Positions 1-64,000 of a DNA stretch of 64,000 bases are shown here, piece after piece (the stretch's first letter is position 1; every line of letters begins with the position of its first letter). The DNA is taken from the IMG/VR virus record IMGVR_UViG_3300020193_000004, positions 1 to 64,000 of that record. The stretch is one strand, 5' to 3'. The notes under the pieces were generated by a model. It was not told where the DNA came from. It saw only the letters and a program-made list of their open reading frames with translations, and searched no databases. The stretch comes from a virus. Both the position numbers and the translations under genes were made by a program.

Positions 1-273
1 CGCTTCATCGGCGCGGCCGAGCGGGAGGCGAGGGGGAAGAAGCTCCCCGCGCTCGACGCCGAGATCGAGAATGCCTTCGCGTCCGCCATACCGGGGTTCT
101 CAACCTCGGAGGTCACCGAGATGCAGCTCGGGGAGTGCAAGCTGCTGGTCACCCACAAGCAGCGGCAACTCCTGGAGGCTGCGCTTGGGGAGCCGACCGA
201 CGACCTCGCGAGGCTCATCCTCGCGCGGGTGATCGTGCAGACCGTGGCGCTCCGTCAGGCGAAAGCAGCCTGA
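1..273 (+). CDS. C-terminal part of an unrecognised protein (gene starts outside window)
   Basis: The frame is open from the first base of the window to a TGA, leaving 90 visible residues. They are charged and helical-looking (for example TSEVTEMQLGECKLLVTHKQ) and I recognise no family. Third codon positions are GC-rich like the neighbouring genes, which supports real coding. The following 118-base gap carries a CATAAG box, so this gene probably closes a transcription unit. Function unknown. Confidence 0.6.
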   Translation, partial: RFIGAAEREARGKKLPALDAEIENAFASAIPGFSTSEVTEMQLGECKLLVTHKQRQLLEAALGEPTDDLARLILARVIVQTVALRQAKAA

Positions 274-307
274 CGGGGGTCCGCCCCATAACCGGCGAAA
301 ATCCGTA

Positions 308-313
308 CATAAG
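308..313 (+). promoter_or_regulatory. CATAAG box upstream of the next gene
   Basis: A CATAAG hexamer lies in the short intergenic gap ahead of the next plus-strand gene. The same hexamer recurs immediately upstream of ribosome sites at many places in this window. A YYTTAGC string lies further downstream, just before the gene's own ribosome site. Read as a possible promoter -10-like element; the role is inferred from recurrence only. Confidence 0.35.
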
Positions 314-391
314 GGTCAATCTGTACCGGTACGCATGCCTCCGTGCGGGCTCACGTGGCTCGCGAGGCATCCTCTTCTTAGCGGAGAAGAT

Positions 392-865
392 ATGCCCTTA
401 CATTGCCCGATCTCACCCACGCACCTGCTGGTGGAGATCGCCCCTGGCCTCTTCCAGTGCCCAACCTGCGGAGCGGGTCCAACCGAGTTCTGGGCGCTCG
501 GCTTCGTCGAGGTCGAGGGTGACACCGTCAGCGCGGTCTACAGCACCTGGCGCCCGGAGCTCTTCTGCTACGTGTCCTCGTTCGCGAAGTGGATGGTCGA
601 CAACGCCGGACGGCGTGTCCCGGGCTCGCTCACCACGACCCTGCTCAGGTACTGCAGCACGGAGAGCGATCTCCGCGAGACACCGCTGCCCCTTCGCGCT
701 GACGGAGACGTCGTCCGTCTCCGGGAGGGGATGTTCACGTCCCCGCTGGGCGAGAAGACATCAGGCCGGTCAGGCGGGCGAGGAGGTACGTCCGCAAGAG
801 CGCCTTCTCCATCGGGAGGAGCGGGTCCTGGTTCCCCGCGCCGCCGACGGAAGGCGAGCGGGTGA
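392..865 (+). CDS. unrecognised 157-aa protein with a CxxC pair
   Basis: The start was chosen because GGAGAAG lies five bases before this ATG; an upstream in-frame ATG lacks a ribosome site. Residues 1-125 read as a real protein: a CPTCGAG pair near residue 25 could be half a metal site, followed by a mixed sequence (EFWALGFVEVEGDTVSAVY). The last 40 or so residues turn into a low-complexity Gly/Arg/Ser run where the frame crosses a convergent minus-strand gene, so the true C-terminus may be altered by read-through or a sequence error. Function unknown. Confidence 0.5.
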   Translation: MPLHCPISPTHLLVEIAPGLFQCPTCGAGPTEFWALGFVEVEGDTVSAVYSTWRPELFCYVSSFAKWMVDNAGRRVPGSLTTTLLRYCSTESDLRETPLPLRADGDVVRLREGMFTSPLGEKTSGRSGGRGGTSARAPSPSGGAGPGSPRRRRKASG

Positions 866-959
866 AGAACTCGTCGAAGGCGTCGATCTCGCGCTCGACA
901 GCGGCCTTCTGCTCTACGAGGGTCGCAGGACCCGTGACTTCCACGTTCGTGCTGCTCAT
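735..959 (-). CDS. unrecognised 74-aa protein, antisense-overlapping its neighbour
   Basis: Reads MSSTNVEVTGPATLVEQKAA with an amphipathic helical middle (EREIDAFDEFFTRS) and a second helix (MEKALLRTYLLARLTGL). AGGTG precedes the ATG by about ten bases. Its composition looks more protein-like than the opposite strand over the shared 131 bases, so one of the two convergent frames is probably shortened in reality. A TTGTACTCACA motif shared with other intergenic regions of the window lies just upstream. Function unknown. Confidence 0.5.
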   Translation of the reverse strand: MSSTNVEVTGPATLVEQKAAVEREIDAFDEFFTRSPSVGGAGNQDPLLPMEKALLRTYLLARLTGLMSSRPAGT

Positions 960-975
960 ACGGCACACCTACCAC

Positions 976-986
976 TGTGAGTACAA
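976..986. promoter_or_regulatory. TGTGAGTACAA motif between divergent genes
   Basis: The string TGTGAGTACAA (reverse complement TTGTACTCACA) sits between a minus-strand gene and the plus-strand ligase gene. Near-identical copies occur in the gaps near 5.5, 13.6, 15.2 and 41.1 kb, always at a transcription boundary, once as a perfect inverted repeat. This suggests an operator or promoter part; the factor is unknown. Confidence 0.4.
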
Positions 987-998
987 GGAGACAAGCTG

Positions 999-2378
999 GT
1001 GGAGAAGCGAGAGTTCAAGCAGGTGTCCAGGACCGGCAAGCCGCGCATCTGGACCATCGAGGTCGTGGGGCGCTTCGTGCGCACCACCTACGGGGAAGAG
1101 GGCGGCAAGCTCCAGTTCGTCGAGGACGAGGGGCAGTGCAAGAACCCCGGCAAGGCGAACGAGGTCAGCCCGGAGGAGGACGCGCTGTACCTGGCCGGGA
1201 GGGCCATCCTCGCAAAGGTGCGCAACGGCTACGTCGAGGAGGGCACGGAGCGGGCGACCAGCATCGACTGGAACTCCACGCTGCCCATCAATCTCCGGTT
1301 CTTCAAGCCGGACAACACGCTGAGCGTGGCGCTCGAGAAGAAGCTCCGCTCGTGCGATGCCTGGTTGGGTCGGAAGCGCGACGGCGAGATGATGGTCCTC
1401 GTGAAGGGGCCGGACGGGAAGGTGGACGCGTACTCGCGCACGATGCTGCGCCACCACCACCTCGAGGAGGGGCAGTTCGAGTGGAAGGACCGCATCCAGG
1501 AGATGGTCAAGGAGCTCGAGCAGCGGGCCGACGTACCGCCGCGCACCATCCTGCTCGGCGACCTGGTGCACGACCCGAAGGACGACGGGCGCTGGAACGT
1601 GGCGTCCTTCATGAAGAGCCTCACCCCCGAGGCCGTCGCCACGATGCCGCCCCCGTTCTACTACGTCTGGGACGTCGCCTTCTGGGGCGGCGAGGACCTG
1701 GTCAGCCACGTGTCGGTGGGGACGCGGTACTCTCTCATCTGGGATACCTTCGGCACGGTGAAGGACTCCGGAGGGCACGCCATCCCCTCCTGGCCCGGTG
1801 ACAGCTGGTTCTTGCCGATCGAGGTCTGGGAGGTCGGGCAACTGCGTCGGATGCACAAGCTGAAGAGCAGTCCCGAGGACGATGTCGACTTCGCCCGCGA
1901 GGTGACGAAGCTCCTGGGCTGGGAGGGCTGGGTCGTGGTCGACCCGGACGGCCAGTACAACGACCGCGCCTACAACTTCCGCGGCAAGACCGACCGCCCG
2001 GGCAAGTACTGCGGGAAGCTCAAGCCCTGCTACGAGGACGACTTCGTGGCGCTCTTCGACCCCAACAACGCCAAGGGCCAGGGGGTCCAGGGCAAGTGGG
2101 GGAGCGGCAACAGCCGCGGCATGGTCGGGGCGGTGAGCCTCTACCAGTACAACAAGAAGGGCGAGCTCATCTACATCTGCGAGTGCGGCGGCGGTATCAC
2201 GGACGACTTCCGCGCAAAGTACTCCGACCCCGCCGACTACCCGATCGTGCTCCAGGTGGAGTACACCGACCGCACCTACAAGTCCGAGGGCGAGAAGACC
2301 GACGCCCTCACCTACCCCCGTGTGCTTTGCATCCGCGACGACAAGAAGGTCGCGGAGTGCATCAACCCGAGGCTGTGA
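999..2378 (+). CDS. ATP-dependent DNA ligase with N-terminal WGR domain
   Basis: 459 residues from a GTG with AAGGAG eight bases upstream. Residues about 5-90 resemble a WGR domain (RIWTIEVVGRFVRTTYG, with a YGEEGG turn), a nucleic-acid-binding module known from PARPs. Then come nucleotidyltransferase motifs: KRDG near residue 126 (motif I, adenylated lysine), RTILLGDLVHD (motif III), EGWVVVDP (motif IV) and GKLKP (motif V lysines). The C-terminal 120 residues (SGNSRGMVGAVSLYQYN onward) look like the ligase OB-fold. The expected reaction is ATP-dependent sealing of nicks during replication or repair. An RNA ligase is less likely given the OB domain. The WGR fusion is unusual among phage ligases. 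Confidence 0.85.
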   Translation: MEKREFKQVSRTGKPRIWTIEVVGRFVRTTYGEEGGKLQFVEDEGQCKNPGKANEVSPEEDALYLAGRAILAKVRNGYVEEGTERATSIDWNSTLPINLRFFKPDNTLSVALEKKLRSCDAWLGRKRDGEMMVLVKGPDGKVDAYSRTMLRHHHLEEGQFEWKDRIQEMVKELEQRADVPPRTILLGDLVHDPKDDGRWNVASFMKSLTPEAVATMPPPFYYVWDVAFWGGEDLVSHVSVGTRYSLIWDTFGTVKDSGGHAIPSWPGDSWFLPIEVWEVGQLRRMHKLKSSPEDDVDFAREVTKLLGWEGWVVVDPDGQYNDRAYNFRGKTDRPGKYCGKLKPCYEDDFVALFDPNNAKGQGVQGKWGSGNSRGMVGAVSLYQYNKKGELIYICECGGGITDDFRAKYSDPADYPIVLQVEYTDRTYKSEGEKTDALTYPRVLCIRDDKKVAECINPRL

Positions 2379-2542
2379 TGGAACACCTCGACGGCTACTG
2401 CTGCTTGGCTGGGATGCTCGGCTTCGCGGTCCTGCTCCTGGTTTCTCTGTGGTGGAAGCCGTCTGAGGACGGCCCGCGGTACTGGGAACTGTACGACGAA
2501 CAAGACGACGACCAGGAGAACGACAATGCCCCTAAAACCTGA
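2378..2542 (+). CDS. small single-pass membrane protein (54 aa)
   Basis: Its ATG overlaps the TGA of the ligase gene by one base (translational coupling). Residues 9-26 (CLAGMLGFAVLLLVSLWW) form one hydrophobic membrane span, followed by a very acidic tail (DEQDDDQEND). No family recognised; the small size, membrane span and charged tail are typical of accessory phage membrane proteins. Confidence 0.6.
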   Translation: MEHLDGYCCLAGMLGFAVLLLVSLWWKPSEDGPRYWELYDEQDDDQENDNAPKT

Positions 2543-2837
2543 GCAGGTCCGCCTATTCCCTCACTGGGACGGGACCGTCTTTTCGGACCATGACTACTCG
2601 GAGCATCTCCGACTGCGCGACGAGGCGTACCAGCGCTTCACCGACCTCATCGAGAAGGTTCACCGCGGTGATGCACTCACCGATGCGGAGCTCGACCGGG
2701 CCGTCTCGTTCTACGGCCAGATGCAAGCAGGGCTCGACCTTCTCGGCCCGCACTTCCACCTCGCGCGGATGGAGGTCACGCGCACGTACGAGGCCCTCTG
2801 CATGTACTGCCGAGTGCGGTCGGAGGATCACCGGTGA
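2526..2837 (+). CDS. unrecognised 103-aa protein
   Basis: Overlaps the preceding membrane-protein gene by 17 bases and has AGGAGA upstream of its ATG. The sequence is mostly helical, with HLRLRDEAYQRFTDLIEKV in the middle and two cysteines near the end (CMYC). It is part of the tightly packed ligase operon. Function unknown. Confidence 0.65.
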   Translation: MPLKPEQVRLFPHWDGTVFSDHDYSEHLRLRDEAYQRFTDLIEKVHRGDALTDAELDRAVSFYGQMQAGLDLLGPHFHLARMEVTRTYEALCMYCRVRSEDHR

Positions 2838-3031
2838 CGCCGGTACGCGTCCGCGACTTCCGACCCACCCCACTCGACCCGCCCATCAGCACGTTCCTGC
2901 CGGAGCGCAGCGACTGGTTCGTCGTGGCGGTGAGCGCCAAGGACATGCCCGACCGGAAGGGGTCGGAGGTTCACAAGTTCAACCACTGGGGATCCGGGGC
3001 GTTCTACGTCCGGATCAAGGAGATGCCGTGA
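2834..3031 (+). CDS. unrecognised 65-aa protein
   Basis: GTG start overlapping the previous stop by four bases. Short mixed sequence (STFLPERSDWFVVAVSAKDM) with no recognised motif. Kept because of the coupled overlap on both sides and GC-rich third positions. Confidence 0.55.
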   Translation: MTPVRVRDFRPTPLDPPISTFLPERSDWFVVAVSAKDMPDRKGSEVHKFNHWGSGAFYVRIKEMP

Positions 3032-3648
3032 ACAGGAGTGACCTGATCGACCTGATCGTGCGCGCAGCAGCCGCGCTCGAAACGCCGTCTGACCTCTCGA
3101 ACCGCGAGCTGGTAGACATCATCGAGGACCTGCGCGGGGCCGAGGACAAGCTGAAGGCCATTGAGGAGAGGGAGCAGCGCGTCAGTGGGGGTCTCGCCGA
3201 CTGGAAGCAGAAGGTAGAGGACGAGCTGTCGACGTGGAGGCAATCCCCGATCCTCCTGACGAACACCAAGAACCCGCAGGTCGAGGACTTCGAGATCTTC
3301 ATGCGCGGGCACGAGGGGCCGAACAGCCCCGGCCTCCTCCGCACGACCATCGGGGCCATCCGATCGGTGGACCCCGCAAACGTCGAGCCGAGCGCGCTCA
3401 TCGGCGTGTGCTACATCCAGGGCGTCCTGCACCACGCCCACTTCGTGCGCGTGAAGTACGAGGACGGGCCCGACCACATCACCGAGGACGGTGACGGGGT
3501 GCAGGTACCCTGGAACGACGACGAGGAATCCACCTGCAGCCAGTGGTGGCAGGACCTCGAGCGGATCGACGAGATCGTCTTCGACCACATGGAGATCACC
3601 GGCTTCCCTGGCAAGTGGGTGCTCTATGTCACACCGGGAGAACGCTGA
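3028..3648 (+). CDS. unrecognised 206-aa protein with N-terminal coiled coil
   Basis: GTG start coupled to the preceding stop. Residues about 15-75 are heptad-like and charged (LRGAEDKLKAIEEREQRV), suggesting a coiled coil. The remainder is a mixed domain rich in acidic residues and tryptophan (CSQWWQDLERIDEIVFDHM). No family recognised. It lies in the middle of the ligase operon. Confidence 0.65.
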   Translation: MNRSDLIDLIVRAAAALETPSDLSNRELVDIIEDLRGAEDKLKAIEEREQRVSGGLADWKQKVEDELSTWRQSPILLTNTKNPQVEDFEIFMRGHEGPNSPGLLRTTIGAIRSVDPANVEPSALIGVCYIQGVLHHAHFVRVKYEDGPDHITEDGDGVQVPWNDDEESTCSQWWQDLERIDEIVFDHMEITGFPGKWVLYVTPGER

Positions 3649-3649
3649 C

Positions 3650-3931
3650 ATGCCCAAGAACGTCACCACCATCAAGGGTCCGTCGAAGACCTATAAGACC
3701 ACCATGCTCATCCTCGTCGCGAACGAGGAAGCGCAGAAGGGCTGCACGGTCAACTTCTTCAGCGGCGAGGAAGCCCCGGAGGTCCTGCACCGTCGCGGAC
3801 TCCACACCTCCGTGCCGGTCATCATGGTCGGCTCGGACCACAAGGACTGGCTCGGGAAGGTCATGTCCATCCCGAAGGAGCCCGGTCCGACCCGCATCTG
3901 GCGAATCCGCCCGCAGAAGAAGGAGAAGTAG
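3650..3931 (+). CDS. unrecognised 93-aa basic protein
   Basis: ATG follows the previous stop by two bases with a GGGAG site upstream. Starts MPKNVTTIKGPSKTYKTTM and ends in a lysine-rich tail. The early GPSKTYKT resembles a phosphate-binding loop only superficially, since no GxxxxGK[ST] pattern is present. Function unknown. Confidence 0.6.
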   Translation: MPKNVTTIKGPSKTYKTTMLILVANEEAQKGCTVNFFSGEEAPEVLHRRGLHTSVPVIMVGSDHKDWLGKVMSIPKEPGPTRIWRIRPQKKEK

Positions 3932-4258
3932 GTGGCCAACTACAACACGCAGGCAGTGCTCTCGACCGGAGCCCTCACGGGCGTCCCGGACCACGTCCGG
4001 CGCGCGTTCGTGGCGCTCACCGACGGCAACGCCGACGCGCTGCGGGAGCTCTTCTACGAGATCAACGACGGCGGTGCGTTCCGGAAGTCCCTGGCCAAGG
4101 CCGGGATCCTCCTCGACGTCGACAAGCTGACGAGCGAGGCCCTCCGCGAGAGGTACGAGGAGGCATCCGGGAACACGGTCGGAGAGGCGGGGTCGCGGGT
4201 CAGCCCCGCCCAGATGGGCGAGCTGATCCGCGACTTCGCCGGCTTGCGCCACGGGTAG
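3932..4258 (+). CDS. unrecognised 108-aa protein, last gene of the ligase operon
   Basis: GTG start directly after the previous TAG. Helical, soluble-looking sequence (DHVRRAFVALTDGNADALRE). It is followed within 20 bases by a perfect 11-bp hairpin that ends the operon. Function unknown. Confidence 0.6.
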   Translation: MANYNTQAVLSTGALTGVPDHVRRAFVALTDGNADALRELFYEINDGGAFRKSLAKAGILLDVDKLTSEALRERYEEASGNTVGEAGSRVSPAQMGELIRDFAGLRHG

Positions 4259-4275
4259 GGCGCCTACGGTGCGGA

Positions 4276-4301
4276 GGGAGGCGGGCTTCGGCCCGCCTCC
4301 C
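4276..4301 (+). terminator. strong hairpin terminator with TTCG tetraloop
   Basis: GGGAGGCGGGC pairs perfectly with GCCCGCCTCCC around a TTCG loop (11-bp stem), just after the last gene of the ligase operon. The downstream T run is weak (GGTTTAG), as at other hairpins in this genome. Confidence 0.8.
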
Positions 4302-4592
4302 GTGCGTCGGTTTAGATCGGGCTTGACGCTCAACGCGGAACTTGGCGCGAGCAACACGTTGATCTGCAGACATGGGCCCTCCAGGGCAGGTTCAGGATTG
4401 GGATGGAGGGCCGCGCTGTCTTTGGTCAGGATCGCGGCGTGCCTGGTCCTGTACACTGTAGCCCTATCAGGTCCCGCAGACCACCGCGCCTCGCTCGTCA
4501 GCCAGTGCGTGCTCCGCTGGGTGCCCGCAACTCCAGAGCGTGCCGTCCTTCCAGAGTCCTACGTGGAAATCCACCAATGCGCGAGACACGGA
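4302..4592. other. convergent intergenic gap, no gene seen
   Basis: About 290 bases between the operon-ending hairpin and the 3' end of a minus-strand gene. Short open frames on both strands lack ribosome sites and look like chance. No repeat or clear promoter was found; nothing further can be supported. Confidence 0.5.
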
Positions 4593-5090
4593 CTACCCGC
4601 CGAAGATGGTGGCGCTCGCGGGGATGTGGTCCTCGTCCTTCGTGGCAGCCGCCCTCTTCCGCATCTCGACGAGCTCCGGGTCCGGCGCGTCCTCCGCAGC
4701 CTTGGCCTTCGCGGCCTGCTGCTCTTCCTGAGCGCGCGCGAGAGCTGCCTGGCGTCGTGCCCGCTCGGCGTCGATCGCCCCGAAGATGGCCTTCTGTCGG
4801 GCCGCGAACTCGGCCTCGGTGAAGACTCCCTTCTCTATGCAGAGGCTCTTCACCGCGGCGATGTTCACGTCGAGGATGTCGTAGGCGTCGCTGACCGTCT
4901 CGAAGTTCGCGAACATCTTGCGGATGTCCTCGAGGAGCCACTGGATGACCTCGCGCCAGGCGACCTCAAGGCGCCCGATGCGCTTCTTGATCGGGTTCGA
5001 GCTGGAGGCCCAGTTGTCCGTCCCAGAAGCCGTCCCGATCTCCTCCAGGAGCCGTGCGCGACGAGCAGCCGCCCTCCCGGGATCAGACAT
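4593..5090 (-). CDS. unrecognised 165-aa helical protein
   Basis: ATG overlaps the stop of the upstream minus-strand gene by eight bases. Mostly alpha-helical, with a long Ala/Arg/Glu-rich stretch at residues about 105-140 (AERARRQAALARAQEEQQAA) likely to be a coiled coil. Two-gene operon with the next entry. Function unknown. Confidence 0.7.
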   Translation of the reverse strand: MSDPGRAAARRARLLEEIGTASGTDNWASSSNPIKKRIGRLEVAWREVIQWLLEDIRKMFANFETVSDAYDILDVNIAAVKSLCIEKGVFTEAEFAARQKAIFGAIDAERARRQAALARAQEEQQAAKAKAAEDAPDPELVEMRKRAAATKDEDHIPASATIFGG

Positions 5091-5343
5091 CGCGTACCTC
5101 CGCCGTGCGAGCGGCCCTCACGGCCTTCTCAAGGCTGGCGGCCTCCCGCTCGAACTCGACCACCTGGTTCTCGATGACGGGCTCCGAGACCGGGCTGCCG
5201 TCCAGGGCGCGCATGTTCGCCACAGCCGGGCCCGAGTCTCGCGTGAGGAAGCGCGTGCGGAGGTAGCTGGCGCAGGTCCGGAGGACCGCGATGCGCCCCT
5301 CCATCTCCTTCACCTGGATCAGCTTGTCGTCGAGGGTGGGCAC
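5083..5343 (-). CDS. unrecognised 86-aa helical protein
   Basis: GTG start chosen because GGAGG sits six bases upstream, whereas the longer open frame lacks such a site. Helical ends (KLIQVKEMEGRIAVLRTCAS; EFEREAASLEKAVRAAR) flank a short loop, suggesting a small helical hairpin or dimer. Overlaps the next gene in the operon. Function unknown. Confidence 0.65.
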   Translation of the reverse strand: MPTLDDKLIQVKEMEGRIAVLRTCASYLRTRFLTRDSGPAVANMRALDGSPVSEPVIENQVVEFEREAASLEKAVRAARTAEVRDV

Positions 5344-5559
5344 TGTAAACCTCCGAAGAACCAGGGGATAAGGGTCATGCGTTGAAACTGCGGGTGCGCG
5401 AGTCCTGCAGGCCACCTCGCGCGGGAGTAGGCGCCCTGTCTGGGCGTAGTCGGTTGTCGACGAAAGCAGGCAGGAGTTCTTAGTCCTCTGGTTGTACTCA
5501 CATCCTGGAGAACGCGCAAGACATGGTCCGCCCCGGGCATAAGGAGCTTGGAGGTGAAC
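5344..5559. promoter_or_regulatory. divergent control region with TTGTACTCACAT and CATAAG motifs
   Basis: Gap between divergent genes. It contains TTGTACTCACAT (shared with four other boundaries in the window), a YYTTAG string further upstream, and CATAAGGAGC directly before the GGAGGTGAAC ribosome site of the plus-strand gene. Probably drives the plus-strand gene; exact promoter positions are inferred. Confidence 0.45.
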
Positions 5560-5754
5560 ATGACCAAGAATGAGAAGAAGAAGCGGACCGAGCGGATCCT
5601 TCGGGACTCCCGCGCAGTCCGGGGTGTCGAGCGGCAGATGCACTTCGCCGGCGGTGGTACGGTCACGCAGTGGCGTGGCCGGCACCAGGTGGAGCGCAAC
5701 CAGCGACTGCACGCCCTGCGCAGTGCCTGCCGCGGTCGTCAGCAGGAGGAGTAG
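5560..5754 (+). CDS. small basic protein (64 aa)
   Basis: ATG preceded by an excellent GGAGGTGAAC site and a CATAAG box. Very basic and polar throughout (MTKNEKKKRTERILRDSRAV, then many Arg/Gln), as in small nucleic-acid-binding phage proteins, but no family is recognised. Followed two bases later by the next gene. Confidence 0.65.
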   Translation: MTKNEKKKRTERILRDSRAVRGVERQMHFAGGGTVTQWRGRHQVERNQRLHALRSACRGRQQEE

Positions 5755-5756
5755 TC

Positions 5757-6035
5757 ATGGAGAAGCTCGTGACCACCGTGGTCGGCCCTGGGCCCGACCC
5801 GGTAGAGATCTACACCTACCAGGAGGGAGGGGTCGTGGTCGCACACGTCCCTTCCGGCCGGGAGAGGCCGCACCACCGGATCCTGGTCGGCCTGGGGGGC
5901 AGCGAACCTCGGGTAGACCACCGGGCGAGGAAGATGGCGGAGCTCGACTTCCCCAACGGCGACGTCACCATCTGGGTGGCGGCCACGGGGGAGCTGCTCT
6001 ACATCGAAGCCGAGGTCTACCCCCGAGAGGGGTAG
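5757..6035 (+). CDS. unrecognised 92-aa beta-rich protein
   Basis: ATG two bases after the previous stop, with AGGAGGAG upstream. Alternating hydrophobic pattern (VEIYTYQEGGVVVAHVPSG; GDVTIWVAATGELLYIEAE) suggests a small beta fold. The stop codon lies inside the terminator stem that ends this short operon. Function unknown. Confidence 0.65.
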   Translation: MEKLVTTVVGPGPDPVEIYTYQEGGVVVAHVPSGRERPHHRILVGLGGSEPRVDHRARKMAELDFPNGDVTIWVAATGELLYIEAEVYPREG

Positions 6036-6040
6036 ACCTC
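6012..6040. terminator. perfect 12-bp hairpin between convergent genes
   Basis: GAGGTCTACCCC pairs perfectly with GGGGTAGACCTC around a CGAGA loop, followed by TTAGCCCC. It lies exactly between convergent genes and can act on both strands. It shows the genome's habit of placing YYTTAG directly after hairpins. Confidence 0.8.
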
Positions 6041-8233
6041 TTAGCCCCTACGCGTCGACTGCGCCTGGTCGAGGAGCGTCTTGATCTGCTGTGCCGCCGC
6101 CTCCACGTGCTGCTTGTGGTTGGGGAAGGCCTGGGCGAGGTTCTTGGTACCTTCGTAAGCCGTGTGCTGGTCCCCCGGAAGCAGCATGGTCCGCAGGACC
6201 CCCGGCCGGTCCGTGTGAAGCCGATCGAAAACCAGCTGTCCGTGCCCCGGGATCTTCAGCTTCCACCGACCCGAGGGGAGGTCAGCTGTGTGCCCGCCCA
6301 GAGGGGCGAGAACACTCTGGATCTTGGTCGTAATGGCGTGTCCCTGCTGCAGCGTCACCCCGGGGATCCGATCCCTGATTCGCTCTGGCAGGTGCGGGAT
6401 GTTGATCTGCACCCGAGCATCCTTCTGCATCCCTGCGAGGACGGCCCCGTGCTTCGACATCTTCGCGTGCAGGTGGTGCATCTCCTGGATGGAGGGGCGC
6501 AGCAGGATTCCAAGCCCTACCAGCTCATTCAGGTCCGATAGGGCTCGCGGATGTGCTCCATGTCCACTACCGTGCATGGTATGAGACAGGGGCTCCAAGA
6601 CCGAGTGAGCTGCCCGCGCTGCGATGCCTACGCGACCAGGTCGACGAGACAGCACCTCGGCACCAGAGGCAGCGAGCGACGTTGCGTACGGGCTCATCAG
6701 CATCCCAAGTCCAGCGGCCTCGTGCATCGCCAGGCTCCGCATCTGCTTCTGCTCAGGGGTGAACTGGGTGCTCTTGGCGTTGCGATGCAGACCCACGGCC
6801 AGCGCCCCGAGACCTGCGGCGGTCCCTGCGGCGAAGAGTGTCTTCGGGTGTGCAGCGAGGCTGGACAGCACCGAGGCCGTCTTCTTGTACATCTTCGACT
6901 CCCTCCATGCGACGATGTGCTTGCAGTCCTGCTCGCCCTTGCCGGCGACGGACTTCTTGTAACGCCAGTCCGGGCACGTGCACCCGACCCCGCCGCCCCG
7001 CAGGCGCGTGATGCTGTACTCGCCGCCGTCGCCGACCCGGACCTTCTCGATCTCCTTGCCGGTGAGCAGGCGGTTCATCTGGTCGACGTGGCGCTCGAGC
7101 TTGGCGTCCGACCGGGTGTCCTGCTGGACCGCGGTGACGAAGGACTTCCGCTTCGCGTGGTCGAGGAAGTCGTCCCACTTCTTGGGGTCGTCGCTCCGGA
7201 AGTGCGTGTTGGCGCGGTGCTTCGCCTCCCGCTGCTCCTTGGAGATCGGGAGGGCTGCGGTCTTCTTCAGGGCGGCCGACTGCGCCCGTACGCCCGTGAA
7301 CGACGGGCCGAACTCTCCGAGTCCGGAGACGTTGCGTATGCGTTGCTGTACCTCAGCCTCACTGCCGCCCTGCGCCCAGTCGAAGACACGCAGGCGCCCA
7401 TCCGGCGTCCTCTGCGTGTTCTTCCCAAGGTCGCCGATGTGCAGACCCTTGCTCCGCGCCCAGTCGTGCAGGGGAGCGTGCGCCTTCTGCTCCTCTGCAT
7501 GGGCCCGATCATAGATCTCGGACACGACGTCCTCGTCGGCACGGCGGCGCGCTCGAACAGCACCAGCATCACCCCAGTTGTGGTCGTGCCAAGCCCTGAA
7601 CTTGCTGCGTACCTGCGCGGATTCCCGCGCTGCTGCTTCGCCGGCGTTCTCGCCGGGAATGTACTCCCACACCTGCGAGACCTGGCCGGGCGCAGCTTCG
7701 ATGTGATGGATCGGCCTCGGCAGAAGCCCTTCGGGAGCGTGCTTGGCCGTCTCGAAGCGCTCACGTGCGTGCTGGGCCTGTGCCTCCGTCGGATGGAACA
7801 TGTCCTTACGGACCTGCAGGCCTTCGGGGCCGAAGACCAGATGCGACACCTGCTCCCCGCCCTTACCGAGTACAGACTTCTCGCCTCGGTGCACGGCATG
7901 CCCGAGAGGCGTGTTCTTCAAGGCCCCGGCCGCGTGCAGACGCGCTGAGAGGGCGGCCACGGCCTCGGGCGCTGCCGCGCGCAACAGCTTCAGTCCCTTC
8001 GCAGTGGCGGTCTTGTCCGCCGGGTGGTCGAAGCGCTCTCGCCACTTCGCGATGATGGTGTTCCGCTCCTCTGCGGACATGGACCGCCAGGCACGCAGGA
8101 CCGCCCGACGCGCCTCGGAGGTGAGCGTACCGGCGACGGCTCCAGACCACTCACCCGGAGGTCCGAGGGAGGAGAGGATGCCAGGCACGTCCGTGCGTGT
8201 GTCCTGCGTTACTGTCGGCATGGCGAAGAGCAT
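6041..8233 (-). CDS. large kinase-like / SWIM zinc-finger protein (730 aa)
   Basis: Residues about 115-290 carry a protein-kinase-like pattern: glycine loop GKGGEQ (123-128), VRK with Lys143, hinge-like VWEYIPGE (188-195), catalytic-loop-like HIGDLGKN (265-272, Asp268 and Asn272), and FDW (284-286) in the DFG position. Residues 418-439 have SWIM spacing, CTC then C437-x-H439, a metal-bound nucleic-acid or protein-binding finger. A hydrophobic stretch (466-482) follows. GILSSL (18-23) and VLSSL (455-459) resemble a peptide repeated in the 1273-residue protein at 48-52 kb. Size and modularity suggest a virion-packaged effector, which is inference. Start uncertain: a second ATG lies 12 bases downstream. 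Confidence 0.65.
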   Translation of the reverse strand: MLFAMPTVTQDTRTDVPGILSSLGPPGEWSGAVAGTLTSEARRAVLRAWRSMSAEERNTIIAKWRERFDHPADKTATAKGLKLLRAAAPEAVAALSARLHAAGALKNTPLGHAVHRGEKSVLGKGGEQVSHLVFGPEGLQVRKDMFHPTEAQAQHARERFETAKHAPEGLLPRPIHHIEAAPGQVSQVWEYIPGENAGEAAARESAQVRSKFRAWHDHNWGDAGAVRARRRADEDVVSEIYDRAHAEEQKAHAPLHDWARSKGLHIGDLGKNTQRTPDGRLRVFDWAQGGSEAEVQQRIRNVSGLGEFGPSFTGVRAQSAALKKTAALPISKEQREAKHRANTHFRSDDPKKWDDFLDHAKRKSFVTAVQQDTRSDAKLERHVDQMNRLLTGKEIEKVRVGDGGEYSITRLRGGGVGCTCPDWRYKKSVAGKGEQDCKHIVAWRESKMYKKTASVLSSLAAHPKTLFAAGTAAGLGALAVGLHRNAKSTQFTPEQKQMRSLAMHEAAGLGMLMSPYATSLAASGAEVLSRRPGRVGIAARAAHSVLEPLSHTMHGSGHGAHPRALSDLNELVGLGILLRPSIQEMHHLHAKMSKHGAVLAGMQKDARVQINIPHLPERIRDRIPGVTLQQGHAITTKIQSVLAPLGGHTADLPSGRWKLKIPGHGQLVFDRLHTDRPGVLRTMLLPGDQHTAYEGTKNLAQAFPNHKQHVEAAAQQIKTLLDQAQSTRRG

Positions 8234-8264
8234 ACCTCGCGGCTGGCACTGGTGCCGTGACCAC

Positions 8265-9032
8265 CTACGCCAACATCACCGCCTTGATGCGGGACTCCAG
8301 AGTCGCCCCCGCGGCGAGCTCGCGCATGATGTTCCGAAGCGGGTAGATGAGCAGGCCCTTGTTGCGGATCGCCTCGGCGAGACCGTACGTCTGCGCCATC
8401 ATCTTCGCGCGGACATCCTCCGGGCGGTACTTCAGGTACAGGTCGCAGTCGCTGTCGAGCTTCCGGAACCACTCGGCGATGACCGTCGACGCGACCTCCA
8501 CCGGCAGAACGTAGTAGAGCGAGTCGGCGATGTGCTCGGTGTCCCAGCGCACCCCACAGCCCGGGCAGATCACGTAGCCGTTCACGGCCTGGTCCCCCGG
8601 GATGATGGTGTTGCAGCCGTCGACGCTGGCCTCCTTGGGGAAGGGCGACTTCCCGAGTGCCAGGAAGGGCGGTCGCACCGGCTTGGGGGCGTTCGGGTTG
8701 CGCCGGCAGATGAAGGCCGACTCATCCCCGCCGCCGTGCAGCCGCTTCCCGGACTCCCAGAAGGTGAGCGTGAACGTGATCGGCTTATGGATGGAGCGAT
8801 CGGACTTGAACCAGATCTGCAGCTTCCAGTGCGCCTTCGAGTACTTGCCGGCGGCCTCGAGGTCGTCGAGGGTCTCCTTGCTCAGGAGCTCCTGCAGGAC
8901 TGCCCGGCCAGCTGCCTCGCTCTCAGTATCGCCGACAGTCAGTTCCGGGACGTTGGCGTGGGCTGGAGTCGCCCCCGAGCTCAGGCTCATGATCTTCGAG
9001 CGGCGCTGCTCTGCGGTCTCTTCGGTGCCCAT
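8265..9032 (-). CDS. unrecognised 255-aa protein with a CPGC pair
   Basis: ATG chosen with GGAGGGGG upstream; a GTG just before it is also possible. Contains an N-terminal helical half, then YVICPGCGVRWDTEHIADSL with a CxxC pair that may bind metal together with other cysteines (C at IC and GC positions earlier). The final third is helical (DVRAKMMAQTYGLAEAIRNK). Overlaps the stop of the upstream gene by one base, so translationally coupled. Function unknown. Confidence 0.65.
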   Translation of the reverse strand: MGTEETAEQRRSKIMSLSSGATPAHANVPELTVGDTESEAAGRAVLQELLSKETLDDLEAAGKYSKAHWKLQIWFKSDRSIHKPITFTLTFWESGKRLHGGGDESAFICRRNPNAPKPVRPPFLALGKSPFPKEASVDGCNTIIPGDQAVNGYVICPGCGVRWDTEHIADSLYYVLPVEVASTVIAEWFRKLDSDCDLYLKYRPEDVRAKMMAQTYGLAEAIRNKGLLIYPLRNIMRELAAGATLESRIKAVMLA

Positions 9033-9706
9033 CACAGCGACCCCCCTCCGCCATCACGACGGTACGAGAACTCGGACTCGCCGCGTCCCTGGACGACGGC
9101 CTTGAACTTCCCCCGACCCGAGTGGAGGTCGATGACCTCGTGCGGGTTCCTGCGCCCACCGAACATCTCCGTGCGCTGGTGCGCGAGCTTCACGGTCGTG
9201 CGCGTCTCGATGGCCCCGTTGTGGATCTCTTCGACGAGCTTGATGTTGTGCCGCCCGTTGTCTCGCAGGCCAGGCATGACGAGCTCCTGTTGTGGCGGTC
9301 CGTCGTAATCGAGCACGGCTGTCGCGGGGGGCTCGGCAACCCGCGTGGCGGGCTGTGCGGTGATGCGCGGCGCAGAGGCGGGCGCGCTCCGCCCCAGTGC
9401 GAAGGGTGGCGGCTTCGGGATGTTCTTGGCGAGCACAGCGCGCAGCGGCTCGCGAACGTCCGTCGGGTCACCCCACAGGATCAGCACCCAGGTGTACTGC
9501 ACGTCGCCCTCGGCCTTGTGGAAGACCTTGTGCGCTTCGAGGCCGAAGGCGCCGTCGGTGTTCGCGGCGATCAGCAGCGCCTGCATCATGCGGATCCATT
9601 GCTTCTCGTCGTGTACGCGCAGGACCAGCTTCCCGCTCTGGGTGTCTGCGTCGACATCCTCGGAGACGACCTCGACGACGTTGGAGGCGAACAGGTCGGC
9701 GATCAT
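9032..9706 (-). CDS. unrecognised 224-aa protein
   Basis: Start placed at MIADLFASNV, whose ATG overlaps the previous stop (ATGA). N-terminal 100 residues look like a folded alpha/beta domain (LVLRVHDEKQWIRMMQALLI; VQYTWVLILWGDPTDV), followed by a proline/alanine linker and a C-terminal segment ending in a glycine run. No family recognised. Confidence 0.65.
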   Translation of the reverse strand: MIADLFASNVVEVVSEDVDADTQSGKLVLRVHDEKQWIRMMQALLIAANTDGAFGLEAHKVFHKAEGDVQYTWVLILWGDPTDVREPLRAVLAKNIPKPPPFALGRSAPASAPRITAQPATRVAEPPATAVLDYDGPPQQELVMPGLRDNGRHNIKLVEEIHNGAIETRTTVKLAHQRTEMFGGRRNPHEVIDLHSGRGKFKAVVQGRGESEFSYRRDGGGGSL

Positions 9707-10236
9707 GAGACTCCCGGATCGAGCCGGCACAGGATCGCCGCCTCGATGTCGCGGATGAGCACCCCTTCCTTGGAGCCGACGACGAACACTCCGGACTCGT
9801 GAGCATCCGGGTCCTCGTGGAGGGGGACCTGCCAGATGTCCTCGATGCGTAGGTCGCGACCCAGCCACGCGCGCACGACGTCCTTGGACTCGCAGACGAA
9901 CATGGTGAGCTTCAACCCGCGGGAGGTGAGGGACTGTACTGCGCGGCTGATCGCCTCGAGCGGGGCTCCGATCGGCTCCTGGATCTCGAGGTCGGCGTGC
10001 TGGCGGATCATCTGGAACGGGGTCAGGAAGTCGGGCAGACCCTCCCCGCCCTCTGCGAGGGTGTCTGCGGGCACGAGGCGCTCGACCGTGAACGTGGGCC
10101 TGCCACGCACGTAGACAAGACGCTCGACCTTGTGCGGACCGAGGAAGGCTTCGCGGAATGCCTCGAAGAGGACGCCCACGTTGTTACGCGGGATCGCCCT
10201 CTCTTCCGTCGTTGGAACCAGTGCTTGTCGCTGCAT
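9703..10236 (-). CDS. unrecognised 177-aa protein
   Basis: Overlaps its downstream neighbour by four bases (ATGA) and its upstream neighbour by about 50. Mixed alpha/beta sequence (VERLVYVRGRPTFTVERLVP; RGLKLTMFVCESKDVVRAWL). Function unknown; it sits in the same minus-strand operon as the GroES-like gene. Confidence 0.65.
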   Translation of the reverse strand: MQRQALVPTTEERAIPRNNVGVLFEAFREAFLGPHKVERLVYVRGRPTFTVERLVPADTLAEGGEGLPDFLTPFQMIRQHADLEIQEPIGAPLEAISRAVQSLTSRGLKLTMFVCESKDVVRAWLGRDLRIEDIWQVPLHEDPDAHESGVFVVGSKEGVLIRDIEAAILCRLDPGVS

Positions 10237-10405
10237 CAGTACTCCCGCTCCAAGGCTTGCCCGTCTTCTCCGCGTACCGGCTCTCTACCTGCTGGTGGAC
10301 GACCCGGCTCATCCCGCCCTCGGCTTCCGCATCCTGCTTGAACCAGTTCTTGAGGTCCGGGTCCATGCGGAGCTGCAGGCGCTCCTCCTTCTTCGGCTTC
10401 GGCAT
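10184..10405 (-). CDS. ribbon-helix-helix-like small protein (73 aa)
   Basis: After a basic start (MPKPKKEERLQLRMDPDLKN) the pattern short strand - helix - turn - helix (LQLRMDPDLKNWFKQDAEAE then MSRVVHQQVESRYAEK) matches Arc/MetJ-type ribbon-helix-helix proteins, which bind DNA as dimers and often repress their own operon. The C-terminus is Ser/Gly-rich and disordered-looking. It could be a phage transcription regulator; fold assignment is from pattern only. Confidence 0.55.
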   Translation of the reverse strand: MPKPKKEERLQLRMDPDLKNWFKQDAEAEGGMSRVVHQQVESRYAEKTGKPWSGSTDAATSTGSNDGREGDPA

Positions 10406-10418
10406 GGTCGAGGACCTC

Positions 10419-10787
10419 CTACTCGAGGACGAACTCGTCGTAGAAGCCCAGGGTCCCCGAGCCGGTCACGACGGCAAATGCGTCCTTGTTGTTCATGAGG
10501 AAGACCCGGTCGTTGCGGTCAGCTCCGACCAGGTCACCGATCGCGTGGGCGTACTTGATGAAGTCGCGGATCAGGATCTTGTCCCCGGGCCCGAACCCAG
10601 GGTCGACCTCCTGTCCGTCGTCGCGAAGCGCCGGGGTGACGCGGATCACCTCGGCGACCGCCTCCGTGGTCTTGCCCGTCTCGAGGTCGCGAGCCAGGAC
10701 GAGCCCGCCCTTCGACTGCGAGATGGGCTTGAGGGTGCGACAGAGCGCCCAGCCCGTCCGAGGCCGGATCTTGTTCACGTCGTACAC
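10419..10787 (-). CDS. GroES-like (Cpn10) co-chaperonin
   Basis: 122 residues, slightly longer than the usual 95-100. The order fits the Cpn10 fold: KIRPRTGWALCRTLKP (strand 1), SKGGLVLARD with a possible mobile loop after it, VAEVIRVTP, GPGDKILIRDF and a C-terminal DAFAVV strand. Phage GroES homologues such as T4 gp31 help the host GroEL fold capsid proteins. No partner GroEL gene is seen here. A generic barrel protein cannot be excluded. Confidence 0.6.
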   Translation of the reverse strand: MYDVNKIRPRTGWALCRTLKPISQSKGGLVLARDLETGKTTEAVAEVIRVTPALRDDGQEVDPGFGPGDKILIRDFIKYAHAIGDLVGADRNDRVFLMNNKDAFAVVTGSGTLGFYDEFVLE

Positions 10788-10788
10788 G

Positions 10789-11142
10789 TCAGCCTCCGGA
10801 CTGCCGAATGGCGCCCTCGTCCTCGCCGAGGGACTCCCCTTCAGGGACGTGGAGCGTCGGGGCGGTGTCGGAGGGCACGGCGAACAACGTGGCCTGCCCG
10901 ACGCGCTCGCCCTTCCAGTTCATCCGGACGACCTCCGCGGGGAGCTGCGCGAGCTGCTCCTTGAGCCACTTCGGCGCGGCGTTGGTACGGTCGCGGTCGA
11001 AGAGGGCGAGGATGTCGTTGGCCCAGAACACGTCCGTACCGCAGGCGTAGATGACGATGGCGCGCTTCCGCGACTTCGCGTCGTACACGATCGCCTGGAA
11101 CAGGGCTCCCTCAGCGAGGGCCACGATCTTGCTCTTCGACAT
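10789..11142 (-). CDS. unrecognised 117-aa protein
   Basis: Directly upstream of the GroES-like gene in the same operon. Begins MSKSKIVALAEGALFQAIVY and has an acidic, flexible C-terminus. No motif recognised. Confidence 0.6.
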   Translation of the reverse strand: MSKSKIVALAEGALFQAIVYDAKSRKRAIVIYACGTDVFWANDILALFDRDRTNAAPKWLKEQLAQLPAEVVRMNWKGERVGQATLFAVPSDTAPTLHVPEGESLGEDEGAIRQSGG

Positions 11143-11461
11143 CTTCTTGAACTCCTTCGTTCGTATCGGGGGTGGTGGGCTTCTTCTCGACGATGGGCTC
11201 GTTCAGGACAGAGATGCCCGGAACGACGGGGGTGGATGGCGGGGCACAGCCGCAGCGGCGGACGTACTCCTCTCGTCGGAAGTCGGTGTGAATGGTGATC
11301 TGCTGCCTGCACAGCGGGCAGAGGTCTCCCTGGTACGTGACCATGCCGGTCCCTGCTTGCAGCAGCGCGTGCAGCACGGGGTCCTGCGCGGCGGCATGGT
11401 GCAGCAGCAGGTCGAGCTTCTGCTCGATCCGCAGCAGCGCGAGGGAGGCTTCAGGGCTCAC
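11111..11461 (-). CDS. zinc-ribbon-like protein (116 aa)
   Basis: GTG start. N-terminal helix (LALLRIEQKLDLLLHHAAAQ), then CPLC at about residue 48 and CGC about 20 residues later, giving a plausible four-ligand zinc site. The tail is proline-rich and acidic. Overlaps both neighbours by a few bases. Probably a small structural or DNA-binding zinc protein; function unknown. Confidence 0.6.
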   Translation of the reverse strand: MSPEASLALLRIEQKLDLLLHHAAAQDPVLHALLQAGTGMVTYQGDLCPLCRQQITIHTDFRREEYVRRCGCAPPSTPVVPGISVLNEPIVEKKPTTPDTNEGVQEDVEEQDRGPR

Positions 11462-11802
11462 AGGTCACGGTCCTCGTCGGTGGATGCGAACAGCTGGGGG
11501 CCTCCCAGGGGGCGGCGCAGTTGCACCGGGGGCAGCGGACTGTCCTCCCCCTCCGGCTCCCGCGCAAGCGCCACGACCCGCGCGGAGGGCGGAGGGTCCG
11601 CGGGCGGGGCCGCGGGCGGGGCCTCCTCCTCCTCCTGGGATGCCGTGAAGCTGAGGATCTCTCCCAGCTGCTCCTCCGTCAGCGCAAGGTCGAAGAAGGC
11701 CCCATTGCTGCGCGCGAACCTGGCGAAGTACATCGACGGCTCGGGACCGAACGACTTGTATTCGCCGGCGCCGATCATGACGATCTGGAAGGTGGTGTTC
11801 AT
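11458..11802 (-). CDS. unrecognised 114-aa protein
   Basis: Start set at MNTTFQIVMIGAGEY, coupled by four bases to the upstream stop. A short folded N-terminal part is followed by a Glu/Pro/Ala-rich low-complexity segment (EEEEAPPAAPPADPPPSA). Function unknown. Confidence 0.6.
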   Translation of the reverse strand: MNTTFQIVMIGAGEYKSFGPEPSMYFARFARSNGAFFDLALTEEQLGEILSFTASQEEEEAPPAAPPADPPPSARVVALAREPEGEDSPLPPVQLRRPLGGPQLFASTDEDRDL

Positions 11803-12224
11803 CGAGTGGTCCTCTGTGTGCGAGCTCGCTGCGGGCGGCCAGCCTCGGTTGGCTGGAACTGGTCCTTCAGCATCCCGGCATCCCGCAGGCTGTCTGCGGA
11901 GACGGCTGGGAGTTTGGTCTTTCGGCTGATGCTGCCGATGGGGGTGAATCGAATCTCCTTGATCTCCTTGAGCTTCTCGAGCTGAGCGGCCAGGCGCTGC
12001 TTGGTGTCCTCGGTCTCCACACGCTTGGTGGCGTTGACGAAGTCCTTGAACGCGGCCTCGGCGCTGTCGCCTCCCAGGGACGCCTGTGCCTGCGCACGGG
12101 CTCCGAGGACCGCCAGGTGTGCTCGCTCGCGTTGGACGACCAGGCACATGAGCTCGAGGAGTGACCCGAGGGGCGGGAGCTTGGGCAGGTGATCATAGAT
12201 CAGCTGAGCTCTCGCCCATCCCAA
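11799..12224 (-). CDS. unrecognised 141-aa helical protein
   Basis: Helical throughout the first 90 residues (ELMCLVVQRERAHLAVLGAR; QRLAAQLEKLKEIKEI), probably a coiled coil, then a basic tail. Same operon. Function unknown. Confidence 0.6.
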   Translation of the reverse strand: MGWARAQLIYDHLPKLPPLGSLLELMCLVVQRERAHLAVLGARAQAQASLGGDSAEAAFKDFVNATKRVETEDTKQRLAAQLEKLKEIKEIRFTPIGSISRKTKLPAVSADSLRDAGMLKDQFQPTEAGRPQRARTQRTTR

Positions 12225-12232
12225 CGGGGTCT

Positions 12233-13144
12233 TCAGCCATTTCCCAGGACGGCCACCTCCAGGGTGCGCTGGACACGGTCGATGAACCAGCTAAGGTTGT
12301 CGATGGCCAGGCTGAAGACGAGGGAGGGCATCTGCCGCACCTTGCTGAGGCGAGCCTCGATCGCCTTCTCGTCCACTGCTCCGCCGGAGAGGTAGAGCCC
12401 GGGCCACTTCTGGCCACCGTAGGACTCGATGTGCACGGCGAGCGCGTACTCGTTCTGCCGGCGCACGTACTCGCGTCCGGACATCTTGACGTCCACGCTC
12501 CCCTCACCGTCGCGCGCCTTGTGGGTGCGCGCGGCCTCGTCCGCGAGGAGACGGTCGATCATCGCCTCGACGGACTCCTGCACCGTCTGGTACGCGATGA
12601 CCAGCCCCTTCGAGCCCTCCGAGGGAGCCACGACGGGTACGGCCTGGCTGAGGACCCCGTTCATGAGGAACTGCCCGATGTCCAGCGGACCTACGCGCTT
12701 CTCGATGCGCCGGCGCACGTCGCTGTTGTCCGGGTAGACGAGCGAGTAGACGGCGGCGGCGACGTCCGCGGTGGTGCCGAACATCTCGACGATGTCTTCC
12801 CGCGTCAGCTGCACGGGGCCGGTTGCCTGGGCAGCCGTCTCGGCCTCCTCTTCCTCGGGCGTCGTCTGCTTCGTGTTGACGCGCGCCACCGCCTCGAGCC
12901 CGGCCATCGTCTCCTTCGACAGGACAGGCGGGGAGTCGTGGCCCGGGGCCGGACGCATCGTCTTGGCGCTGTTCACCTGCTCGAAGCTCGGCGTCCCCTC
13001 CATGGGGCCGGGACGCGCATCCGCACCAGCCCTGGAGCGGCTCTTGGCGCGCTCCAGGACGGCACGCCGGCGCGCGGCCTCCGGAGTGGCGGCCTGTTCT
13101 GCATCACCACGTTGAGGGGTGGCCGCCTTGGTGCGGTCAGTCAT
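12233..13144 (-). CDS. unrecognised 303-aa protein
   Basis: The first 110 residues are polar and likely disordered (TPEAARRRAVLERAKSRSRA). From about residue 112 a helical domain follows (LTREDIVEMFGTTADVAAAV; VQESVEAMIDRLLADEAART). The C-terminal part (MPSLVFSLAIDNLSWFIDRV) resembles the helical pattern of tail-assembly or virion-associated proteins, but I cannot assign a family. Overlaps its upstream neighbour by eight bases. Confidence 0.65.
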   Translation of the reverse strand: MTDRTKAATPQRGDAEQAATPEAARRRAVLERAKSRSRAGADARPGPMEGTPSFEQVNSAKTMRPAPGHDSPPVLSKETMAGLEAVARVNTKQTTPEEEEAETAAQATGPVQLTREDIVEMFGTTADVAAAVYSLVYPDNSDVRRRIEKRVGPLDIGQFLMNGVLSQAVPVVAPSEGSKGLVIAYQTVQESVEAMIDRLLADEAARTHKARDGEGSVDVKMSGREYVRRQNEYALAVHIESYGGQKWPGLYLSGGAVDEKAIEARLSKVRQMPSLVFSLAIDNLSWFIDRVQRTLEVAVLGNG

Positions 13145-13598
13145 CGTCGTTGATCCTCCGGATCACTTCCGCCAGTCGGCGGTTCATGGGTTCGTTGGGG
13201 TCGATCGGGGGCCTGCCACCGCCACGGTCTGGTCCACCCTTGTAGGGGCCACCGAGCACGAGCGGGTTCGGCGGGGGCGGGGGCACGTCGACCAGCACCC
13301 GCGTGGATGCGATCGCGAACTCGTTACGGCACTTCCCATTGGTGCAGCGGCGCGTAATCGTCGTGACCCCGATGGCCGTGGGGCGTCGCTTCGTCGGAGC
13401 GCCGCAGAGGGGGCACTTCGTGACGTCGTGCACCACGGGACGGGTGCGCCCCTCGAGGGCCTCGAGGACGGCGTCTGCCGCAGTCCGGCGCTGGTCGATC
13501 GGGCTCGCCACTACGGACGGCGCAGACGCGTTTTCCGGCAGCGGCTGGGGATCCTCCTCTGCGTCCTGGATCGGGTACTGGTCGAGCGGCCAGCTCAT
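13137..13598 (-). CDS. zinc-ribbon protein (153 aa)
   Basis: Start at MSWPLDQYPIQ. Residues about 60-92 contain CPLCG and later CTNGKC, a four-cysteine zinc-ribbon spacing, followed by a proline-rich linker (VDVPPPPPNPLVLGG). A sigma70-like promoter with a TTGACA -35 box lies just upstream. Possibly a nucleic-acid-binding or structural zinc protein; function unknown. Confidence 0.65.
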   Translation of the reverse strand: MSWPLDQYPIQDAEEDPQPLPENASAPSVVASPIDQRRTAADAVLEALEGRTRPVVHDVTKCPLCGAPTKRRPTAIGVTTITRRCTNGKCRNEFAIASTRVLVDVPPPPPNPLVLGGPYKGGPDRGGGRPPIDPNEPMNRRLAEVIRRINDDD

Positions 13599-13604
13599 GC
13601 GCGT

Positions 13605-13634
13605 CTTGTACTCACATGTGCGTACACCTGTCAA
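13605..13634 (-). promoter_or_regulatory. sigma70-like promoter overlapping the TGTGAGTACAA motif
   Basis: On the minus strand a consensus TTGACA is followed after 18 bases by TACAAG, seven bases before the ATG of the zinc-ribbon gene. The spacer end and -10 overlap the recurrent TGTGAGTACAAG motif, so a regulator binding that motif would block the promoter. Start-site position is predicted, not shown. Confidence 0.5.
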
Positions 13635-13804
13635 CCCATCTTTCGTACGAGCGACAGCGTCGGCACCAGGAACGGCTTCCCACAGCCCTCGGCCACGCAC
13701 TTCCAGAGGGAGCCCTTGCGCTCGGCGGAGTAGCCGATTCTCCGGGTCTCCTTCTTCGCGCAGTACGGGCACGTCGCAGGGTTGAGGGGCTTGAGCTGGG
13801 GCAT
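13631..13804 (-). CDS. small zinc-ribbon protein (57 aa)
   Basis: Start at MPQLKPLNPATCPYCAKKET. Two cysteine pairs, CPYC and C-x5-C in WKCVAEGCGKPF, give a classic zinc-ribbon. Likely a small nucleic-acid- or protein-binding zinc protein. Its 3' end reaches into the promoter region of the next gene in the cluster. Confidence 0.65.
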   Translation of the reverse strand: MPQLKPLNPATCPYCAKKETRRIGYSAERKGSLWKCVAEGCGKPFLVPTLSLVRKMG

Positions 13805-13806
13805 GT

Positions 13807-14034
13807 CTACGCCTTCCGCGCCGCCCAGGCGTTGCGCACGGTTACCGAGAACTCGCTGGTGCTGGTGTCCCACCCGCTGGTGTAGAGGCGCGCGGCGTCG
13901 ACGACCTTGGCCGCGTCACCCAGGTTCACCTCCGAGGGGCGGCTACGTGTCCCGAGTCGGGCCGCCCGCATGATGCGCCGGCGCGCGTTCAGGTTGACCG
14001 GGATGCCATCGTAGGTGGAGCTGGAGGTGGGCAT
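13807..14034 (-). CDS. unrecognised 75-aa protein
   Basis: Start at MPTSSSTYDGIPVNLNAR with an AGGAGG-like site upstream within the previous gene's end. Basic, helical in the middle (RRRIMRAARLGTRS). The stop of the upstream gene overlaps its ATG by one base. Function unknown. Confidence 0.55.
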   Translation of the reverse strand: MPTSSSTYDGIPVNLNARRRIMRAARLGTRSRPSEVNLGDAAKVVDAARLYTSGWDTSTSEFSVTVRNAWAARKA

Positions 14035-14909
14035 CAGGAGGTCCTCTGGATGATCTCGGTCGACACGGTTCGGGGGTTGAACTGCACCGCGTCGAGGAGC
14101 GCGGCGTAGGCTTCGCGCCCCCTGTAGCCTACCGCGGCCTCTGCGTAGCTGCGGGGCGTGTACTTCGTGGCGTGCATGTACCACCCGCCGATCGGCATGT
14201 CGCGGAGGGCGCTCGCCACCGGGGTGCAGAGCACCCGGCCCGTGCAGACCGCAAGGATGGCCGCCTCATGGACGCCGCCGTAGTCCATCTGCTCGCAGGG
14301 GGCGACGAGCAGGCTCGCTCGGGTAGCCACGTCCAGCGCGGAGCGCGCGACGACCACCTCGGCGACCTGCTCGGTCGTAATGATGTCGAACTCCAGCCCT
14401 TCCTGGCGCCGCACCCTCTTCAGCTGCGCGATCACCTCGAGCGCGCCACGGCCCAGACTGAGCACGCCGATCGTGGTGTCCGGGGCCGCGTCGAGGGTCA
14501 CCGCTGGGAAGTAGGGCCCGTTGTGTCGCGAGATCAGGCCGATCCCAGCACTGCGGATGGCGCTGTCCATCTCCTTGCTGTAGACGAAGACCCGCTTCGT
14601 CCTGAAGGCCATGGGGGCGAGCTCGCTCCTCGCTGGGGGCTCGGTCTTGCCGACGGCGTCGAAGAGCAGACTCGCACGCGGGAAGGCGTTGGCGGCTTCC
14701 GGGACACCGGAGAGCCCGCGGACCAGGACGTTCTTCGCACCGACCACGGCGAGACGCTGGAGGGCGCTCTTGCGCCCCTGCTGCGGCATCCCCCGCAGGT
14801 CCAGAGACTGGAACCGGTCACGGTACTCAGCGCGGAGGGCTTCCCTCTGGAAGTCGAGGCACAGGTCGAGAACCTCGCCGCCTTCGTACACCAGTTCCAG
14901 CAGCTGCAT
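14034..14909 (-). CDS. unrecognised 291-aa protein, weak glycosyltransferase-like pattern
   Basis: Alpha/beta sequence with alternating strands and helices (LAVVGAKNVLVRGLSGVPEA; TTIGVLSLGRGALEVIAQLK). The segment LLVAPCEQMDYGGVHEAAIL followed by CTGRVLCTPVAS resembles the donor-site half of GT-B glycosyltransferases, where a Glu-x-Gly-like motif and a following helix hold the nucleotide sugar. That match is weak and the N-terminal half is not recognisable, so the function stays open. Confidence 0.5.
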   Translation of the reverse strand: MQLLELVYEGGEVLDLCLDFQREALRAEYRDRFQSLDLRGMPQQGRKSALQRLAVVGAKNVLVRGLSGVPEAANAFPRASLLFDAVGKTEPPARSELAPMAFRTKRVFVYSKEMDSAIRSAGIGLISRHNGPYFPAVTLDAAPDTTIGVLSLGRGALEVIAQLKRVRRQEGLEFDIITTEQVAEVVVARSALDVATRASLLVAPCEQMDYGGVHEAAILAVCTGRVLCTPVASALRDMPIGGWYMHATKYTPRSYAEAAVGYRGREAYAALLDAVQFNPRTVSTEIIQRTS

Positions 14910-15216
14910 CAGGCACCTTCTTGCGCGTCAGCGCGTTCAGTATCTTCGAGAGGAGCTCCGCGACTGCCCCGTCCGCGCGCGTGTCGGGAGCCTGCACCCC
15001 GGATGGGCGGGGGCGCACGCGGATGACGTCGCCGGCGCGAAGCACCCGGGACCCGTCGACTCGCGTCCACCCAACAGATGTTCGCCGCTCCAGCCCGCGC
15101 TGCGCGGCCACCTCGAACACACCGAGATCACGGAGTGCCGTCGCCAGCGAGCGGCCTGCCGGGACCTCTGCCTTACAGAGGCCTCCTCCTCGGAGCGGCG
15201 CGTGGATAGTCGGCAT
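14827..15216 (-). CDS. unrecognised 129-aa protein
   Basis: First gene of the minus-strand block. Start at MPTIHAPLRGGGLCKAEVPA. The middle (RVLRAGDVIRVRPRPSGVQA) resembles the end of a small beta-grasp or S4-like fold, but this is only suggestive. The last 28 residues overlap the next gene in another frame and look less protein-like. Confidence 0.5.
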   Translation of the reverse strand: MPTIHAPLRGGGLCKAEVPAGRSLATALRDLGVFEVAAQRGLERRTSVGWTRVDGSRVLRAGDVIRVRPRPSGVQAPDTRADGAVAELLSKILNALTRKKVPDAAAGTGVRRRRGSRPVPRLPEGSPPR

Positions 15217-15233
15217 GCCGGGAGTCGTACCCG

Positions 15234-15285
15234 GATGTGAGCACACGTGCAAGCATTTGTACTTACATTCGAAATCGGCTATAGG
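15234..15285. promoter_or_regulatory. divergent promoter/operator region
   Basis: Between divergent genes. GATGTGAGCACA and TTGTACTTACAT form an imperfect inverted pair of the recurrent TGTACTCACAT motif. On the plus strand TTGTAC, a 17-base spacer and TATAGG make a plausible sigma70-type promoter for the downstream gene. A shared regulator for both strands is inferred. Confidence 0.5.
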
Positions 15286-15316
15286 AGCCGTGGAACTGAA
15301 CCCAGGAGCCAGAACC

Positions 15317-15634
15317 ATGCCCGCGATCGGTATTCTCAGTCAGAAGACCTTCTTCCCCAGGACCGGCGACGTCCTGAACGACTCAGAGGACGGCGTGTCC
15401 TGGGAGTGCGTGCGCGCCGGCGTCTACACCGACACGAAGACCGGGAAGGCGATCCGGTTCGTCCTGCTGGTCGGCAGGGCGGCCGCGTTCGGCGACACCC
15501 CGATCCCGAAGACCCTTGAGGACAGCGAGATGCCCCTTCCGTTCCTCAAGAGCATTGATAACATCTTGCGCGAGCGCGGAGGCAAGCACGTCCGCTACCG
15601 CAGGAACGAGAAGGGGAACTACGAGGAGGACTAA
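15317..15634 (+). CDS. unrecognised 105-aa protein
   Basis: Start at MPAIGILSQKTFFPRTGDVL with AGGAG ten bases upstream. Compact alpha/beta sequence (CVRAGVYTDTKTGKAIRFVL) with a basic C-terminus. Monocistronic-looking, between a promoter and a 12-bp inverted repeat. Function unknown. Confidence 0.65.
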   Translation: MPAIGILSQKTFFPRTGDVLNDSEDGVSWECVRAGVYTDTKTGKAIRFVLLVGRAAAFGDTPIPKTLEDSEMPLPFLKSIDNILRERGGKHVRYRRNEKGNYEED

Positions 15635-15659
15635 CAGTCCGGGTAGCTCCTCGGCATAG

Positions 15660-15695
15660 GGTAGTTGCAGGCACAGCATCGGTCCTGCAACTACC
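15660..15695 (+). terminator. 12-bp inverted repeat, probable terminator
   Basis: GGTAGTTGCAGG and CCTGCAACTACC pair perfectly around a 12-base loop, 25 bases after a stop codon. No long T run follows, so an attenuator or operator is an alternative. Confidence 0.5.
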
Positions 15696-15766
15696 AAGAG
15701 TTCTCCATGCCACCCCAGCCCACGCCGTAGGCACGACGTTCCCACCAACCGGCGGGGGGCGTCACC

Positions 15767-15801
15767 TTAGCGGCCAAATCGGCGCTTGCTCGTGACATAA
15801 G
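15767..15801 (+). promoter_or_regulatory. bipartite TTAGC...CATAAG element
   Basis: CCTTAGC, 24 intervening bases, then CATAAG, followed by GGAGGTCAACAC and an ATG. Copies of the same arrangement precede several other short genes in this region. Likely a phage-specific promoter or leader element; role inferred from recurrence. Confidence 0.45.
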
Positions 15802-15819
15802 TAGCCTGGAGGTCAACAC

Positions 15820-15960
15820 ATGCGCACGTTCGTAGAGTTCCTGCTGTCCAGCGTTATCACGGCACTCCTTTTATTCTGGTTATTCACCGATGTGAACGAC
15901 GTCGATCGCGCCATCATCCAGGCCAAGGCGGACGTCGCGGCCTACTTCTTCGGACCCTGA
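15820..15960 (+). CDS. small membrane protein (46 aa)
   Basis: Too short for routine calling, but it has GGAGGTCAAC before the ATG and a bipartite CATAAG element upstream. Residues 4-22 (FVEFLLSSVITALLLFWLF) form one membrane helix with a short amphipathic tail containing acidic residues. Overlap-spaced one base from the next gene. Function unknown. Confidence 0.6.
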   Translation: MRTFVEFLLSSVITALLLFWLFTDVNDVDRAIIQAKADVAAYFFGP

Positions 15961-15961
15961 C

Positions 15962-16315
15962 GTGTCCGGGTACGTGAACGGCAAGGCGGAGATGGTCGCC
16001 CTGCTGGAGGTGTTCCGCAGCTTGGTCCGCGCCGGGACCGTCCGCCCGAGCGCGGACGGTCCCGACGTCATCGCCCTCGGGCTGGACAACTCGGCCAGCC
16101 ACTTCATCGAGCTCCGGCGGACGAAGAGCGGGAGCCTCTGGGTGACGATGCTGGAGGCAGACAGCCGCATCGTCGAGGAGTGGGCGGGTCGCGAGCTCGA
16201 CCTGAAGCTCGTGGACGAGCTCTGGGCAGAGTGCCGGAGCCGCCTCTACACGAGCCGGTTCGAGGACGGCCTGGCAGGGCTGACGGACTGGCTCCGCCGG
16301 CACCAGGCGTCGTAG
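15962..16315 (+). CDS. unrecognised 117-aa protein
   Basis: GTG start one base after the previous stop. Helix-rich N-terminus (MVALLEVFRSLVRAGTV) then a beta stretch (HFIELRRTKSGSLWVTML). Followed directly by a hairpin and another bipartite element. Function unknown. Confidence 0.65.
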   Translation: MSGYVNGKAEMVALLEVFRSLVRAGTVRPSADGPDVIALGLDNSASHFIELRRTKSGSLWVTMLEADSRIVEEWAGRELDLKLVDELWAECRSRLYTSRFEDGLAGLTDWLRRHQAS

Positions 16316-16339
16316 GCAGCCTCCCTCACCGGGGCTGTC
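16315..16339 (+). terminator. hairpin with conserved TCCCTCACC loop
   Basis: GGCAGCC pairs with GGCTGTC (one G-U) around TCCCTCACCGG, followed by CCCTTAGCC. The same loop sequence occurs in hairpins near 17.55 and 36.42 kb. Probably terminates the upstream gene. Confidence 0.55.
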
Positions 16340-16342
16340 CCC

Positions 16343-16375
16343 TTAGCCCGCAACTGTGCGCAAAAGCGGCATAAG
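16343..16375 (+). promoter_or_regulatory. bipartite TTAGC...CATAAG element
   Basis: TTAGC, 22 bases, CATAAG. It directly follows the TCCCTCACC-loop hairpin and precedes the next gene. Confidence 0.45.
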
Positions 16376-16421
16376 GCCTCCGAGGCCCATCTCAACCATC
16401 GCCTCGAAGGATGTCCCAACC

Positions 16422-17030
16422 ATGTCCGATGCTCACACCACCCAGGTCAGTATCACCGCCCCTGCCGCCGAACACCTCGAGCCGCTGCTCACCGAGCTGT
16501 TCGCGGAGACCGACGGCGCCGTCTTCTTCGACGACGCCAACGCCCTGTTCACGAGGCTCTCCGCACTGCGCCACGACCGCGAAGTCGTGCTGCTGATCGT
16601 GGTCTACGGGGAGAGTCCCGTGTCCCAGTACCGGAATACCATGAAGAGCGAGCGCAACGGCGTCTACACCGCCTCGGAGCAGGTCAGCCGCCCGACCTGC
16701 CAGGAGTACCTCGCGAGCATCGGTTGCTCGGAGAAGCTCCCGCGCATCCAGAAGCTCAGCACCCAGACCAGCGTCGAGGAGGATGAGGAGGACGAGGACA
16801 ACATCCGGGTGACCCGGACCGGCAAGACCACGAGGTCCTCCTGGGCGTGGGACGGTCCGGTCGTCAACGGCGTCCAGCACCGCGTCGTCGTCAAGGCCGT
16901 CGACGGGGGCGTGACCTTCACGCTCACGCTGAACGCGCAGGAGGCGACGAAGACGCTCCTCGAGACGGCCCGGAAGTGGGCCGCGGAGCGCGGACGCGTG
17001 GCCCTCCGCGGGAGCCTCTCCCGGACGTAG
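16422..17030 (+). CDS. unrecognised 202-aa protein
   Basis: Start at MSDAHTTQVSITAPAAEHLE. An N-terminal alpha/beta part (DREVVLLIVVYGESPVSQYR) is followed by an acidic linker (EEDEEDEDN) and a C-terminal part with alternating strands (HRVVVKAVDGGVTFTLTLN). No family recognised. Single gene between two bipartite elements. Confidence 0.65.
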   Translation: MSDAHTTQVSITAPAAEHLEPLLTELFAETDGAVFFDDANALFTRLSALRHDREVVLLIVVYGESPVSQYRNTMKSERNGVYTASEQVSRPTCQEYLASIGCSEKLPRIQKLSTQTSVEEDEEDEDNIRVTRTGKTTRSSWAWDGPVVNGVQHRVVVKAVDGGVTFTLTLNAQEATKTLLETARKWAAERGRVALRGSLSRT

Positions 17031-17036
17031 GCAACG

Positions 17037-17065
17037 GGGGAGCGCTCCGCGGCAAAGCGCTCCCC
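17037..17065 (+). terminator. 10-bp inverted repeat after the 202-aa gene
   Basis: GGGGAGCGCT and AGCGCTCCCC pair perfectly around a nine-base loop just after a stop codon. Likely a terminator although no T run follows. Confidence 0.55.
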
Positions 17066-17106
17066 GCAGTCCTGGGAGAGCGCAATCGAGAGCGAGGGCG
17101 CGCCCT

Positions 17107-17139
17107 TTAGCCGAAAACCGCTGGTTTTCCGAGCATAAG
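17107..17139 (+). promoter_or_regulatory. bipartite TTAGC...CATAAG element
   Basis: TTAGC, 22 bases, CATAAG. In this copy the spacer itself holds a 7-bp inverted repeat (GAAAACC gct GGTTTTC). Confidence 0.45.
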
Positions 17140-17184
17140 AAACTTGCGCAGGACCTACACTTCCCCTGCGCCGAGGTAAATCTC

Positions 17185-17526
17185 ATGCTCCAGCTTTCCA
17201 TCACCGCCACGACCGCGACCATTGATGATGCAACCATCCAAAAGATGGTTGCCTCCCAGAAGGAGATCGAGCTGAAGAAGCTCGAACTCGTCGAGAAGGT
17301 CATAACGGGCCTGACCGCCATGGTGCAGGCGGTTCAAGAAGCCCGCAAAGAAGAGGCACGCACCTCGCAGGTGCAGGCCGAGGAGGCTAGATTCGGCGCG
17401 GAGACCCAGCTCCTGCAGGCGCGCGTCAGGCTGCTCGAGGTCGAGGCGCGCATAGAGGAGGCGCGCGCGGAGACCGCGAAGCGCATGGTGTGGGCCAGTG
17501 TAGGCCCGGCGGTCCAGGCGGTCTGA
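17185..17526 (+). CDS. coiled-coil protein (113 aa)
   Basis: ATG preceded by GAGGTAA. Almost entirely helical with heptad-like pattern (KEIELKKLELVEKVITGLTA; LQARVRLLEVEARIEEARAE), so an elongated coiled coil is likely. No family recognised. Single gene flanked by bipartite elements. Confidence 0.65.
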   Translation: MLQLSITATTATIDDATIQKMVASQKEIELKKLELVEKVITGLTAMVQAVQEARKEEARTSQVQAEEARFGAETQLLQARVRLLEVEARIEEARAETAKRMVWASVGPAVQAV

Positions 17527-17536
17527 TGCCAGCGCG

Positions 17537-17565
17537 GCGGGGGCTCCCTCACCAGGGGCCCCCGC
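17537..17565 (+). terminator. GC-rich hairpin with TCCCTCACC loop
   Basis: GCGGGGGC pairs with GCCCCCGC around a loop containing TCCCTCACCAG, followed by CCCCTTTAGCC. A good rho-independent-style terminator with a short T run. Confidence 0.7.
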
Positions 17566-17570
17566 CCCCT

Positions 17571-17604
17571 TTAGCCGCAAAAACACCCCTTTCTTGGGCA
17601 TAAG
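17571..17604 (+). promoter_or_regulatory. bipartite TTAGC...CATAAG element
   Basis: TTAGC directly after the hairpin's short T run, 23 bases, then CATAAGGAGG. The downstream gene starts about 45 bases later. Confidence 0.45.
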
Positions 17605-17649
17605 GAGGGTAGCAGGAGACCTACTCCCCCTGCCTACAAGGAGAGTCCC

Positions 17650-17907
17650 ATGAGCATCACTGGTTCTTCCTACTTGCGAGTCCGCATCACCGACCTCGTC
17701 ACGGGCGACAGCAACGTTGTGGATGCGGTTGTCCTCGACGCCGGGGGATGGTTCGACCTTCCCAGTGGTCGCGGGTTCATCGGTGCGATCGCGTGCCGGG
17801 GCTTGTTGGACAAGGGCTACGCGATCGCCCACGAGGGCGACGCCAGCAAGCCCGACGGAACAGGCCGAGCGCGGCAGGCCTTCGTGCGACTCCAAGCGCA
17901 CGAGTGA
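17650..17907 (+). CDS. unrecognised 85-aa protein
   Basis: ATG with AAGGAGAG upstream. Beta-rich start (SSYLRVRITDLVTGDSNVVD) and a glycine-rich middle. Last gene before the large non-coding stretch. Function unknown. Confidence 0.6.
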   Translation: MSITGSSYLRVRITDLVTGDSNVVDAVVLDAGGWFDLPSGRGFIGAIACRGLLDKGYAIAHEGDASKPDGTGRARQAFVRLQAHE

Positions 17908-17939
17908 GCGGGGGTTCCGACTGGGTGCAGATGCGCCCT

Positions 17940-18170
17940 TTTAAGGCCATTCTTGAGATGGCCTAAAATATGGCCCGGGTATTACCACCACTGAGATGGC
18001 CGTTCTTGGAGCAAACCGAAACGCACCCTGGACCATTACCACCAGCCAGAAGTGCCACTCAGAGTGTCCATCTTGGCAGCGACTGAAATGGGGTCCGGAC
18101 CATTACCACCACTGAGATGGCCGTTCTTGACATCGACCTAAATGGGGTCCGGGGGATTACCACCCCTGTG
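17940..18170. repeat. four imperfect direct repeats around ATTACCACC
   Basis: ATTACCACC occurs at 17981, 18035, 18102 and 18156 (spacing 54, 67, 54). Copies share flanks: a TGGCCGTTCTTG-type block and an AAATGGGGTCCGG-type block. The array is gene-free and lies ahead of an XRE regulator. Iteron-like origin, operator array or leader repeats are possible; which one cannot be told from sequence. Confidence 0.7.
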
Positions 18171-18885
18171 TCCCCTCTTTCAGCCCAGTGCGTACTACCT
18201 CTGGCCCTAAGCACCTACACGCTAACGCCTACGAAAGGGCCTTGTGCGTGCTTGTGTGAGAATCTGGGCATGTGCGTCATAAGCACGATGTGAAGGCTGA
18301 GGGTTCGATTCCCTTCGCGCTGCGCTTCGGTGCAGTGCCCCGTGGGGCGCTTTCACTTAGTTCGCAAGATCGTGCATATATATATGGGCATAGGTTTTGC
18401 GAGAACTTGGCCTTGCCGTGGCGTGACGACGCAATCCGTTCGCGTAGAGGAAGCGCCCCTAACGGGCGTTCTCGCAGTAACCACGAGAATGGCGCGCAAA
18501 CACGCATTCTCAAGAACCCTCGTAGGACACATCTTCTTAGCATTGACCAAAATGATGCCGGACGATGGCTCACACAGAGGGAAAGAGCGCGATTTCATCA
18601 GCAGAACGCACTTTCTACGTGCTCCAGAGACCTAAGAAGGACCGTTTGAGCACTATTCCTGCGCTCAAGAAGGGCTATTTGCCTCCTATTCGTGCAAAAA
18701 CATGCCCACGAGGCACATTCTCGCACTCCGAGCCACTCGTAGATTTGCCCATTCTTGCCCCACACGCTCCACGTCCGCCCTGCTTGCTCGTTGTACCCGC
18801 CGAGGGTGTACGTATGGTGCGGGACCGCATGGTATTTGGGCGAAATGCGCTCACTCAAGTCATCATAAGGAGCTTGAGGTGAAGC
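18171..18885. other. gene-poor regulatory-looking stretch
   Basis: About 700 bases with no convincing plus-strand gene and locally lower GC (TATATATATG near 18.38 kb). TGCGAGAAC or its near match TGCGAGAAT occurs three times, one plus and two minus, and could be operator sites. CATAAG occurs at 18278 and 18864, the latter directly before the XRE gene's ribosome site. A GGTTCGATTCC string looks like a tRNA T-arm but no complete cloverleaf forms. A gene-like minus-strand frame in the right part is discussed in the findings. Confidence 0.5.
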
Positions 18886-19140
18886 ATGTCCATTCAACGT
18901 GACGAGTTCATGACACATAAAGTAGGAGACGACCCTACGCTGACGCTGGCGCGCAACATCGTGCGCCTGCGCAAGGAGCGCGGGTGGAGGCAGGGCGATC
19001 TGGCCCGTGAGGCGAACATCTCCCAGGCCACGCTGTCCCGCATTGAGGGTGGGGTGAAAGATGCGCACGTGAGCACGCTGGTGCGACTCGCCAGAGCGCT
19101 CGATGTATCATGCGATGTTCTACTGACATCGCCAACGTGA
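18886..19140 (+). CDS. XRE-family HTH transcription regulator
   Basis: 84 residues; ATG preceded by CATAAGGAGCTTGAGGTGAA. Residues about 20-80 match the Cro/C1-type helix-turn-helix: NIVRLRKERGWRQGDLAREA (helices 1-2), ISQATLSRIEGG (recognition helix), then VSTLVRLARALDVSCDVLL (helices 4-5). DNA-binding dimer expected. Placed just after the repeat-rich region, it is the natural candidate to bind the TGCGAGAA or ATTACCACC sites and control the early region. Confidence 0.85.
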   Translation: MSIQRDEFMTHKVGDDPTLTLARNIVRLRKERGWRQGDLAREANISQATLSRIEGGVKDAHVSTLVRLARALDVSCDVLLTSPT

Positions 19141-19201
19141 GGACGTTGCGCGTTTCGCAAAAGCGCGCTCGTTTAGGTCATAAGTAGAGTAGAGGTGAAG
19201 A

Positions 19202-19624
19202 ATGAAGTTCTACATGCAAGCCCTGACGGACCAATATGAACTCGATGACGGAGAGCGCGAAGCTGTGGCGGCCGCTGTGGCGGCGGCCCCCGTGAGGAGG
19301 GCGGGGTGGTGGCGAGCACCCGCAGATACGGCGCTCGCGAACATCCTCGCGGACCGCGAAGCCCGGCTGGAGGCGGACCGCGAAGCCCGCCGCGCGGCCC
19401 TGGAGGAGGCCCGGGAGGCGCGCAAGCGCGCCCCCATCTGGGGAATAAAAGAGGTGTTCGGCACCCACTCCTGGAGTGGGTGCCGGTTTGAGGCATCGGC
19501 GCAGGAGGGCCTTGGCACCCTCACGTATGAGGAGGCCGAGGCCGCAGTGCGAGAATACAACCTCTCGCACTCTCGAGAGATCAGGTGGAACAACCAGTGT
19601 CTACAGGAGTACATGAGCTGGTAA
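19202..19624 (+). CDS. unrecognised 140-aa protein
   Basis: ATG with GAGGTGAAG upstream and a CATAAG box before that. An Ala/Arg/Glu-rich helix (REARLEADREARRAALEEAR) encoded by imperfect GACCGCGAAGCCCG repeats separates an N-terminal helical part from a C-terminal domain (LGTLTYEEAEAAVREYN). A perfect hairpin lies inside the coding sequence. Function unknown. Confidence 0.65.
   Translation: MKFYMQALTDQYELDDGEREAVAAAVAAAPVRRAGWWRAPADTALANILADREARLEADREARRAALEEAREARKRAPIWGIKEVFGTHSWSGCRFEASAQEGLGTLTYEEAEAAVREYNLSHSREIRWNNQCLQEYMSW
19460..19484 (+). other. perfect hairpin inside a coding region
   Basis: GGCACCCACTC pairs perfectly with GAGTGGGTGCC around a three-base loop within the previous gene. 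Unusual inside coding sequence; could attenuate translation or mark a short insertion. Confidence 0.6.
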
Positions 19625-19785
19625 CAGTTCATGTACTGCGGAGCTGCTGGAGCGCGAGAGAACAAGCCTGAAAGGGCCTCTGTTCTTAAGACATAAGCGC
19701 ATTGAAGGTCGCAGATCGATAGCTGTAGTCGAGCTCTGAGCCGAAACACAGAAGCCGCGTACTACAACAACACCAGAGGCGCGTG

Positions 19786-20184
19786 ATGAATCTCAATGAG
19801 AAGACCTACGTGGACCGCGTGTTCTATGTCTACGGCGGCCCGCGCGACCTGATGGCCACGCTGTTCCGCCAGGGAGACGGCCCTTGGGAATGCGAGTACC
19901 GCTTCCGGTACTACGTCGACACCCGCATGGACAACACCAGCAAGGACGAGAAGCGGTTCTTCAACGTGGTAGCGCAGGATAGCAGCATCGAGTCGCGTGA
20001 TAAGCTGCGTGCCGTGTTCAGCGAGCTAACTACCGACCTCGTCAAAGTGGGCTTCGGAGACCAGATGGACGAAGTGGTGATCGCGGGCGGGATCGACCGG
20101 TTCACGGAGGAGATGTCCAAGAGGCCTTGGTGCAACATGGTCAGGGTCGCTGCGCCCAGCGAAGACGGGTATGACGAGCACTGA
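19786..20184 (+). CDS. unrecognised 132-aa protein
   Basis: ATG chosen over the GTG immediately before it; AGAGG lies upstream. Mixed alpha/beta sequence (DRVFYVYGGPRDLMATLFRQ) with no recognised motif. The 160-base gap before it holds CTTAAG next to CATAAG and otherwise nothing recognised. Confidence 0.65.
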   Translation: MNLNEKTYVDRVFYVYGGPRDLMATLFRQGDGPWECEYRFRYYVDTRMDNTSKDEKRFFNVVAQDSSIESRDKLRAVFSELTTDLVKVGFGDQMDEVVIAGGIDRFTEEMSKRPWCNMVRVAAPSEDGYDEH

Positions 20185-20452
20185 CATGAACCTGCATCTC
20201 GAGGAAGCAATAACTGAAGAACCCATTATGAACTTCGCAATCGCGCTGAAGAAGCTCTACGACTATCTGGTCAACCCCGAGTCGGACCTCGGTACCGTCA
20301 CGCGGGAGCGCTTGCTCATGCGCCTGGAGTCGGACGTGCACTACTACATCGAGGGCGAGAGTGAGCCTACGACGATGCACATCCTGAAGGAGATCCTCGA
20401 CAGCAGGGAGCCACGGGACACTCTCATTGAGTACGGATTCCTCGATGACTGA
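20171..20452 (+). CDS. unrecognised 93-aa protein
   Basis: Overlaps the preceding gene's end. Later in-frame ATGs (15 and 57 bases downstream) are possible starts; none has a strong ribosome site. Helical, acidic (LKKLYDYLVNPESDLGTVTR). Function unknown. Confidence 0.55.
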   Translation: MTSTDMNLHLEEAITEEPIMNFAIALKKLYDYLVNPESDLGTVTRERLLMRLESDVHYYIEGESEPTTMHILKEILDSREPRDTLIEYGFLDD

Positions 20453-20771
20453 CGAACCCGAGTTCAACCGCTTCGTACGGGTGATGGCCAAGTTCTCGAT
20501 CGCGGGCATGGTCGCCCACCTGTCCGGGGCGGTGACGCAGGCCATGAGCGACGAGCTCCTCTCGCGCCTGCTGCACGAGGAGAGGCTGCAAAAGGTGGTG
20601 GTTACGCCCAAAGGTTCGAGGGCGCTGCTCCGCCTGGCGGGGAAGGACGCATTCACTGCGGCGTGGAACATCGAGATCAAGAAGGCAGCAGAGGTGCTGC
20701 CTCCCGAGCACCGCGAAGGTGCCGTCGCCCACTTCACCGCGGCCGCCGCCTGGCGCCGCATCATGTACTGA
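20445..20771 (+). CDS. unrecognised 108-aa protein
   Basis: ATG overlaps the previous TGA region by eight bases. Helical protein (FSIAGMVAHLSGAVTQAMSD; HEERLQKVVVTPKGSRALLR). Function unknown. Confidence 0.6.
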   Translation: MTDEPEFNRFVRVMAKFSIAGMVAHLSGAVTQAMSDELLSRLLHEERLQKVVVTPKGSRALLRLAGKDAFTAAWNIEIKKAAEVLPPEHREGAVAHFTAAAAWRRIMY

Positions 20772-20782
20772 AGAGGTTCCAC

Positions 20783-20863
20783 ATGAACAAGAAGAGCGGG
20801 CCTGCCCGGGGTGGCGATGAACGAGATTGTCGATGTTTCGGGGCAGGGTGCCCTCCTTCTTGA
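20783..20863 (+). CDS. possible 26-aa peptide
   Basis: ATG with AGAGG seven bases upstream, encoding MNKKSGPARGGDERDCRCFG and six more residues. It could be a leader peptide or chance. A longer plus-strand frame beginning inside it runs on into antisense of the next regulator gene. Confidence 0.25.
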   Translation: MNKKSGPARGGDERDCRCFGAGCPPS

Positions 20864-20935
20864 CTGGGTGCCCGCGGAGAATGGGAGTTTCTCCGGCGCC
20901 GTGGGTACCGACGGAGGGCTCGTGGAAGGTGCGGA

Positions 20936-21319
20936 CTACGAGGGCTCGTTGATGGTCCAGAGTTCGTCTTCGCTGAGCTGGGAGTTCCGGATGAGCTCGT
21001 TGTCGAGGAGCTTCCGTCGAAGTTTGGGCGTGACCCGGCGATGGCGGTTCAGGACCTGGGACCAGTACGCAGGGCTGATGTCCAGCTCGCCGGCGAAGCT
21101 CCGGTGGCTCCTGTGGAATCGGTCGAGCAGGTCACAGATCACTTCGGGCCGAAGGAGGAACTCGCGTTGAGGCATGATAACTCCTGATTCCTTGATGTTG
21201 CGATGTGCAACACCTCCAGCATAGCGGGCCCCTGCGGATCTGTCGAGCGGTACGTAAGCATCGATCGCGACTTCGAGCTCTGCTACATGGGAGCCACCGA
21301 GTTCGAGTGAGATGCGCAC
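20936..21319 (-). CDS. HTH (XRE-like) regulator on the opposite strand
   Basis: The C-terminal 79 residues, from MPQREFLLRPEVICDLLDRF, look like a small XRE-type HTH: DLLDRFHRSHRSFAGELDIS, then PAYWSQVLNRHRRVTPKLRR. Two good starts exist: this GTG with GGAGG upstream (127 aa, adding a beta-rich RISLELGGSHVAELEV segment) and an internal ATG at 21175-21173 with AGGAG five bases before it (79 aa). It faces against the surrounding plus-strand genes, as expected for a repressor or switch protein. Confidence 0.6.
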   Translation of the reverse strand: MRISLELGGSHVAELEVAIDAYVPLDRSAGARYAGGVAHRNIKESGVIMPQREFLLRPEVICDLLDRFHRSHRSFAGELDISPAYWSQVLNRHRRVTPKLRRKLLDNELIRNSQLSEDELWTINEPS

Positions 21320-21348
21320 GCGTCCTACCTCCAGGTAAGGCGCGTTGC

Positions 21349-21380
21349 TTAGCCTAAAATGTGCGTACTCCCGACATAAG
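21349..21380 (+). promoter_or_regulatory. bipartite TTAGC...CATAAG element
   Basis: TTAGC, 21 bases, CATAAG, then a GGAGGTCAAC ribosome site and ATG. It starts 30 bases from the start of the divergent regulator gene, so the regulator may control it. Confidence 0.45.
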
Positions 21381-21396
21381 TGCTGCGGAGGTCAAC

Positions 21397-21930
21397 ATGT
21401 CCAGTCCCATCGAGTTCGACTACGACGAGTACATCAAGACGAACAACGCGGAGCGTGACGCGCGCTGGCCGCACACTAAGGTCACCATCCCCGGGGAACG
21501 CCTGTGGGCGCGTCAGATCGGACCCACGCTCGTCATGCTCGACAACCGCCCCCTCGACAAGAACTACCGCTACTGTGACATCGTGAAGGTGGACGCTCGG
21601 GGCAATGTCCTCGAGGTGGTGAAGCGTACCTTCCCCGTGCACCTGGGCTTCCGCTGGGCCGCCGCCGAGGACGACACGGCAGACGTGGAGCTTCGACGCG
21701 TGTTGGCCGAACGTGTCAAGCTACTCGAGTCGCGCGCGGTCATCTCCTTCTTCTGGAAGGGGATGGGCTTCATCCTCCTGCGGGATGAAGCCGACGTGCC
21801 GGTGCTCCTGAAGGCCCTGACGGAGCCCGAGAGCTCGCTGACCGAGCTGGTGCACCTGACCACCGTCGACGTTGAGCAGGACGTGAAGCATCTCTACACC
21901 AAGAACAAGGAAGAGGAGGAAGGAGCGTGA
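21397..21930 (+). CDS. DUF4265-like protein (177 aa)
   Basis: The start with GGAGGTCAAC upstream was chosen. Residues about 35-75 (GERLWARQIGPTLVMLDNRP, then YRYCDIVKVDARGNVLEVV) match the pattern of DUF4265 proteins, a family of unknown function common in bacteria: LW..., LDN.P, DIV. The C-terminal part is alpha/beta with a charged tail. Function unknown. Confidence 0.55.
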   Translation: MSSPIEFDYDEYIKTNNAERDARWPHTKVTIPGERLWARQIGPTLVMLDNRPLDKNYRYCDIVKVDARGNVLEVVKRTFPVHLGFRWAAAEDDTADVELRRVLAERVKLLESRAVISFFWKGMGFILLRDEADVPVLLKALTEPESSLTELVHLTTVDVEQDVKHLYTKNKEEEEGA

Positions 21931-22079
21931 TGTTCAGCATCGAGAAGTTGGTCGAGGGGAAGTGGGTACTCATACCGGGGCGGTACAGGCAGGAGCGCGA
22001 CGCCAAGAAGGCCCAGAAGGATCTGGCCGCCCGAGGCATAGAGACGCGCATCGTGCCTGCAACGCGGAGGGAGTGGTAG
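21930..22079 (+). CDS. small basic protein (49 aa)
   Basis: ATG overlaps the preceding TGA by one base with AAGGAGCG upstream. Sequence MFSIEKLVEGKWVLIPGRYR then AKKAQKDLAARGIETRIVPA, one strand-helix-strand unit reminiscent of a half SPOR repeat. Function unknown. Confidence 0.5.
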   Translation: MFSIEKLVEGKWVLIPGRYRQERDAKKAQKDLAARGIETRIVPATRREW

Positions 22080-22245
22080 TGCCCTGGGGCACTGCCCCAT
22101 TAGCCAGGTATTTCCTGTCATAAAGACCAGTACCCGGAGGTGAAACATGGGTAGTGGACGTGAGGCGAGGAAGTCCGCGCGCAAGGCTCGCGCGGCGGGG
22201 GCGCGTCTTTACGTCATAAGCGTTATGCAACCTGGAGAAATCAAC

Positions 22246-22665
22246 ATGGGTGACTACTACTCCCTGCGCCTGACTGCAGGTCTCAACCCCGAAGGCGCCA
22301 GACGGGTACGCGAGCTTCACAACGCACGTGACTGGCACGTCGTGGACCCCATATACGCCGAGATGCACCGAGCTTCCTTCATCCCATACGGCGCGCTCTC
22401 CTACGAGCCCGATGGATGGGAACAGGCCAATAATCTCGCACCTGTACAGGGAGTCGAGACGTGGCACGTCTGCTGCTCCATCCCGCATCGGGCGCACAAG
22501 ACCCTGCAGTACTTCCTCGACCACGTACTGCCACCGCTGCTACTGCTGCCGGCGAGGTACGAGGTCTATAACGAGGTGCTCGACAGTACCGAGACCGGGT
22601 TTGTGATGCCAGACAGAGCGCGACTCCTGCTCCAGCCCGAAACTGAGGCAACCAAGACAGCATAA
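22246..22665 (+). CDS. unrecognised 139-aa protein
   Basis: Start placed where CTGGAG and a CATAAG box precede the ATG. The frame is open upstream to another ATG at 22147 with its own GGAGGTGAAAC site and CATAAA box, so a 172-aa form with a basic N-terminus (MGSGREARKSARKARAAGAR) is also possible. The core (YYSLRLTAGLNPEGARRVRE; TWHVCCSIPHRAHKTLQYFL) is alpha/beta. Function unknown. Confidence 0.55.
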   Translation: MGDYYSLRLTAGLNPEGARRVRELHNARDWHVVDPIYAEMHRASFIPYGALSYEPDGWEQANNLAPVQGVETWHVCCSIPHRAHKTLQYFLDHVLPPLLLLPARYEVYNEVLDSTETGFVMPDRARLLLQPETEATKTA

Positions 22666-22682
22666 GGATGCTGGAGGTAAAG

Positions 22683-23024
22683 ATGAAAATGCTCTCATGG
22701 GCCCGCCAGCACTCGTGGTGGGCTGTTGTCGAAGCGCTGCTGGAACAGCCGCAGATGGGAACGCTGATGCACGTGCCTGAGCCCCTCCCCGAGGGGCTCA
22801 GCCGCCTGATCAATCGGAGAACGGGCTCCTTCGTGGAGTTCACCCACTGCCCCCGATCGATGCACATCCTCCTCTCGGCTGACGCCAAGGTAGTGGACGC
22901 GGTCATCGAAACGATGAAGCGTGCCGGGACGGAGAGAGGTCCGTACGACCACAGGCGCGACCCGACCGAGCTGCCAGGGTTCCGGGCCCGAGGGTTCGGT
23001 TCTGGTTCGGTGGGCGAGGCGTGA
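22683..23024 (+). CDS. unrecognised 113-aa protein
   Basis: CATAAGGATGCTGGAGGTAAAG precedes the ATG in condensed form. N-terminal helix (LSWARQHSWWAVVEALLEQP), then mixed sequence (SMHILLSADAKVVDAVIETM). Function unknown. Confidence 0.6.
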   Translation: MKMLSWARQHSWWAVVEALLEQPQMGTLMHVPEPLPEGLSRLINRRTGSFVEFTHCPRSMHILLSADAKVVDAVIETMKRAGTERGPYDHRRDPTELPGFRARGFGSGSVGEA

Positions 23025-23092
23025 TCGCAGGGCGCAGGTCGAGAAACTCAACCTGGGCGGGCCGAACGGTCTGCTCCTTTCCTGGTGCTGAC

Positions 23093-23392
23093 ATGAAAGA
23101 CGACGACAATAGGCTGTACAGGACAATCGTGAAGGTGGAGGTACTCTCCCGCGGGCCATTGGTCTTCGTGGACCTCGCCGACCTCCACCATATGATCACC
23201 TACGATCACCTCTCCGGCGAGTACGAGACGGAGTCGAGCGAGGTGGTGAGCAGGGCGAGGATGCGAGAGCTCCTCTCAGCGCAGCGATCAGCCCCCGACT
23301 TCTTCGACGAGCTCGACCCCGAAGAGGGTGAGGAAGATGACGAGGACATGGGTGTGGACACTGAAGCTACCGAAGGGGACAGGGGGTTCTGA
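23093..23392 (+). CDS. unrecognised 99-aa acidic protein
   Basis: Start at MKDDDNRLYRTIVKVEVLSR; a GTG 72 bases upstream overlapping the previous gene is possible but its residues look non-coding. Very acidic C-terminus (DELDPEEGEEDDEDMG). No recognised family. Confidence 0.55.
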   Translation: MKDDDNRLYRTIVKVEVLSRGPLVFVDLADLHHMITYDHLSGEYETESSEVVSRARMRELLSAQRSAPDFFDELDPEEGEEDDEDMGVDTEATEGDRGF

Positions 23393-23745
23393 TGCCTGCG
23401 AAGAACCTTACGCTCGTCGAGGTGGAGTGGGACGACCTCGAGATGGAGAAGGACGGAGTCCGGATCGTATGGACCTACTGCGACGAGGGCATCAGCGGCG
23501 ACTACGGCCCAGAGGATAGCGAGGACGAGCCGCGCCTGCGCGCCGACATCACCGTACTACGTGATGAGCACGAGAGCGACGTCATGTCGTACTGCACGCT
23601 CGCCCCGGTGGCCACGTCTGAGGCAGAGCTGCGACGCATGCTCGACGACCTGGTCGGCGCGATCTACAGCGACCCCTTCAACGTGAAGACCGTGGTGGAG
23701 CGGTGGACGCACCGCACCCGCCCCAACGACCTCGGAGAACTGTGA
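23392..23745 (+). CDS. unrecognised 117-aa acidic protein
   Basis: ATG overlaps the previous stop by one base and the next gene overlaps its stop, so it is in a coupled run. Beta-rich, acidic (LTLVEVEWDDLEMEKDGVRI). Function unknown. Confidence 0.6.
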   Translation: MPAKNLTLVEVEWDDLEMEKDGVRIVWTYCDEGISGDYGPEDSEDEPRLRADITVLRDEHESDVMSYCTLAPVATSEAELRRMLDDLVGAIYSDPFNVKTVVERWTHRTRPNDLGEL

Positions 23746-24098
23746 TGGCCAAGAAGATGATGCTGGAAGAGATCCTGGCGATGATGGACCCTGAGACGCG
23801 TCGAACGTTCGAGCGAACGCTGCGCCACTGGGTCGACCGCGACGACGGCATCGCCGTCTACGAGAACCAAGCGTTCGACAGCGCGAACCACGGGCACCGC
23901 AAGTTCGTGTCCTTCGGCTCGCACGCCGCCCAGCTGGAGGTGGATGAGCCGCCGGAGCGGCTGCCCGACATCGGCAACCAGATCAACTGGGCCTACATGC
24001 TCGTGGGCACCTACCGCCGCTGCTGCGAGCGCGGCAATGATGGGGACGGGGACTGCTACATCCACGTCCGTCGTGGAGAGACGAGGCGCGAGCGATGA
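23745..24098 (+). CDS. unrecognised 117-aa protein
   Basis: ATG overlaps the previous TGA by one base. Helical N-terminus (MLEEILAMMDPETRRTFERT) and a basic C-terminus. It is immediately upstream of ssb in the same coupled run. Function unknown. Confidence 0.6.
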   Translation: MAKKMMLEEILAMMDPETRRTFERTLRHWVDRDDGIAVYENQAFDSANHGHRKFVSFGSHAAQLEVDEPPERLPDIGNQINWAYMLVGTYRRCCERGNDGDGDCYIHVRRGETRRER

Positions 24099-24490
24099 GT
24101 ACCTCGCTGAACAAGGTGTACCTGCTCGGCAACGCCGGGCAGGACGGCGAGTTGAAGATGACCAAGGGCGGGGTCGCCCTCGGCACGGTGAGCATCGCCA
24201 CGAACCGCTCCGTGCGCGAAGCCGGGGGCTGGGTGCAGGTCGCGGACTGGCACCGCATCAAGGCCTTCGGCGAGCTCGGTAAGCGTCTGGCGGCCGTGAG
24301 GAAGGGCGAGAGCGTCTTCGTGGAGGCCGAGCTCCAGTACTCGCGGTGGACGAACAAGGAGGGCGTCCTGTGCTACGGGACCGACCTCGTCGCCAGGGTC
24401 GTCGTCGTTCCTGGGCACGCCGCCAGTGCTCTAACCTTGCCCGATTACGAGCCCCGCGCAGAAGAGCCGCCTATTCCGGAGGAGCCATGA
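24095..24490 (+). CDS. ssb: single-stranded DNA-binding protein (SSB)
   Basis: 131 residues with the SSB OB-fold order: LNKVYLLGNAGQDGELKM, LGTVSIATNRSV, VADWHRIKAFGELGKRLAAV, KGESVFVEAELQYSRW and a final DLVARVVVV strand. The short acidic, proline-rich tail (EEPPIPEEP) resembles the SSB tip that recruits other replication proteins. Expected to coat single-stranded phage DNA during replication and recombination. Overlaps both neighbours by four bases. Confidence 0.85.
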   Translation: MSTSLNKVYLLGNAGQDGELKMTKGGVALGTVSIATNRSVREAGGWVQVADWHRIKAFGELGKRLAAVRKGESVFVEAELQYSRWTNKEGVLCYGTDLVARVVVVPGHAASALTLPDYEPRAEEPPIPEEP

Positions 24491-24906
24491 GCAAGCTCAA
24501 CACCCCGCGCGAGATCCCATACGCCTTCCGCGTCGTCGAGGTCGACGAGGTCGTGTGGCTGTACGACGACAGTACGCGGTGGCACCTGTGTGAGGCAGCG
24601 AAATCCATCTGGATGGAGCCGCTCTACCACCAGATGCTCGGCGAAGGCGGGGATGAGTGCCCCAGGTGCAAGAACGGCACGCTCGAGGAGACCATGGACG
24701 AGGTGCGTTGCATGGGCGAGTGCGGAGCCATCAGCGCGAGTTGCGGAGCCGTACTGCCCGACGCGGCGTACTGGAGTGCGTCAGACATCGAGGCGAGGGA
24801 ATCCAAGGCCGTGCCCCTCGCCGAAGAGTACGTCGCCGTCGACGTGCCCGAGAAGGACGCATGGGACGCCGCGCGCGAAGAAGCGTGTGCGAACTGCCTG
24901 CTATGA
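24487..24906 (+). CDS. zinc-ribbon-containing protein (139 aa)
   Basis: Coupled to ssb by ATGA overlap. A CPRCKNGTLEETMDEVRCMG segment (CxxC, then C-x3-C 14 residues on) forms a plausible zinc site. The rest is acidic and helical. Possibly DNA-associated given the ssb neighbour; function unknown. Confidence 0.6.
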   Translation: MSKLNTPREIPYAFRVVEVDEVVWLYDDSTRWHLCEAAKSIWMEPLYHQMLGEGGDECPRCKNGTLEETMDEVRCMGECGAISASCGAVLPDAAYWSASDIEARESKAVPLAEEYVAVDVPEKDAWDAAREEACANCLL

Positions 24907-24965
24907 GTCGGCACCGCCTCCCCGACGGCAGCGTGGTCGTGTTCGGCAACGAGGAGTGCCACTAA
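24903..24965 (+). CDS. possible 20-aa peptide between coupled genes
   Basis: ATG overlaps the previous TGA (ATGA), and its TAA overlaps the next ATG (TAATG). It encodes MSRHRLPDGSVVVFGNEECH. The double coupling argues that ribosomes pass through it; it may serve only to reinitiate. Confidence 0.4.
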   Translation: MSRHRLPDGSVVVFGNEECH

Positions 24966-25492
24966 TGCACATGACGGCCGATGAGACCTCCGAGCAGGAG
25001 AAGAACAGCAACTACCTGCTGGTGTCGTTCAAGCCCGACGCCATCCGCGAGCACTTTGAGGACTACCCGGAGCTGGGCGAGTTCGTCGAGGGCCTCACGG
25101 ACGACGAGCTTCTTGATGTTGGCACGGCTGCCGTAGAAAACGATCAGGTCTGGGCCACGTTCCACGAGGTGCTGGTCTTCGCGGTGGAGATCAAGAAGCG
25201 CATGAAGGAGATACTGAAGGCCGCGGAAAAAGCAGAGAAGGAGGAGCCCGCGGTTTCGCCAGCGCGTACCCTGCCCGACAGCCTGATCACCGTCGGGGAC
25301 GGGCCGTGGCACGTCGCCCTCCTCGGGGACGCCTGGTACCTCTACTGCCCCACGATGTCGCACAGCAGGAAGGGCTGGCGGAAGGTGGGGCCGACGCGGA
25401 ACAAGGGGCGCAACTACTTCGACCGCGCCGTGACCGAGGCCGAGAAGCGGAACGCGGAGCACGCGCGCAGGAGCGTGCCCTTCACCCTGTGA
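24965..25492 (+). CDS. unrecognised 175-aa protein
   Basis: ATG within the previous TAATG. N-terminal acidic helical part (FEDYPELGEFVEGLTDDELL), a Lys/Glu helix, then a compact tryptophan-containing domain (GDGPWHVALLGDAWYLYCPT). Function unknown. Confidence 0.6.
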   Translation: MHMTADETSEQEKNSNYLLVSFKPDAIREHFEDYPELGEFVEGLTDDELLDVGTAAVENDQVWATFHEVLVFAVEIKKRMKEILKAAEKAEKEEPAVSPARTLPDSLITVGDGPWHVALLGDAWYLYCPTMSHSRKGWRKVGPTRNKGRNYFDRAVTEAEKRNAEHARRSVPFTL

Positions 25493-25839
25493 CCACGTCC
25501 CCTGGGTGGTGGGTGTACATCTTGCGGTGCAGCGACGGTAGGCTGTACGTCGGCACCTCCCCGGACCCAGAACGAAGGTTGCGCCAGCACAACGGTGAGA
25601 TCACGGGCGGTGCCCGTTTTACCCGCAAGCGCCGCCCCGTGGTGCTCGTCTACGCCCACTATGTCGGCGACAAGATCCTCGCCCTTCAGGTGGAGTGGCG
25701 GCTCAAACGCGCCCCCGCATCGTGGAAGCACGCCCTCATCCGAGGTGAGCATGAAGGACTACGTCCTGAAGATCGCCATTCCATTCCAATCGCCCGACGA
25801 TCCCGCCGCAAGAGAGCGCGTCGAGCACGCTCTCGCTGA
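25489..25839 (+). CDS. GIY-YIG-family nuclease (116 aa)
   Basis: GTG start coupled to the previous stop. WWVYILRCSDGRLYVGTSPD, then PERRLRQHN, matches the YIL...YVG core of the single-domain GIY-YIG (UPF0213/YhbQ-like) family: catalytic Tyr residues and the downstream Arg are present, then a basic segment. Expected to cut DNA; in phages such proteins act as homing or repair nucleases. The last 30 residues overlap the next gene and are Arg-rich. Confidence 0.75.
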   Translation: MTTSPGWWVYILRCSDGRLYVGTSPDPERRLRQHNGEITGGARFTRKRRPVVLVYAHYVGDKILALQVEWRLKRAPASWKHALIRGEHEGLRPEDRHSIPIARRSRRKRARRARSR

Positions 25840-25939
25840 GATGTTCCGCAAGCCGGGCGTCGTGGCCGACATCGAGCTCCTCGAGATCTACTCCAACCAG
25901 CCGCCACGCCTCGTGCGGCTCACCAAGGTGCCCGAATGA
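25751..25939 (+). CDS. unrecognised 62-aa protein
   Basis: ATG with GAGGTGAGC directly upstream, inside the end of the nuclease gene in another frame. Compact alpha/beta sequence (MKDYVLKIAIPFQSPDDPAA; VVADIELLEIYSNQPPRLVR). Function unknown. Confidence 0.6.
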   Translation: MKDYVLKIAIPFQSPDDPAARERVEHALAEMFRKPGVVADIELLEIYSNQPPRLVRLTKVPE

Positions 25940-26919
25940 ATCTGAACCTGACCATCGACGACCCCCAGGTCCTCCACTACCTGCAGCAGGCGGGCCCAGA
26001 CCGCGTCGAGGAGCGCGCGTATGCCGCGCTGCGCTGCGGGGTCATCGCCCTGGGCAGCGTGCGCGGCCAGGTGGACGCGGAAAAGATCCGCAACGAGGGG
26101 GAGCGCATCATCGAGGGTACGCAGGCGCTGCTGCAGGCCCACGCCGCGCAGGTGGAGCAGGCGACCTCCTCGGAGCTCGCACGCTATCTCGACCCGAAGA
26201 CCGGGGCGCTCGAGGCGAGCATCGCGAAGCTGCGCGAGGGCAGCGTCGCTCACATCGACATCCTCAATGGGGCGGTGATGGCCCAGGTCGGCAGCAGCGG
26301 GGTGATGGCGCAGACGCTGCTCCGCTACATCGGCGAGGGCAGCCCGCTGCTCCGTCTGCTCGACCCCGGGCAGGAGAACGGGCTGCGTGCGCGCATCGAG
26401 AAGATGCTCCAGGACGGCGTCGAGGCACAGCGCACTGCGGTGCTGGCCGAGTTCAGTCTCGACCGCAAGGACTCCGCCCTCTCGCGCCTGCTGCTGGAGC
26501 TGGAGACGAGCAACGTCCGCCTCACCGAGGAGCTCTCCCTCGACAAGGACGACTCCGCCCTCGCCCGCCTGGTGTCCCGCGTGGAGGCCGCTGCGGCGAA
26601 GAGCACGGCAGAGCTCACCCGCGACGGCATCGAGCGCCACATCGAGCGATTCGCCTCCGAGAACGGCGGTCTCACCTACGACGAGATGATGGCGCTGGCG
26701 GAGCGCGGCGACGCGGATCGAGATCGGCTGCTGGTCGTTGCTGAGGCCCTCGCTACCGACCGTCATCCGCGGTTGCGCCGCGTGTTTGTGGAGCGGGCCA
26801 CGGGCGCCCCGGTGGAGGAGGAGGAGGTCGGGCGCCTGCTGGAGCTGGCCGCCTCGGGCGATGAGGCAGGGCTGGAGCGCCTCGACGTGGTCTACCGGCC
26901 GGTGGAGGCCCGGCCATGA
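25936..26919 (+). CDS. helical 327-aa protein with repeated FSLD...SAL.RL motif
   Basis: ATG overlaps the previous stop. Long helical protein; residues about 170-215 contain two copies of a repeat, FSLDRKDSALSRLLLELETS and LSLDKDDSALARLVSRVEAA, a pattern I have seen in uncharacterised bacterial coiled-coil proteins. The C-terminal part is leucine- and glutamate-rich. Role unknown; its length and helicity suggest a scaffold or DNA-end-associated protein, but that is a guess. Confidence 0.65.
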   Translation: MNLNLTIDDPQVLHYLQQAGPDRVEERAYAALRCGVIALGSVRGQVDAEKIRNEGERIIEGTQALLQAHAAQVEQATSSELARYLDPKTGALEASIAKLREGSVAHIDILNGAVMAQVGSSGVMAQTLLRYIGEGSPLLRLLDPGQENGLRARIEKMLQDGVEAQRTAVLAEFSLDRKDSALSRLLLELETSNVRLTEELSLDKDDSALARLVSRVEAAAAKSTAELTRDGIERHIERFASENGGLTYDEMMALAERGDADRDRLLVVAEALATDRHPRLRRVFVERATGAPVEEEEVGRLLELAASGDEAGLERLDVVYRPVEARP

Positions 26920-27125
26920 GCGCGGTTGGGGGCCGGGAGCAGCTCGACGGTCTCGGGGAGGGGTGCGATCTGCCGAATCCTCGACGCCAGCGCAGAGGCC
27001 ACCGAACTGGCGTCTGAGGTGCGGAACTTGTTGAAGTAAGAATCCTTCGAGGCCTGCTCTGCCAGCGCCATCAATCGTTCATAGTCGCAGCCGTGCTCCA
27101 GACATGCGTCAGTTCCTGAAGGCAT
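26892..27125 (-). CDS. unrecognised 77-aa protein
   Basis: Minus-strand gene whose 3' end overlaps the preceding plus-strand gene by 28 bases. MPSGTDACLEHGCDYERLMA, then a helix (LMALAEQASKDSYFNKFRTS). Forms a two-gene minus-strand unit with the next entry. Function unknown. Confidence 0.55.
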   Translation of the reverse strand: MPSGTDACLEHGCDYERLMALAEQASKDSYFNKFRTSDASSVASALASRIRQIAPLPETVELLPAPNRAHGRASTGR

Positions 27126-27134
27126 ACATCGCTC

Positions 27135-27614
27135 CTATTTCCCGCTCGGGAGTACGGGGACGATGCTGGGGGCATAACGCTCTGTGATGTACGAGAGCCC
27201 GAGCAGGTTGAGGATGACGAGCACCAAGCCGAGGAGCAGGAGCTGCAGAGGCTGCGAGCTCCAGACCCTGGTGAGCCAGGCGTCTTTACGCTCCTGCTCC
27301 TCGCGCTCCTTCTGCAGGCGCTCCGTGCGCTCGCGGTTCGCGCGCTCCTTGGTCTCCAAGCTCACCTGCTTCTCGAACGCCAGGCGGTCTTCCTCTGCCT
27401 TGGCGATTCGGGTCAGCGCGGCCGCGGATGCAGCTGCGGCGGCCGTGGCGTTATCGACACGCGGGTGAAGCTGATCGACCGTCTTCTCCACCGCTTGCAG
27501 GCGAGCCGCAAGTCGCTCGAGCGCCGTCGTCGTCTCGATCATCCACTCGGCCACCGGATCCATGGAGCCTTCTCTCGAAGCATCAGAAGAGGGTGTGGAA
27601 GGAGGTTCCGACAC
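27135..27614 (-). CDS. coiled-coil protein with C-terminal membrane helix (159 aa)
   Basis: GTG start with AGGAGC eight bases upstream. A long charged coiled coil (ETKERANRERTERLQKEREE, residues about 85-115) is followed by a membrane helix (LQLLLLGLVLVILNLLGLSY, about 124-143) and a short tail. This layout fits a membrane-anchored lysis accessory or a superinfection/assembly factor. No family can be named. Confidence 0.6.
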   Translation of the reverse strand: MSEPPSTPSSDASREGSMDPVAEWMIETTTALERLAARLQAVEKTVDQLHPRVDNATAAAAASAAALTRIAKAEEDRLAFEKQVSLETKERANRERTERLQKEREEQERKDAWLTRVWSSQPLQLLLLGLVLVILNLLGLSYITERYAPSIVPVLPSGK

Positions 27615-27715
27615 GTGGGAGCTCCTATGAACAGCCTACCGTATACCGTCTCCAGAAGCACGATGCGATCTCTGTCATAAAGATGTAGTCCCCTCTATGG
27701 ACAAAGGAGGCTTCT
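27615..27715. promoter_or_regulatory. divergent intergenic region with CATAAAG box
   Basis: About 100 bases between divergent genes, holding GTCATAAAGATG and then AAAGGAGG before the plus-strand ATG. Likely carries the promoter of the downstream plus-strand run; no TTAGC partner is at the usual distance. Confidence 0.35.
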
Positions 27716-27970
27716 ATGAACGAGCACGAGGAGTTCGAGTTCTCGCTGGGCGACCATGTGCGGGTCAGCGAGAGCCGGGATGGCAAGGACCCGGGTGGGG
27801 TCGGGATCATCACTGGTCGGGAGGTGAAGGAGGACAACAGGGGGTGGATGACCCTGTACAGGGTCAAGATCCCCGGGCACGCCCTGCAGGAGCAGGTCGC
27901 TCGAGAGAAGAAACGGGACGACAGCAGCGGCTTTTGGTACAAGTCGGACCTGGTCGGGTATGTGCGCTGA
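27716..27970 (+). CDS. unrecognised 84-aa beta-rich protein
   Basis: ATG with AAAGGAGG upstream. GDHVRVSESRDGKDPGGVGI and a following YRVKIPG pattern suggest a small SH3/KOW-like barrel. Located three bases before the exonuclease gene. Function unknown. Confidence 0.6.
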   Translation: MNEHEEFEFSLGDHVRVSESRDGKDPGGVGIITGREVKEDNRGWMTLYRVKIPGHALQEQVAREKKRDDSSGFWYKSDLVGYVR

Positions 27971-27973
27971 CCC

Positions 27974-28753
27974 ATGCGCGTCGTGACCTGGAACGTCAAC
28001 GGCGTGAGAGCGTGCATCCGAAAGGGGGCGCTTGCACGCATGGCAGATGCCCTCGAACCAGATGTCCTCTGCCTGCAGGAGACGCGGGCCGACCTCGACG
28101 GGCCCGCAGGAGACGCCCTGTGTGACGAGCTGGGGTTCCTGGAGGCGTTCTACTCCACGAATCCCAGCTCGGCCGGGTACTCGGGTACGGCGATCGTCGG
28201 CAACAGGCTGGCAACCGCGCCTCGGCGCGATGTCTGGCTCTACGAGAACGAGGGGCGAGTAGCTGGTGCCCTCGTTCGCGACACCTTCGTGTTGCTGTCG
28301 GTATATGCCCCGAACACTGGCAAGAACGAGAGGCTGCCCTACAAGGAGCAGTTCTTCGAGCGCCTCGGCGACGAGTGCGCATGGCTATGCCGGCAGGGGT
28401 ATAGCGTCGTGTTGGCCGGCGACTTCAATGCTGTGCAGAACGAGCTCGACGTGCACGACTGGAACGGTACCCTCGACGAGGCTGGGAACCGGTCAGAGGA
28501 GCGTGAGGCTCTTCGGGCGCTGCTACATCGGAGGGGTACGCACTTCGTCGACATCTGGAGGGAGTCCCACCCGGACACGCGCCAGTACACCTGGTGGGAC
28601 CAGCGTACGCGCGCACGCCAGCGCAATCGTGGTTGGCGCATCGACAGCTTCATCGTGGACGCTGCACTGAGAGATGCGAGCTGCACGATTCATGATGACA
28701 TCGAGGGTAGCGATCACTGCCCGGTTGTGCTGGACCTACCAGCAAAGAGGTGA
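27974..28753 (+). CDS. xthA: exonuclease III / AP endonuclease
   Basis: 259 residues, the usual length for the family. All core motifs of the endonuclease/exonuclease/phosphatase fold appear in order: WNVNGVRAC (N-terminal metal site), LCLQETRAD (catalytic Glu), GYSGTAI, VYAPNTG (Tyr), LAGDFNAVQ (Asp/Asn), YTWWD, WRIDSFIV and GSDHCPVVLD (catalytic His). Expected to cut at abasic sites and to remove 3' nucleotides or blocking groups in DNA repair. Confidence 0.9.
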   Translation: MRVVTWNVNGVRACIRKGALARMADALEPDVLCLQETRADLDGPAGDALCDELGFLEAFYSTNPSSAGYSGTAIVGNRLATAPRRDVWLYENEGRVAGALVRDTFVLLSVYAPNTGKNERLPYKEQFFERLGDECAWLCRQGYSVVLAGDFNAVQNELDVHDWNGTLDEAGNRSEEREALRALLHRRGTHFVDIWRESHPDTRQYTWWDQRTRARQRNRGWRIDSFIVDAALRDASCTIHDDIEGSDHCPVVLDLPAKR

Positions 28754-28755
28754 AC

Positions 28756-29040
28756 ATGATGCGCATTCGGATCTGCCGGGTCCAGAAAGGTACCCTTGAG
28801 TACCTGTACCTGAAGACCTGCTTCATCAAAACGCTCGAGAACTTCAAGGACATCTTCCAGCACCTCATCGAGCGGGGTGACCTCGAACTTGGGGACGTCA
28901 TCTACACGGACGACTTCTATCTCCGGCTCGACAGCATCGAGCCCCTGAAGTTCACCTGCCTCGATCCCCAGCGGCCTGAACTGCAGGGCCTGGGCGGCCA
29001 GATCGAGGAGGCGGAGCGCTCAGTCGGCGACGCCTGGTAG
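28756..29040 (+). CDS. unrecognised 94-aa protein
   Basis: Tandem ATGs follow AGAGGTGAAC; the first was chosen. Compact alpha/beta sequence (FIKTLENFKDIFQHLIERGD; DVIYTDDFYLRLDSIEP). Followed by a hairpin terminator. Function unknown. Confidence 0.6.
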   Translation: MMRIRICRVQKGTLEYLYLKTCFIKTLENFKDIFQHLIERGDLELGDVIYTDDFYLRLDSIEPLKFTCLDPQRPELQGLGGQIEEAERSVGDAW

Positions 29041-29059
29041 GGCGTAAGAGCGCCCTGAT

Positions 29060-29096
29060 CTGGGAGCGCGCGGGGTCACACCTCACGCGCTCCCAG
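29060..29096 (+). terminator. 11-bp hairpin terminator
   Basis: CTGGGAGCGCG and CGCGCTCCCAG pair perfectly around a 15-base loop, then GCCACATTTCTTAG. Good terminator for the Xth unit. Confidence 0.65.
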
Positions 29097-29106
29097 GCCA
29101 CATTTC

Positions 29107-29185
29107 TTAGGTGTACTGGGCATAAAAAGGGTGGAGGAACAGGAGTAGCCCACGGGGGCGCTCCCCATTAGCCTGAACTTCCACC
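29107..29185 (+). promoter_or_regulatory. CATAAA box and second hairpin-TTAGCC ahead of endolysin
   Basis: TTAG, 10 bases, CATAAA, followed by GGTGGAGG, then a GGGGGCGCTCCCC-type short hairpin and ATTAGCC about 25 bases before the endolysin ATG. A shorter variant of the recurrent intergenic element; probably controls endolysin expression. Confidence 0.35.
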
Positions 29186-29200
29186 CTCCCAGAGGCACAG

Positions 29201-29971
29201 ATGCCCGCTTCAGACCTCACGCTCGTCACCGTCGACGCACGCATCCTCTCGTCCTACAACAGCAAGCCCTTGGTCCTGGTGGGGAACGCCGGACGTGCAC
29301 CGCAGGATGTGGCAGACGCCCTCCTGGCCCTCTGCACCGAGCTGCCGCTGCTGCGCGTCACCGAGCTCTTCCGGCTCACGGCGACGCAGGCCGCAGCGCG
29401 CAAGAAGTACGAGAACTGGCTCGCTGCCGGGAAGCCTGCAGCCAGGAGCGCGACGTTCGACAGTAAGACCATGAAGAACGCCTACGTGGCGGTGCCCGGC
29501 AAGTCGATGCACAACGCCGGGCGCGCGATCGACGTCGACATCTCGACCCTGCAGAAGATCTTCGGGAAGGAGTACCTCGACGCGTTCTGGCCTGTCGCGG
29601 CCAAGCATGGCTTCACCCCCATCATCGCCAAGCCTGAGGAGGGGAAGAGCGAGAGCTGGCACTTCGACCACCGCGGGTCCTGGGACGCCGTCGGAGACCA
29701 CTACGGCTACGAGGCCATGGCGATGTGCGCCGCCCTCGTCACCGGGCAGGCCGGGGAGTGGCAGTCGGACTCCCGGCTGATGCAGGCACTCCTGCTCCGT
29801 GCCGGGTTCGACATCGGCGAGCCCGACGGCGTGGTCGGCAAGCGCACCCTCAAGGCGCTCACCCTGGCCCTCGGCGAGAAGTATCAGTCGACGTACCCCA
29901 CGGTGGCCAAGATCCTCGAGGGCCTGCGCAAGCTCTCCGCCACGGCCACATGGACGAAGGTGGTCGCGTAG
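29201..29971 (+). CDS. endolysin: M15 peptidase with peptidoglycan-binding domain
   Basis: 256 residues, soluble with no signal peptide. Residues about 90-165 carry the M15 (VanY/D-Ala-D-Ala carboxypeptidase-like) zinc motifs: SMHNAGRAIDVDI (S-x-H-x-x-G-x-A-x-D) and ESWHFDHRG. Residues about 195-235 (SRLMQALLLRAGFDIGEPDG, then TLKAL) match the PG_binding_1 helical repeat. It would cut peptide cross-links in peptidoglycan at the end of infection. Lack of a signal implies release by a holin. Confidence 0.85.
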   Translation: MPASDLTLVTVDARILSSYNSKPLVLVGNAGRAPQDVADALLALCTELPLLRVTELFRLTATQAAARKKYENWLAAGKPAARSATFDSKTMKNAYVAVPGKSMHNAGRAIDVDISTLQKIFGKEYLDAFWPVAAKHGFTPIIAKPEEGKSESWHFDHRGSWDAVGDHYGYEAMAMCAALVTGQAGEWQSDSRLMQALLLRAGFDIGEPDGVVGKRTLKALTLALGEKYQSTYPTVAKILEGLRKLSATATWTKVVA

Positions 29972-29975
29972 TCGT

Positions 29976-29981
29976 CATAAG
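29976..29981 (+). promoter_or_regulatory. CATAAG box after endolysin gene
   Basis: GTCGTCATAAGCGTCGTG lies directly after the endolysin stop and precedes CTGGGAGAAC and the next gene. A CATAAG-only copy of the recurrent element. Confidence 0.35.
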
Positions 29982-30017
29982 CGTCGTGCACCCTACATAT
30001 CTGGGAGAACATGCACG

Positions 30018-30239
30018 ATGACTCTGACACCGATCCGCGGCAGCGACTACGCGTCGAAGGCCGAGGCCATCCGGGCGTTCCGCGAGGGCGCGAACTTTCT
30101 GGTCCAACCCGACGACCAGCTCATCAACCGCGCCAAGGTCGAGGCGGCGGGCGTGAAGGCGGTCACGATCCGCTACGCCAACCTCACCCGCCTCGTCATC
30201 ATCGACCAGGCTGAGGACGGCAGCTGGGGAATGCCGTGA
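30018..30239 (+). CDS. unrecognised 73-aa protein
   Basis: The second of two nearby ATGs was chosen since its frame is protein-like (DYASKAEAIRAFREGANFLV; VKAVTIRYANLTRLVIIDQA). Stop overlaps the GTG of gyrB, so the two are coupled. Function unknown. Confidence 0.6.
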   Translation: MTLTPIRGSDYASKAEAIRAFREGANFLVQPDDQLINRAKVEAAGVKAVTIRYANLTRLVIIDQAEDGSWGMP

Positions 30240-32143
30240 CCAAGAAGTCCGGCTACGACGCCTCGTCCATCGAGGTGCTCGAAGGCCTCGACCCGGTGCG
30301 CAAGCGTCCGGGCATGTACGTGGGTGGGACGGGGAAGGACGGCTTCCACCACCTGCTCTGGGAGATCGTCGACAACGCAGTCGACGAGGCGCTGGCAGGT
30401 CACGCCACGCGCATCGAGGTCGAGGTCGTGAACGACCCCGTGCCGTCTGCCACGGTGAAGGACAACGGCCGTGGCATCCCCTTCGACACGCACTCGTCGG
30501 GCAAGCCCGCAGTGGAGCTCATCTTCACCACGCTGCACTCCGGCGGGAAGTTCGGAGGGGGCGCCTACAAGGTCTCCGGCGGATTGCATGGCGTGGGCAG
30601 CAGCGTGGTGAACGCGCTCTCCTCGCTCCTCACGGTGCGCGTCGCCCGCCAGGACCAGGTCTACACGCAGGACTTCTCCCGGGGCGTCCCGAAGAAACCC
30701 AAGATCGCCCGGGCAGGGAGGGTCGCGCACGGCACCACGGTCTCCTTCGTACCGGACACGGAGATCTTCGGGAAGCAGGAGTTCGACCTGGCGCTCATCC
30801 GCGAGCGCATCCGCGTCAAGGCGTACCTCACCCCCGGGGTGACGTTCGTGCTCGGTGAGGAGGAGTTCTGCTACCGGGGCGGGCTCGCGGACATGCTCGC
30901 TGCTCGCGTCTCCGAGGAGGAGATGGTGCCCGTGACCGAGTTCCCCTTCCTGCTCTCCGTGGACGGGCTGCAGGTGGCACTGACCTGGACCATGGATCCC
31001 CGTCCTATGGACGAGATGCTCGAGGCCTTCGCGAACGGCATCCCGACGAGGGACGGAGGCACGCACGTCGCGGGCCTGAAGACCACCGTGGCCGCCGTGG
31101 TCCGTGACTACATGGAGGACCACGGCCTGCTGCCGCGCAAGCCCGTCGTCGAGGCCGATGACGTGCGAGAGGGGCTGGTGGGTGCCATCCACGTGCTCGT
31201 CGAGAACCCGCAGTTCCAGGGCCAGACGAAGGACCGCCTGAACAACCCAGAGGTGCAGAGCACCGTGTCCGGCGAGATACGCCGGGCCCTCAAGGCATGG
31301 CTCCAGGCAAACAACGTGCAGAGCCAGCGCCTGGCCGAGCGCGTCGTCGAGGCCGCACGCGCGAGGACAGCTTCACGCGCAGCCGTGTTCGAGGTGCGGC
31401 GGAAGTCGCCCACTTTGCGGCTCACCCTACCCGGCAAGCTCGCCGACTGCACGTCCACCGAGCCGGAGCAGACCGAGCTCTTCATCGTCGAGGGGGACTC
31501 CGCCGGCGGGAGCGCGAAGCAGGGACGGGACCGGGACATCCAGGCCGTCTTGCCCATCCGAGGCAAGGTGCTGAACGTCGCCGACGTCTCGCTGAACAAG
31601 ATCGACGCGAACCAGGAGCTCTCGAACCTGATCCAGGCACTGGGGTGCGGGTTCGGCCCGGATTACGATCCCGAGGGGCTGCGCTACGGCAAGGTGATCC
31701 TCATGGCGGACGCCGACGTGGACGGACACCACATCTCGACACTGCTCCTGATGTTCTTCTTCCGCGCGATGCCGCAGCTCATCCGGGCCGGGCGCGTCTA
31801 CCTGGCATGTCCTCCGCTGTACAGGATCGACGCCGGCAAGGCCACGTTCTGGGCCATCAGCGACGCGGAGCGGGACGCGTATCTGTCCTCGCTCCCCCGG
31901 AGGATGCGCGAGGAGGCGCAGGTGTCGTACTTCAAGGGCCTCGGTGAGATGCCCGCAGCCATGCTGTACGCCACCACGATGGACCCGAAGCAGCGGCGCC
32001 TGCAGCGGGTAGAGATCCCGGACGGGCAGGAGCTCGCCACGGCCGCCATGATGCAGGACCTCCTCGGCCCAGACGTCCGGATGCGCCTGTCGTACATCGA
32101 GACGGCCAGCGAGGACATCGAAACGCTCGACCTTCACCTGTGA
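30236..32143 (+). CDS. gyrB: type II DNA topoisomerase B subunit (GyrB/ParE-like)
   Basis: 635 residues, full length for a compact GyrB/ParE. GHKL ATPase motifs: RKRPGMYVGGTG, EIVDNAVDEALAG (catalytic Glu, Asn), NGRGIPFDTH and GGLHGVGSSVVNAL. TOPRIM motifs: EGDSAGGSAKQGRD (Glu) and DADVDGHHI (Asp-x-Asp), then YFKGLGEM near the end. Needs an A subunit for strand passage; none lies in this window, so it may pair with a phage GyrA elsewhere or host GyrA/ParC. GTG start coupled to the previous gene. Confidence 0.93.
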   Translation: MTKKSGYDASSIEVLEGLDPVRKRPGMYVGGTGKDGFHHLLWEIVDNAVDEALAGHATRIEVEVVNDPVPSATVKDNGRGIPFDTHSSGKPAVELIFTTLHSGGKFGGGAYKVSGGLHGVGSSVVNALSSLLTVRVARQDQVYTQDFSRGVPKKPKIARAGRVAHGTTVSFVPDTEIFGKQEFDLALIRERIRVKAYLTPGVTFVLGEEEFCYRGGLADMLAARVSEEEMVPVTEFPFLLSVDGLQVALTWTMDPRPMDEMLEAFANGIPTRDGGTHVAGLKTTVAAVVRDYMEDHGLLPRKPVVEADDVREGLVGAIHVLVENPQFQGQTKDRLNNPEVQSTVSGEIRRALKAWLQANNVQSQRLAERVVEAARARTASRAAVFEVRRKSPTLRLTLPGKLADCTSTEPEQTELFIVEGDSAGGSAKQGRDRDIQAVLPIRGKVLNVADVSLNKIDANQELSNLIQALGCGFGPDYDPEGLRYGKVILMADADVDGHHISTLLLMFFFRAMPQLIRAGRVYLACPPLYRIDAGKATFWAISDAERDAYLSSLPRRMREEAQVSYFKGLGEMPAAMLYATTMDPKQRRLQRVEIPDGQELATAAMMQDLLGPDVRMRLSYIETASEDIETLDLHL

Positions 32144-32150
32144 GGCGCTG

Positions 32151-32786
32151 ATGAAAGACTTCACCTACGAGACCAAGTACACGCCCGCTCGCGCCGACGG
32201 AGAGACGGCCAAGGCGACCATCTCGATCGAGGGGCCCGGTACCGCCGATCTCATCCGCGTACTGGAGGGCACGGCGGTCGAGATCATGGATGGGCAGGTG
32301 GCCACAGGGCGTGAGATCATCGACTTTCTGACCACCTTCAACGGCGGGCACAGCCGAGTCGAGAACGACGCCATGCTGCTGCAGGCCCTGGACGGCAGCT
32401 GGCTGCTGAAGCTCGACGAGCTCTACACGCTCGCCACCTTTGGCACCATCACTGCCGGCGAGGAAACCTTCAACTTCGCCGACGCGCTGCTGGCCTGGCG
32501 GAGGGCGCACCGCCAGCAGGACCCTCGGCGGAAGGGTCCACGCTACCCCTACACCCACGCCTACGACCTCGTCCGGATGCTCGGTCCGCAGGAGCAGACC
32601 ACAGAGACCCTATTCGGCACCCCCCTGCTCTCTCGTACCCACGCAGCGCTGCTGGTGAAGGCCCTCGCCCCGGCGCTGCGTGTGGAGGCGCACGAGCTCG
32701 CCGAGATGCTCGCCGACTACTACCTGGCCCACGAGGAGGAGCTGGTAGAGCTGTCAGTGCGCAGGATCACCGGCAGTACGCCGTAG
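32151..32786 (+). CDS. unrecognised 211-aa protein
   Basis: ATG seven bases after gyrB, GAGGCGCTG upstream. N-terminal beta part (ETAKATISIEGPGTADLIRV) then helical segments (AHRQQDPRRKGPRYPYTHAY; ALLVKALAPALRVEAHELAE). No family recognised; it may work with GyrB given the tight spacing. Confidence 0.6.
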   Translation: MKDFTYETKYTPARADGETAKATISIEGPGTADLIRVLEGTAVEIMDGQVATGREIIDFLTTFNGGHSRVENDAMLLQALDGSWLLKLDELYTLATFGTITAGEETFNFADALLAWRRAHRQQDPRRKGPRYPYTHAYDLVRMLGPQEQTTETLFGTPLLSRTHAALLVKALAPALRVEAHELAEMLADYYLAHEEELVELSVRRITGSTP

Positions 32787-32789
32787 CGC

Positions 32790-33317
32790 ATGGCGCGGCG
32801 CCCCTACAAGGGAGGCGGGTACTCGTCGAGTTGGATTCGCCCAACCACGAGGCTCGCCCTTTACCTGCGCGACGGCCTGTGCTGCGTCTACTGCCTCCAG
32901 GACTGGTCGGTGAACGGGCTCACCCTCGACCATGTCGTGGACCGGACCGATGGTGGCAACAACGACCCCACGAACCTGGTGAGCTCCTGCATGCGGTGCA
33001 ACGCGCTGAAGCGTCAGCGTGGCTGGCAGGGTTTCGCAGAAGCTCTGGACATAAGTCCCTCGTGGCTGAAGCGCCGCATTCAGGAGCAGGCGACGCCACT
33101 GACCACGCACCTCCGCCGGCGTGCCAGGCACCTGCGGAAGTTCCGACCCCCGTGGCTCAAGGAACTCCTCGAGCTCAACAAGAACTGGAGCCCACAGCAG
33201 CCGCTGTTCGACCTGCCGAAGAAGATCGTGCCGATGGTGCACGTCGAGCAGCCGCCGGAAGAAGACGAGGTGGACCCGCTTCCAGCGGTTCCAGATGACT
33301 CCGAGATCCCTTTCTAA
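32790..33317 (+). CDS. HNH endonuclease (175 aa)
   Basis: Residues 30-75 carry the HNH core with zinc ligands: CCVYCLQDWS, LTLDHVVDRTDGGNNDPTNL and CMRCNALKRQRGW (CxxC, DH, N, CxxC). A basic helical middle and an acidic proline-containing tail follow. Free-standing phage HNH proteins are often homing nucleases or packaging cofactors; not being next to a terminase, homing or repair is more likely. Confidence 0.85.
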   Translation: MARRPYKGGGYSSSWIRPTTRLALYLRDGLCCVYCLQDWSVNGLTLDHVVDRTDGGNNDPTNLVSSCMRCNALKRQRGWQGFAEALDISPSWLKRRIQEQATPLTTHLRRRARHLRKFRPPWLKELLELNKNWSPQQPLFDLPKKIVPMVHVEQPPEEDEVDPLPAVPDDSEIPF

Positions 33318-33329
33318 GGACATGACCGC

Positions 33330-34247
33330 ATGGACAAGCCGATCGAGACCATCCAGGTCCAGGGCCTGGTCGCGAAGATCTACCAGGACACGCACGCCGA
33401 GGACCCCGAGACCCTGACCGACGCCCCGGTGTGGTTGGCGCACTACCACCGCGACTTCCAGCACGCGCCGAAGGAGCTCCCCTTCCGGGACGGTCCGGGC
33501 TTCGTCGAGTGGTACAGGGGCTACAACGGAGAGGAGAGGGAGGATGACGAGTGGGACAGCCCCGTCCCCGAGTTCAAGTCCCTCTACTTGCACCGGCGGA
33601 AGCAGGAAATGCAGGACCAATGGGCCGTCTTCATCGTCCGCGCGTACATCCACGGCGGCGTGAGCCTCGCGCTGGAGGGCAGTCTGGCCCACGCGCGCAT
33701 GCCAGACCAGCAGTGGGACGTGAGCCGCTGCGGCGTCTTGCTCATCGACAAGGCGAAGTGGCGTGAGCGCATGGGATGCCCTCCGGCGCCAGTAAGCGGC
33801 GAGACCGAGAACGCCGCCTACTGGCGTGAGATCGCCGAGGCCCACATCCAGGAGTGGAACCAGTACCTGGGTGGCGAGGTGTACGGGTACCGCGTCGTCG
33901 AGGGCGAGGACGATGACAACGAAGTCGACAGCTGCTGGGGCTACTACGGCATCGAGGCCGTACGGGAGGCAGCGAAGGAGGCCGCCGAGGCGTGCTTCGA
34001 GAAAATGAAGCGCGATGGCGAGGAGTTCGACAGGTTCTGCGATTCCCTTGACCAGGACACCCTCATCGAACTCGTACTTGACGTGAAGCTGGACGAAGCC
34101 GCAGCCATCAACAACGCCGCCAAGGGTGTGCAGGTGGACTACCTGCTGAAGAATGGCTTCACGAAAGAGCTGCTCCTGGCGAAGGCGCGGGGGCCCGAAG
34201 AGGGCAACCTCAGCGACTTTGTGGCGCGCGGTGCGCGCCATGGATGA
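33330..34247 (+). CDS. conserved phage/plasmid-type protein with DSCWGYYG motif (305 aa)
   Basis: Carries the hallmarks of a family I know from phages and conjugative elements: a GGVSLALEG then WDVSRCGVLLI block in the middle and YLGGEVYGYRVVE ... DSCWGYYGIE near residue 205. Function of that family is not established. The C-terminal 80 residues are helical. It occurs next to a DUF5983-like gene here, a pairing I associate with accessory anti-defence or plasmid regions, though this is not proof of role. Confidence 0.6.
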   Translation: MDKPIETIQVQGLVAKIYQDTHAEDPETLTDAPVWLAHYHRDFQHAPKELPFRDGPGFVEWYRGYNGEEREDDEWDSPVPEFKSLYLHRRKQEMQDQWAVFIVRAYIHGGVSLALEGSLAHARMPDQQWDVSRCGVLLIDKAKWRERMGCPPAPVSGETENAAYWREIAEAHIQEWNQYLGGEVYGYRVVEGEDDDNEVDSCWGYYGIEAVREAAKEAAEACFEKMKRDGEEFDRFCDSLDQDTLIELVLDVKLDEAAAINNAAKGVQVDYLLKNGFTKELLLAKARGPEEGNLSDFVARGARHG

Positions 34248-34494
34248 GGGCCTCGAAGAGTTCGGCGAGTACACCCTCCGTGACAGGGGCGCAGTGGACA
34301 TCGTGGACGTCGGCCAGTTCGCGAACGAACTCCGTAAGCTGGACCCCGCGGAAGCCGGACGTCGCCTGAAAGCGCTGCACGGCAAGGGAGAGCTTTACTC
34401 CAAGGTCGCCAACGCGATCCTCGGGCAGCTCGACGATATGCCACTGGAATGGTGGGGAGACTGCATCGCCGCAAGCCCCCACGTGGAGTACTGA
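34240..34494 (+). CDS. unrecognised 84-aa protein
   Basis: ATG overlaps the previous gene's end by eight bases. Helical (VGQFANELRKLDPAEAGRRL; ELYSKVANAILGQLDDMPLE). Function unknown. Confidence 0.6.
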   Translation: MDEGLEEFGEYTLRDRGAVDIVDVGQFANELRKLDPAEAGRRLKALHGKGELYSKVANAILGQLDDMPLEWWGDCIAASPHVEY

Positions 34495-34495
34495 C

Positions 34496-34897
34496 ATGGA
34501 CGGCATCAGGAACATGCTCGACCTGTCGACGGCGCACATGCCGTACAACCCGGACGAGCAGGAGCGGTACGTGGTCGAGCGCGACCCGCTGCGCGGGCTG
34601 GTCATGCCTTCGATCTACGACAGGGTCACGAGGGAGAACAGCGAGCGGTGGCTCGACGTGAAGGCGTGCTTGCGCCACCGTACGAAGCTGAACCGGAAGG
34701 AGCGCTTCTGGGGCAGCCTCCGCGTGGCGAAGCACGAGCACGGCTGGATCGTGTTCGTGCCCGGCCGGGAACACGCCGAGACCGTTCCCGAGTGGGCGCA
34801 GCCGCTCATCAAGTACGCCCTCGAGCACGACTGCATCGTCGTCAACTTCGACAGGGACGCCGACGCGGTGGACCGTCTGCCGAAGTGGGAGTGGTAA
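34496..34897 (+). CDS. DUF5983-like protein (133 aa)
   Basis: LDLSTAHMPYNPDEQ near the start and a C-terminal pattern of GWIVFVPG, W..P..IKYALEHDCIVVNFD and LPKWEW resemble DUF5983, a small family found in phages, plasmids and islands. Function unknown. Coupled by two bases to the previous gene. Confidence 0.55.
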   Translation: MDGIRNMLDLSTAHMPYNPDEQERYVVERDPLRGLVMPSIYDRVTRENSERWLDVKACLRHRTKLNRKERFWGSLRVAKHEHGWIVFVPGREHAETVPEWAQPLIKYALEHDCIVVNFDRDADAVDRLPKWEW

Positions 34898-34900
34898 GAC

Positions 34901-35170
34901 TCAGGGCTGGGTAGCCGTGTCTTCCTCGACGGCGGGAGCAATGGCTGCCCTGGGGCGCTTGGCGAAGTGCTCGCCGACGTTCGTCCCCGAGAACGTCGCG
35001 AGGATGCCTGTGAGCGCCATCAGCAGGGAGTCGAGCTCGTTCTCCGACATCCCCCCGTCGACGAAGGCCGCCACCCCGAGGAGGACGAGGACGATCAGCG
35101 CCTGCGCGTAGGCGATGCCCTTGCGCCCTTCAGGAGAACCGAGGAGTCGGCCGATGTTGATGGAACCCAT
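34901..35170 (-). CDS. small membrane protein, holin-like (89 aa)
   Basis: Start at MGSINIGRLLGS. A hydrophobic helix (AYAQALIVLVLLGVAAFV, residues about 21-38), an acidic turn (DGGMSENELD) and a second helix (LLMALTGILATFSGTNVGEH) followed by a basic then acidic tail. Two-helix layout with the GTNVGEHFAKR end resembles small phage holin-type proteins. Endolysin lies 5 kb away, so the lysis role is inferred. Confidence 0.5.
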   Translation of the reverse strand: MGSINIGRLLGSPEGRKGIAYAQALIVLVLLGVAAFVDGGMSENELDSLLMALTGILATFSGTNVGEHFAKRPRAAIAPAVEEDTATQP

Positions 35171-35225
35171 GGGAGCATCGTAGCCGATGCAGTCCCCCGA
35201 AGCACACAACAACCAGGAGTACGTG

Positions 35226-35453
35226 ATGCACAACAAAGAGGACCAGGTCGAGTTGCTGCGGCGCGCCGCGGGCCAACTCGGCTACACGCTCACCAAGAAG
35301 CCGACCGGGCGGACGAAGGAAAAGCGCGAACAAGAGCTGCACGTGATGTGCAAGCTCTGCCAGAACTCGGTCCCGGCGAAGACCGCGCACCTGCACCAGG
35401 GAACCTGGGTCGGGGAGTGCTGCTGGGACGAACGACTGAAGAGCACGGAGTAG
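35226..35453 (+). CDS. zinc-ribbon-like 75-aa protein
   Basis: ATG with AGGAG eight bases upstream; an ATG 39 bases earlier lacks a site. Helical basic N-terminus (QVELLRRAAGQLGYTLTKKP), then CKLCQNS, a CxxC pair, and GECCWDE 20 residues on, a possible zinc site. Function unknown. Confidence 0.6.
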   Translation: MHNKEDQVELLRRAAGQLGYTLTKKPTGRTKEKREQELHVMCKLCQNSVPAKTAHLHQGTWVGECCWDERLKSTE

Positions 35454-35456
35454 TCG

Positions 35457-35546
35457 ATGAACGAGACGAAATGCGCCTTCCTGCTCGAAGGACTGAAGCA
35501 CCTCGAACTTTGGACCGACGCGAAAACTCCTCAAGGCGCGCAGTGA
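35457..35546 (+). CDS. possible 29-aa peptide
   Basis: ATG three bases after the previous stop, encoding MNETKCAFLLEGLKHLELWT plus nine residues; its TGA overlaps the next ATG (TGATG). The coupling on both sides supports translation. Confidence 0.4.
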   Translation: MNETKCAFLLEGLKHLELWTDAKTPQGAQ

Positions 35547-35911
35547 TGCGGCGACAGCTATCGGAGCGACAGGTCCTCGTACTCTGCAGAGAGGACGAGG
35601 TCATCGCTGGCATGGGCGATACGTGCACCATCTTTGAGCTGCCCGGGACTCCGCAGGGGATCCAGCTGTGGGGCATTCGACTCAAACGACTCCTCCTCCC
35701 GCTCGAGGCGGGTGTCCTCGTGGCGGGGGAGTCCGGCCTGTCGCTCCGCCTGGAACGCGTCGGCAGAGGCGGCGGAGAGCTGGTGGCGAAGAACCTCACG
35801 TTCGTCAGCTCCGCCTTCGGGTTCATCGTCGATGGGCACAACACGGCGATCTACGAGCAGGTCAACTTCCAGACCGGGACGGAGCCAGCCATCCTCCTCG
35901 CGGAGACGTGA
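35546..35911 (+). CDS. unrecognised 121-aa protein
   Basis: ATG overlaps the previous TGA by one base. Alternating strands (DTCTIFELPGTPQGIQLWGI; LLPLEAGVLVAGESGLSLRL) suggest a beta barrel or sandwich. Function unknown. Confidence 0.6.
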   Translation: MRRQLSERQVLVLCREDEVIAGMGDTCTIFELPGTPQGIQLWGIRLKRLLLPLEAGVLVAGESGLSLRLERVGRGGGELVAKNLTFVSSAFGFIVDGHNTAIYEQVNFQTGTEPAILLAET

Positions 35912-36243
35912 TGCACGAGGACTACAGGAGCTTCGACGAGATGAGCGAGCTGGAGCTGGTCACGTACATCGACCGGGTTCTCGGATGGACCTGCAGCGAG
36001 ATGTCCTACGACGAGCTCCGCAACCTGGCCTTAGAGGGCTACGCCGAGCGCCTCGGCGGGCTCGACATGCACAGGAGCGAGCTCATGCAGTTCGGGGACG
36101 GGGGCTACCCGTACCTCTACGTCTCGCAGGCGGACGGGGGCGACAGCCTCTGCCACGTTTGTGCCACGAAGGAGCTCAAGAAGGGCGCGACCGTGGCCTG
36201 GTGCCACCACATGGAAGGGGAAGACGAGTACTGCACGGACTGA
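35911..36243 (+). CDS. unrecognised 110-aa protein with cysteine/histidine pairs
   Basis: ATG overlaps the preceding TGA. Acidic helical N-terminus (FDEMSELELVTYIDRVLGWT) and a C-terminal CHVCATKELKKGATVAWCHH segment whose CxxC and CHH could hold a metal. Function unknown. Confidence 0.6.
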   Translation: MHEDYRSFDEMSELELVTYIDRVLGWTCSEMSYDELRNLALEGYAERLGGLDMHRSELMQFGDGGYPYLYVSQADGGDSLCHVCATKELKKGATVAWCHHMEGEDEYCTD

Positions 36244-36277
36244 GGTGCCGTCATCCACCCATTCGTACGGAGTGCTG

Positions 36278-36457
36278 ATGTTCGCAGTTAACCTGTTCGC
36301 TGGGGACGGTAACGCATCCAAGGGTATCCGGAGGGCGATCGTCTATGCGAATGCCTGCACTGGCCTTGCCAGGCGCAGGACGAGTAGACCTGAGATGGAT
36401 GCGGACATCGAGGCACCCCTCCCTCACCGGGGGCGTGCTCTTAGACCTACTCCTTAG
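36278..36457 (+). CDS. possible 59-aa protein
   Basis: MFAVNLFAGDGNASKGIRRA and a further 39 residues ending in a basic/proline-rich stretch. CGGAG precedes the ATG. Its 3' end runs through a TCCCTCACC-loop hairpin and into the convergent gene, so the real end may be earlier or the frame may be chance. Confidence 0.3.
   Translation: MFAVNLFAGDGNASKGIRRAIVYANACTGLARRRTSRPEMDADIEAPLPHRGRALRPTP
36410..36445. terminator. hairpin with TCCCTCACC loop and CTCTTAG
   Basis: GGCACCCC, TCCCTCACC, GGGGGCGTGC then TCTTAGACC, between convergent genes. It shares its loop with hairpins near 16.3 and 17.55 kb. Confidence 0.45.
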
Positions 36458-36683
36458 AACCGAGCGGGGCGCGCTGGGCGGCGTCGAGCTTCTCGAGCGC
36501 CTTGCGCGCGTCGTCGATGGCCTGCTGTGCCGCGGGAGGAGCGGGCACCGCCGCTGGGCATGCCGGGCACGGCGGGCACGTGGTCGGGTCCTGCGCGTGC
36601 GCCTGCGACATCTGGGAGCCGAAGCCGAGACCGAAGAGGAAGGTCACGACGATCAGGGAGAAGCTGGCGGGAGTGAGTCGCAT
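36447..36683 (-). CDS. small secreted protein with signal peptide (78 aa)
   Basis: N-terminal hydrophobic segment (PASFSLIVVTFLFGLGFG) followed by SQAHAQ fits a Sec signal peptide with cleavage near residue 31; alternatively it is a membrane anchor. The mature part has CPPCPACP and a helix (AIDDARKALEKLDAAQ). A small periplasmic Cys/Pro-rich protein paired with the next gene resembles spanin subunits, though no lipobox is present. Confidence 0.5.
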   Translation of the reverse strand: MRLTPASFSLIVVTFLFGLGFGSQMSQAHAQDPTTCPPCPACPAAVPAPPAAQQAIDDARKALEKLDAAQRAPLGSKE

Positions 36684-36913
36684 CACGGACCTCCGGGGGT
36701 AGGCGTAGGTGAAGAGATGGCGGAGCACGATTCGAGAGCGACGCGGCAGGCTGCGATGGCCTCGTCGGTCATCTCGAGTCGAGCGGTCTTGTCCGCCAGC
36801 TCGACCTGGCACTGGACGGCCTCTGGGGTCGTGATCTTCAGGTACCCGGCGAGCGCCAGGGCGATCATTCCGATCGCACCGAGACCAGCAGAGGCATAGC
36901 GGGAGTTCGGCAT
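36683..36913 (-). CDS. small N-terminally anchored membrane protein (76 aa)
   Basis: Hydrophobic helix at residues 8-24 (AGLGAIGMIALALAGYL) then a soluble part with three cysteines (VQCQVELADKTARLEM; ACRVALESC). Overlaps the next minus-strand gene by one base. Layout resembles an inner-membrane spanin, but the soluble part is short; lysis role is inferred. Confidence 0.5.
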   Translation of the reverse strand: MPNSRYASAGLGAIGMIALALAGYLKITTPEAVQCQVELADKTARLEMTDEAIAACRVALESCSAISSPTPTPGGP

Positions 36914-36927
36914 GGGCTTCCTGTGAA

Positions 36928-37176
36928 CTATGGGACAGGGACGCCATTCGCCCGCAAGATTGCGGGCATGGCAGCCTCTCCCCAGGCCTTGAAGAACGCA
37001 GCGACATCCTCGGCAATCTCGCCAGCGGTGACCTTCTCCCCGCCCGGGCTGTCCGGGTCGTGGTTGTCCGCCCCCGACTCAATGCTTGCGCGCACCCCCT
37101 TGGGGATGGCAGCCAAGAGCTGGATGACCGGGATGGAGATGTTGGCGCGGCCGATCCGGACATGTTTGTTCTTCAT
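36928..37176 (-). CDS. unrecognised 82-aa protein
   Basis: MKNKHVRIGRANISIPVIQL start; amphipathic middle and helical end (EIAEDVAAFFKAWGEAAMPA). First gene of the small minus-strand unit. Function unknown. Confidence 0.55.
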   Translation of the reverse strand: MKNKHVRIGRANISIPVIQLLAAIPKGVRASIESGADNHDPDSPGGEKVTAGEIAEDVAAFFKAWGEAAMPAILRANGVPVP

Positions 37177-37297
37177 GCGAGGGACGGTAGCATATCTACG
37201 GGGATTTCTGGTGAAGCGCGTGCCGAGTTTCATCCTAAGTGTGCGCTGGCTCTTAGCGGTAATCAGTTACAGATCTCGGCCCGCGAGACTGCTGCCT

Positions 37298-37849
37298 ATG
37301 AAAATCACAACGGTTAGCATGAAGCCGGAGTTCATAGTGTTGCAACCTTCAGTGCCACCGGACCGAGTCCTCGACTGGGCCCAGATCCTCCAGGAGGGGC
37401 TGACTGCCTTGCCCGCGCGCGGGCTCTACGTCGTCGTACGCGGGGTGGAGGTTCTCTACGTCGGCAGGTCTCGCGTCCTGCCGCAGCGTGTCGGCGAGCT
37501 AATCGGCAGCCTGCTCAGCGGGAGAGGCAACCACGCTGCCGGGGCCGTCATGTGCACCGCGGGGGTGGTCGCCGGCGACCTGCGCCTGGTGTTCTACTTC
37601 GGCGCCGAAGCGTACCGGCGCGAACCCGAGGTGGTTGTCGCCCTCCGGCCTCGCTTCAACACCAAGTACCGTCGCGACACGAGGGGCAGGTGGCACACCA
37701 GCGCACCACCCGCGCCTCCGGGGATGTCTCCTGCAGCGCAGCTCCTCGTGGAAGTATTGGGCAGGAATCCGCGGAAGGAGCCCCATCCGGCAGTCCAGGA
37801 TGAGCCGCGGGATGCCTACGAGATCCTCGAGCGGATCCTCGGGGGATAG
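37298..37849 (+). CDS. GIY-YIG-fold-like protein (183 aa)
   Basis: Residues about 38-60 read ARGLYVVVRGVEVLYVGRSR, then LPQRVGELIGSLL, the GLY...YVG.S...R layout of GIY-YIG domains. A later RPRFNTKYR supplies the family's downstream Asn region. Probably a DNA-cutting or DNA-binding domain; the tail is proline-rich. A second ATG 21 bases downstream is possible. Confidence 0.55.
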   Translation: MKITTVSMKPEFIVLQPSVPPDRVLDWAQILQEGLTALPARGLYVVVRGVEVLYVGRSRVLPQRVGELIGSLLSGRGNHAAGAVMCTAGVVAGDLRLVFYFGAEAYRREPEVVVALRPRFNTKYRRDTRGRWHTSAPPAPPGMSPAAQLLVEVLGRNPRKEPHPAVQDEPRDAYEILERILGG

Positions 37850-37941
37850 TAGCGCGCAGCCCACGTGCGAGAGACATGAGCATCCGCAGCTCTGGCGGAG
37901 TAGTATAGACCTTGTTCACACTGCGCACCCGCAGGAGCACC

Positions 37942-38310
37942 ATGGCTCGCCGAGTCAAGACCAGCACTATCAAGTCGGGGAACACGGCGAACGACCGTCG
38001 CGTTCTTGTGAGCGTCTCGACGACGGGCACAGCCCCCGCCGCAGCCACCGAGGGGTACATCCTCCAGCAGAACGAGTACGTGCACGTGCTCTTCGGCGTA
38101 GGAGGCACGAGCCCTGTGTTCCGTGTCCGCCTCTACTGGTACTTCGACGTCTCCGGGAAGTGGCACAAGGGGCACCAGGTCGTCGTGAACGGGGACGACT
38201 GCATGCTCATCGAGGCACAGGGCGCACAGCGGCTGGCCCTCGTCGTCGAAGGCGTCTCCGGGACCAGCCCCACGCTCAACGCTTGGGTCGCCCTGGCAAG
38301 GCCCGTCTGA
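37942..38310 (+). CDS. small beta-rich virion-type protein (122 aa)
   Basis: ATG with CAGGAGCACC upstream. Beta pattern throughout (RVLVSVSTTGTAPAAATEGY; FRVRLYWYFDVSGKWHKG). Sits at the head of three genes that end with a fibre-like protein, so a head-decoration, neck or fibre-associated role is plausible; no family recognised. Confidence 0.55.
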   Translation: MARRVKTSTIKSGNTANDRRVLVSVSTTGTAPAAATEGYILQQNEYVHVLFGVGGTSPVFRVRLYWYFDVSGKWHKGHQVVVNGDDCMLIEAQGAQRLALVVEGVSGTSPTLNAWVALARPV

Positions 38311-38873
38311 TGGGCCAGCGCATCATCACCCACCGTGGTCCGAACGAGACCCTGGCCCCGGCGCTTCAGGATCTTACAGAGCTCGCGCTCTACTCAACGG
38401 CCGACACCGACGACAAGCAGGGGGTCTACGTCGAGGACGAGAACTCCCTCTACTTCTACGACCTCCAGTCCGCGCTCGCCGAGAGCCTACCGGACATCGT
38501 TGCCCCGACTGGTGGGGTCGGGCGCTGGATCCGACACGGCTACCTCGCTGGTGGGAGCCCGTCGGAACTATACCGGCGGAAATGGTGGCAGCCGCAGGTC
38601 CTCGACACTGGTGACGACGTCGTCATCGAGGAGGACAACGAGCTCATCATCAGCACGCTCGATGTCGACGACGGGACCTTCACCGTCGATGGGCAGCTGA
38701 TCATCTACAGCAACGGCACCGGGACGTGGCGCTCCAGGTTCTCACAGCCTATGTACATCGGCCCCGACGAGGGCCACGCCATCCCGCGCGGGGACCATCT
38801 CCTCGTGGTCGGTGAGTTCACCGTCGACGGCAGCCTCGACGTGCGGGGCGACCTCTTCTTCCTAACCGTGTAA
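38310..38873 (+). CDS. fibre-associated virion-type protein (187 aa)
   Basis: ATG overlaps the previous TGA. N-terminal part (LTELALYSTADTDDKQGVYV, then SLYFYD) is typical of fibre or collar adaptor segments; the C-terminal half has repeating DGTFTVDGQLIIYSNGTG-like beta turns. Virion surface role inferred from the neighbours. Confidence 0.55.
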   Translation: MGQRIITHRGPNETLAPALQDLTELALYSTADTDDKQGVYVEDENSLYFYDLQSALAESLPDIVAPTGGVGRWIRHGYLAGGSPSELYRRKWWQPQVLDTGDDVVIEEDNELIISTLDVDDGTFTVDGQLIIYSNGTGTWRSRFSQPMYIGPDEGHAIPRGDHLLVVGEFTVDGSLDVRGDLFFLTV

Positions 38874-38895
38874 ACTTTCACGCTTCGGAGACCCC

Positions 38896-40416
38896 ATGCC
38901 CGGCTCGATTATCACTGACAACCTCAAGATGCGCCAGGGCGCCGCGGCCGCCACGCCCGCAGTGGGCCAGATCGCCCTCTACTGGAAGACCGGAGACGAG
39001 ACCCCGTACATCAAGGACTCGGGCGGAGTGGAATACGCCGTCCTCCTCGCCAGCGTGCCCACCGACGATCTGGTCATCGTCGACAACCAGGCGGGCGCGT
39101 GGGGCGTTCGGGAGGGCACCAACGACTACCTCCGAATCCGGACCTCCAACGGCGCTGAGATCATGACCTTGGGCGCCGACCCTGTGACGGTGACCACGGC
39201 GCAGCTGCACACGCGCGGCGGGCTCGGTGGGTGGGTCGCAACCAGCACAGGCGGGATGACCCTGGACGCGGTGGCTGCGCTGGAGCTGAACTCCAGTACC
39301 GGCGCCATCAACATCGCTAACGACGCGGTGAATCAAGCCGTCAACATCGCTACGGCAGGTACACGTACCGTCACGGTGGGCAACTCCACAGCCACACTCG
39401 TTACCACCGGTGCCTCTCACACCTGGAACATCAAGGACAACGTCGCTGCTCCCCTGACGATCAAGCAAGGAACGGACAACTACCTCGCCCTCAATACCAC
39501 CGATGGGACCGAGGCGATCAGCTTCGGTAACGCCGTCACGAATCCTGATTTCTTCTTCCTGGGGACCGGACCGACGGACTTTGCTGGGCCGGTCGATGTT
39601 AATGGCGCATTCACGCTCACCGGGAGTGCCTCCTACTCTCAGACTGCCGGCAACTTCACCTACAACGCCACGACGAACGACTACATCGTCAATGCGTCGT
39701 CAGCAGCCTTCGCGATCGCCAACAACAACGCAGCTGCTTGGGAAGTGAAGAAGACCCTCACCAACGACAGCTACATCAAGGTCAGCACCCTGAGTGGGTC
39801 AGAGAGGATCACGCTCGGCTCGTACAACGTCCACGTGGCGCAGGGCCTATACGTGGATGGAACGGCGTACGTGAAACTTGGTGTCGCCTCTGGCGTGGAG
39901 GCATACATCGGTGGATACGTCTACGCCAACGACGATGTCTCCTCCCTCGTGCAGAACACCGCGGTTGAGACAGCCTTCAACAAGCAGTGCCCGCAGTTCC
40001 CGGCCAACACCTTCGTCCCGGGTCGGAAGCTGAAGATCCGTGCGGCGGGCACGGTCGTCGACACCAACGGCAACGACGGCAATCAGCAAGTCACCCTGCG
40101 CATCAAGCTGCTCGAAGGGGCGGGCCCGACGCACGCCGTTCTCTTCACGCTCCAGTTCAACGCCAACGCCAACAACGTCTGGAGTATCGACTACTGCGGC
40201 CACGTGCTCAGCACCGGTACCGCCGGGACGCGCACGCTACGCCAGCTCATGGAGGCCGGGGCCGGGGCGTCTCCGGTGGCGAGGACCGCGGTGCAGAATG
40301 CCTCCCCGACGTTCGCCGCCGACCAGCCGGAGACCTTGCAGATCACGGCACAGTGGCAGAACCAGCACGTGGACAACAAGGTGCGCCTGGACTTCCTCGA
40401 GGTTGAGCTCGGATAG
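38896..40416 (+). CDS. tail-fibre-like protein (506 aa)
   Basis: Glycine-, threonine- and asparagine-rich beta repeats typical of phage fibres: AINIANDAVNQAVNIATAGT then RTVTVGNSTATL, SFGNAVTNPDFFFLGTG, and several N-D-Y-[LI] turns (GTNDYLRI, GTDNYLAL, TTNDYIV). The last 150 residues form a distinct beta-sandwich-like domain (VTLRIKLLEGAGPTHAVLFT), a possible receptor-binding tip. Expected to form a trimer on the virion. Confidence 0.7.
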   Translation: MPGSIITDNLKMRQGAAAATPAVGQIALYWKTGDETPYIKDSGGVEYAVLLASVPTDDLVIVDNQAGAWGVREGTNDYLRIRTSNGAEIMTLGADPVTVTTAQLHTRGGLGGWVATSTGGMTLDAVAALELNSSTGAINIANDAVNQAVNIATAGTRTVTVGNSTATLVTTGASHTWNIKDNVAAPLTIKQGTDNYLALNTTDGTEAISFGNAVTNPDFFFLGTGPTDFAGPVDVNGAFTLTGSASYSQTAGNFTYNATTNDYIVNASSAAFAIANNNAAAWEVKKTLTNDSYIKVSTLSGSERITLGSYNVHVAQGLYVDGTAYVKLGVASGVEAYIGGYVYANDDVSSLVQNTAVETAFNKQCPQFPANTFVPGRKLKIRAAGTVVDTNGNDGNQQVTLRIKLLEGAGPTHAVLFTLQFNANANNVWSIDYCGHVLSTGTAGTRTLRQLMEAGAGASPVARTAVQNASPTFAADQPETLQITAQWQNQHVDNKVRLDFLEVELG

Positions 40417-40467
40417 TTTCGAATCGAGAGGATCGCCTATTGACGGTGCCCGTGTTAGCACGCGCGT

Positions 40468-40857
40468 ATGCTGCTGCGTGCACGCGTCATCGCAGAGGTC
40501 GAGACCCGGGAGCTCTCGCTGTTCGCCAAGAGGCGCATCGACGCCGCGCTCAAGACATTGGAGCAGGAGTTGGGCCAGCTGGACGTGGGAGACCTGACCC
40601 CGCCCCAGCTGGCCCAAGTCGTCTACGTACCGGGCGACGATGCGCGCTACATCGTGATCGGTGACTGGGCTGACGGGACTGTGGACGTCGTGCGCGAGTT
40701 CGGATCCTTCCCTGCGGACTGCCTCGTCGGCTGGCGGCCAGGTCAGTCCATCGAGGCCTACGCGACCGAGCTCGCCGCCGAACCTGTACCGGAGCCCACA
40801 GATGAGCACCGACGAACGCCCCGTTCTCTCCTCACCACAGCTTCAACTTCGCGCTGA
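40468..40857 (+). CDS. unrecognised 129-aa protein
   Basis: Starts MLLRARVIAEVETRELSLFA with a helical first half and a beta second half (DDARYIVIGDWADGTVDVVR). Its last 18 residues overlap the next gene in another frame. Function unknown. Confidence 0.6.
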   Translation: MLLRARVIAEVETRELSLFAKRRIDAALKTLEQELGQLDVGDLTPPQLAQVVYVPGDDARYIVIGDWADGTVDVVREFGSFPADCLVGWRPGQSIEAYATELAAEPVPEPTDEHRRTPRSLLTTASTSR

Positions 40858-41086
40858 CCTCGAGACCCGCCTCCTCGCGCTCCCGTATGTGGACTTCGTC
40901 TCGATCGGGTTTCTGAGCGAGGCACCGGGCGCACTGCTGGTCAGCATCGGTACCACGCGCCCCGACATCCTACAGGCCCTGGCCCGGGACATGGTCACCA
41001 CGCTCATGGAGCGCCTCTATGAGCACGACGAAGACATGGCCTGGAACCCGGACATCCACATCCTCAAGGGGCGCATCCGGAGCTGA
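40802..41086 (+). CDS. unrecognised 94-aa protein
   Basis: Start at MSTDERPVLSSPQLQLRADL inside the previous gene's end. Alpha/beta sequence (LPYVDFVSIGFLSEAPGALL). Followed immediately by a perfect inverted repeat. Function unknown. Confidence 0.6.
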   Translation: MSTDERPVLSSPQLQLRADLETRLLALPYVDFVSIGFLSEAPGALLVSIGTTRPDILQALARDMVTTLMERLYEHDEDMAWNPDIHILKGRIRS

Positions 41087-41119
41087 TGTACTCACATCTT
41101 CCTTGACGATGTGAGTACA
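41087..41119. promoter_or_regulatory. perfect 12-bp inverted repeat of the TGTACTCACATC motif
   Basis: TGTACTCACATC and GATGTGAGTACA flank a nine-base centre TTCCTTGAC. Half-sites match the motif seen singly at 976, 5492, 13606 and 15257. Likely a dimer operator controlling the next gene; a terminator for the upstream gene is an alternative. Confidence 0.55.
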
Positions 41120-41138
41120 CATGAAGTAGAGGTTGCCC

Positions 41139-41411
41139 ATGTCCACCCAGCCCATCGACCTCAGCGCCGCCTCCCCGCAGGAGTTCCGGGGGCGTCTGGG
41201 GGAGCTGGTGCAGATCAGCTTGCAGAGGTCCGGGGCCTGCGTCCTGGTCGCCCGAGGGATCCAGGAGGTGTCCATCCTGAATCCCGGGATCCTGGACGCC
41301 GTCCCAGATGAAGACATCGCCGCAGCGCTGCTCGAGGTGTGGACCGATGAAGAGGTTCTTCGCTACCTCGAGCAGCGGGCCGAGCGCCGCAAGGGAGGCC
41401 GACATGGGTGA
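41139..41411 (+). CDS. unrecognised 90-aa protein
   Basis: ATG with AGAGG seven bases upstream, directly behind the inverted-repeat operator. Helical (EFRGRLGELVQISLQRSGAC; AALLEVWTDEEVLRYLEQRA). First gene of the ParB/MoxR/VWA run. Function unknown. Confidence 0.6.
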   Translation: MSTQPIDLSAASPQEFRGRLGELVQISLQRSGACVLVARGIQEVSILNPGILDAVPDEDIAAALLEVWTDEEVLRYLEQRAERRKGGRHG

Positions 41412-41760
41412 GGGCAACAGGGTCATCGACGCCAGGGAGATATTCGCGGCACGCGCGAAGGAGGCCGTGAAGTACCCCTACTTCTCGCCCAACATGCGGT
41501 ACCTCCGCGAGCTCTGCTCGAGTATCTGCAAGACCCGCCTGCACAAGATGAAGGTCAGCCGCAAGACGCCGCCACCGCCGGACGTCGTCCAGGAACTGGT
41601 CAATGCTATCTCCCGCAATGTGCACCAGGTCCTCGACTGTCATGTCCTGCTGAACCGTACCGGGTGGCTCGTCGTCTTCGAGGCGGGCGACGAGAACGAG
41701 CGGTTCAACTACAGCCTGGTGGTCGACTGGAAGTGGATCCTGCACGAAAACTATGCGTAG
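41404..41760 (+). CDS. unrecognised 118-aa protein
   Basis: Overlaps the previous gene by eight bases. MGEGNRVIDAREIFAARAKE, then an alpha/beta end (LNRTGWLVVFEAGDENERFN). Function unknown. Confidence 0.6.
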   Translation: MGEGNRVIDAREIFAARAKEAVKYPYFSPNMRYLRELCSSICKTRLHKMKVSRKTPPPPDVVQELVNAISRNVHQVLDCHVLLNRTGWLVVFEAGDENERFNYSLVVDWKWILHENYA

Positions 41761-41815
41761 ACCTGCCATAGGGACCAGTCCCCGCCAGCGTACACCCAAC
41801 CCGGAGAGTGACGAA

Positions 41816-42709
41816 GTGCCGTACGAAATCGAACACACCACCGTGGAACTGCCCCTCGACACGATTGCGGTCGGGCGGAACATCAAGAACATCCGAACGG
41901 TGTTCAACGACGACAGCACCGTGGAGCTCGCGAAGAGCATCTTCCACGACGGACTGCTGAACCCCCTGGTGGTCATGCCGACCACCGACCCCGAGAGCGG
42001 AGAGGCGATCATCGAGCTGGTGTGTGGCGCCCGGCGTATGCGCGCCATCAGCTGGATCCGCGAGAACCTCGACCCGGACTGGAGCGCCGGAGAGGTGCGG
42101 TGCACCCAGTTCGCCGGCACCCTCGAGGACGCCAAGCTCCTAAACGGCGTCGAGAACGTCGAGCGCGAGAACGTCGACGAGGTCGACACCTGCGCCTGGC
42201 TCTACCACATGGTCGAGGAAGAGGGCCGGACCCAGGATGACCTCGCCGAGCGGATGCACCGTAGCGGGCAGTGGGTCTCGCTCCGCCTCACCGTGCATCG
42301 CAAGGGCAGCGACGAGCTCAAACAGGCCCTGCGCGAGGGGCTCATCTCCATCAGCGCGGCGTACGAGCTCGCGAAGAACCTGTCCAAGGAAGACCAGGAC
42401 AAGCGGGTGAAGAGGGCTCGCACCAACGCGGAGAAGCTCATCACCCTCGAAGAGGCGACCACCGCCGGCGACCCGGACAGGGTGCCGCGCCCCAGCAAGA
42501 AGAAGATTGCCGAGATGCTCGCGAAGGCCGAGCAGGCGTCGGCGAACCTGAAGAAGCGGAACGCGCACGGCACGGCCATGGGCCTCCGCTACGTCCTCGG
42601 TCTCTGCTCCGAGGACGAGGCGACCCGAGCGATCGAGTTCGAGCCGGAAGAGGAACCGTCCGGCGGGAACGAGAGGACCGACGACGCCGAGGACTCCAAG
42701 GAGGAGTGA
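41816..42709 (+). CDS. ParB-like nuclease/partition-type protein (297 aa)
   Basis: GTG chosen because GGAGAG lies eight bases upstream; an ATG 63 bases earlier is possible. The ParB/Srx N-terminal domain shows LAKSIFHDGLLNPLVVMP and ELVCGARRMRAI (the GxRR box). It is followed by a central HTH region (RTQDDLAERMHRSGQWVSLR; ISISAAYELAKNLSKEDQDK) and an acidic tail. ParB-like phage proteins bind DNA or CTP, and some cut DNA. It heads the run that includes the AAA+ and VWA proteins. No ParA is nearby, so classical partition is unlikely. Confidence 0.75.
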   Translation: MPYEIEHTTVELPLDTIAVGRNIKNIRTVFNDDSTVELAKSIFHDGLLNPLVVMPTTDPESGEAIIELVCGARRMRAISWIRENLDPDWSAGEVRCTQFAGTLEDAKLLNGVENVERENVDEVDTCAWLYHMVEEEGRTQDDLAERMHRSGQWVSLRLTVHRKGSDELKQALREGLISISAAYELAKNLSKEDQDKRVKRARTNAEKLITLEEATTAGDPDRVPRPSKKKIAEMLAKAEQASANLKKRNAHGTAMGLRYVLGLCSEDEATRAIEFEPEEEPSGGNERTDDAEDSKEE

Positions 42710-42711
42710 GG

Positions 42712-42861
42712 ATGTTCACGTGGTTCAGCACTCGCGTAGTGCTCGGCGTCAACCTTCGTACGGGCGAGGCAGTACTCTTCCTCGTCGACTTCGATGTCCG
42801 AGGGCAGCCGAACTACACCCCGCTCGCCAGTGGCTACGGAAACCTGGCTGCGGCAGCGTAG
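42712..42861 (+). CDS. unrecognised 49-aa protein
   Basis: ATG two bases after the ParB-like gene's stop, AAGGAGG upstream. MFTWFSTRVVLGVNLRTGEA then VLFLVDFDVRGQPNYTPLAS. Followed by a strong terminator. Function unknown. Confidence 0.55.
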   Translation: MFTWFSTRVVLGVNLRTGEAVLFLVDFDVRGQPNYTPLASGYGNLAAAA

Positions 42862-42883
42862 ACCACATCCACCCCACAGCAGG

Positions 42884-42920
42884 ACGGCCCCGAGGCGACT
42901 CGGGGCCGTTTCTGTTTGCT
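42884..42920 (+). terminator. rho-independent terminator
   Basis: ACGGCCCCGAG pairs perfectly with CTCGGGGCCGT around GCGA, followed by TTCTGTTTGCTT. The most canonical terminator in the window. Confidence 0.85.
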
Positions 42921-42951
42921 TACAACCTATACAACTACATGGTGCTCTCAC

Positions 42952-44001
42952 ATGCACGAGATCGCGGACATCCGCCGCATCGACACCGCCCTGCTCCGCG
43001 CACGGCACTTCCCGACATACCAGAAGACCGGGCTCTTCGACATCCTCGGCAAGCTGGCGTGGAAGTCGCCGCTCATCCTCAAGGGTCCGAAGGGGGCCGG
43101 CAAGACGCTCGGTGTCGAGCAGTGGGCTTACGAGAACAAGGTGCCCTTCCTTAGGAAGAGCTGCACCGCGGACACCGGTGACCGTCAGTTGCTGGGCGCG
43201 CACACGCTCAAGAGCTTCACCGAGAGCTACTTCAGCCTGGGCGTTCTCTCCACCGCCATCGACGTAGCGAACCAGACGGGCCGGTGCCTTCTGGTCCTCG
43301 AGGAGATCAACGCGCTCAACGAGGAAGCGCAGAAGGTCGTCAACTCCATCGCCGATTACCGGCGCGAGGTCGACCTGCCGCACGTGGGCATGGTGTACCG
43401 CCTCAACGACGAGGAGGTGTCCCCCTTCGACGGCAAGGTCGTCGAGCTGGAAGCCATCAACGACTACCAGACCTCCCTGGTGATCGTGAACGCGCTCGAG
43501 GAGGAGGTCCATGAGCTGAAAGTGGCGACGCTCCTCCTCCGCCCGGAGGTGGTGCTGAACGCCGTCGTCAAGAAGGGGGAAGCCCTCTCGGATCGTCCGC
43601 AGCTCTGGGTCGTCGGTACGATGAACCCCGGGTACGGCGGCACCTACGACCTGAACGAGGACTTCCGGTCCCGCTTCAAGTTCATCGAGGTCGGCTTCAT
43701 GGACGACGCCAAGGAGACGGCCGTGCTCCACGGGAAGTTCCCGAGCAAGCCCACGGCGGCGGAAGAGGCGTTCATCCGACACCTCCGCTCCTTGGCGAAG
43801 GAGACCCGCGGCGGGAAGTACGGGTACGCGCTCTCGCTGCGCGACCTCGAGCAGGTGATCGAGGACTACCTGTCCCTGCTGTCGCTCCCGCTGGCGCTCA
43901 AGATGCTCGAGGGGAAGTTCGACTCCCAGTACACCAACGACCTCCAGGCGCGCGTGAAGAGCGTCTTCAGCGTGGACCTCACGCAGGTGACCCTGCTGTG
44001 A
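42952..44001 (+). CDS. MoxR-type AAA+ ATPase (349 aa)
   Basis: Walker A GPKGAGKT (residues 45-52), Walker B LLVLEEIN (113-120), sensor-1 region VGTMNPGYGG and a following RSRFKFIEV with the arginine-finger zone match the MoxR/CobS clade of AAA+ ATPases. These work with a VWA-domain partner as remodelling machines that insert metals or unfold targets. Such a VWA protein is encoded 1 kb downstream, so the two probably form one complex. The ATG lacks a strong ribosome site. Confidence 0.85.
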   Translation: MHEIADIRRIDTALLRARHFPTYQKTGLFDILGKLAWKSPLILKGPKGAGKTLGVEQWAYENKVPFLRKSCTADTGDRQLLGAHTLKSFTESYFSLGVLSTAIDVANQTGRCLLVLEEINALNEEAQKVVNSIADYRREVDLPHVGMVYRLNDEEVSPFDGKVVELEAINDYQTSLVIVNALEEEVHELKVATLLLRPEVVLNAVVKKGEALSDRPQLWVVGTMNPGYGGTYDLNEDFRSRFKFIEVGFMDDAKETAVLHGKFPSKPTAAEEAFIRHLRSLAKETRGGKYGYALSLRDLEQVIEDYLSLLSLPLALKMLEGKFDSQYTNDLQARVKSVFSVDLTQVTLL

Positions 44002-44219
44002 GCGATCTCATCAAGAAGCCGAAGAGCCTGTATTGGCGCCAACGGCACGGGCCCGACGACGGACCCTTCTGCGGCGAGTGCGGTGAGCCGGTGATGCTCC
44101 TGGCCACCGACTTCACGTACCTGCCCGCGTTCTACGTGTGCATCTCTGCCAACTGCGGGTGGATCGGACAGATCGGCGTCGGCCCAGTACCGGATCTTAC
44201 CGATAAGGAGGAGCGTTGA
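43998..44219 (+). CDS. zinc-ribbon protein (73 aa)
   Basis: GTG start overlapping the AAA+ gene's stop by four bases. CGECGEPV, then C-x4-C (VCISANCGW), forms a zinc-ribbon. Placed inside the AAA+/Dam/VWA run and coupled to both neighbours. Function unknown. Confidence 0.6.
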   Translation: MSDLIKKPKSLYWRQRHGPDDGPFCGECGEPVMLLATDFTYLPAFYVCISANCGWIGQIGVGPVPDLTDKEER

Positions 44220-44794
44220 TGCCTGATTACGACGCAACGACAGCGTCGAGGAAGGGGGAGAAAGTCCTCCGCCACGGCATCTCCACCAAGAACTTCTGGG
44301 GCACGCCCGGAGACGTGTTCCAGGAGCTGGACAAGGAGTTCGACTTCGACCTGGACGCCGCGGCCGAGAGGGGGTCCGCGAAGTGCAGCGACTGGCTCGG
44401 GCTCGATCATCCGGATCCGACCAGACGAGACTCCCTTGGAGGGCCTTCCTGGCCCGGGCTGCGGTCGTTCCTCAACCCGTCCTACTCGCCCGACGGCGGT
44501 ACGCTCTTCCGCTGGACAGTACGAGCCCACAGCGAGTCCAAGAACAAGGAGCACGTGGTGTGTCTCCTGCCTGGGACGGCGGACACGGACTGGGCGAACT
44601 ACTGCTTCGAGCACGCCGACGAGATGCGGTTCACGCCGCGCATTGCGTTCATCGACCCCAACGGCGGGCGAACGGCGCCGATGGGAGGTTCGCTCGTGGT
44701 GGTGTTCCGCAAGGAGCCGATCTGGAGGACCACCCTCTACCTCGACCATGCCTACGTGACCCTCGGCTACGCGCCGTGGAAGAAGGGGAAGTGA
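44219..44794 (+). CDS. phage-type DNA adenine N6 methyltransferase (191 aa)
   Basis: AAGGAGGAG precedes the ATG. NFWGTPGDVFQELDKEFDFD then LDAAAE matches the start of the phage Dam family (PF05869), and SFLNPSYSPDGGTLFRWTVR is its motif IV, here NPSY in place of the usual NPPY. A later TADTDWANYCFEHADEMRFT and RIAFIDPNG complete the family pattern. Would transfer a methyl group from SAM to adenine, typically masking phage DNA from restriction. Confidence 0.8.
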   Translation: MPDYDATTASRKGEKVLRHGISTKNFWGTPGDVFQELDKEFDFDLDAAAERGSAKCSDWLGLDHPDPTRRDSLGGPSWPGLRSFLNPSYSPDGGTLFRWTVRAHSESKNKEHVVCLLPGTADTDWANYCFEHADEMRFTPRIAFIDPNGGRTAPMGGSLVVVFRKEPIWRTTLYLDHAYVTLGYAPWKKGK

Positions 44795-44973
44795 TGAACG
44801 GCCGCACCGGTGGCTGGATCTGCACGAGCCACGTAGTGGAGTTCTACCCACTTGACCCACGCATGCCCGCGCTCCCTCCCCCGCTCCCGGAGCCACTTCG
44901 CCCGTGGGTACCGGCCATCGCCAAGACGCGCTTCCTCACGCGTTTCCACCAACTCAAGGAGCGGCTGCAATGA
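44794..44973 (+). CDS. unrecognised 59-aa proline-rich protein
   Basis: ATG overlaps the Dam stop by one base; its stop overlaps the VWA gene's start. MNGRTGGWICTSHVVEFYPL, then a proline-rich middle (PALPPPLPEPLRPWVPAI). May exist mainly for coupling; function unknown. Confidence 0.5.
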   Translation: MNGRTGGWICTSHVVEFYPLDPRMPALPPPLPEPLRPWVPAIAKTRFLTRFHQLKERLQ

Positions 44974-46901
44974 TGACCACGCAGGGACTCGGCGTAGCGC
45001 CGACTCGTCCACCCCTCGACCTCGGACCGATGACAGGCCCGCCCGAGTACATCCGCCAGCGTGCGGAGAACCTGGTTCGCGCGTTCGCGGGCCTGCTCGA
45101 CGTGCCGGAGATCAAGCTCGTCGACAGCTTCCCCGAGGGCGGGAAGACGGACTGCTTCAGCACCATCTGGGTGCCGATGCAGGACCCGGAAGGCTACCTC
45201 GTCACCGAACACGAGCTCTCCCACTGGCTCTTTGAGACCGACTGCGTCGCCACGACCAAGGTCGTCGAGAAGATCTCCAGCCGGCTGCTGAACGCCGCGG
45301 GGCTGAAGATGGGCACGGACGCTGCCCTGGCCTACGAGAAGCACCTCGGGAAGATCGTCCACCACCTGTGGAACATCCTCGAGGACTGGCGGTGCTGCTG
45401 GGCGTGGACCCGCCTGTACCCCGGCGGAGGGGCACTGCTGCAGCAGCGGTGGCACGACATCTCGGAGCATGAGGTACCGAAGGAGGCGCTGAAGCAGAAC
45501 CTCGTGACCTGCCTGGGCGCCTACGCCGTCGGCGTCGACGAGCCGGACGTGCCGCAGGCCTTCAAGGACTGCAAGAAGGCGATGCGCCGGGCCCTGAACC
45601 TCGTGGAGGGCGTGGACGCGATGGCCTGCCTGGCCATCACCTCGCGCCTCATCGACGAGATCGGGGACGCCCTCCTGGACAACAATCCTCCGCCTCCGCC
45701 CCCTCCGCCCGGTGGTGGGGGTGGTGGGCAGGGGTCGTCTCCCGCGCAGCAGCAGCAGCAGAAGCTCCAGCAGGCGCTCCGGCTGCTGAAGCTCCTGTGT
45801 GGCGCGGTGCCCAGGAGCGGGCAGTTCGCCCTGAAGGACAAGGGCCAGGGCATCGGGGACGCGGACATCGCCGACCCGCCGGAGCGGGAGAAGCTGCGGC
45901 GGGAGAGGACGGAGGGGCGACTGGTCACCATCGACCGCCTTCTCGGAGCAGACGACAAGGAGACCGACGAGTCCGGGATGACGCCCTTCGGCCTCATTCT
46001 GGCCCAGGGCGGGGAGAGCATGGAGGCGCGACTCGAGGCTGCACGGGCCGCCATGCTACGTCGGCTGGACACGCCGGACGAGAGCAACGCGGCCGCCCAC
46101 CTCGGCTGGTCGCGCGAGGCGGGGATCCCCATCGTGCACGTCAAGGCGCAGCGGGATCTGCCGCCCCCGACGCACGTGGGCTACGAGAACCGGCGCATCC
46201 TCGAGCAGCTCCGCATGCAGAAGCGGAGGAAAAAGGACTTCGACGGCGAGCTGAACACCGAGCGGCTGCTCTCGGCGATCGGCGCCGGCGAGCTCGATCG
46301 CCCGCTGTACGACAAGCTGGTCCGGGTCCCGCAGTTCGAGCTCCTCTTCGTGCTCGACGTCAGCGGGTCGATGACGATGGGCCAGGCGATGGCGCTCTCC
46401 GAGCGGGCGATCGCCGACTCCGTCTTCGCGGTCCAGGCCATCCGGTCGAAGGCGTACATGTGGGGCTTCTCTGACAAGCTCTACATGTTCGACAAGCCTG
46501 GGTCGCCGACGACGGCCGGGATCCTCTATGGCTCGACCTGCACGGTACAGGCGCTCGATGTCGCGCACAAGTGGGGCAAGAAGGCTCCAATGAAGCGAGC
46601 GGTGATGCTCGTGACCGACGGGTGGCCCACGAGCGTGCGGGCGCGGAATAGCACGGGCAACCCGCTCACGGACCTGCACGCCGTGCTGTCCGAGATGCGC
46701 GAGAGCAAGATCCCGCTCTCCGTACTGGCCATCCAGCACCAGGGACACGCCCTGGAGCAGGCGGTGAAGCAGTACGACATGGCATTCGGGCCCGGCGGCT
46801 ATGGCATGCTCGGGACCTTCGACGACCTGGCCAAGGAACTCCCCAAGGCGGTGCGAATCCTCGCGTCTGCCCACATCCAGAAGGGACTGACACGTACATG
46901 A
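44970..46901 (+). CDS. VWA-domain protein with HExxH metalloprotease-like motif (643 aa)
   Basis: Tandem ATGs follow AAGGAG. The N-terminal part has EHELSHWLF with HELSH at residues 81-85 and LEDWR at about 137-141, together a zinc-metalloprotease-like site. A Pro/Gly/Gln linker (PPPPPPPPGGGGGGQG) sits around residue 245. The C-terminal VWA domain has the MIDAS motif DVSGSMT near residue 462 and VTDGWPTS. This layout resembles CobT-like or metallopeptidase VWA partners of MoxR ATPases. With the AAA+ gene upstream it probably forms a two-component remodelling or proteolytic machine; the target is unknown. Confidence 0.8.
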   Translation: MMTTQGLGVAPTRPPLDLGPMTGPPEYIRQRAENLVRAFAGLLDVPEIKLVDSFPEGGKTDCFSTIWVPMQDPEGYLVTEHELSHWLFETDCVATTKVVEKISSRLLNAAGLKMGTDAALAYEKHLGKIVHHLWNILEDWRCCWAWTRLYPGGGALLQQRWHDISEHEVPKEALKQNLVTCLGAYAVGVDEPDVPQAFKDCKKAMRRALNLVEGVDAMACLAITSRLIDEIGDALLDNNPPPPPPPPGGGGGGQGSSPAQQQQQKLQQALRLLKLLCGAVPRSGQFALKDKGQGIGDADIADPPEREKLRRERTEGRLVTIDRLLGADDKETDESGMTPFGLILAQGGESMEARLEAARAAMLRRLDTPDESNAAAHLGWSREAGIPIVHVKAQRDLPPPTHVGYENRRILEQLRMQKRRKKDFDGELNTERLLSAIGAGELDRPLYDKLVRVPQFELLFVLDVSGSMTMGQAMALSERAIADSVFAVQAIRSKAYMWGFSDKLYMFDKPGSPTTAGILYGSTCTVQALDVAHKWGKKAPMKRAVMLVTDGWPTSVRARNSTGNPLTDLHAVLSEMRESKIPLSVLAIQHQGHALEQAVKQYDMAFGPGGYGMLGTFDDLAKELPKAVRILASAHIQKGLTRT

Positions 46902-47104
46902 GTAGTAGCTCGGAGCACGAGAAGTGCGACCACACCGAGTTTGAGTTCAGCCGGTGCGAGGTCGACGGCGGCGACCTCATCTTTCACGTCAACTGCTGCG
47001 CCTGCGGGCGGTCCGGCAGTGTCATCATCACCAGCGAAGACGTTCATCTCGTACTGGCGAGCTTCGTTACGAGAGGAATGTCTTCGAGCGACGTGCTCTG
47101 GTAG
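46898..47104 (+). CDS. cysteine-containing 68-aa protein
   Basis: ATG overlaps the previous TGA. C-D-H near residue 10, then RCEVDGG and NCCACGRSG give a cysteine/histidine pattern that may bind zinc. Last member of the coupled run. Function unknown. Confidence 0.55.
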   Translation: MSSSSEHEKCDHTEFEFSRCEVDGGDLIFHVNCCACGRSGSVIITSEDVHLVLASFVTRGMSSSDVLW

Positions 47105-47118
47105 CACACAGGAGTTCT

Positions 47119-47475
47119 ATGCACACCCGTAACTACGACGTCTTCCAGAGTGAGCTGTACCAGCTGCTCGGCAAGTCCAAAGTGGAGAACTTCTTCTTCG
47201 CCACCGTCACCTTCGACGGTGGCGACCTGACCGACCTACCGGTGATGGCGAACGTGGTGGGCAACCGCGAGCAGAACCTCGGCCCGGCACGCCTGACAGC
47301 AGTCATGGTGGAGCAGTGCGTAAAGGCCCTGATCCAGCTGACGATGCGGTACTGCGGACTCCAGCTCCACCAGGCGGTCGGAGTCATGGTCGAGTCGACC
47401 AAGGCTGCCGCCTTCGAGTTGCAGCAGCAGCAGGAGGCGTACCTGCAGAGCCAGCGTGGGCACGCCGAGGGGTAG
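47119..47475 (+). CDS. unrecognised 118-aa protein
   Basis: ATG with AGGAG upstream. Mostly helical (VMVEQCVKALIQLTMRYCGL, then VGVMVESTKAAAFELQQQQE). Function unknown. Confidence 0.6.
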   Translation: MHTRNYDVFQSELYQLLGKSKVENFFFATVTFDGGDLTDLPVMANVVGNREQNLGPARLTAVMVEQCVKALIQLTMRYCGLQLHQAVGVMVESTKAAAFELQQQQEAYLQSQRGHAEG

Positions 47476-47611
47476 TCGGCTGAAGGGGTGTCTGCACACG
47501 GCGCTCACCGCGCCCGTGCGGGCCCTCTTCTTGTACCTGGACTGGCGCAGACGGCGCGCCGACGCGCGGTGGAGGCGGGACGTGTGAAGCCCCATCACGA
47601 GCTTGCGTTCA

Positions 47612-47630
47612 AGGTATACGCGTGATACCT
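47612..47630 (+). promoter_or_regulatory. AGGTAT...ATACCT inverted repeat in a likely promoter
   Basis: The 170-base gap before the HNH gene contains AGGTATACGCGTGATACCT, a 6-bp inverted repeat overlapping TTGCGT, 17 bases, TACCTA, a plausible promoter for the homing-type gene. Nothing else was recognised in the gap apart from a 23-codon basic frame without a strong ribosome site. Confidence 0.4.
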
Positions 47631-47646
47631 AAGGAAGGGAGGTTGA

Positions 47647-48261
47647 ATGTGCTCCTTTCCTGAGTGTGAGAAGGACGACTACTGCGGTGGCCTGTGCCGA
47701 GGGCACTACGCCCAGAAGCGCAAAGGCCAAGAGCTCAGACCGCTGCAGGACCGCAGAAAGCCCAACCGCTACGTCGTCGTGGATGACGAGGCGCACATCA
47801 TCCTCGTGGACCGCGAAGGTAGTCCGCAGGGCTTCGCTCGCGTGTCTCTCGAGGATCTCGATCGTGTACTACGTCTCCGCTGGCACCGTGCGGCAAAGGG
47901 CTACGTCGCTGCGCACGTCTACGGCACGACCTCGAACACCGTCTTCTTGCACCGCTACATCCTCGACGCACCAGAGCGGGACGAAGTCGACCACAGGAAT
48001 GGGGACCGCCGGAACTGCACGCGCGGGAACCTTCGACTCGGAACCTTGATCCTGAACAGCGAGAACCGCGGGAGTACCGGAGCCACCGGGTACAGGAACA
48101 TCTACCGGTACGGCGACCGCTTCAGGGTGGCCGTGGTGAAGAACCGCAAGCAGTACTGGGGTGGCTACCACGACACGATCGAGGAGGCAGAAGAGGAAGC
48201 CCGCAGGCTACGCACGCGGCTCTTCACCTTCCACAACGAAGAGCGCAGCCGTGCGTCTTGA
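47647..48261 (+). CDS. HNH homing-type endonuclease with AP2-like domain (204 aa)
   Basis: N-terminal CSFPECEKDDYCGGLCRGHY is a Cys/His zinc finger often seen ahead of HNH domains. Then HRYILDAPERDEVDHRNGDR, NCTRGNLRLGT and NSENRG form the HNH_3 core (H, DH, N), and TGYRNIYRYGDRFRVAVVKN with KQYWGGYHDTIEEAEEEARR is an AP2-type DNA-binding domain. Typical free-standing mobile endonuclease; its own promoter and insertion between unrelated modules support mobility. Confidence 0.88.
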   Translation: MCSFPECEKDDYCGGLCRGHYAQKRKGQELRPLQDRRKPNRYVVVDDEAHIILVDREGSPQGFARVSLEDLDRVLRLRWHRAAKGYVAAHVYGTTSNTVFLHRYILDAPERDEVDHRNGDRRNCTRGNLRLGTLILNSENRGSTGATGYRNIYRYGDRFRVAVVKNRKQYWGGYHDTIEEAEEEARRLRTRLFTFHNEERSRAS

Positions 48262-48523
48262 GGTCTCACCGAAGGCCGAGCGGTACCTGGAGCGCACAGC
48301 CCGCATCCTGTCACGGGACGCGGGCCGACGCCTCAAGCCGGAGGATGTCCTCGAGCTCCTGGTGGAGCTGGCGATCGCGGACGAGGGACTCTACGACCCC
48401 GAGACCGGGGCGTCGCTCAGTAGTACACGGGCTCGGAGCCAGAGCGAGAGAGTCCGAGGCTCAGAACCTTCTGGGCGGTTCGCGCTCCAGCACCTAAGCC
48501 AACGCCTTCGGGACGAGGATTGA
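48251..48523 (+). CDS. unrecognised 90-aa protein
   Basis: GTG start inside the endonuclease gene's end. The first 58 residues look real and helical (PKAERYLERTARILSRDAGR; PEDVLELLVELAIADEGLYD), reminiscent of small DNA-binding proteins. The last 30 residues read across the convergent gene and look like antisense, so the true stop may differ. Confidence 0.45.
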   Translation: MRLEVSPKAERYLERTARILSRDAGRRLKPEDVLELLVELAIADEGLYDPETGASLSSTRARSQSERVRGSEPSGRFALQHLSQRLRDED

Positions 48524-51500
48524 CCGCCTGGTCGGCGGTTCTCTTTAGGGTGGCCAGCCCCAGGCCCACTGCTCCAGTACCGAGCGCCCCGTAGCGGACC
48601 TTCTCAGGGATAGCGTTCCAGTGTGTACCGAGCTCGCGCAGGATGTCTTCCGCACCTGCCGCTTTCACCACCCCTGTGGCTGCGGGCGCAGCACCTGCCT
48701 GCACCGGACGAGACAGCTTCGGGAACTCGATGGGCTTGGTCAGCGCTCTGGCGATGCGGTTTGCCGGACGCGTAGGGTCCACCGCATACTCAGAGTGCTC
48801 CGCGAGGCCCATGGGCACCTGCACGCCGTGTGCTTTCAACACCCCCACGGACTGCCGAACATCGTCCACGCTCGGCAGTCCGTGGATCCCGCGCTCACGT
48901 GCTGCAGCACCCAGTGCCTGCGCCTGTTCGTAGTGCCCGACGACATGGGGGTCGAACGCACTCAAGATCCCCTTGCTGACGGGGTGCAGGCCGCGTTCGC
49001 CCCTGGTTCCGGCAACCAGGCCCGCATGCGCTGCCCCCTCGTAGTACGGACGGAATACCTGCTTCAGGCCTGGGATTTTCGTCCCATATCGCCCGAGGAG
49101 GTGTGCCTTGGCGATGCCTGCGGTGGCAGCCAGCGCCTCTGGAGACGCGAAGGCATAGTGCAGTATGTCGTAGAGGTTCGCCTGTTTTATTGCAGCTGCG
49201 AGCGGTAGCTTGCCGGTGAAAAGGGGTTGTCCTTCTCTCCCCGGGACCGCCTCAAGTGCAGTACGGTTCCCATAAGTCTTCACGACACCAGGCACCTTAT
49301 CAATGGTGTAACCCTGTGTCTTTCCCAGTGAACCCCACACCCGCTGAGCGGCCTCCGACACTTGTTCACCGCTCTTTAGCTCCTGATTCGGCAAGCGCCG
49401 CATGACCTCCCCATACAGCTTCTTTCCCAGACCAAACCCCTGAAACTCGTCATTGATGTGGGTACCAACGATACGACCGTTCAACGTCTCCATATAGCCG
49501 ATCGGACGCCCATTCAGATGCATAGTATGGTCGACCAACCCCGGAAGATATTCGTGCGCTTTGGACACGACCTGCACTGATCGACGCAGGCGACTCCCCG
49601 CCAGCTTCTGCCAGTTGCCGCGGAAGGGGTTGATCGGGATGTGCTTGCCCTGATCCGGGTTCAGGCGAGGGGCGGCGAGCCGCGGCTGCTTCATGCCAGG
49701 CACGCGCGGCCGCTCCCCTTCGTCTCCCACTCCAGGGAGCTCCGCGGCGAGCTTCACACTCCCTTGCTTGGCCCAAGGACTCGAGGCCACCTGCAGGGTG
49801 GGCGCCGGCGGGCGCTGCGTCGGTATCGGGGTCTGCTGCTTGCTGGCGTACGCCTTCAGCGCGATTCCCCCTGTCAGCGCACCAGCCCCAAGGAGGATCT
49901 TGCCCTTGTTCCCGGCTACGAACCCGCCAACACGATTGAGCCCGCTCCGCAGAGCACTGCCAACTCCTCCATCGGCATGCGCCGCGGTGTTCCGTACAGC
50001 CAGAGCAGTATTGGCGGTAGCCGCTTCTGCAGCGGGCGGCGGAGGCGTCACGATCCGTGCGCGCCCCTGCGCGTCGAAGTGCGGGATCCGCGCGGCCAGA
50101 TCCTTCGACCGCTGTGCAGCTACGGGGTCCACGACGGGGCGAGGGGGACGCTCCACGCCCACCCACGGGACCGTGGGGGCCTTGCCCGGGTTCTGCAGGA
50201 CGTTGTGGATCTGATGCTCCGTACGGAAGGCCAGCCGTTTCACGGCAGCGCCTTGGCGCAGGGCCTCTTCAGGAGAGCTCGCCTTCAGTGCGTCGGCCGC
50301 TCCGCGCTGCAGACGGTCGTACCGAGCGGCGATGGCCCTCTGCTTTGCCTCCTCCGAGATGGCGACCTTCTCGAGGGACGACAGCACGGCCGAGCCGACA
50401 GGCACCTCTGCGAGGTTGGACTTCCCCGCGGTCTTCTGGAGGACCCCGAACGACCTCTCTGGTACAACACGTGCTGCATGTGCATGTGCCTGTCGTGCGA
50501 ACTCTTCGGAGGACTGCCCGAAACGTGCCTTCTGCGTGACCACCACTGGCGCTGCACGGCCAACCACGTCGAGCTCGTCAGGTATCACCTCAGCGTACAT
50601 GTGACGCCCCCGCTGCCTTACACGCACGCGAGGGAACCTCCGCGCCCCTTGTTCTGTCGAGCTGTACGCAGGAGAAGCACCCGCCGACACTGAGGCACTG
50701 CTGATAGCTTCCTCTACTTCGGGACCAGCGGCCTTTCGTCCATTCTTGAAGTAGATGCCTGGGCCTTCGTTGTCCAAGGCTTGCCCGAGCAAGAAGGTGT
50801 CCCCCGGCTCAGCCCACTTCGTCCTTGCGAGCGCCGCAGGGGTAACTGCCGCTCCGAGTACTCCACCGAGCAATCCTCCAGCAAGAGCGCCGCGAGTACG
50901 GTTTTTCTTGTCAAGAGCAGCACCGGCTCCAGCACCTGCAAGTCCAAACCCGAGCCCACCAGCAATGCGTGCGCGTAGGGGCGTAGCTACGAGTCCCTCG
51001 AGGGACGACAGTACATTGGCTGCAGTCTTGGAAGAGTTCTGCGAGAACCCGAGACGGTTGAGGGCGCTGGCCCTCTGCTTTGCCTCCTCCGAGATGGCGA
51101 CCTTCTCGAGGGACGACAGCACGCCGGAGGATTTCTGTGCTCGTCGCGCATGTCCCCACAGGCCCTTCGCCAAGGCCAGCCCGACCATCCCTCCAACGAT
51201 GCCCCGCTCTACCGGCGTCCAGCCAGCGATCTTCTTGCCGTGGTTCTGGCGGTCGTGGAAGATTCCGGCCGTCTTGGGCGGGGCCTGCGGTACTGCAGGA
51301 TGTACGGCGTCCCAGAGCTTCTTGACGCCATAGCCGCCCAGGTGGTGGGCGGCGTGGAAGATTCCGGCCGTCTTGGGCGGGGCCTGCGGTACTGCAGGAT
51401 GTACGGCGTCCCAGAGCTTCTTGACGCCATAGCCGCCCAGGGCCGCGGCTCCTGTCGCCAGTGCAGCCCCACCGGCGAACCTACCAGGACGCGCACGTGC

Positions 51501-52238
51501 GTACTCCGCGATCTCACGCAGACCGACACCTCGATAGTTCTTCGAGCCCTTGATGTACTCTGTCGGTATGGAGTCGACCGCGTGCTCGGCATATGACTGG
51601 AGACCGTGCTGTGCGCGCGCAGCGAGCTCGTTGTCCCTGATCAGCGCTGCCTGCTGGTGTGCATTGAAGTCGAGAAAATGGGCGCCCTTTAGACGGTCTA
51701 ACGTACGCTGCCTCCACGCGTGAAACCCGCCTGCCGTTTCTGGGTTCTCCTGTAGCGGAATCTTCCAGGTTGGTACGGACATCTTGACCGTAGCGGCTCC
51801 GCCTTCTCCAGGGCGGAGCTTAGCGGCCTGAGCGGCGTACATTGGCGCCTTCAGGTTCTTGGACGTCGTCACGTACGCCTTGTCTGCCCACTCCTTTGGG
51901 AAGTTGCCCTTGTTAATAACGCCGGCGGCGCCACCCCGGTTTGACGGCAAGAGCCCCTGTTCGCGGATCCGTGCCGCAGACTCCGCCGTAGTGCCGTGGT
52001 AGAGCGCCTGCCGTCCTGTGACCCGTGGAACCGACATCTTGGCGAGCACGCCACCACCTGCGAGCGCTCCAACTCCCGTAACGGCATCATCGGTCGTGGA
52101 GGGCTCTTGCCGGTCCGCACCCAGCTTCTGGAGCTCGTCCCCGAAGCTGGTCCAGTGGACGGTCTCTGCTGCGAGCTCGGTAATGCTCGCCTCCTTGGTC
52201 AACGGCCCCGCGAGGAGTCGATATAGACGCGCACCCAT
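48417..52238 (-). CDS. giant mosaic protein: ADP-ribosyltransferase-like and GNAT-like domains (1273 aa)
   Basis: ATG with GGGAG nine bases upstream. Residues about 75-235 resemble an ART domain: ALYHGTTAESAARIREQGLL (His81), AYVTTSKNL (Tyr122) and SIPTEYIKGS (Glu227), a possible H-Y-E triad. Residues about 877-975 are GNAT-like, with GTHINDEFQGFGLGKKLYGE as the acetyl-CoA loop region; nearly the same module occurs in the adjacent helicase. An identical 18-residue VLSSLEKV...AKQRA segment occurs at 373-390 and 618-635, and a 33-residue unit is tandemly duplicated near 266-328. Hydrophobic Gly/Ala stretches recur. Virion-packaged effector is the leading idea; inference only. Confidence 0.7.
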   Translation of the reverse strand: MGARLYRLLAGPLTKEASITELAAETVHWTSFGDELQKLGADRQEPSTTDDAVTGVGALAGGGVLAKMSVPRVTGRQALYHGTTAESAARIREQGLLPSNRGGAAGVINKGNFPKEWADKAYVTTSKNLKAPMYAAQAAKLRPGEGGAATVKMSVPTWKIPLQENPETAGGFHAWRQRTLDRLKGAHFLDFNAHQQAALIRDNELAARAQHGLQSYAEHAVDSIPTEYIKGSKNYRGVGLREIAEYARARPGRFAGGAALATGAAALGGYGVKKLWDAVHPAVPQAPPKTAGIFHAAHHLGGYGVKKLWDAVHPAVPQAPPKTAGIFHDRQNHGKKIAGWTPVERGIVGGMVGLALAKGLWGHARRAQKSSGVLSSLEKVAISEEAKQRASALNRLGFSQNSSKTAANVLSSLEGLVATPLRARIAGGLGFGLAGAGAGAALDKKNRTRGALAGGLLGGVLGAAVTPAALARTKWAEPGDTFLLGQALDNEGPGIYFKNGRKAAGPEVEEAISSASVSAGASPAYSSTEQGARRFPRVRVRQRGRHMYAEVIPDELDVVGRAAPVVVTQKARFGQSSEEFARQAHAHAARVVPERSFGVLQKTAGKSNLAEVPVGSAVLSSLEKVAISEEAKQRAIAARYDRLQRGAADALKASSPEEALRQGAAVKRLAFRTEHQIHNVLQNPGKAPTVPWVGVERPPRPVVDPVAAQRSKDLAARIPHFDAQGRARIVTPPPPAAEAATANTALAVRNTAAHADGGVGSALRSGLNRVGGFVAGNKGKILLGAGALTGGIALKAYASKQQTPIPTQRPPAPTLQVASSPWAKQGSVKLAAELPGVGDEGERPRVPGMKQPRLAAPRLNPDQGKHIPINPFRGNWQKLAGSRLRRSVQVVSKAHEYLPGLVDHTMHLNGRPIGYMETLNGRIVGTHINDEFQGFGLGKKLYGEVMRRLPNQELKSGEQVSEAAQRVWGSLGKTQGYTIDKVPGVVKTYGNRTALEAVPGREGQPLFTGKLPLAAAIKQANLYDILHYAFASPEALAATAGIAKAHLLGRYGTKIPGLKQVFRPYYEGAAHAGLVAGTRGERGLHPVSKGILSAFDPHVVGHYEQAQALGAAARERGIHGLPSVDDVRQSVGVLKAHGVQVPMGLAEHSEYAVDPTRPANRIARALTKPIEFPKLSRPVQAGAAPAATGVVKAAGAEDILRELGTHWNAIPEKVRYGALGTGAVGLGLATLKRTADQAVNPRPEGVGLGAGARTAQKVLSLGLSRSGSEPVYY
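50333..50388 (-). repeat. 56-bp exact direct repeat, copy A
   Basis: Identical to 51068-51123 within the same gene. It encodes the VLSSLEKVAISEEAKQRA peptide. Confidence 0.85.
51068..51123 (-). repeat. 56-bp exact direct repeat, copy B
   Basis: Identical to 50333-50388. Same frame, same peptide, 735 bases apart. Confidence 0.85.
51254..51441 (-). repeat. in-frame tandem duplication, period 99 bp
   Basis: Two 89-bp identical copies (51254-51342 and 51353-51441) separated by ten bases, giving a repeated GGYGVKKLWDAVHPAVPQAP-containing 33-residue unit. Exact identity suggests a recent duplication or an assembly artefact. Confidence 0.85.
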
Positions 52239-52241
52239 CAG

Positions 52242-52652
52242 TCAGAGCTCCCAGACGTAGTTCGGGTCCTTCAGCTTAGCCTGTACCTCACTGACGGACA
52301 TGTCGCCGATGGCCTTGTCGAGGCCTGCGTCGGTCTTTGCAGAAGTGGCGTTCATCTTCTTGGCACGCTCGAGGACCTGCTGCATGCGTTCCTTGGGATC
52401 TGCAATCGCGGGCTTCACCGTGACCTTGATGTCGGGCGTAGGCAATGCAGCCGCGAGGCTTGAGGTTCCAGTCCTCGACCGCAGGGTGTGGCGCGCAAGG
52501 AGGCCGCCACCGGCCAGCAGGCCAACGGCACCCAGGCCTGTGGCGACTGGATGCCTCTTCCAGAACGGCCGATCGCCCTCGTGCTCCTCGTCCCCGACCT
52601 TCTCGAGAGCGAGGGCGTACACGTCGTAGACTTCTGCGGCTGTTTTGAACAT
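52242..52652 (-). CDS. unrecognised 136-aa protein with hydrophobic segment
   Basis: ATG with GTAGGAG upstream. N-terminus MFKTAAEVYDVYALALEKVG shares a K-x-A-x-x-Y-D-V-Y-x-x-A-L peptide with the 143-aa protein at 63 kb. A hydrophobic stretch follows (VATGLGAVGLLAGGGLLARH), then a charged helix (ADPKERMQQVLERAKKMNAT). Between the ART/GNAT and helicase genes, so likely in the same functional group. Function unknown. Confidence 0.6.
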   Translation of the reverse strand: MFKTAAEVYDVYALALEKVGDEEHEGDRPFWKRHPVATGLGAVGLLAGGGLLARHTLRSRTGTSSLAAALPTPDIKVTVKPAIADPKERMQQVLERAKKMNATSAKTDAGLDKAIGDMSVSEVQAKLKDPNYVWEL

Positions 52653-52661
52653 GGAGAACTC

Positions 52662-55487
52662 CTACTTCACTGAGACGGCACGGGCATTCGAGCCCACAGC
52701 GAGCCGGTGGAGCTTCTTCTCCTCCTGCTGTACCTCGAGACCGCGCAGGAGGTGGATCATCTGCTCATCCGTGAGGCGGGCAGAGCGCCTCGCACGTGCC
52801 CCAGTCGTGGAGAACTTCGGGTCCTTGTAGCTCGACCACGCGTTCATGCCTCCCAGAACACCGCCACCCAGGAGACCAATCGCCGCGGCGCGTGGCAGGG
52901 CATCCTTCATCGGAAGGCCGCTCTTCAGGCTCTGGACGGCCGCGGTGACTACCTGCGTGTAGCCTGTGATGAGCGCACCGAGTGCTCCGACCGCCAACGT
53001 CTGCTTCAGGATCTCCCTCTTGCGCTCGTCATCGGTCTTGGCCTTCGACACCAGGCCGTCTCCGCTCCCGGGCTTCGCTGCCTCCCGGTAGTAGGCTCGC
53101 AATGCCTCGACGTACTCCTGCTCACGCTCCTGCAGCTCCTTGGGGAGCACCACCTTGGTGGGGTCCACCGCCTCCTCGAGGTGAGGGGCGAACTCCTTCA
53201 TGTAGGCCTCCATGATCGGCCTGTCGGACTTCACCAGGCGGTAAGGCTGCATGGGGAGGCGCTGCGCTGCAAGGCGGCGCTCCTTCGTCTTCTGGTCCGC
53301 TGCGGTCTTGATCGCCGCCGCCTCTGGGAGGGACCCGCGGTAGGACCACGGGCGCTCCTCCCTCAGCATCTGCGCCTTGATCTCTGGAGTGAGACCCTCC
53401 CAGGGCATCCGCTGTGAGGTCCTCAGCATCCCATTGTGCTCGTACTGGTGCGACCAAGGCGCCTGCTCCACCTTCCACCCGTGGCCGCCCTTCCCCAGGG
53501 AGTTCCAAAGACGAGTGGCCTCCGGAGAGACTTGTCCGTCGCTCTTCAGGGACGCGCCAGGCATACGACGCGCAACCTCCCCGTAGAACTTCCTTCCGAG
53601 CCCGAGGTTCCGGAACTCCTTCTCGATCTCGGTACCCATGATCTGCCCATCACGGGTCACCATCCGCCCAGCGGGCTTCCCACCGACCAGGAGCGTCCAG
53701 TGTGTCCGATCTGGATGCACCGAGCTTACTTCAGAGACCACCCGAGTCATTGCACGTAGACGACTCCCTGCCATCTTGGTGGCGCCACCCCCGGCGCGAG
53801 CCGCGAGGCCGTCCTCGAGGAGGTCCAGCATGTCCTCGACGGTGTCGCAGGGAGCCTCGGCGGTCTTGTCGAGGTTGCCGCGCAGCTGCTTGTTGCGCTC
53901 GTCCTTGTTCCACGCCACCTCGTAGGCCCACTCGTCCGGCGAGCGCTCACGCTTCAGCGGGTTGTAGAAGACGGGCTGGCCCTCGAGGACGCGACTGAGC
54001 ATGCCGGACGGCGCGATCAGGTTCATCGTGTCCTTCGCGACCTGCGTCTTCGAGAGAGGGACGCGCGTGACGTAGCGACGGATGAGGACGTGCCGCTGGT
54101 CCTCGGGACGGTGCGCCTGCCCGCCGGCGCGCACGCCGCGGGCCTCGGCCTGGTGGATCTTCTCGGGGTTGAAGTGCCCGTCGACGTTGGCGACGAAGGT
54201 GGTGTTGCCCAGGTTCAGTCCCTCGCCGCCAGCGGAGGAGAGGAGGATGACCTTCTTCGTCCCCGCCTGGTAGTCGGCGACCGCCTGTGAGCGGCTCTGC
54301 TCGGTGGAGCCCGCCTGCCCCTTGCCCATGAAGATGCCGTGCGCGATGCCGCGGTCCTTCAGGCCTTGGCTGAGGACGTCGACCCCACCCTGGATCATGT
54401 TCGAGTAGATGATGACCTGCCCGTCCGGCGTCTCCTTCAGGTGCGTCTCCACGTCGTCCAGCACCCGCTTGATCTTGGGGGAGCGCTGCGCGGACTCCGC
54501 GAGCGTCACCGACTTGTTGACGGTGTGGATGGCGTTCGAGACCTGGCGCGCCTGGGTCATCTTGTTGAAGATGTTGTTGATATCGTTAGTCTTGAGCTTC
54601 GACGAGCCGAAGCGGAACTTCAGTGCCGTCACCGGGTCCATCTTCCCGACGACGTACTGGTAGAGCTCCTGCTGCTCGGGGGTCATGTCGACCTTGACCG
54701 TCTCCACGGTCTTCTTCGGCATCGCGCCGCCACCGGTCGAGGCGTCGACGTGGTGGATGTAGGGGTTCAGCAGCAGGCGCACGACGGGGGTGTTCTGGAG
54801 CTTCCCGTCCTCGGTCATGAACCGCCGCTCGAAGTTCTCCTTCGTACCGAGGTGGTGCTGCCCGTCCGTCATCGCGTCGACGAGCGGGACCAGGTCCGCC
54901 GGCGTGTTGCTCACGATCGAGCCCGTCAGCCCGATGAAGTTGCGGTGATGCTTCCGCGCCTCGCGGAGCGCCTTACCGGTGATCCCGATGTTCTTGATCT
55001 TGTGGAGCTCGTCGTAGATGACGGTGTCCGCCCCCGAGGACTTGATGTACTTCTCGGGGTTGGTGCGGAAGAGGTCGTAGCTGACGACGTGGTAGCGCGC
55101 AGACGGGTCCGGGTCGTCTACATGACGGCCCGTGCCGTTGGCGACCTCCTCGGCGTTGCCGAACACCGCGGCCTTGTCCTTCGTGAACTTGTGCACGCCC
55201 TCGTTGGTGAAGTTCTTCCGCAGGGAGGCCGGGGTCACGATGAGCGCGCGGTCGGCCATCCCGTTCTGGCGGAGACGATCGAACGCCGCGATCGCGGTGA
55301 CGGTCTTCCCGGAACCGACGGGGTGGCTCAGGATGAGGTTGCCGTTCTGCCGCACGGCCTTCTGGACGGCGTCCTCCTGGTGCGGACGGAGCTCAACGCC
55401 AGCCTGCAGGGCCGAGCCCACAGCGGCCGCGAGCTTCTGCCCCAGGTTGACGAAGATGTGGAAGCCCTGCCGCTCTCGCATGGACAT
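52662..55487 (-). CDS. SNF2-type helicase with internal GNAT-like module (941 aa)
   Basis: Motif I HPVGSGKTVTAIAAFDRL (55-72), motif II YDELHKIKN (158-166), motif III GLTGSIVSN (186-194), then ILLSSAGGEGLNLGN (414-428, motif V) and HQAEARGVRAGGQ (445-457, motif VI) define an SF2/SNF2 translocase. Residues about 573-675 hold a GNAT-like module (TEIEKEFRNLGLGRKFYGEV) matching the 1273-aa protein. Hydrophobic C-terminal stretches (829-884) follow. Virion-carried SF2 helicases such as DarB-type proteins protect incoming DNA in some phages; the same role is possible but unproven here. Confidence 0.8.
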   Translation of the reverse strand: MSMRERQGFHIFVNLGQKLAAAVGSALQAGVELRPHQEDAVQKAVRQNGNLILSHPVGSGKTVTAIAAFDRLRQNGMADRALIVTPASLRKNFTNEGVHKFTKDKAAVFGNAEEVANGTGRHVDDPDPSARYHVVSYDLFRTNPEKYIKSSGADTVIYDELHKIKNIGITGKALREARKHHRNFIGLTGSIVSNTPADLVPLVDAMTDGQHHLGTKENFERRFMTEDGKLQNTPVVRLLLNPYIHHVDASTGGGAMPKKTVETVKVDMTPEQQELYQYVVGKMDPVTALKFRFGSSKLKTNDINNIFNKMTQARQVSNAIHTVNKSVTLAESAQRSPKIKRVLDDVETHLKETPDGQVIIYSNMIQGGVDVLSQGLKDRGIAHGIFMGKGQAGSTEQSRSQAVADYQAGTKKVILLSSAGGEGLNLGNTTFVANVDGHFNPEKIHQAEARGVRAGGQAHRPEDQRHVLIRRYVTRVPLSKTQVAKDTMNLIAPSGMLSRVLEGQPVFYNPLKRERSPDEWAYEVAWNKDERNKQLRGNLDKTAEAPCDTVEDMLDLLEDGLAARAGGGATKMAGSRLRAMTRVVSEVSSVHPDRTHWTLLVGGKPAGRMVTRDGQIMGTEIEKEFRNLGLGRKFYGEVARRMPGASLKSDGQVSPEATRLWNSLGKGGHGWKVEQAPWSHQYEHNGMLRTSQRMPWEGLTPEIKAQMLREERPWSYRGSLPEAAAIKTAADQKTKERRLAAQRLPMQPYRLVKSDRPIMEAYMKEFAPHLEEAVDPTKVVLPKELQEREQEYVEALRAYYREAAKPGSGDGLVSKAKTDDERKREILKQTLAVGALGALITGYTQVVTAAVQSLKSGLPMKDALPRAAAIGLLGGGVLGGMNAWSSYKDPKFSTTGARARRSARLTDEQMIHLLRGLEVQQEEKKLHRLAVGSNARAVSVK

Positions 55488-55499
55488 CCGGTGCTTCCC

Positions 55500-56201
55500 C
55501 TACAGACCGCTGATCAGGCCAACGACCCTGGTGGCGATCGGGAGCATCCGCTCGTACTGGATCCCGACACCTTCCTGCAGGACCGTGCCCATGGCGTCGG
55601 TCGAGAGGGAGTGGTTGGGGACGTAGCAGGCCTCGAAGTAGTAGGCGCACATCGTGTCCTCGTTACTGTCCTTCAGCATGAGGAGGATGCCAATCGGCTG
55701 CTTGAAGAGGTCGCTGGCCAGATTGAGGTAGATGTTCTCGTAGCCGGGAGGGATGACGACGTCGTGCGGGTTGGCCACCGTCGAGGCCCCGATGTTCGGG
55801 AACACGGCGGGGACGACCGTGGGCGGGACCAGGTCCTGGTAGTAGGCGTAGAGCGTCCGGAGCAGCGAGGGCCCGTGGTACATGATACGGGACAGCGAGA
55901 GGCTGCCCATCACGCGGCCAGGGATGAAGTAGCTGCGCTCGGACCCGATCTCGAAGAACCGGGCCAGCTGCATGTTGTTGCCGAGCTGGAAGCTCTGGAC
56001 CACGCCCACCGGGTAGGCGATCTGGTCGCTACTGCTGCTGCCCGCCGAGAGCGCGGCCGCGAGGAACGAAGGGCCGCCGATGTTCGCCAGACGTGGGGGA
56101 CCGGCCGCGATCAGGGTGAAGGCCGCGTTCAGAAAGCGACCGTCGACCATGCCCCCCTGTACGTACTGATCGTACGGGCTCCATTCGGAAAGCGTTGCCA
56201 T
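55500..56201 (-). CDS. probable tail tube protein (233 aa)
   Basis: Soluble, beta-rich protein with the pattern expected of a tube subunit: FFEIGSERSYFIPGRVMGSL, SLSRIMYHGPSLLRTLYAYY and a C-terminal YFEACYVPNHSLSTDAMGTV strand set. Size fits a myovirus tube protein and it lies in the sheath gene's operon, two genes downstream. The assignment rests mainly on position and fold-like pattern; another tail protein is possible. Confidence 0.5.
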   Translation of the reverse strand: MATLSEWSPYDQYVQGGMVDGRFLNAAFTLIAAGPPRLANIGGPSFLAAALSAGSSSSDQIAYPVGVVQSFQLGNNMQLARFFEIGSERSYFIPGRVMGSLSLSRIMYHGPSLLRTLYAYYQDLVPPTVVPAVFPNIGASTVANPHDVVIPPGYENIYLNLASDLFKQPIGILLMLKDSNEDTMCAYYFEACYVPNHSLSTDAMGTVLQEGVGIQYERMLPIATRVVGLISGL

Positions 56202-56279
56202 CAGGTACTCCGCAGGGAGAGGAGGTGTGCGTGGTGAAAGAGTGGTGGCCCCGGTCTAACCGGGGCCACCTACAGCCGA

Positions 56280-57710
56280 CTACCGGGCGGCGCGGACGCG
56301 GTACCAGTCGATGCTCATGACCTCGGCCTCGGCCCCGGCGTCGCGCTGGATGCAGAAGATGGGCTGGAGCATGTTGGAGTTGGTCAGGGCGCCGGCGTCG
56401 AGCGTCTGGGTGATCAGCACGCCGTTGACGTAGAACTTGACCGCGTTGAGGTCGGACGCGTCGATGCGGAACACCGTGTAGGTGTTGTCGACGATGTCCA
56501 GCGTGCTGTCGTTGTCGTCGTCGTCGAGGGTACCGTCGTCGGACTCGATGAGGATGTTCAGGTTCGCGCCTTCGACCCGGAACCAGAGGTTCGAGACGAC
56601 GGCGTCGAGCCCGTCCTCGGCGTTGGTGTGTGCGGAGCAGAGCCCCACGACCGCGCGCTGGTCGGCGGAGAAGGTGGCGCCGTCGAAGTTGATCTTGAGG
56701 CGGGCCTCGAAGATCGGGTTCTTCGTGGGGTCGAAGACCAGCTGGTCGCCGAAGGTGAGCTGTCCGGCTTGGGCTTCCGAGGTGCCGTCGTGGGTGAGGG
56801 CCCAGACGCCGCCGGCGACATCGGCCACGAAGTCGCCGGCGATGTTGGCGGTCTGCAGGTCCTTGGCGAGGGGTGCCGGCAAGGTGCCGGCGGCGTCGAG
56901 CTCAAAGTCGTACGACTTGCAGAAGAAGCTCCCGCCGATGGCGCCCCAGGGCTCGCTGTCGGCGACGAGGGCGGTCTCGTAGGCGAGTACGTCGTCCACC
57001 CACAGGCGGAGCATGTAGACCTTGCCCGAGGCGAGCGCGGTCGCATCGAAGTCGAAGGTGATCGCCGTGTCGGTGTAGATGGTGATGCCGGTCTTCGAGA
57101 CGGAGCCGTCGACCGCGACGGTGTCGATCTGGAGCACGGGGAGGCTCCCCGTACCGCCGTCGACCGTCACGGTCTCGTCGGCGTCGATGTCGCCGGCGGT
57201 GCCCACGGTTGCCTGGACCATGAACTTCGCCACCGCATCGGCGTTGATCGCCGCGACGATCTCGGCCGCTGTCGAGGCCCCGCCCGCACCGCCACCGTCG
57301 GAGCCGTGCACGATCTCGATCGTACCGGCCGCGGCGTCCGCGGTGATTGCGAGGGCCGCGTTGGTGTCCTCGATGGTGACCGTGATGGTCTGCTCGCCGG
57401 GGACCACCGCGGTGAAGGTCACCTGGCCGGTGCTGTCTGCCTGGGTCCCGGTCGACTTCGTCGCGCTGTCGATGAGGTTGGTCCCGGTGATGACCAGGTC
57501 CTGGTGCTGGATGAGGGCAAGCCACCCGATCTCCCGGCTGAGCGACTGGACCGCCGGGTAGTAGGAGTCGGACCGCGCCTCGATGATCTTGAGCGCGTCG
57601 AAGATGGCGTTATCGCGCTCGTCCAGCACGCGGTGCCTGCGGAGGGTGAGCTGCTCCTTCACGCGCTCGTAGTTGGTGACGCTCGAGAAGGCCTTGGAGT
57701 CGGTCGACAT
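56280..57710 (-). CDS. virion surface protein with lectin-like C-terminal domain (476 aa)
   Basis: ATG chosen with GGAG upstream; a longer frame begins in unlikely Ser/Arg-rich sequence. A helical N-terminus (NAIFDALKIIEARSDSYYPA) anchors it. The middle has a beta repeat unit (STAAEIVAAINADAVAKFMV) like those in the sheath gene. The last 200 residues (PIFEARLKINFDGATFSADQ, then SNLWFRVEG) resemble a concanavalin A/LamG-like sandwich, often carbohydrate-binding. Probably a tail decoration or adhesin. Confidence 0.6.
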   Translation of the reverse strand: MSTDSKAFSSVTNYERVKEQLTLRRHRVLDERDNAIFDALKIIEARSDSYYPAVQSLSREIGWLALIQHQDLVITGTNLIDSATKSTGTQADSTGQVTFTAVVPGEQTITVTIEDTNAALAITADAAAGTIEIVHGSDGGGAGGASTAAEIVAAINADAVAKFMVQATVGTAGDIDADETVTVDGGTGSLPVLQIDTVAVDGSVSKTGITIYTDTAITFDFDATALASGKVYMLRLWVDDVLAYETALVADSEPWGAIGGSFFCKSYDFELDAAGTLPAPLAKDLQTANIAGDFVADVAGGVWALTHDGTSEAQAGQLTFGDQLVFDPTKNPIFEARLKINFDGATFSADQRAVVGLCSAHTNAEDGLDAVVSNLWFRVEGANLNILIESDDGTLDDDDNDSTLDIVDNTYTVFRIDASDLNAVKFYVNGVLITQTLDAGALTNSNMLQPIFCIQRDAGAEAEVMSIDWYRVRAAR

Positions 57711-57747
57711 GGGAGGATTCTCCGCAGATTGAGGCAGTTGAAGTGTA

Positions 57748-60700
57748 TCAAGAGACGATGGTGATCTTGATCTTGTTGCAGGGGTAGACCGGCTCGACCG
57801 AGACATCAATGAGGACGGTGTCGGGCGCGTCGGTATCCTGCAGCAGCTTCGTGAGCTCGGCCTTGCGGACCACGCCGAGCAGCTCCGCGTAGTCCAGGAA
57901 GCCCTCGTTGCAGAGGGTCAGCTGGTCGAGGAAGCCGCTAGTGATGACGGACCGCCCGATGAACACGCGGTTCGTCGCCCGCAGGCCCTTCGCGAGCCAG
58001 TCGATCGCCTTCGTGATCGACAGCTCCTTGGTCTGGATGCTGGTCGGGTCGGTCGACAGCTGCTTCCGCGCGACCGGCACACCGCCCAGGTTGACCATCA
58101 CGTAGCGGCCGGCGTCGGCGATGGTGTCGAGCTGCTTCCCATTGTAGGTGTCGTCGGTCCCATACACCCGGGTGAAGCCCGCGACCGGGAAGTTCGTGAA
58201 CGGCTGCTGCGGGGGCTGCTCCGCCACCATACCGGCGATGGCCGCCGCCAGGTAGAAGCCCTCCACGTTCTGGGTCACGCCGTCGATGCTCGTGTCGACC
58301 GAGTCGCACGCCAGGTAGTAAACCCGGCGGTGCGCGAAAGCCGCGGCCTGCGACGCCGCGGCAGACGCCTCGGCGGCCAGGTCGGGGATCGTGGTCCCGG
58401 TCACGTAGAGCCTGTCGCCGCGGATCTTGAGCGTCCAGTCCGCGGCGGACAGCTCCTCGTCAAGGGTCTCGGTCGTGAAGAACCCGTCCGTGTTCTCGCC
58501 GTCCGCGAAGGTCACGCGCAGCGCGATGACCACGCCGTTGACCTCCTGCACGGAGTAGCGGCGGAGCTCCGAGACGCCCAGGGTCGTTACGACCAGCTCG
58601 AGGTAGAGGTTGTCGTCGACCGAGATCTCGTCCGAGGGGTCGATGCCGTTCTCGATGAGGTCCGACGCCGGGTTCACGTCGAGCGTGAACGAGTTCTCGG
58701 TCCCGTTGCTCTCCCCGTTCTCGCCGCTGGCCACGGTGACGGTGACCGCACGGTCCGGCAGCGCCGCCCAGATGAAGAGAATGCGCTCGCCGCGCTCCTC
58801 GGGGGCGCTCATCGCCTGGACGTGCGTGGACAGCAGCCCCTGCACGTACTCGTCGGCGGTGAGCGGCGCGATGGCGTAGACCTCCTTGCTCTCGATGTAC
58901 TCGATCGCGCGGCTCCATCCGTCCAGTGTCCCGTAGGGCGCGGCCGCACTCTCCTCGTCGATGCCGAGGGCGCTGATGGTTTGCGTCGGGCTGTTGGCGA
59001 GGGCCAGGAAGACGCCCAGGCACAGCGGGTTGTTGATGCTGATCGGTCCGATGGACGCCTCGAGGATCTCGGTACTCTCGAATGTCAGGAGCGCCGGGTC
59101 CTCCGCCGAGGCCGTCACGTCCTTCCGCAGCGCCGTGTACGGGATGTACACGTCGGCGAGGGCCGAGGCGAGCGAGAATGGGATGCCAGAGCTCCGGTTG
59201 CGCAGGATGTTGGGGCCGATGTGTACCGCACCGTCCCCGTCCAGGTAGAAGTCGGGGTCCGGGCGCCCTGCTCCCTCGTCGGTGCCGGTGATGCCGAAGA
59301 CCGTGTCCGCGGTAGAGGTGGAGTCGATCGCCACCTTCGACGCGGCGCCTGCGAGCAGGCTGGTCAGGACCAGCTTGCGGGTGTCCTCGGAAGCCACGTC
59401 TTCCGCACCATCGACGAGCTCGTTGATATCGTCGATGGCGGCCTGCAGCGAGTTCGTCGCGAACGTGATCTCGTAGTCGTACGGGTTGTCATCGAGGTTG
59501 AAGATCAGGATGGTGCTCTTGAGAGCGTCGGCGCCGCCGTCGTCCGCGTTGGTCCCGTTGGCTGCGCCCGCGTCGTTGTACGCCGCGGGGTCGACGTCGA
59601 AGCCCATCGCTGTGAAGCCGGCCTGCAGTGCGGCCGCCTCCAGCTCCATCACGACCCCACCGTCGATGGTGCGCACGGACACGACGTCGTTGTCGGCGCT
59701 GAACCACTCTACGAGACGCTTCGCTGCGGCGGTGATGCCGTTGAAGTTCGCCGCCGCGTTGAGCAGCTCGGTGAGCTCCTCAGCATCTGCCGAGCCGGCC
59801 ATCGCGTAGGTAGCCGTGCCTGTAATGGTGGTAGTGGTGCCGCCACCGTCGTCCGACCAGGTGAAGACGATGTCTGCGGGGGTGATACCACTGGGAGTAC
59901 CACCGAGCCACGTGGCCACGGCCTGCGCGTCGGACGCGCCGGAATCAAAGAGAACGTCGCGCAAGTTGGTACCGCCAGTACGGTCCGCGATCGTGATCGA
60001 CGCCGCGCCCGTGACCGTGATCTCGAACTGCTCGTCATCGAAATCGAAGATCACGGAGACAAGGCCCGACGCGGCACCGGCGCCGACCATCGCGGCCTCG
60101 AGCTGCGTCTCGAGGTCGGCGGCGAGCTCGTTCAGCGTCAGGCCCGTCCCGGTCGATAGCGAGATCACCACGGCGGCGGGGTTGCCGCCGGCGACGCCGG
60201 TCGTGGAGAAGTCGAAGCCGGAAGTGGCTCCCACGGTGAGGATGCCACCGAGGCCGCTGAAGTCCGTGACGCCGCCGACAGAGTCGAGCTGCGCGGGAGC
60301 GTCGCCAGTATCGTCGTGGAACCCGAGGAATCGGAACCCGTCGGTCTCGTCCACAGCGGTGATGGCGAGCGTCACGCTCGCGCCACCCTCGATCGTGGTG
60401 ATGGTGATCGTGCCGGTCGTGTCCGCCCCGCCGGAGTTCGTCATCGTCGCGATGGGGATGCCGCCGTCGTAGATGGTCGGGTCGAGGGTTCCATCGGTGG
60501 AGCCGAAGGCCTCGCAGAGCTTATCGGTCAGTGCCGCGAGCGTCCCCGCGTCCGTCGCCAGCGACACCGCCGCCGTGGTGACGGTGTGGGTGCCCTTCGA
60601 GTCCTCGATGGTGAGCTCGTAGACCTTCGTGGTCAGGTCGACCATGGGCAGGGCGAAGAAGTCGCTCGTGAGCGCTGCCTGGGTCGCGAACTCGACGTCC

Positions 60701-62274
60701 TTGCCGGTGTCGGTGGTCGCGGCGGTGGTCGAGAACAGGAGCGCGGTGTTGGCCGTGCCCGTGGACTTCACGGTAACAGACTGGTCTGCGCCGGCCTTCG
60801 TGGTCGTGAGCACGAGACGGTTGTCGACGGAGATGCTGATCGTGAGCTGGCCGAACTCGTCTGCGGCGGCCAGCAGATCCTTGAGCTCCGTGCGCGTGTA
60901 CGGGCCGCCGGCGAAGGTGTAGGTGACCTCCTCGCCCTCGACGCCGTCCTCAGTCACCTGGAAGATCAGCGTGAGGCTGGCCAGGCTCAGCGAGGCGGCG
61001 ATGGCGCCGGTGCTCTGCACGTAGGCCGAGCGGGACGCGAGCCCCTGGTTGGAACCGGTGAGCGTGGCGGCCTCGCCCTCGGGGGTGATCGAGCCGTACT
61101 CGAGCGCCTGCGCCCGGAAGTACGCGTACTTCGGCGCGAATGGGGTGCCGTGGTTCTCGGTGTTCACCTCGATGGTGTCGTAGACGCGGTTCGTGGGGTT
61201 CCCGTCGTCGTCGAACGTCGAGAGGCTGCTGTTGAGCTTGCCGATCTTGAACCGGCTGGCCTCGATCTTGGTGATCTCCCCGCTGCCGACCTGTGAGCCG
61301 TCGGCCCACATCTGGTCTCCGGGCTTCGCCGCCGTTGCTGCTGCGAGCGGCACCGTGGCGGACGTCCCGGTGTAGGTGACCGCGGCCGCCTTCGAGGTGT
61401 TGAAGGTCTCGTCGAGGTCGACCTGGCCTGCCCAGAGGAGGTTGGCGGTGGGAGCCGCGTCGAAGGAGAGCTGCTCGCTGTCGTCCTCGAAGTAGCCGCC
61501 ACGGTAGAACTCGAGCCACGGCGTGGTGAGGTCGCTGTCCTCGTCGTCCTGTCCGCGGAAGCCCGCGCCCTCGACGCGGTACTCCTTGGAGGCGTCGAAC
61601 GAGGCGCCGAAGAGGATGGTGAGGGCCGAGGTCCCGGCTCGGATGGTGATACTCGAGGTTGCGCCGAAGGTCGGCGAGGTGAGCTGCACCTTGTCCGAGC
61701 CGCTGACGTCGACCACCGTGGCGACCTCGGAACCGACGGCCTCGTTGATTGCCTCCGCGACCTCCTCTGCCGTCAGGGTCCCGACGAAGGTCACGGTGAT
61801 GTCGGAGGAGACGTTCACGGGGTTCACGACGTCGAAGGCGAACGTGAACGCGTCCCCCACGGTGGCGTCGAAGGCGAACGAGTCGCCGACAGAGGTGCGC
61901 AGCGCCGCGGCGCGGCACTTGTTCATCAGCTTGAGGAACGCCGAGCCGTACGAGTCGTTGCTGCCGCGGTCGAGCGTGCGGACACTCCCGCCGAAGTACA
62001 GCGAGACCCCGACGGTCTCCTCGTCGATGTTGAGCTCGTCGATGTTCTCGCGGGGGTCCGGGAAGTCCGCCTGCGGGATGAACATCGACGCTTGGTTGTA
62101 GCGTGCGTCGGGGTACTTCGCATCGCTGTTCAGCCCGCCGTCGCTGTCGAGGACCTCGATGATCTGACGACAGACGCCCATGACGAGAGGGACGAGGGCG
62201 GGAGACGAGGGCGTGGAAGAACTCGACGCGATTTCCTGCGTGATCTCGACACCGGGGCGGTTGCTGGATGCCAT
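57748..62274 (-). CDS. giant tail-sheath-like protein (1508 aa)
   Basis: N-terminus SNRPGVEITQEIASSSSTPS and C-terminal 450 residues (YLAAAIAGMVAEQPPQQPFT, then NFPVAGFTRVYG; AIDWLAKGLRATNRVFIGRS) match contractile-tail sheath proteins. Ordinary sheaths are about 400-700 residues; this one carries an extra N-proximal and central region (about 130-1000) built of at least six repeated beta units of about 90 residues, such as VTFVGTLTAEEVAEAINEAV ... VQLTSPTFGATSSITIRAG. The repeats resemble flagellin hook-IN-type motifs. It polymerises around the tube and contracts on infection. Confidence 0.75.
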   Translation of the reverse strand: MASSNRPGVEITQEIASSSSTPSSPALVPLVMGVCRQIIEVLDSDGGLNSDAKYPDARYNQASMFIPQADFPDPRENIDELNIDEETVGVSLYFGGSVRTLDRGSNDSYGSAFLKLMNKCRAAALRTSVGDSFAFDATVGDAFTFAFDVVNPVNVSSDITVTFVGTLTAEEVAEAINEAVGSEVATVVDVSGSDKVQLTSPTFGATSSITIRAGTSALTILFGASFDASKEYRVEGAGFRGQDDEDSDLTTPWLEFYRGGYFEDDSEQLSFDAAPTANLLWAGQVDLDETFNTSKAAAVTYTGTSATVPLAAATAAKPGDQMWADGSQVGSGEITKIEASRFKIGKLNSSLSTFDDDGNPTNRVYDTIEVNTENHGTPFAPKYAYFRAQALEYGSITPEGEAATLTGSNQGLASRSAYVQSTGAIAASLSLASLTLIFQVTEDGVEGEEVTYTFAGGPYTRTELKDLLAAADEFGQLTISISVDNRLVLTTTKAGADQSVTVKSTGTANTALLFSTTAATTDTGKDVEFATQAALTSDFFALPMVDLTTKVYELTIEDSKGTHTVTTAAVSLATDAGTLAALTDKLCEAFGSTDGTLDPTIYDGGIPIATMTNSGGADTTGTITITTIEGGASVTLAITAVDETDGFRFLGFHDDTGDAPAQLDSVGGVTDFSGLGGILTVGATSGFDFSTTGVAGGNPAAVVISLSTGTGLTLNELAADLETQLEAAMVGAGAASGLVSVIFDFDDEQFEITVTGAASITIADRTGGTNLRDVLFDSGASDAQAVATWLGGTPSGITPADIVFTWSDDGGGTTTTITGTATYAMAGSADAEELTELLNAAANFNGITAAAKRLVEWFSADNDVVSVRTIDGGVVMELEAAALQAGFTAMGFDVDPAAYNDAGAANGTNADDGGADALKSTILIFNLDDNPYDYEITFATNSLQAAIDDINELVDGAEDVASEDTRKLVLTSLLAGAASKVAIDSTSTADTVFGITGTDEGAGRPDPDFYLDGDGAVHIGPNILRNRSSGIPFSLASALADVYIPYTALRKDVTASAEDPALLTFESTEILEASIGPISINNPLCLGVFLALANSPTQTISALGIDEESAAAPYGTLDGWSRAIEYIESKEVYAIAPLTADEYVQGLLSTHVQAMSAPEERGERILFIWAALPDRAVTVTVASGENGESNGTENSFTLDVNPASDLIENGIDPSDEISVDDNLYLELVVTTLGVSELRRYSVQEVNGVVIALRVTFADGENTDGFFTTETLDEELSAADWTLKIRGDRLYVTGTTIPDLAAEASAAASQAAAFAHRRVYYLACDSVDTSIDGVTQNVEGFYLAAAIAGMVAEQPPQQPFTNFPVAGFTRVYGTDDTYNGKQLDTIADAGRYVMVNLGGVPVARKQLSTDPTSIQTKELSITKAIDWLAKGLRATNRVFIGRSVITSGFLDQLTLCNEGFLDYAELLGVVRKAELTKLLQDTDAPDTVLIDVSVEPVYPCNKIKITIVS
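59286..61890 (-). repeat. coding repeats: about six beta units inside the sheath gene
   Basis: Protein-level repeats at residues about 130-222, 431-515, 545-652, 681-777, 800-892 and 918-996, each strand-rich with a central helix and a terminal [IL]-x-x-G. Diverged at DNA level. They probably form surface-exposed domains on the tail. Confidence 0.55.
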
Positions 62275-62276
62275 GT

Positions 62277-63071
62277 TCAGGCCTCGTCAGAGCTGTTGGA
62301 GGTGAAAACCGTCTCGAGGAGGACTTCAGCCTCTCGGAGGGTCTCGGGAGGTGAGCCGATCCGACGTACCACGACGGGCGCCGAAGACATCGCCAACTGT
62401 ACCTTCTCCAGCACGCTGGGGGAAGAGTAGAGGTAGTCCGAGGCGCGTCGTTCCTGGTTGATCATGTCGATCGACCGAGCACTTGCGGGAGCAGTGGGCT
62501 CTTCTGCCCATGTCCACTGGAACGAGAACGGGAGGTTGACCTGCACCATGAAGAGCCCGGTCGGGTCGCCGTGGATCAGTGCCCCCGGTGGGCTCGGGGA
62601 GTTCTGCGAGGCCGCCGGGCGCGCTATCTGATGGAACCCACCAGAGCCTTCGAGGAGGCGGCGGTTGGCGTACGTCCCGTGCACGACCAGGTGTGCCAGC
62701 CACTGCGCGACGACGTCGTTCTCGGCCAGGCAGTACACCACGAAGTGGCCGGAGATCAGGTCCGCGTGGACCCGCCGCCCGGTGGTGAGGTTCATGTACA
62801 TCAGCTGGTCGATACCGAGCCCCTGGTACTGGACAGGGCCCATGACGACGGTCACCGCAGGCTTCTTGCCCACCGTCTTCATGTCGAGCGGGGCCTCGGC
62901 GCGGATGATCACTTCCGTCCGCTCGGCATCCGGCTCCCAGTGGAACTTCCCCTCTGCGTTGAAGTTGAAGAGTCCCTGCAGGAACCGGACGAAGAGCTTC
63001 TGCGCATAGAGCAACGGGTTGTCCCCGCGCTCCAACGAGACGCGTCGCGAGCGGGTGGCAACCTCACTCAC
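62277..63071 (-). CDS. unrecognised structural-type protein (264 aa)
   Basis: GTG start coupled to the upstream stop. MSEVATRSRRVSLERGDNPL start, then alpha/beta sequence (KLFVRFLQGLFNFNAEGKFH; VTVVMGPVQYQGLGIDQLMY). Immediately upstream of the sheath gene; tail-associated roles such as a terminator or completion protein are plausible by position only. Confidence 0.55.
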   Translation of the reverse strand: MSEVATRSRRVSLERGDNPLLYAQKLFVRFLQGLFNFNAEGKFHWEPDAERTEVIIRAEAPLDMKTVGKKPAVTVVMGPVQYQGLGIDQLMYMNLTTGRRVHADLISGHFVVYCLAENDVVAQWLAHLVVHGTYANRRLLEGSGGFHQIARPAASQNSPSPPGALIHGDPTGLFMVQVNLPFSFQWTWAEEPTAPASARSIDMINQERRASDYLYSSPSVLEKVQLAMSSAPVVVRRIGSPPETLREAEVLLETVFTSNSSDEA

Positions 63072-63495
63072 GGGACAGCTCCAGGAGGGCTTGGTGGTAC
63101 ACGTCGTAGATGGAGGCGACCTTCTCAGACCCAGCAGCCTTGCGCTCCTTCTCCAGTCGAGAGACCTCCTCTGCGATACGGACTTGACCGGCCATGTGCG
63201 CGAGTCCAGCGCTGACGGTGGCCACGGAGCCGAGAGCCCCCACGGCCTGTGTGATGGCCCGACGCTGAACGTCCGGGTGGAGCCGCGCGAAGCGCGCACC
63301 GAACCGGGAACGGGCGAGGGCGTCGGCGACCGGTACCCCTGCGTAGTACCCGAGCGCGTGTGCAGCCGCGATTCCGCCCATGTTCGCCAGGACGAACCCC
63401 CAGGGGTACGACGATGGGGGCGTACGCGCAGCCTGCTCCTGGTACTCCTGGTACCCGGGCTGCTTCTTCATCTCGGCGACAGGGTCACGCATCAT
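63064..63495 (-). CDS. unrecognised 143-aa protein with hydrophobic segments
   Basis: Tandem ATGs; the first was chosen. A hydrophobic stretch (WGFVLANMGGIAAAHALGYY) and a second (AITQAVGALGSVATVSAGLA) suggest membrane association or a packed helical bundle. It ends SEKVASIYDVYHQALLELSR, sharing the K-x-A-x-x-Y-D-V-Y peptide with the 136-aa protein at 52 kb. Confidence 0.55.
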   Translation of the reverse strand: MMRDPVAEMKKQPGYQEYQEQAARTPPSSYPWGFVLANMGGIAAAHALGYYAGVPVADALARSRFGARFARLHPDVQRRAITQAVGALGSVATVSAGLAHMAGQVRIAEEVSRLEKERKAAGSEKVASIYDVYHQALLELSRE

Positions 63496-64000
63496 CGCGG
63501 TATCCGTACCGACCGAGTAGCCGATCCAGCTCGTCCGCGGGAGTCGAACTCGCTGCCTCGATCGTGTGTGGGTTCGTGTAGTTGCGCGACGCCGCGTGCG
63601 TGACCTCCCGGTGGTCGACCTGCAACGGAATCGCCGCCTCGATCGCACTGGGAGACAGCTGCACAGCCTGCGCCTCCTGATGCACCGAGACCCCGAGGCG
63701 GGTGGTGGCGGAGACGCTGAGCACTCGGAAACGCTGGTTCCGGTGGTCGATGATCAAGGACAGCGGGGTGATGCGCGGCGACGCCGTGGTGCGCAGGGTC
63801 AGCGTGTTCTGCTGATAGTGGTCGTACGTGGACGAGATCTCGACGGTCGGGTTCCGGTCGAACTGGATGAAGCACTCGACGGGGTAGTGGTAACCCCCCG
63901 AGAACCCAGTCCCCCAGCACACCGTGCAGGAGTCGTCCAGGCGCTTTGCGAGGGCGTCGTCCCAGCACTGCGGACAGCGCTGCCCGAAGGTGCGCCGCGG
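63485..64000 (-). CDS. partial virion-type protein with CxxC zinc site (runs off window)
   Basis: Open to the window's last base. Near the visible start, CPQCWDDALAKRLDDSC then TVCWGTGFSGG gives CxxC-x13-CxxC, a zinc site followed by the C.GTGF.GGY pattern I know from conserved proteins in large-phage structural gene clusters. The remainder is beta-rich (PLSLIIDHRNQRFRVLSVSA), ending YGYRDDA. Confidence 0.6.
   Translation of the reverse strand, partial: PRRTFGQRCPQCWDDALAKRLDDSCTVCWGTGFSGGYHYPVECFIQFDRNPTVEISSTYDHYQQNTLTLRTTASPRITPLSLIIDHRNQRFRVLSVSATTRLGVSVHQEAQAVQLSPSAIEAAIPLQVDHREVTHAASRNYTNPHTIEAASSTPADELDRLLGRYGYRDDA

Follow-up and report, generated by a model that had tools for sequence, protein, structure and literature searches.

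The window analysed here (64,000 nucleotides, positions 1 to 64,000 of the virus record IMGVR_UViG_3300020193_000004) carries a gene pair, encoding an AAA+ ATPase and a protein with a metalloprotease-like and a von Willebrand factor A (VWA) domain, that almost certainly belongs, as a highly divergent member, to the mobile-element "CobS/CobT" family. Such AAA+/zinc-protease-VWA pairs are usually mislabelled in databases as cobalt chelatase genes and are predicted to be, probably, protein-dismantling machines linked to DNA replication. Computation established to which family both genes belong, that they are conserved as a pair and that the metal-site motif is conserved. The main addition made here is a test based on that motif, HExxH, whose presence or absence discriminates mobile-element proteins from true CobT. 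It is common to treat phage cobS/cobT as an auxiliary metabolic gene for vitamin B12, and the core genome of cyanophages includes cobS (PMC3037559). If the motif test holds, this widely used metabolic label is mistaken, and a protein-remodelling machine abundant in phages and plasmids is still without an assigned role. Laboratory phages, such as relatives of the E. coli phage-plasmid Cyrano and cyanophages, make the question directly testable.

Organization of the gene run

Five genes lie in a run on the + strand between positions 41816 and 46901, and encode a ParB-like protein, an AAA+ ATPase, a zinc-ribbon protein, a phage N6A-methyltransferase and a protein with both HELSH and a VWA domain, all of them as listed in an earlier note on this DNA. 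That note described the run as compact and mostly overlapping, which is true of the genes from AAA+ to VWA, which abut or overlap, but not of ParB, which a terminator-like hairpin splits from the AAA+ gene. The AAA+ gene starts at ATG 42952 and the VWA gene at ATG 44970, with AAGGAG upstream, which corrects a GTG start at 44904. The features are the following:

41816..42709, + strand: ParB-like protein, 297 aa, GTG start, ParB_N and KorB/HTH (profile matches)
42712..42861, + strand: 49-aa ORF, conserved in L003
42882..42911, + strand: intrinsic-terminator-like hairpin, 13-bp stem and T-rich tail, between the ParB unit and the AAA+ gene
42952..44001, + strand: AAA+ ATPase, 349 aa, CobS-like/MoxR group (AAA_5, phrog_249, mobile-element CobS HMM, motifs)
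43399..43587, + strand: stretch with the lineage-specific insert of about 50 residues in the AAA+ protein (alignment; profile match in two pieces)
43998..44219, + strand: zinc-ribbon protein, 73 aa (cysteines; L003 orthologue)
44219..44794, + strand: phage-type N6-adenine methyltransferase (Dam, PF05869), motif IV NPSY
44794..44973, + strand: 59-codon ORF, probable HD-phosphohydrolase gene remnant (reading of translations)
44970..46901, + strand: metalloprotease-like and VWA protein, 643 aa, mobile-element CobT-like (hhalign)
45210..45224, + strand: HELSH (HExxH) zinc-site motif, residues 81-85
45378..45392, + strand: LEDWR, residues 137-141, predicted third (Glu) zinc ligand of a gluzincin-type site
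46356..46622, + strand: VWA MIDAS, from DVSGS (463-467) to TDG (549-551)

The AAA+ ATPase and its VWA partner

The AAA+ protein falls in the CobS-like branch, matching AAA_5 (3.9e-13) and phrog_249 (3.2e-18) in profile searches and the mobile-element CobS HMM with 96 bits (E 4e-29). It contains Walker A (GPKGAGKT, 45-52), Walker B (LLVLEE, 113-118), NPG (225) and RSRF (239) motifs; the alignment places its lineage-specific insert between Walker B and sensor 1, and the match to the CobS profile is split into two pieces.

The partner matches VWA_2 at E=1.8e-4, just under the family cutoff, and both of its halves align with the mobile-element CobT-like profile by hhalign, the VWA half with a probability of 98.3 (E 1.1e-14) and the N half with 95.9 (E 5.5e-9), the N-half score being 57.7 against a maximum of 18.4 in 50 shuffles. 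HELSH, LEDWR and the MIDAS motif DVSGS are conserved in L003 and L004, and in alignment A3 the whole of HELSH and the E and R of LEDWR are invariant; from composition alone, 0.02 HExxH would be expected in this protein. HELSH together with LEDWR is the signature of the family, whose members, including the window protein, combine an N domain bearing HExxH...LE[DE]xR with a C-terminal VWA domain bearing the MIDAS DxSxS. The pattern of HExxH followed by a downstream Glu as third ligand is that of gluzincins and minigluzincins, an assignment made at the level of sequence motifs. In the ICP2 homologue HExxH is kept but VVD replaces the LED glutamate, so not every member has the third ligand.

For the N domain of the Lentisphaera homologue (AlphaFold2, pLDDT 82), the best PDB match was the minigluzincin metallopeptidase selecase, with a probability of 0.92 but a weak E-value of 0.34, and jannalysin stood at rank 19 in the same search. 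The model of the window's own N domain was poor (pLDDT 55) and found no meaningful match, and a search of solved structures with the VWA profile returned chance matches only. Identity with the DUF2201 VWA/metallopeptidase proteins was rejected, PF13203 finding no match in the window genome.

Distribution and genomic neighbourhood

Hundreds of phages and plasmids carry the family, usually under the names CobS/CobT or 'peptidase', and publications of 2021 present phage examples either as a cobaltochelatase (PMC8651126) or as a MoxR-vWA-metallopeptidase pair (PMC7824862); the view that a phage version is unusual thus has to be abandoned. On the other hand, the guess, made from MoxR-VWA systems, that the AAA+ and VWA genes form a real pair was borne out both in the relatives and in the wider family. 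Three related viruses (65-72% identity) have the same order of ParB, AAA+ and VWA genes, and the failure to co-occur in related phages, which the earlier note had named as refuting its proposal, was not seen, the AAA+ and VWA genes staying together. The pairing was present in 9/9 IMG/VR loci with enough upstream DNA, and in nearly all of the annotated phages and plasmids examined the two genes are adjacent or within a few genes of each other.

Some known examples are cyanophage cobS with its 'peptidase', phrog_249 and the NCBI 'cobaltochelatase CobT-related protein'; these share with the window an AAA+ gene adjoining a CobT-like gene, the N-terminal HExxH...LE[DE]xR and the C-terminal VWA domain with DxSxS. 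The window pair differs from them in the AAA+ insert, in a variable zinc-ribbon/Dam/HD slot between the genes and in the distance of its proteins, neither of which had a BLAST match at E 1e-5 among 50,697 phage records; when the search was relaxed to E up to 10, the VWA protein gave chance hits only and the hits of the AAA+ protein included annotated CobS proteins. When viruses and genomes were scanned with the window alignment, the same three viruses and two cellular loci were all that came back, and a scan of viral contigs with the CRP-810 CobT gave no confirmed match. Homologous pairs are found on conjugative plasmids and on one bacterial chromosome, next to an integrase. In E. coli, the pair was found in 219 of 5,426 genomes, in every case on a plasmid, while the pair of a Vibrio plasmid had no near match in the E. 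coli genomes. Close to the Lentisphaera pair are an AAA+ and a subtilase gene that together resemble a defence module.

Of the 14 annotated contexts, 12 have replication, recombination or repair genes annotated next to the pair (13 if the ParB of HHTV-2 is counted), and none has virion structural genes annotated there. These contexts bear on the proposal, made for jumbo phages, that the pair helps to fold or assemble structural proteins, which the metallopeptidase then trims during maturation (PMC7824862). The same work reports this architecture for jumbo phages of group 2.2 and refers to a MoxR-vWA system that an archaeal virus needs to assemble its tail; the jumbo pair (ASV44729/ASV44728), compared here by description, has the same architecture and pairing, from which we infer common descent with the window pair. 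Nevertheless, no virion is made by the conjugative plasmids or at the integrase-adjacent chromosomal locus, and because of this plasmid carriage and the replication and recombination neighbours, virion assembly is unlikely to be the general role.

The metal-site motif and the cobaltochelatase annotation

HExxH was present in 29/29 mobile-element proteins, which include a few near-duplicates and reach down to 13% identity to the window protein, and in 0/36 true CobT. This split speaks to the usual GenBank label and to the proposal in PMC8651126 that the phage genes are cobaltochelatase CobS/CobT, using host CobN to boost vitamin B12. The AAA+ and VWA domains of cobaltochelatase (CobNST) are truly homologous to those of the window: the VWA half of mobile-element CobT aligns with true CobT at an hhalign E of 3.9e-31, the CRP-810 CobT scores 179 bits to TIGR01651, and true CobS nests inside the mobile-element branch of the AAA tree. 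True CobT, however, works with CobN and has lost the motif in every protein sampled, whereas the window protein has HELSH, so that its N domain is not zincin-free, and matches neither PF06213 nor TIGR01651. In the virus records, the window genome and its relatives of 182-188 kb contain neither CobN nor a class I/II ribonucleotide reductase; Lentisphaera marina has the pair and lacks CobN, and the E. coli carriers belong to a species without CobN in the controls of the CobN search. The HExxH split and the presence of the pair in E. coli argue against a B12 role, and we regard the chelatase reading as very improbable. The gut contigs L017 and L018 also have AAA and VWA-like genes, but these reading frames showed no HExxH; the contigs were therefore classed as a separate kind and entered the AAA tree alone.

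A predicted remodelling protease

The system would have two proteins at its core. One is an AAA+ ATPase that is CobS-like and belongs to the MoxR group; the other is CobT-like and combines a putative N-terminal gluzincin-type metalloprotease domain (HELSH...LEDWR) with a C-terminal VWA domain. By analogy with known AAA+/VWA systems, the AAA+ ring would dock on the VWA protein, ATP hydrolysis would unfold a bound target, and the metalloprotease domain would then cleave it; an active AAA+-driven metalloprotease-VWA remodelling machine of this kind is the prediction that we consider reasonably likely. Alternatively, HExxH could hold a structural metal, and the pair could only unfold a partner or load metal into it. 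The PDB matches of the AAA+ protein include NorQ/CbbQ and midasin, and the partners in RavA-ViaA (MoxR), NorQ-NorD and CbbQ-CbbO are not known to be proteases. Nevertheless, none of the 29 mobile-element proteins lacks the catalytic glutamate of HExxH, while the flanks have diverged to 13-20% identity, and a structural role would not need it; a purely structural site is therefore disfavoured, and remodelling without proteolysis appears rather unlikely.

The targets of the predicted protease might be proteins on replicating or incoming DNA, handled in the manner of Wss1-Cdc48, since the relatives' neighbours are replication and recombination genes and the carriers are plasmids and phages. It is the neighbourhood alone that points to DNA-bound targets, which we propose tentatively. 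DNA-linked protein remodelling, suggested earlier, is plausible from these neighbourhoods, while ParB and Dam give no such link. Both Wss1 and Spartan belong to the minigluzincins, and the AAA+ protein Cdc48 is the working partner of Wss1 (PMC4559962). The likeness of the window system to Wss1-Cdc48 and Spartan-p97, the eukaryotic DNA-protein crosslink proteases, is one of working only (a minigluzincin-type protease with an AAA+ segregase in a chromatin or DNA context), with no homology claimed; the window system has no SUMO or ubiquitin, and a VWA adaptor takes the place of VIM/SHP motifs. A bolder and less likely version would make the family the prokaryotic counterpart of these systems, an AAA+ ring and a minigluzincin-VWA protease cleaning DNA at replication or entry, with CobS/CobT as a side branch recruited to B12 whose protease site was lost. 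The MoxR-vWA ternary conflict systems (PMC7159879) have the AAA+/VWA couple in common with the window, but a third component, such as VMAP or iSTAND, was not seen next to the window pair.

ParB, Dam and the variable slot

The ParB-like protein (ParB_N E=2.6e-6, KorB 9.4e-5 in profile searches) is 64-68% identical in L003 and L004. The window, L003 and L004 each have a hairpin with a T-rich tail at the equivalent position, where it parts ParB and the 49-aa ORF from the AAA+ gene; ParB is probably transcribed separately. A ParAB partition system was rejected, no ParA ATPase partner having been found in three genomes (G000, G002 and G003). Dam (PF05869 E=2.5e-17 in a profile search) lies between the AAA+ and VWA genes in the window and L004 and is absent from L003; the zinc ribbon, called from its cysteines and its L003 orthologue, was not found in L004. 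Dam and the zinc ribbon occupy a variable slot, and ParB and Dam are neighbours of the AAA+/VWA pair, not its components.

The coupling to ParB and Dam proposed in the earlier note is consequently weak, and with it the idea of a counter-defence system tied to these two genes. The mobile-element distribution, the defence-like neighbours in Lentisphaera and the place of Dam in the slot in two of three lineages agree with that idea. On the other hand, Dam is optional, ParB and AAA+ lie on opposite sides of the hairpin, neither the AAA+ nor the VWA protein had a good match among the PADLOC models, and literature searches gave no experimental lead; counter-defence is distinctly improbable. The slot also holds an HD-phosphohydrolase gene, which is intact in L004 and of which the window ORF at 44794-44973 is, from its translation, probably a remnant.

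Gene organization

The run of five genes proposed in the earlier note (ParB-like, MoxR AAA+, zinc ribbon, Dam and VWA-HExxH) exists in the window, with a shorter VWA gene: the GTG at 44904 is too early as its start, and 44970 is taken instead.

Genes of the run
41816-42709, + strand: ParB-like gene, GTG start, family scan match
42952-44001, + strand: AAA+ gene, ATG start, family scan match to AAA_5
43998-44219, + strand: zinc-ribbon protein gene
44219-44794, + strand: phage-type N6-adenine methyltransferase (Dam) gene, family scan match; an alternative TTG start 3 bases upstream is also possible
44970-46901, + strand: VWA protein gene, AAGGAG just upstream, family scan match to VWA

The virus record is 115 kb long, and the same run is found at 65-72% identity in two relatives (183 and 188 kb) and in a 48 kb fragment closely related to the 183 kb one. 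A hairpin at 42882-42911 (13-bp stem, T-rich tail) separates the ParB unit from the AAA gene, so the ParB gene probably forms a separate transcript; a strong hairpin of different stem sequence occupies the equivalent place in the two other lineages. A search of the three genomes for ParA found none.

The interval between the AAA and VWA genes varies between lineages, containing the zinc ribbon, Dam and an apparent HD-phosphohydrolase remnant (44794-44973) in the window, the zinc ribbon plus an HD gene cut down to its C-terminal part (7420-7614) in the relatives' locus L003, and Dam with an intact HD-phosphohydrolase-like gene (6927-7796) in their locus L004. The constant core of the run is the AAA and VWA genes, and the Dam, zinc-ribbon and HD genes are exchangeable neighbours, perhaps linked to the proposed AAA+/VWA machine. 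On a Vibrio plasmid (L026), a phosphohydrolase gene also comes after the VWA gene. Motif IV of Dam reads NPSY in the window (44474-44485, residues 86-89) versus NPPY in the L004 orthologue, and the window methyltransferase may be altered or inactive.

A widely mislabelled gene family of mobile elements

The window pair is a divergent new representative of a known, widely mislabelled family, the CobS/CobT-like pairs of phages and plasmids. Its AAA protein matches phrog_249 (3.2e-18) and, at relaxed E-values, proteins annotated as CobS, cobalt chelatase subunit or AAA-ATPase in viruses of Rhizobium, Ochrobactrum, Gordonia, Brevibacterium, Synechococcus and haloarchaea. Neighbours of these viral genes include a CobT-like or "peptidase" gene, whose product in every case has an N-terminal HExxH, then LE[DE]xR or a near variant, and a C-terminal VWA DxSxS; HHTV-2 has the same parts, but its N domain is encoded by a separate gene (HEVQH ... 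NVLED). In profile comparisons with the mobile-element CobT-like family, the window VWA half matched with probability 98.3 (E 1.1e-14) and the N half with probability 95.9 (E 5.5e-9). The N-half score was 57.7, where 50 column shuffles gave no more than 18.4. Across 12 aligned N domains, those outside the window's own clade being 13-20% identical to it, the invariant residues are just the H, E and H of HExxH, the LED glutamate and the R. With the mobile-element CobS HMM, the window AAA protein scores 96 bits; the same HMM detects an AAA gene directly upstream at all 9 of the IMG/VR CobT-like loci where the upstream DNA was long enough.

The pair of Escherichia phage Cyrano (L075, 5974-9413) was submitted under the names dimethylbenzimidazole phosphoribosyltransferase and cobalamin synthetase, apparently through a mix-up with other enzymes called CobT and CobS.

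Relation to cobaltochelatase

Viral CobST has been described as a cobaltochelatase whose cobT was wrongly taken for a peptidase (PMC8651126), and homology of the mobile-element family to CobST is real, the VWA half matching true CobT with an hhalign E of 3.9e-31. True CobS appears as a single twig within the mobile-element set of the AAA tree (rooting uncertain, window clade on a long branch). A B12 role is nevertheless unlikely, because of the HExxH contrast and the presence of the pair in genomes lacking CobN. HExxH occurs in 29/29 mobile-element proteins (several near-duplicates; the motif was itself part of one of the six patterns used to search for L030-L039, and the LED motif part of a pattern used for L019/L020) versus 0/36 true CobT, all from the alphaproteobacteria, where the aligned segment is roughly RGxxDxxALRxRxHD. 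The ICP2 protein is without the LED glutamate. The pair is carried by 219 of 5,426 E. coli genomes, always on plasmids, in a species without CobN (controls of the CobN search), and Lentisphaera marina also has the pair and no CobN. Neither CobN nor a class I/II ribonucleotide reductase was found in the virus records searched, those of the window genome (incomplete) and its larger relatives. The value of this family-wide test is that the standing annotation becomes a testable question.

One Methylocystaceae genome (G004; L019, L022) offers a natural side-by-side comparison: HExxH is missing from its true CobT, and its mobile-element CobT-like protein has HEAAH.

Fold and possible mechanism

The window N-domain model was too poor (pLDDT 55) for an informative fold search. 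The model of the Lentisphaera homologue (pLDDT 82) had as its best PDB match the minigluzincin metallopeptidase selecase (probability 0.92, target TM 0.52, weak E 0.34), with the metallopeptidase jannalysin at rank 19, and matched viral models of phage CobT/VWA proteins, one from HHTV-2. Wss1 and Spartan have been described as minigluzincins, and Wss1 with the AAA+ Cdc48 clears chromatin-bound proteins (PMC4559962).

The genes of this family are paired and have a conserved metal-site motif and conserved Walker and MIDAS motifs. The AAA+ ring would dock on its VWA partner and pull on a target, which the N domain would cut; more tentatively than these steps, the targets might be DNA-bound proteins.

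Virion assembly was proposed for a jumbo-phage pair of MoxR AAA+ and vWA proteins that includes an N-terminal metallopeptidase (PMC7824862). This is possible for single phages but unlikely as the common role, because homologous pairs also occur on plasmids, with RecT/Bet, lambda-type exonuclease, RadC or phosphohydrolase nearby, and because of the neighbour tally: replication, recombination or repair genes adjoin the pair in 12 of 14 annotated contexts (13 with the HHTV-2 ParB) and annotated structural genes in none, a count drawn from depositors' annotation rather than a controlled statistic.

Other observations

In Lentisphaera marina (L020; 907-4479, 5738-9362), an AAA/middle gene/VWA trio lies between an integrase and an AAA+/subtilase pair resembling a defence module; these flanks suggest an integrated element. 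A 1273-aa ORF on the - strand of the window (48417-52238) has no PHROG match and is internally repetitive, with two near-tandem copies of GGYGVKKLWDAVHPAVPQAPPKTAGIFH and two copies of VLSSLEKVAISEEAKQRA. The 941-aa protein at 52662-55487 (- strand) matches helicases (phrog_62, 1.4e-56), and its weaker matches include a DarB-like antirestriction one; the adjoining 509- and 1508-aa ORFs have no PHROG match. The window also encodes an ATP-dependent DNA ligase (999-2378; phrog_114, 1.2e-12) and a phage DNA topoisomerase II large subunit (30236-32143; phrog_543, 2.5e-146).
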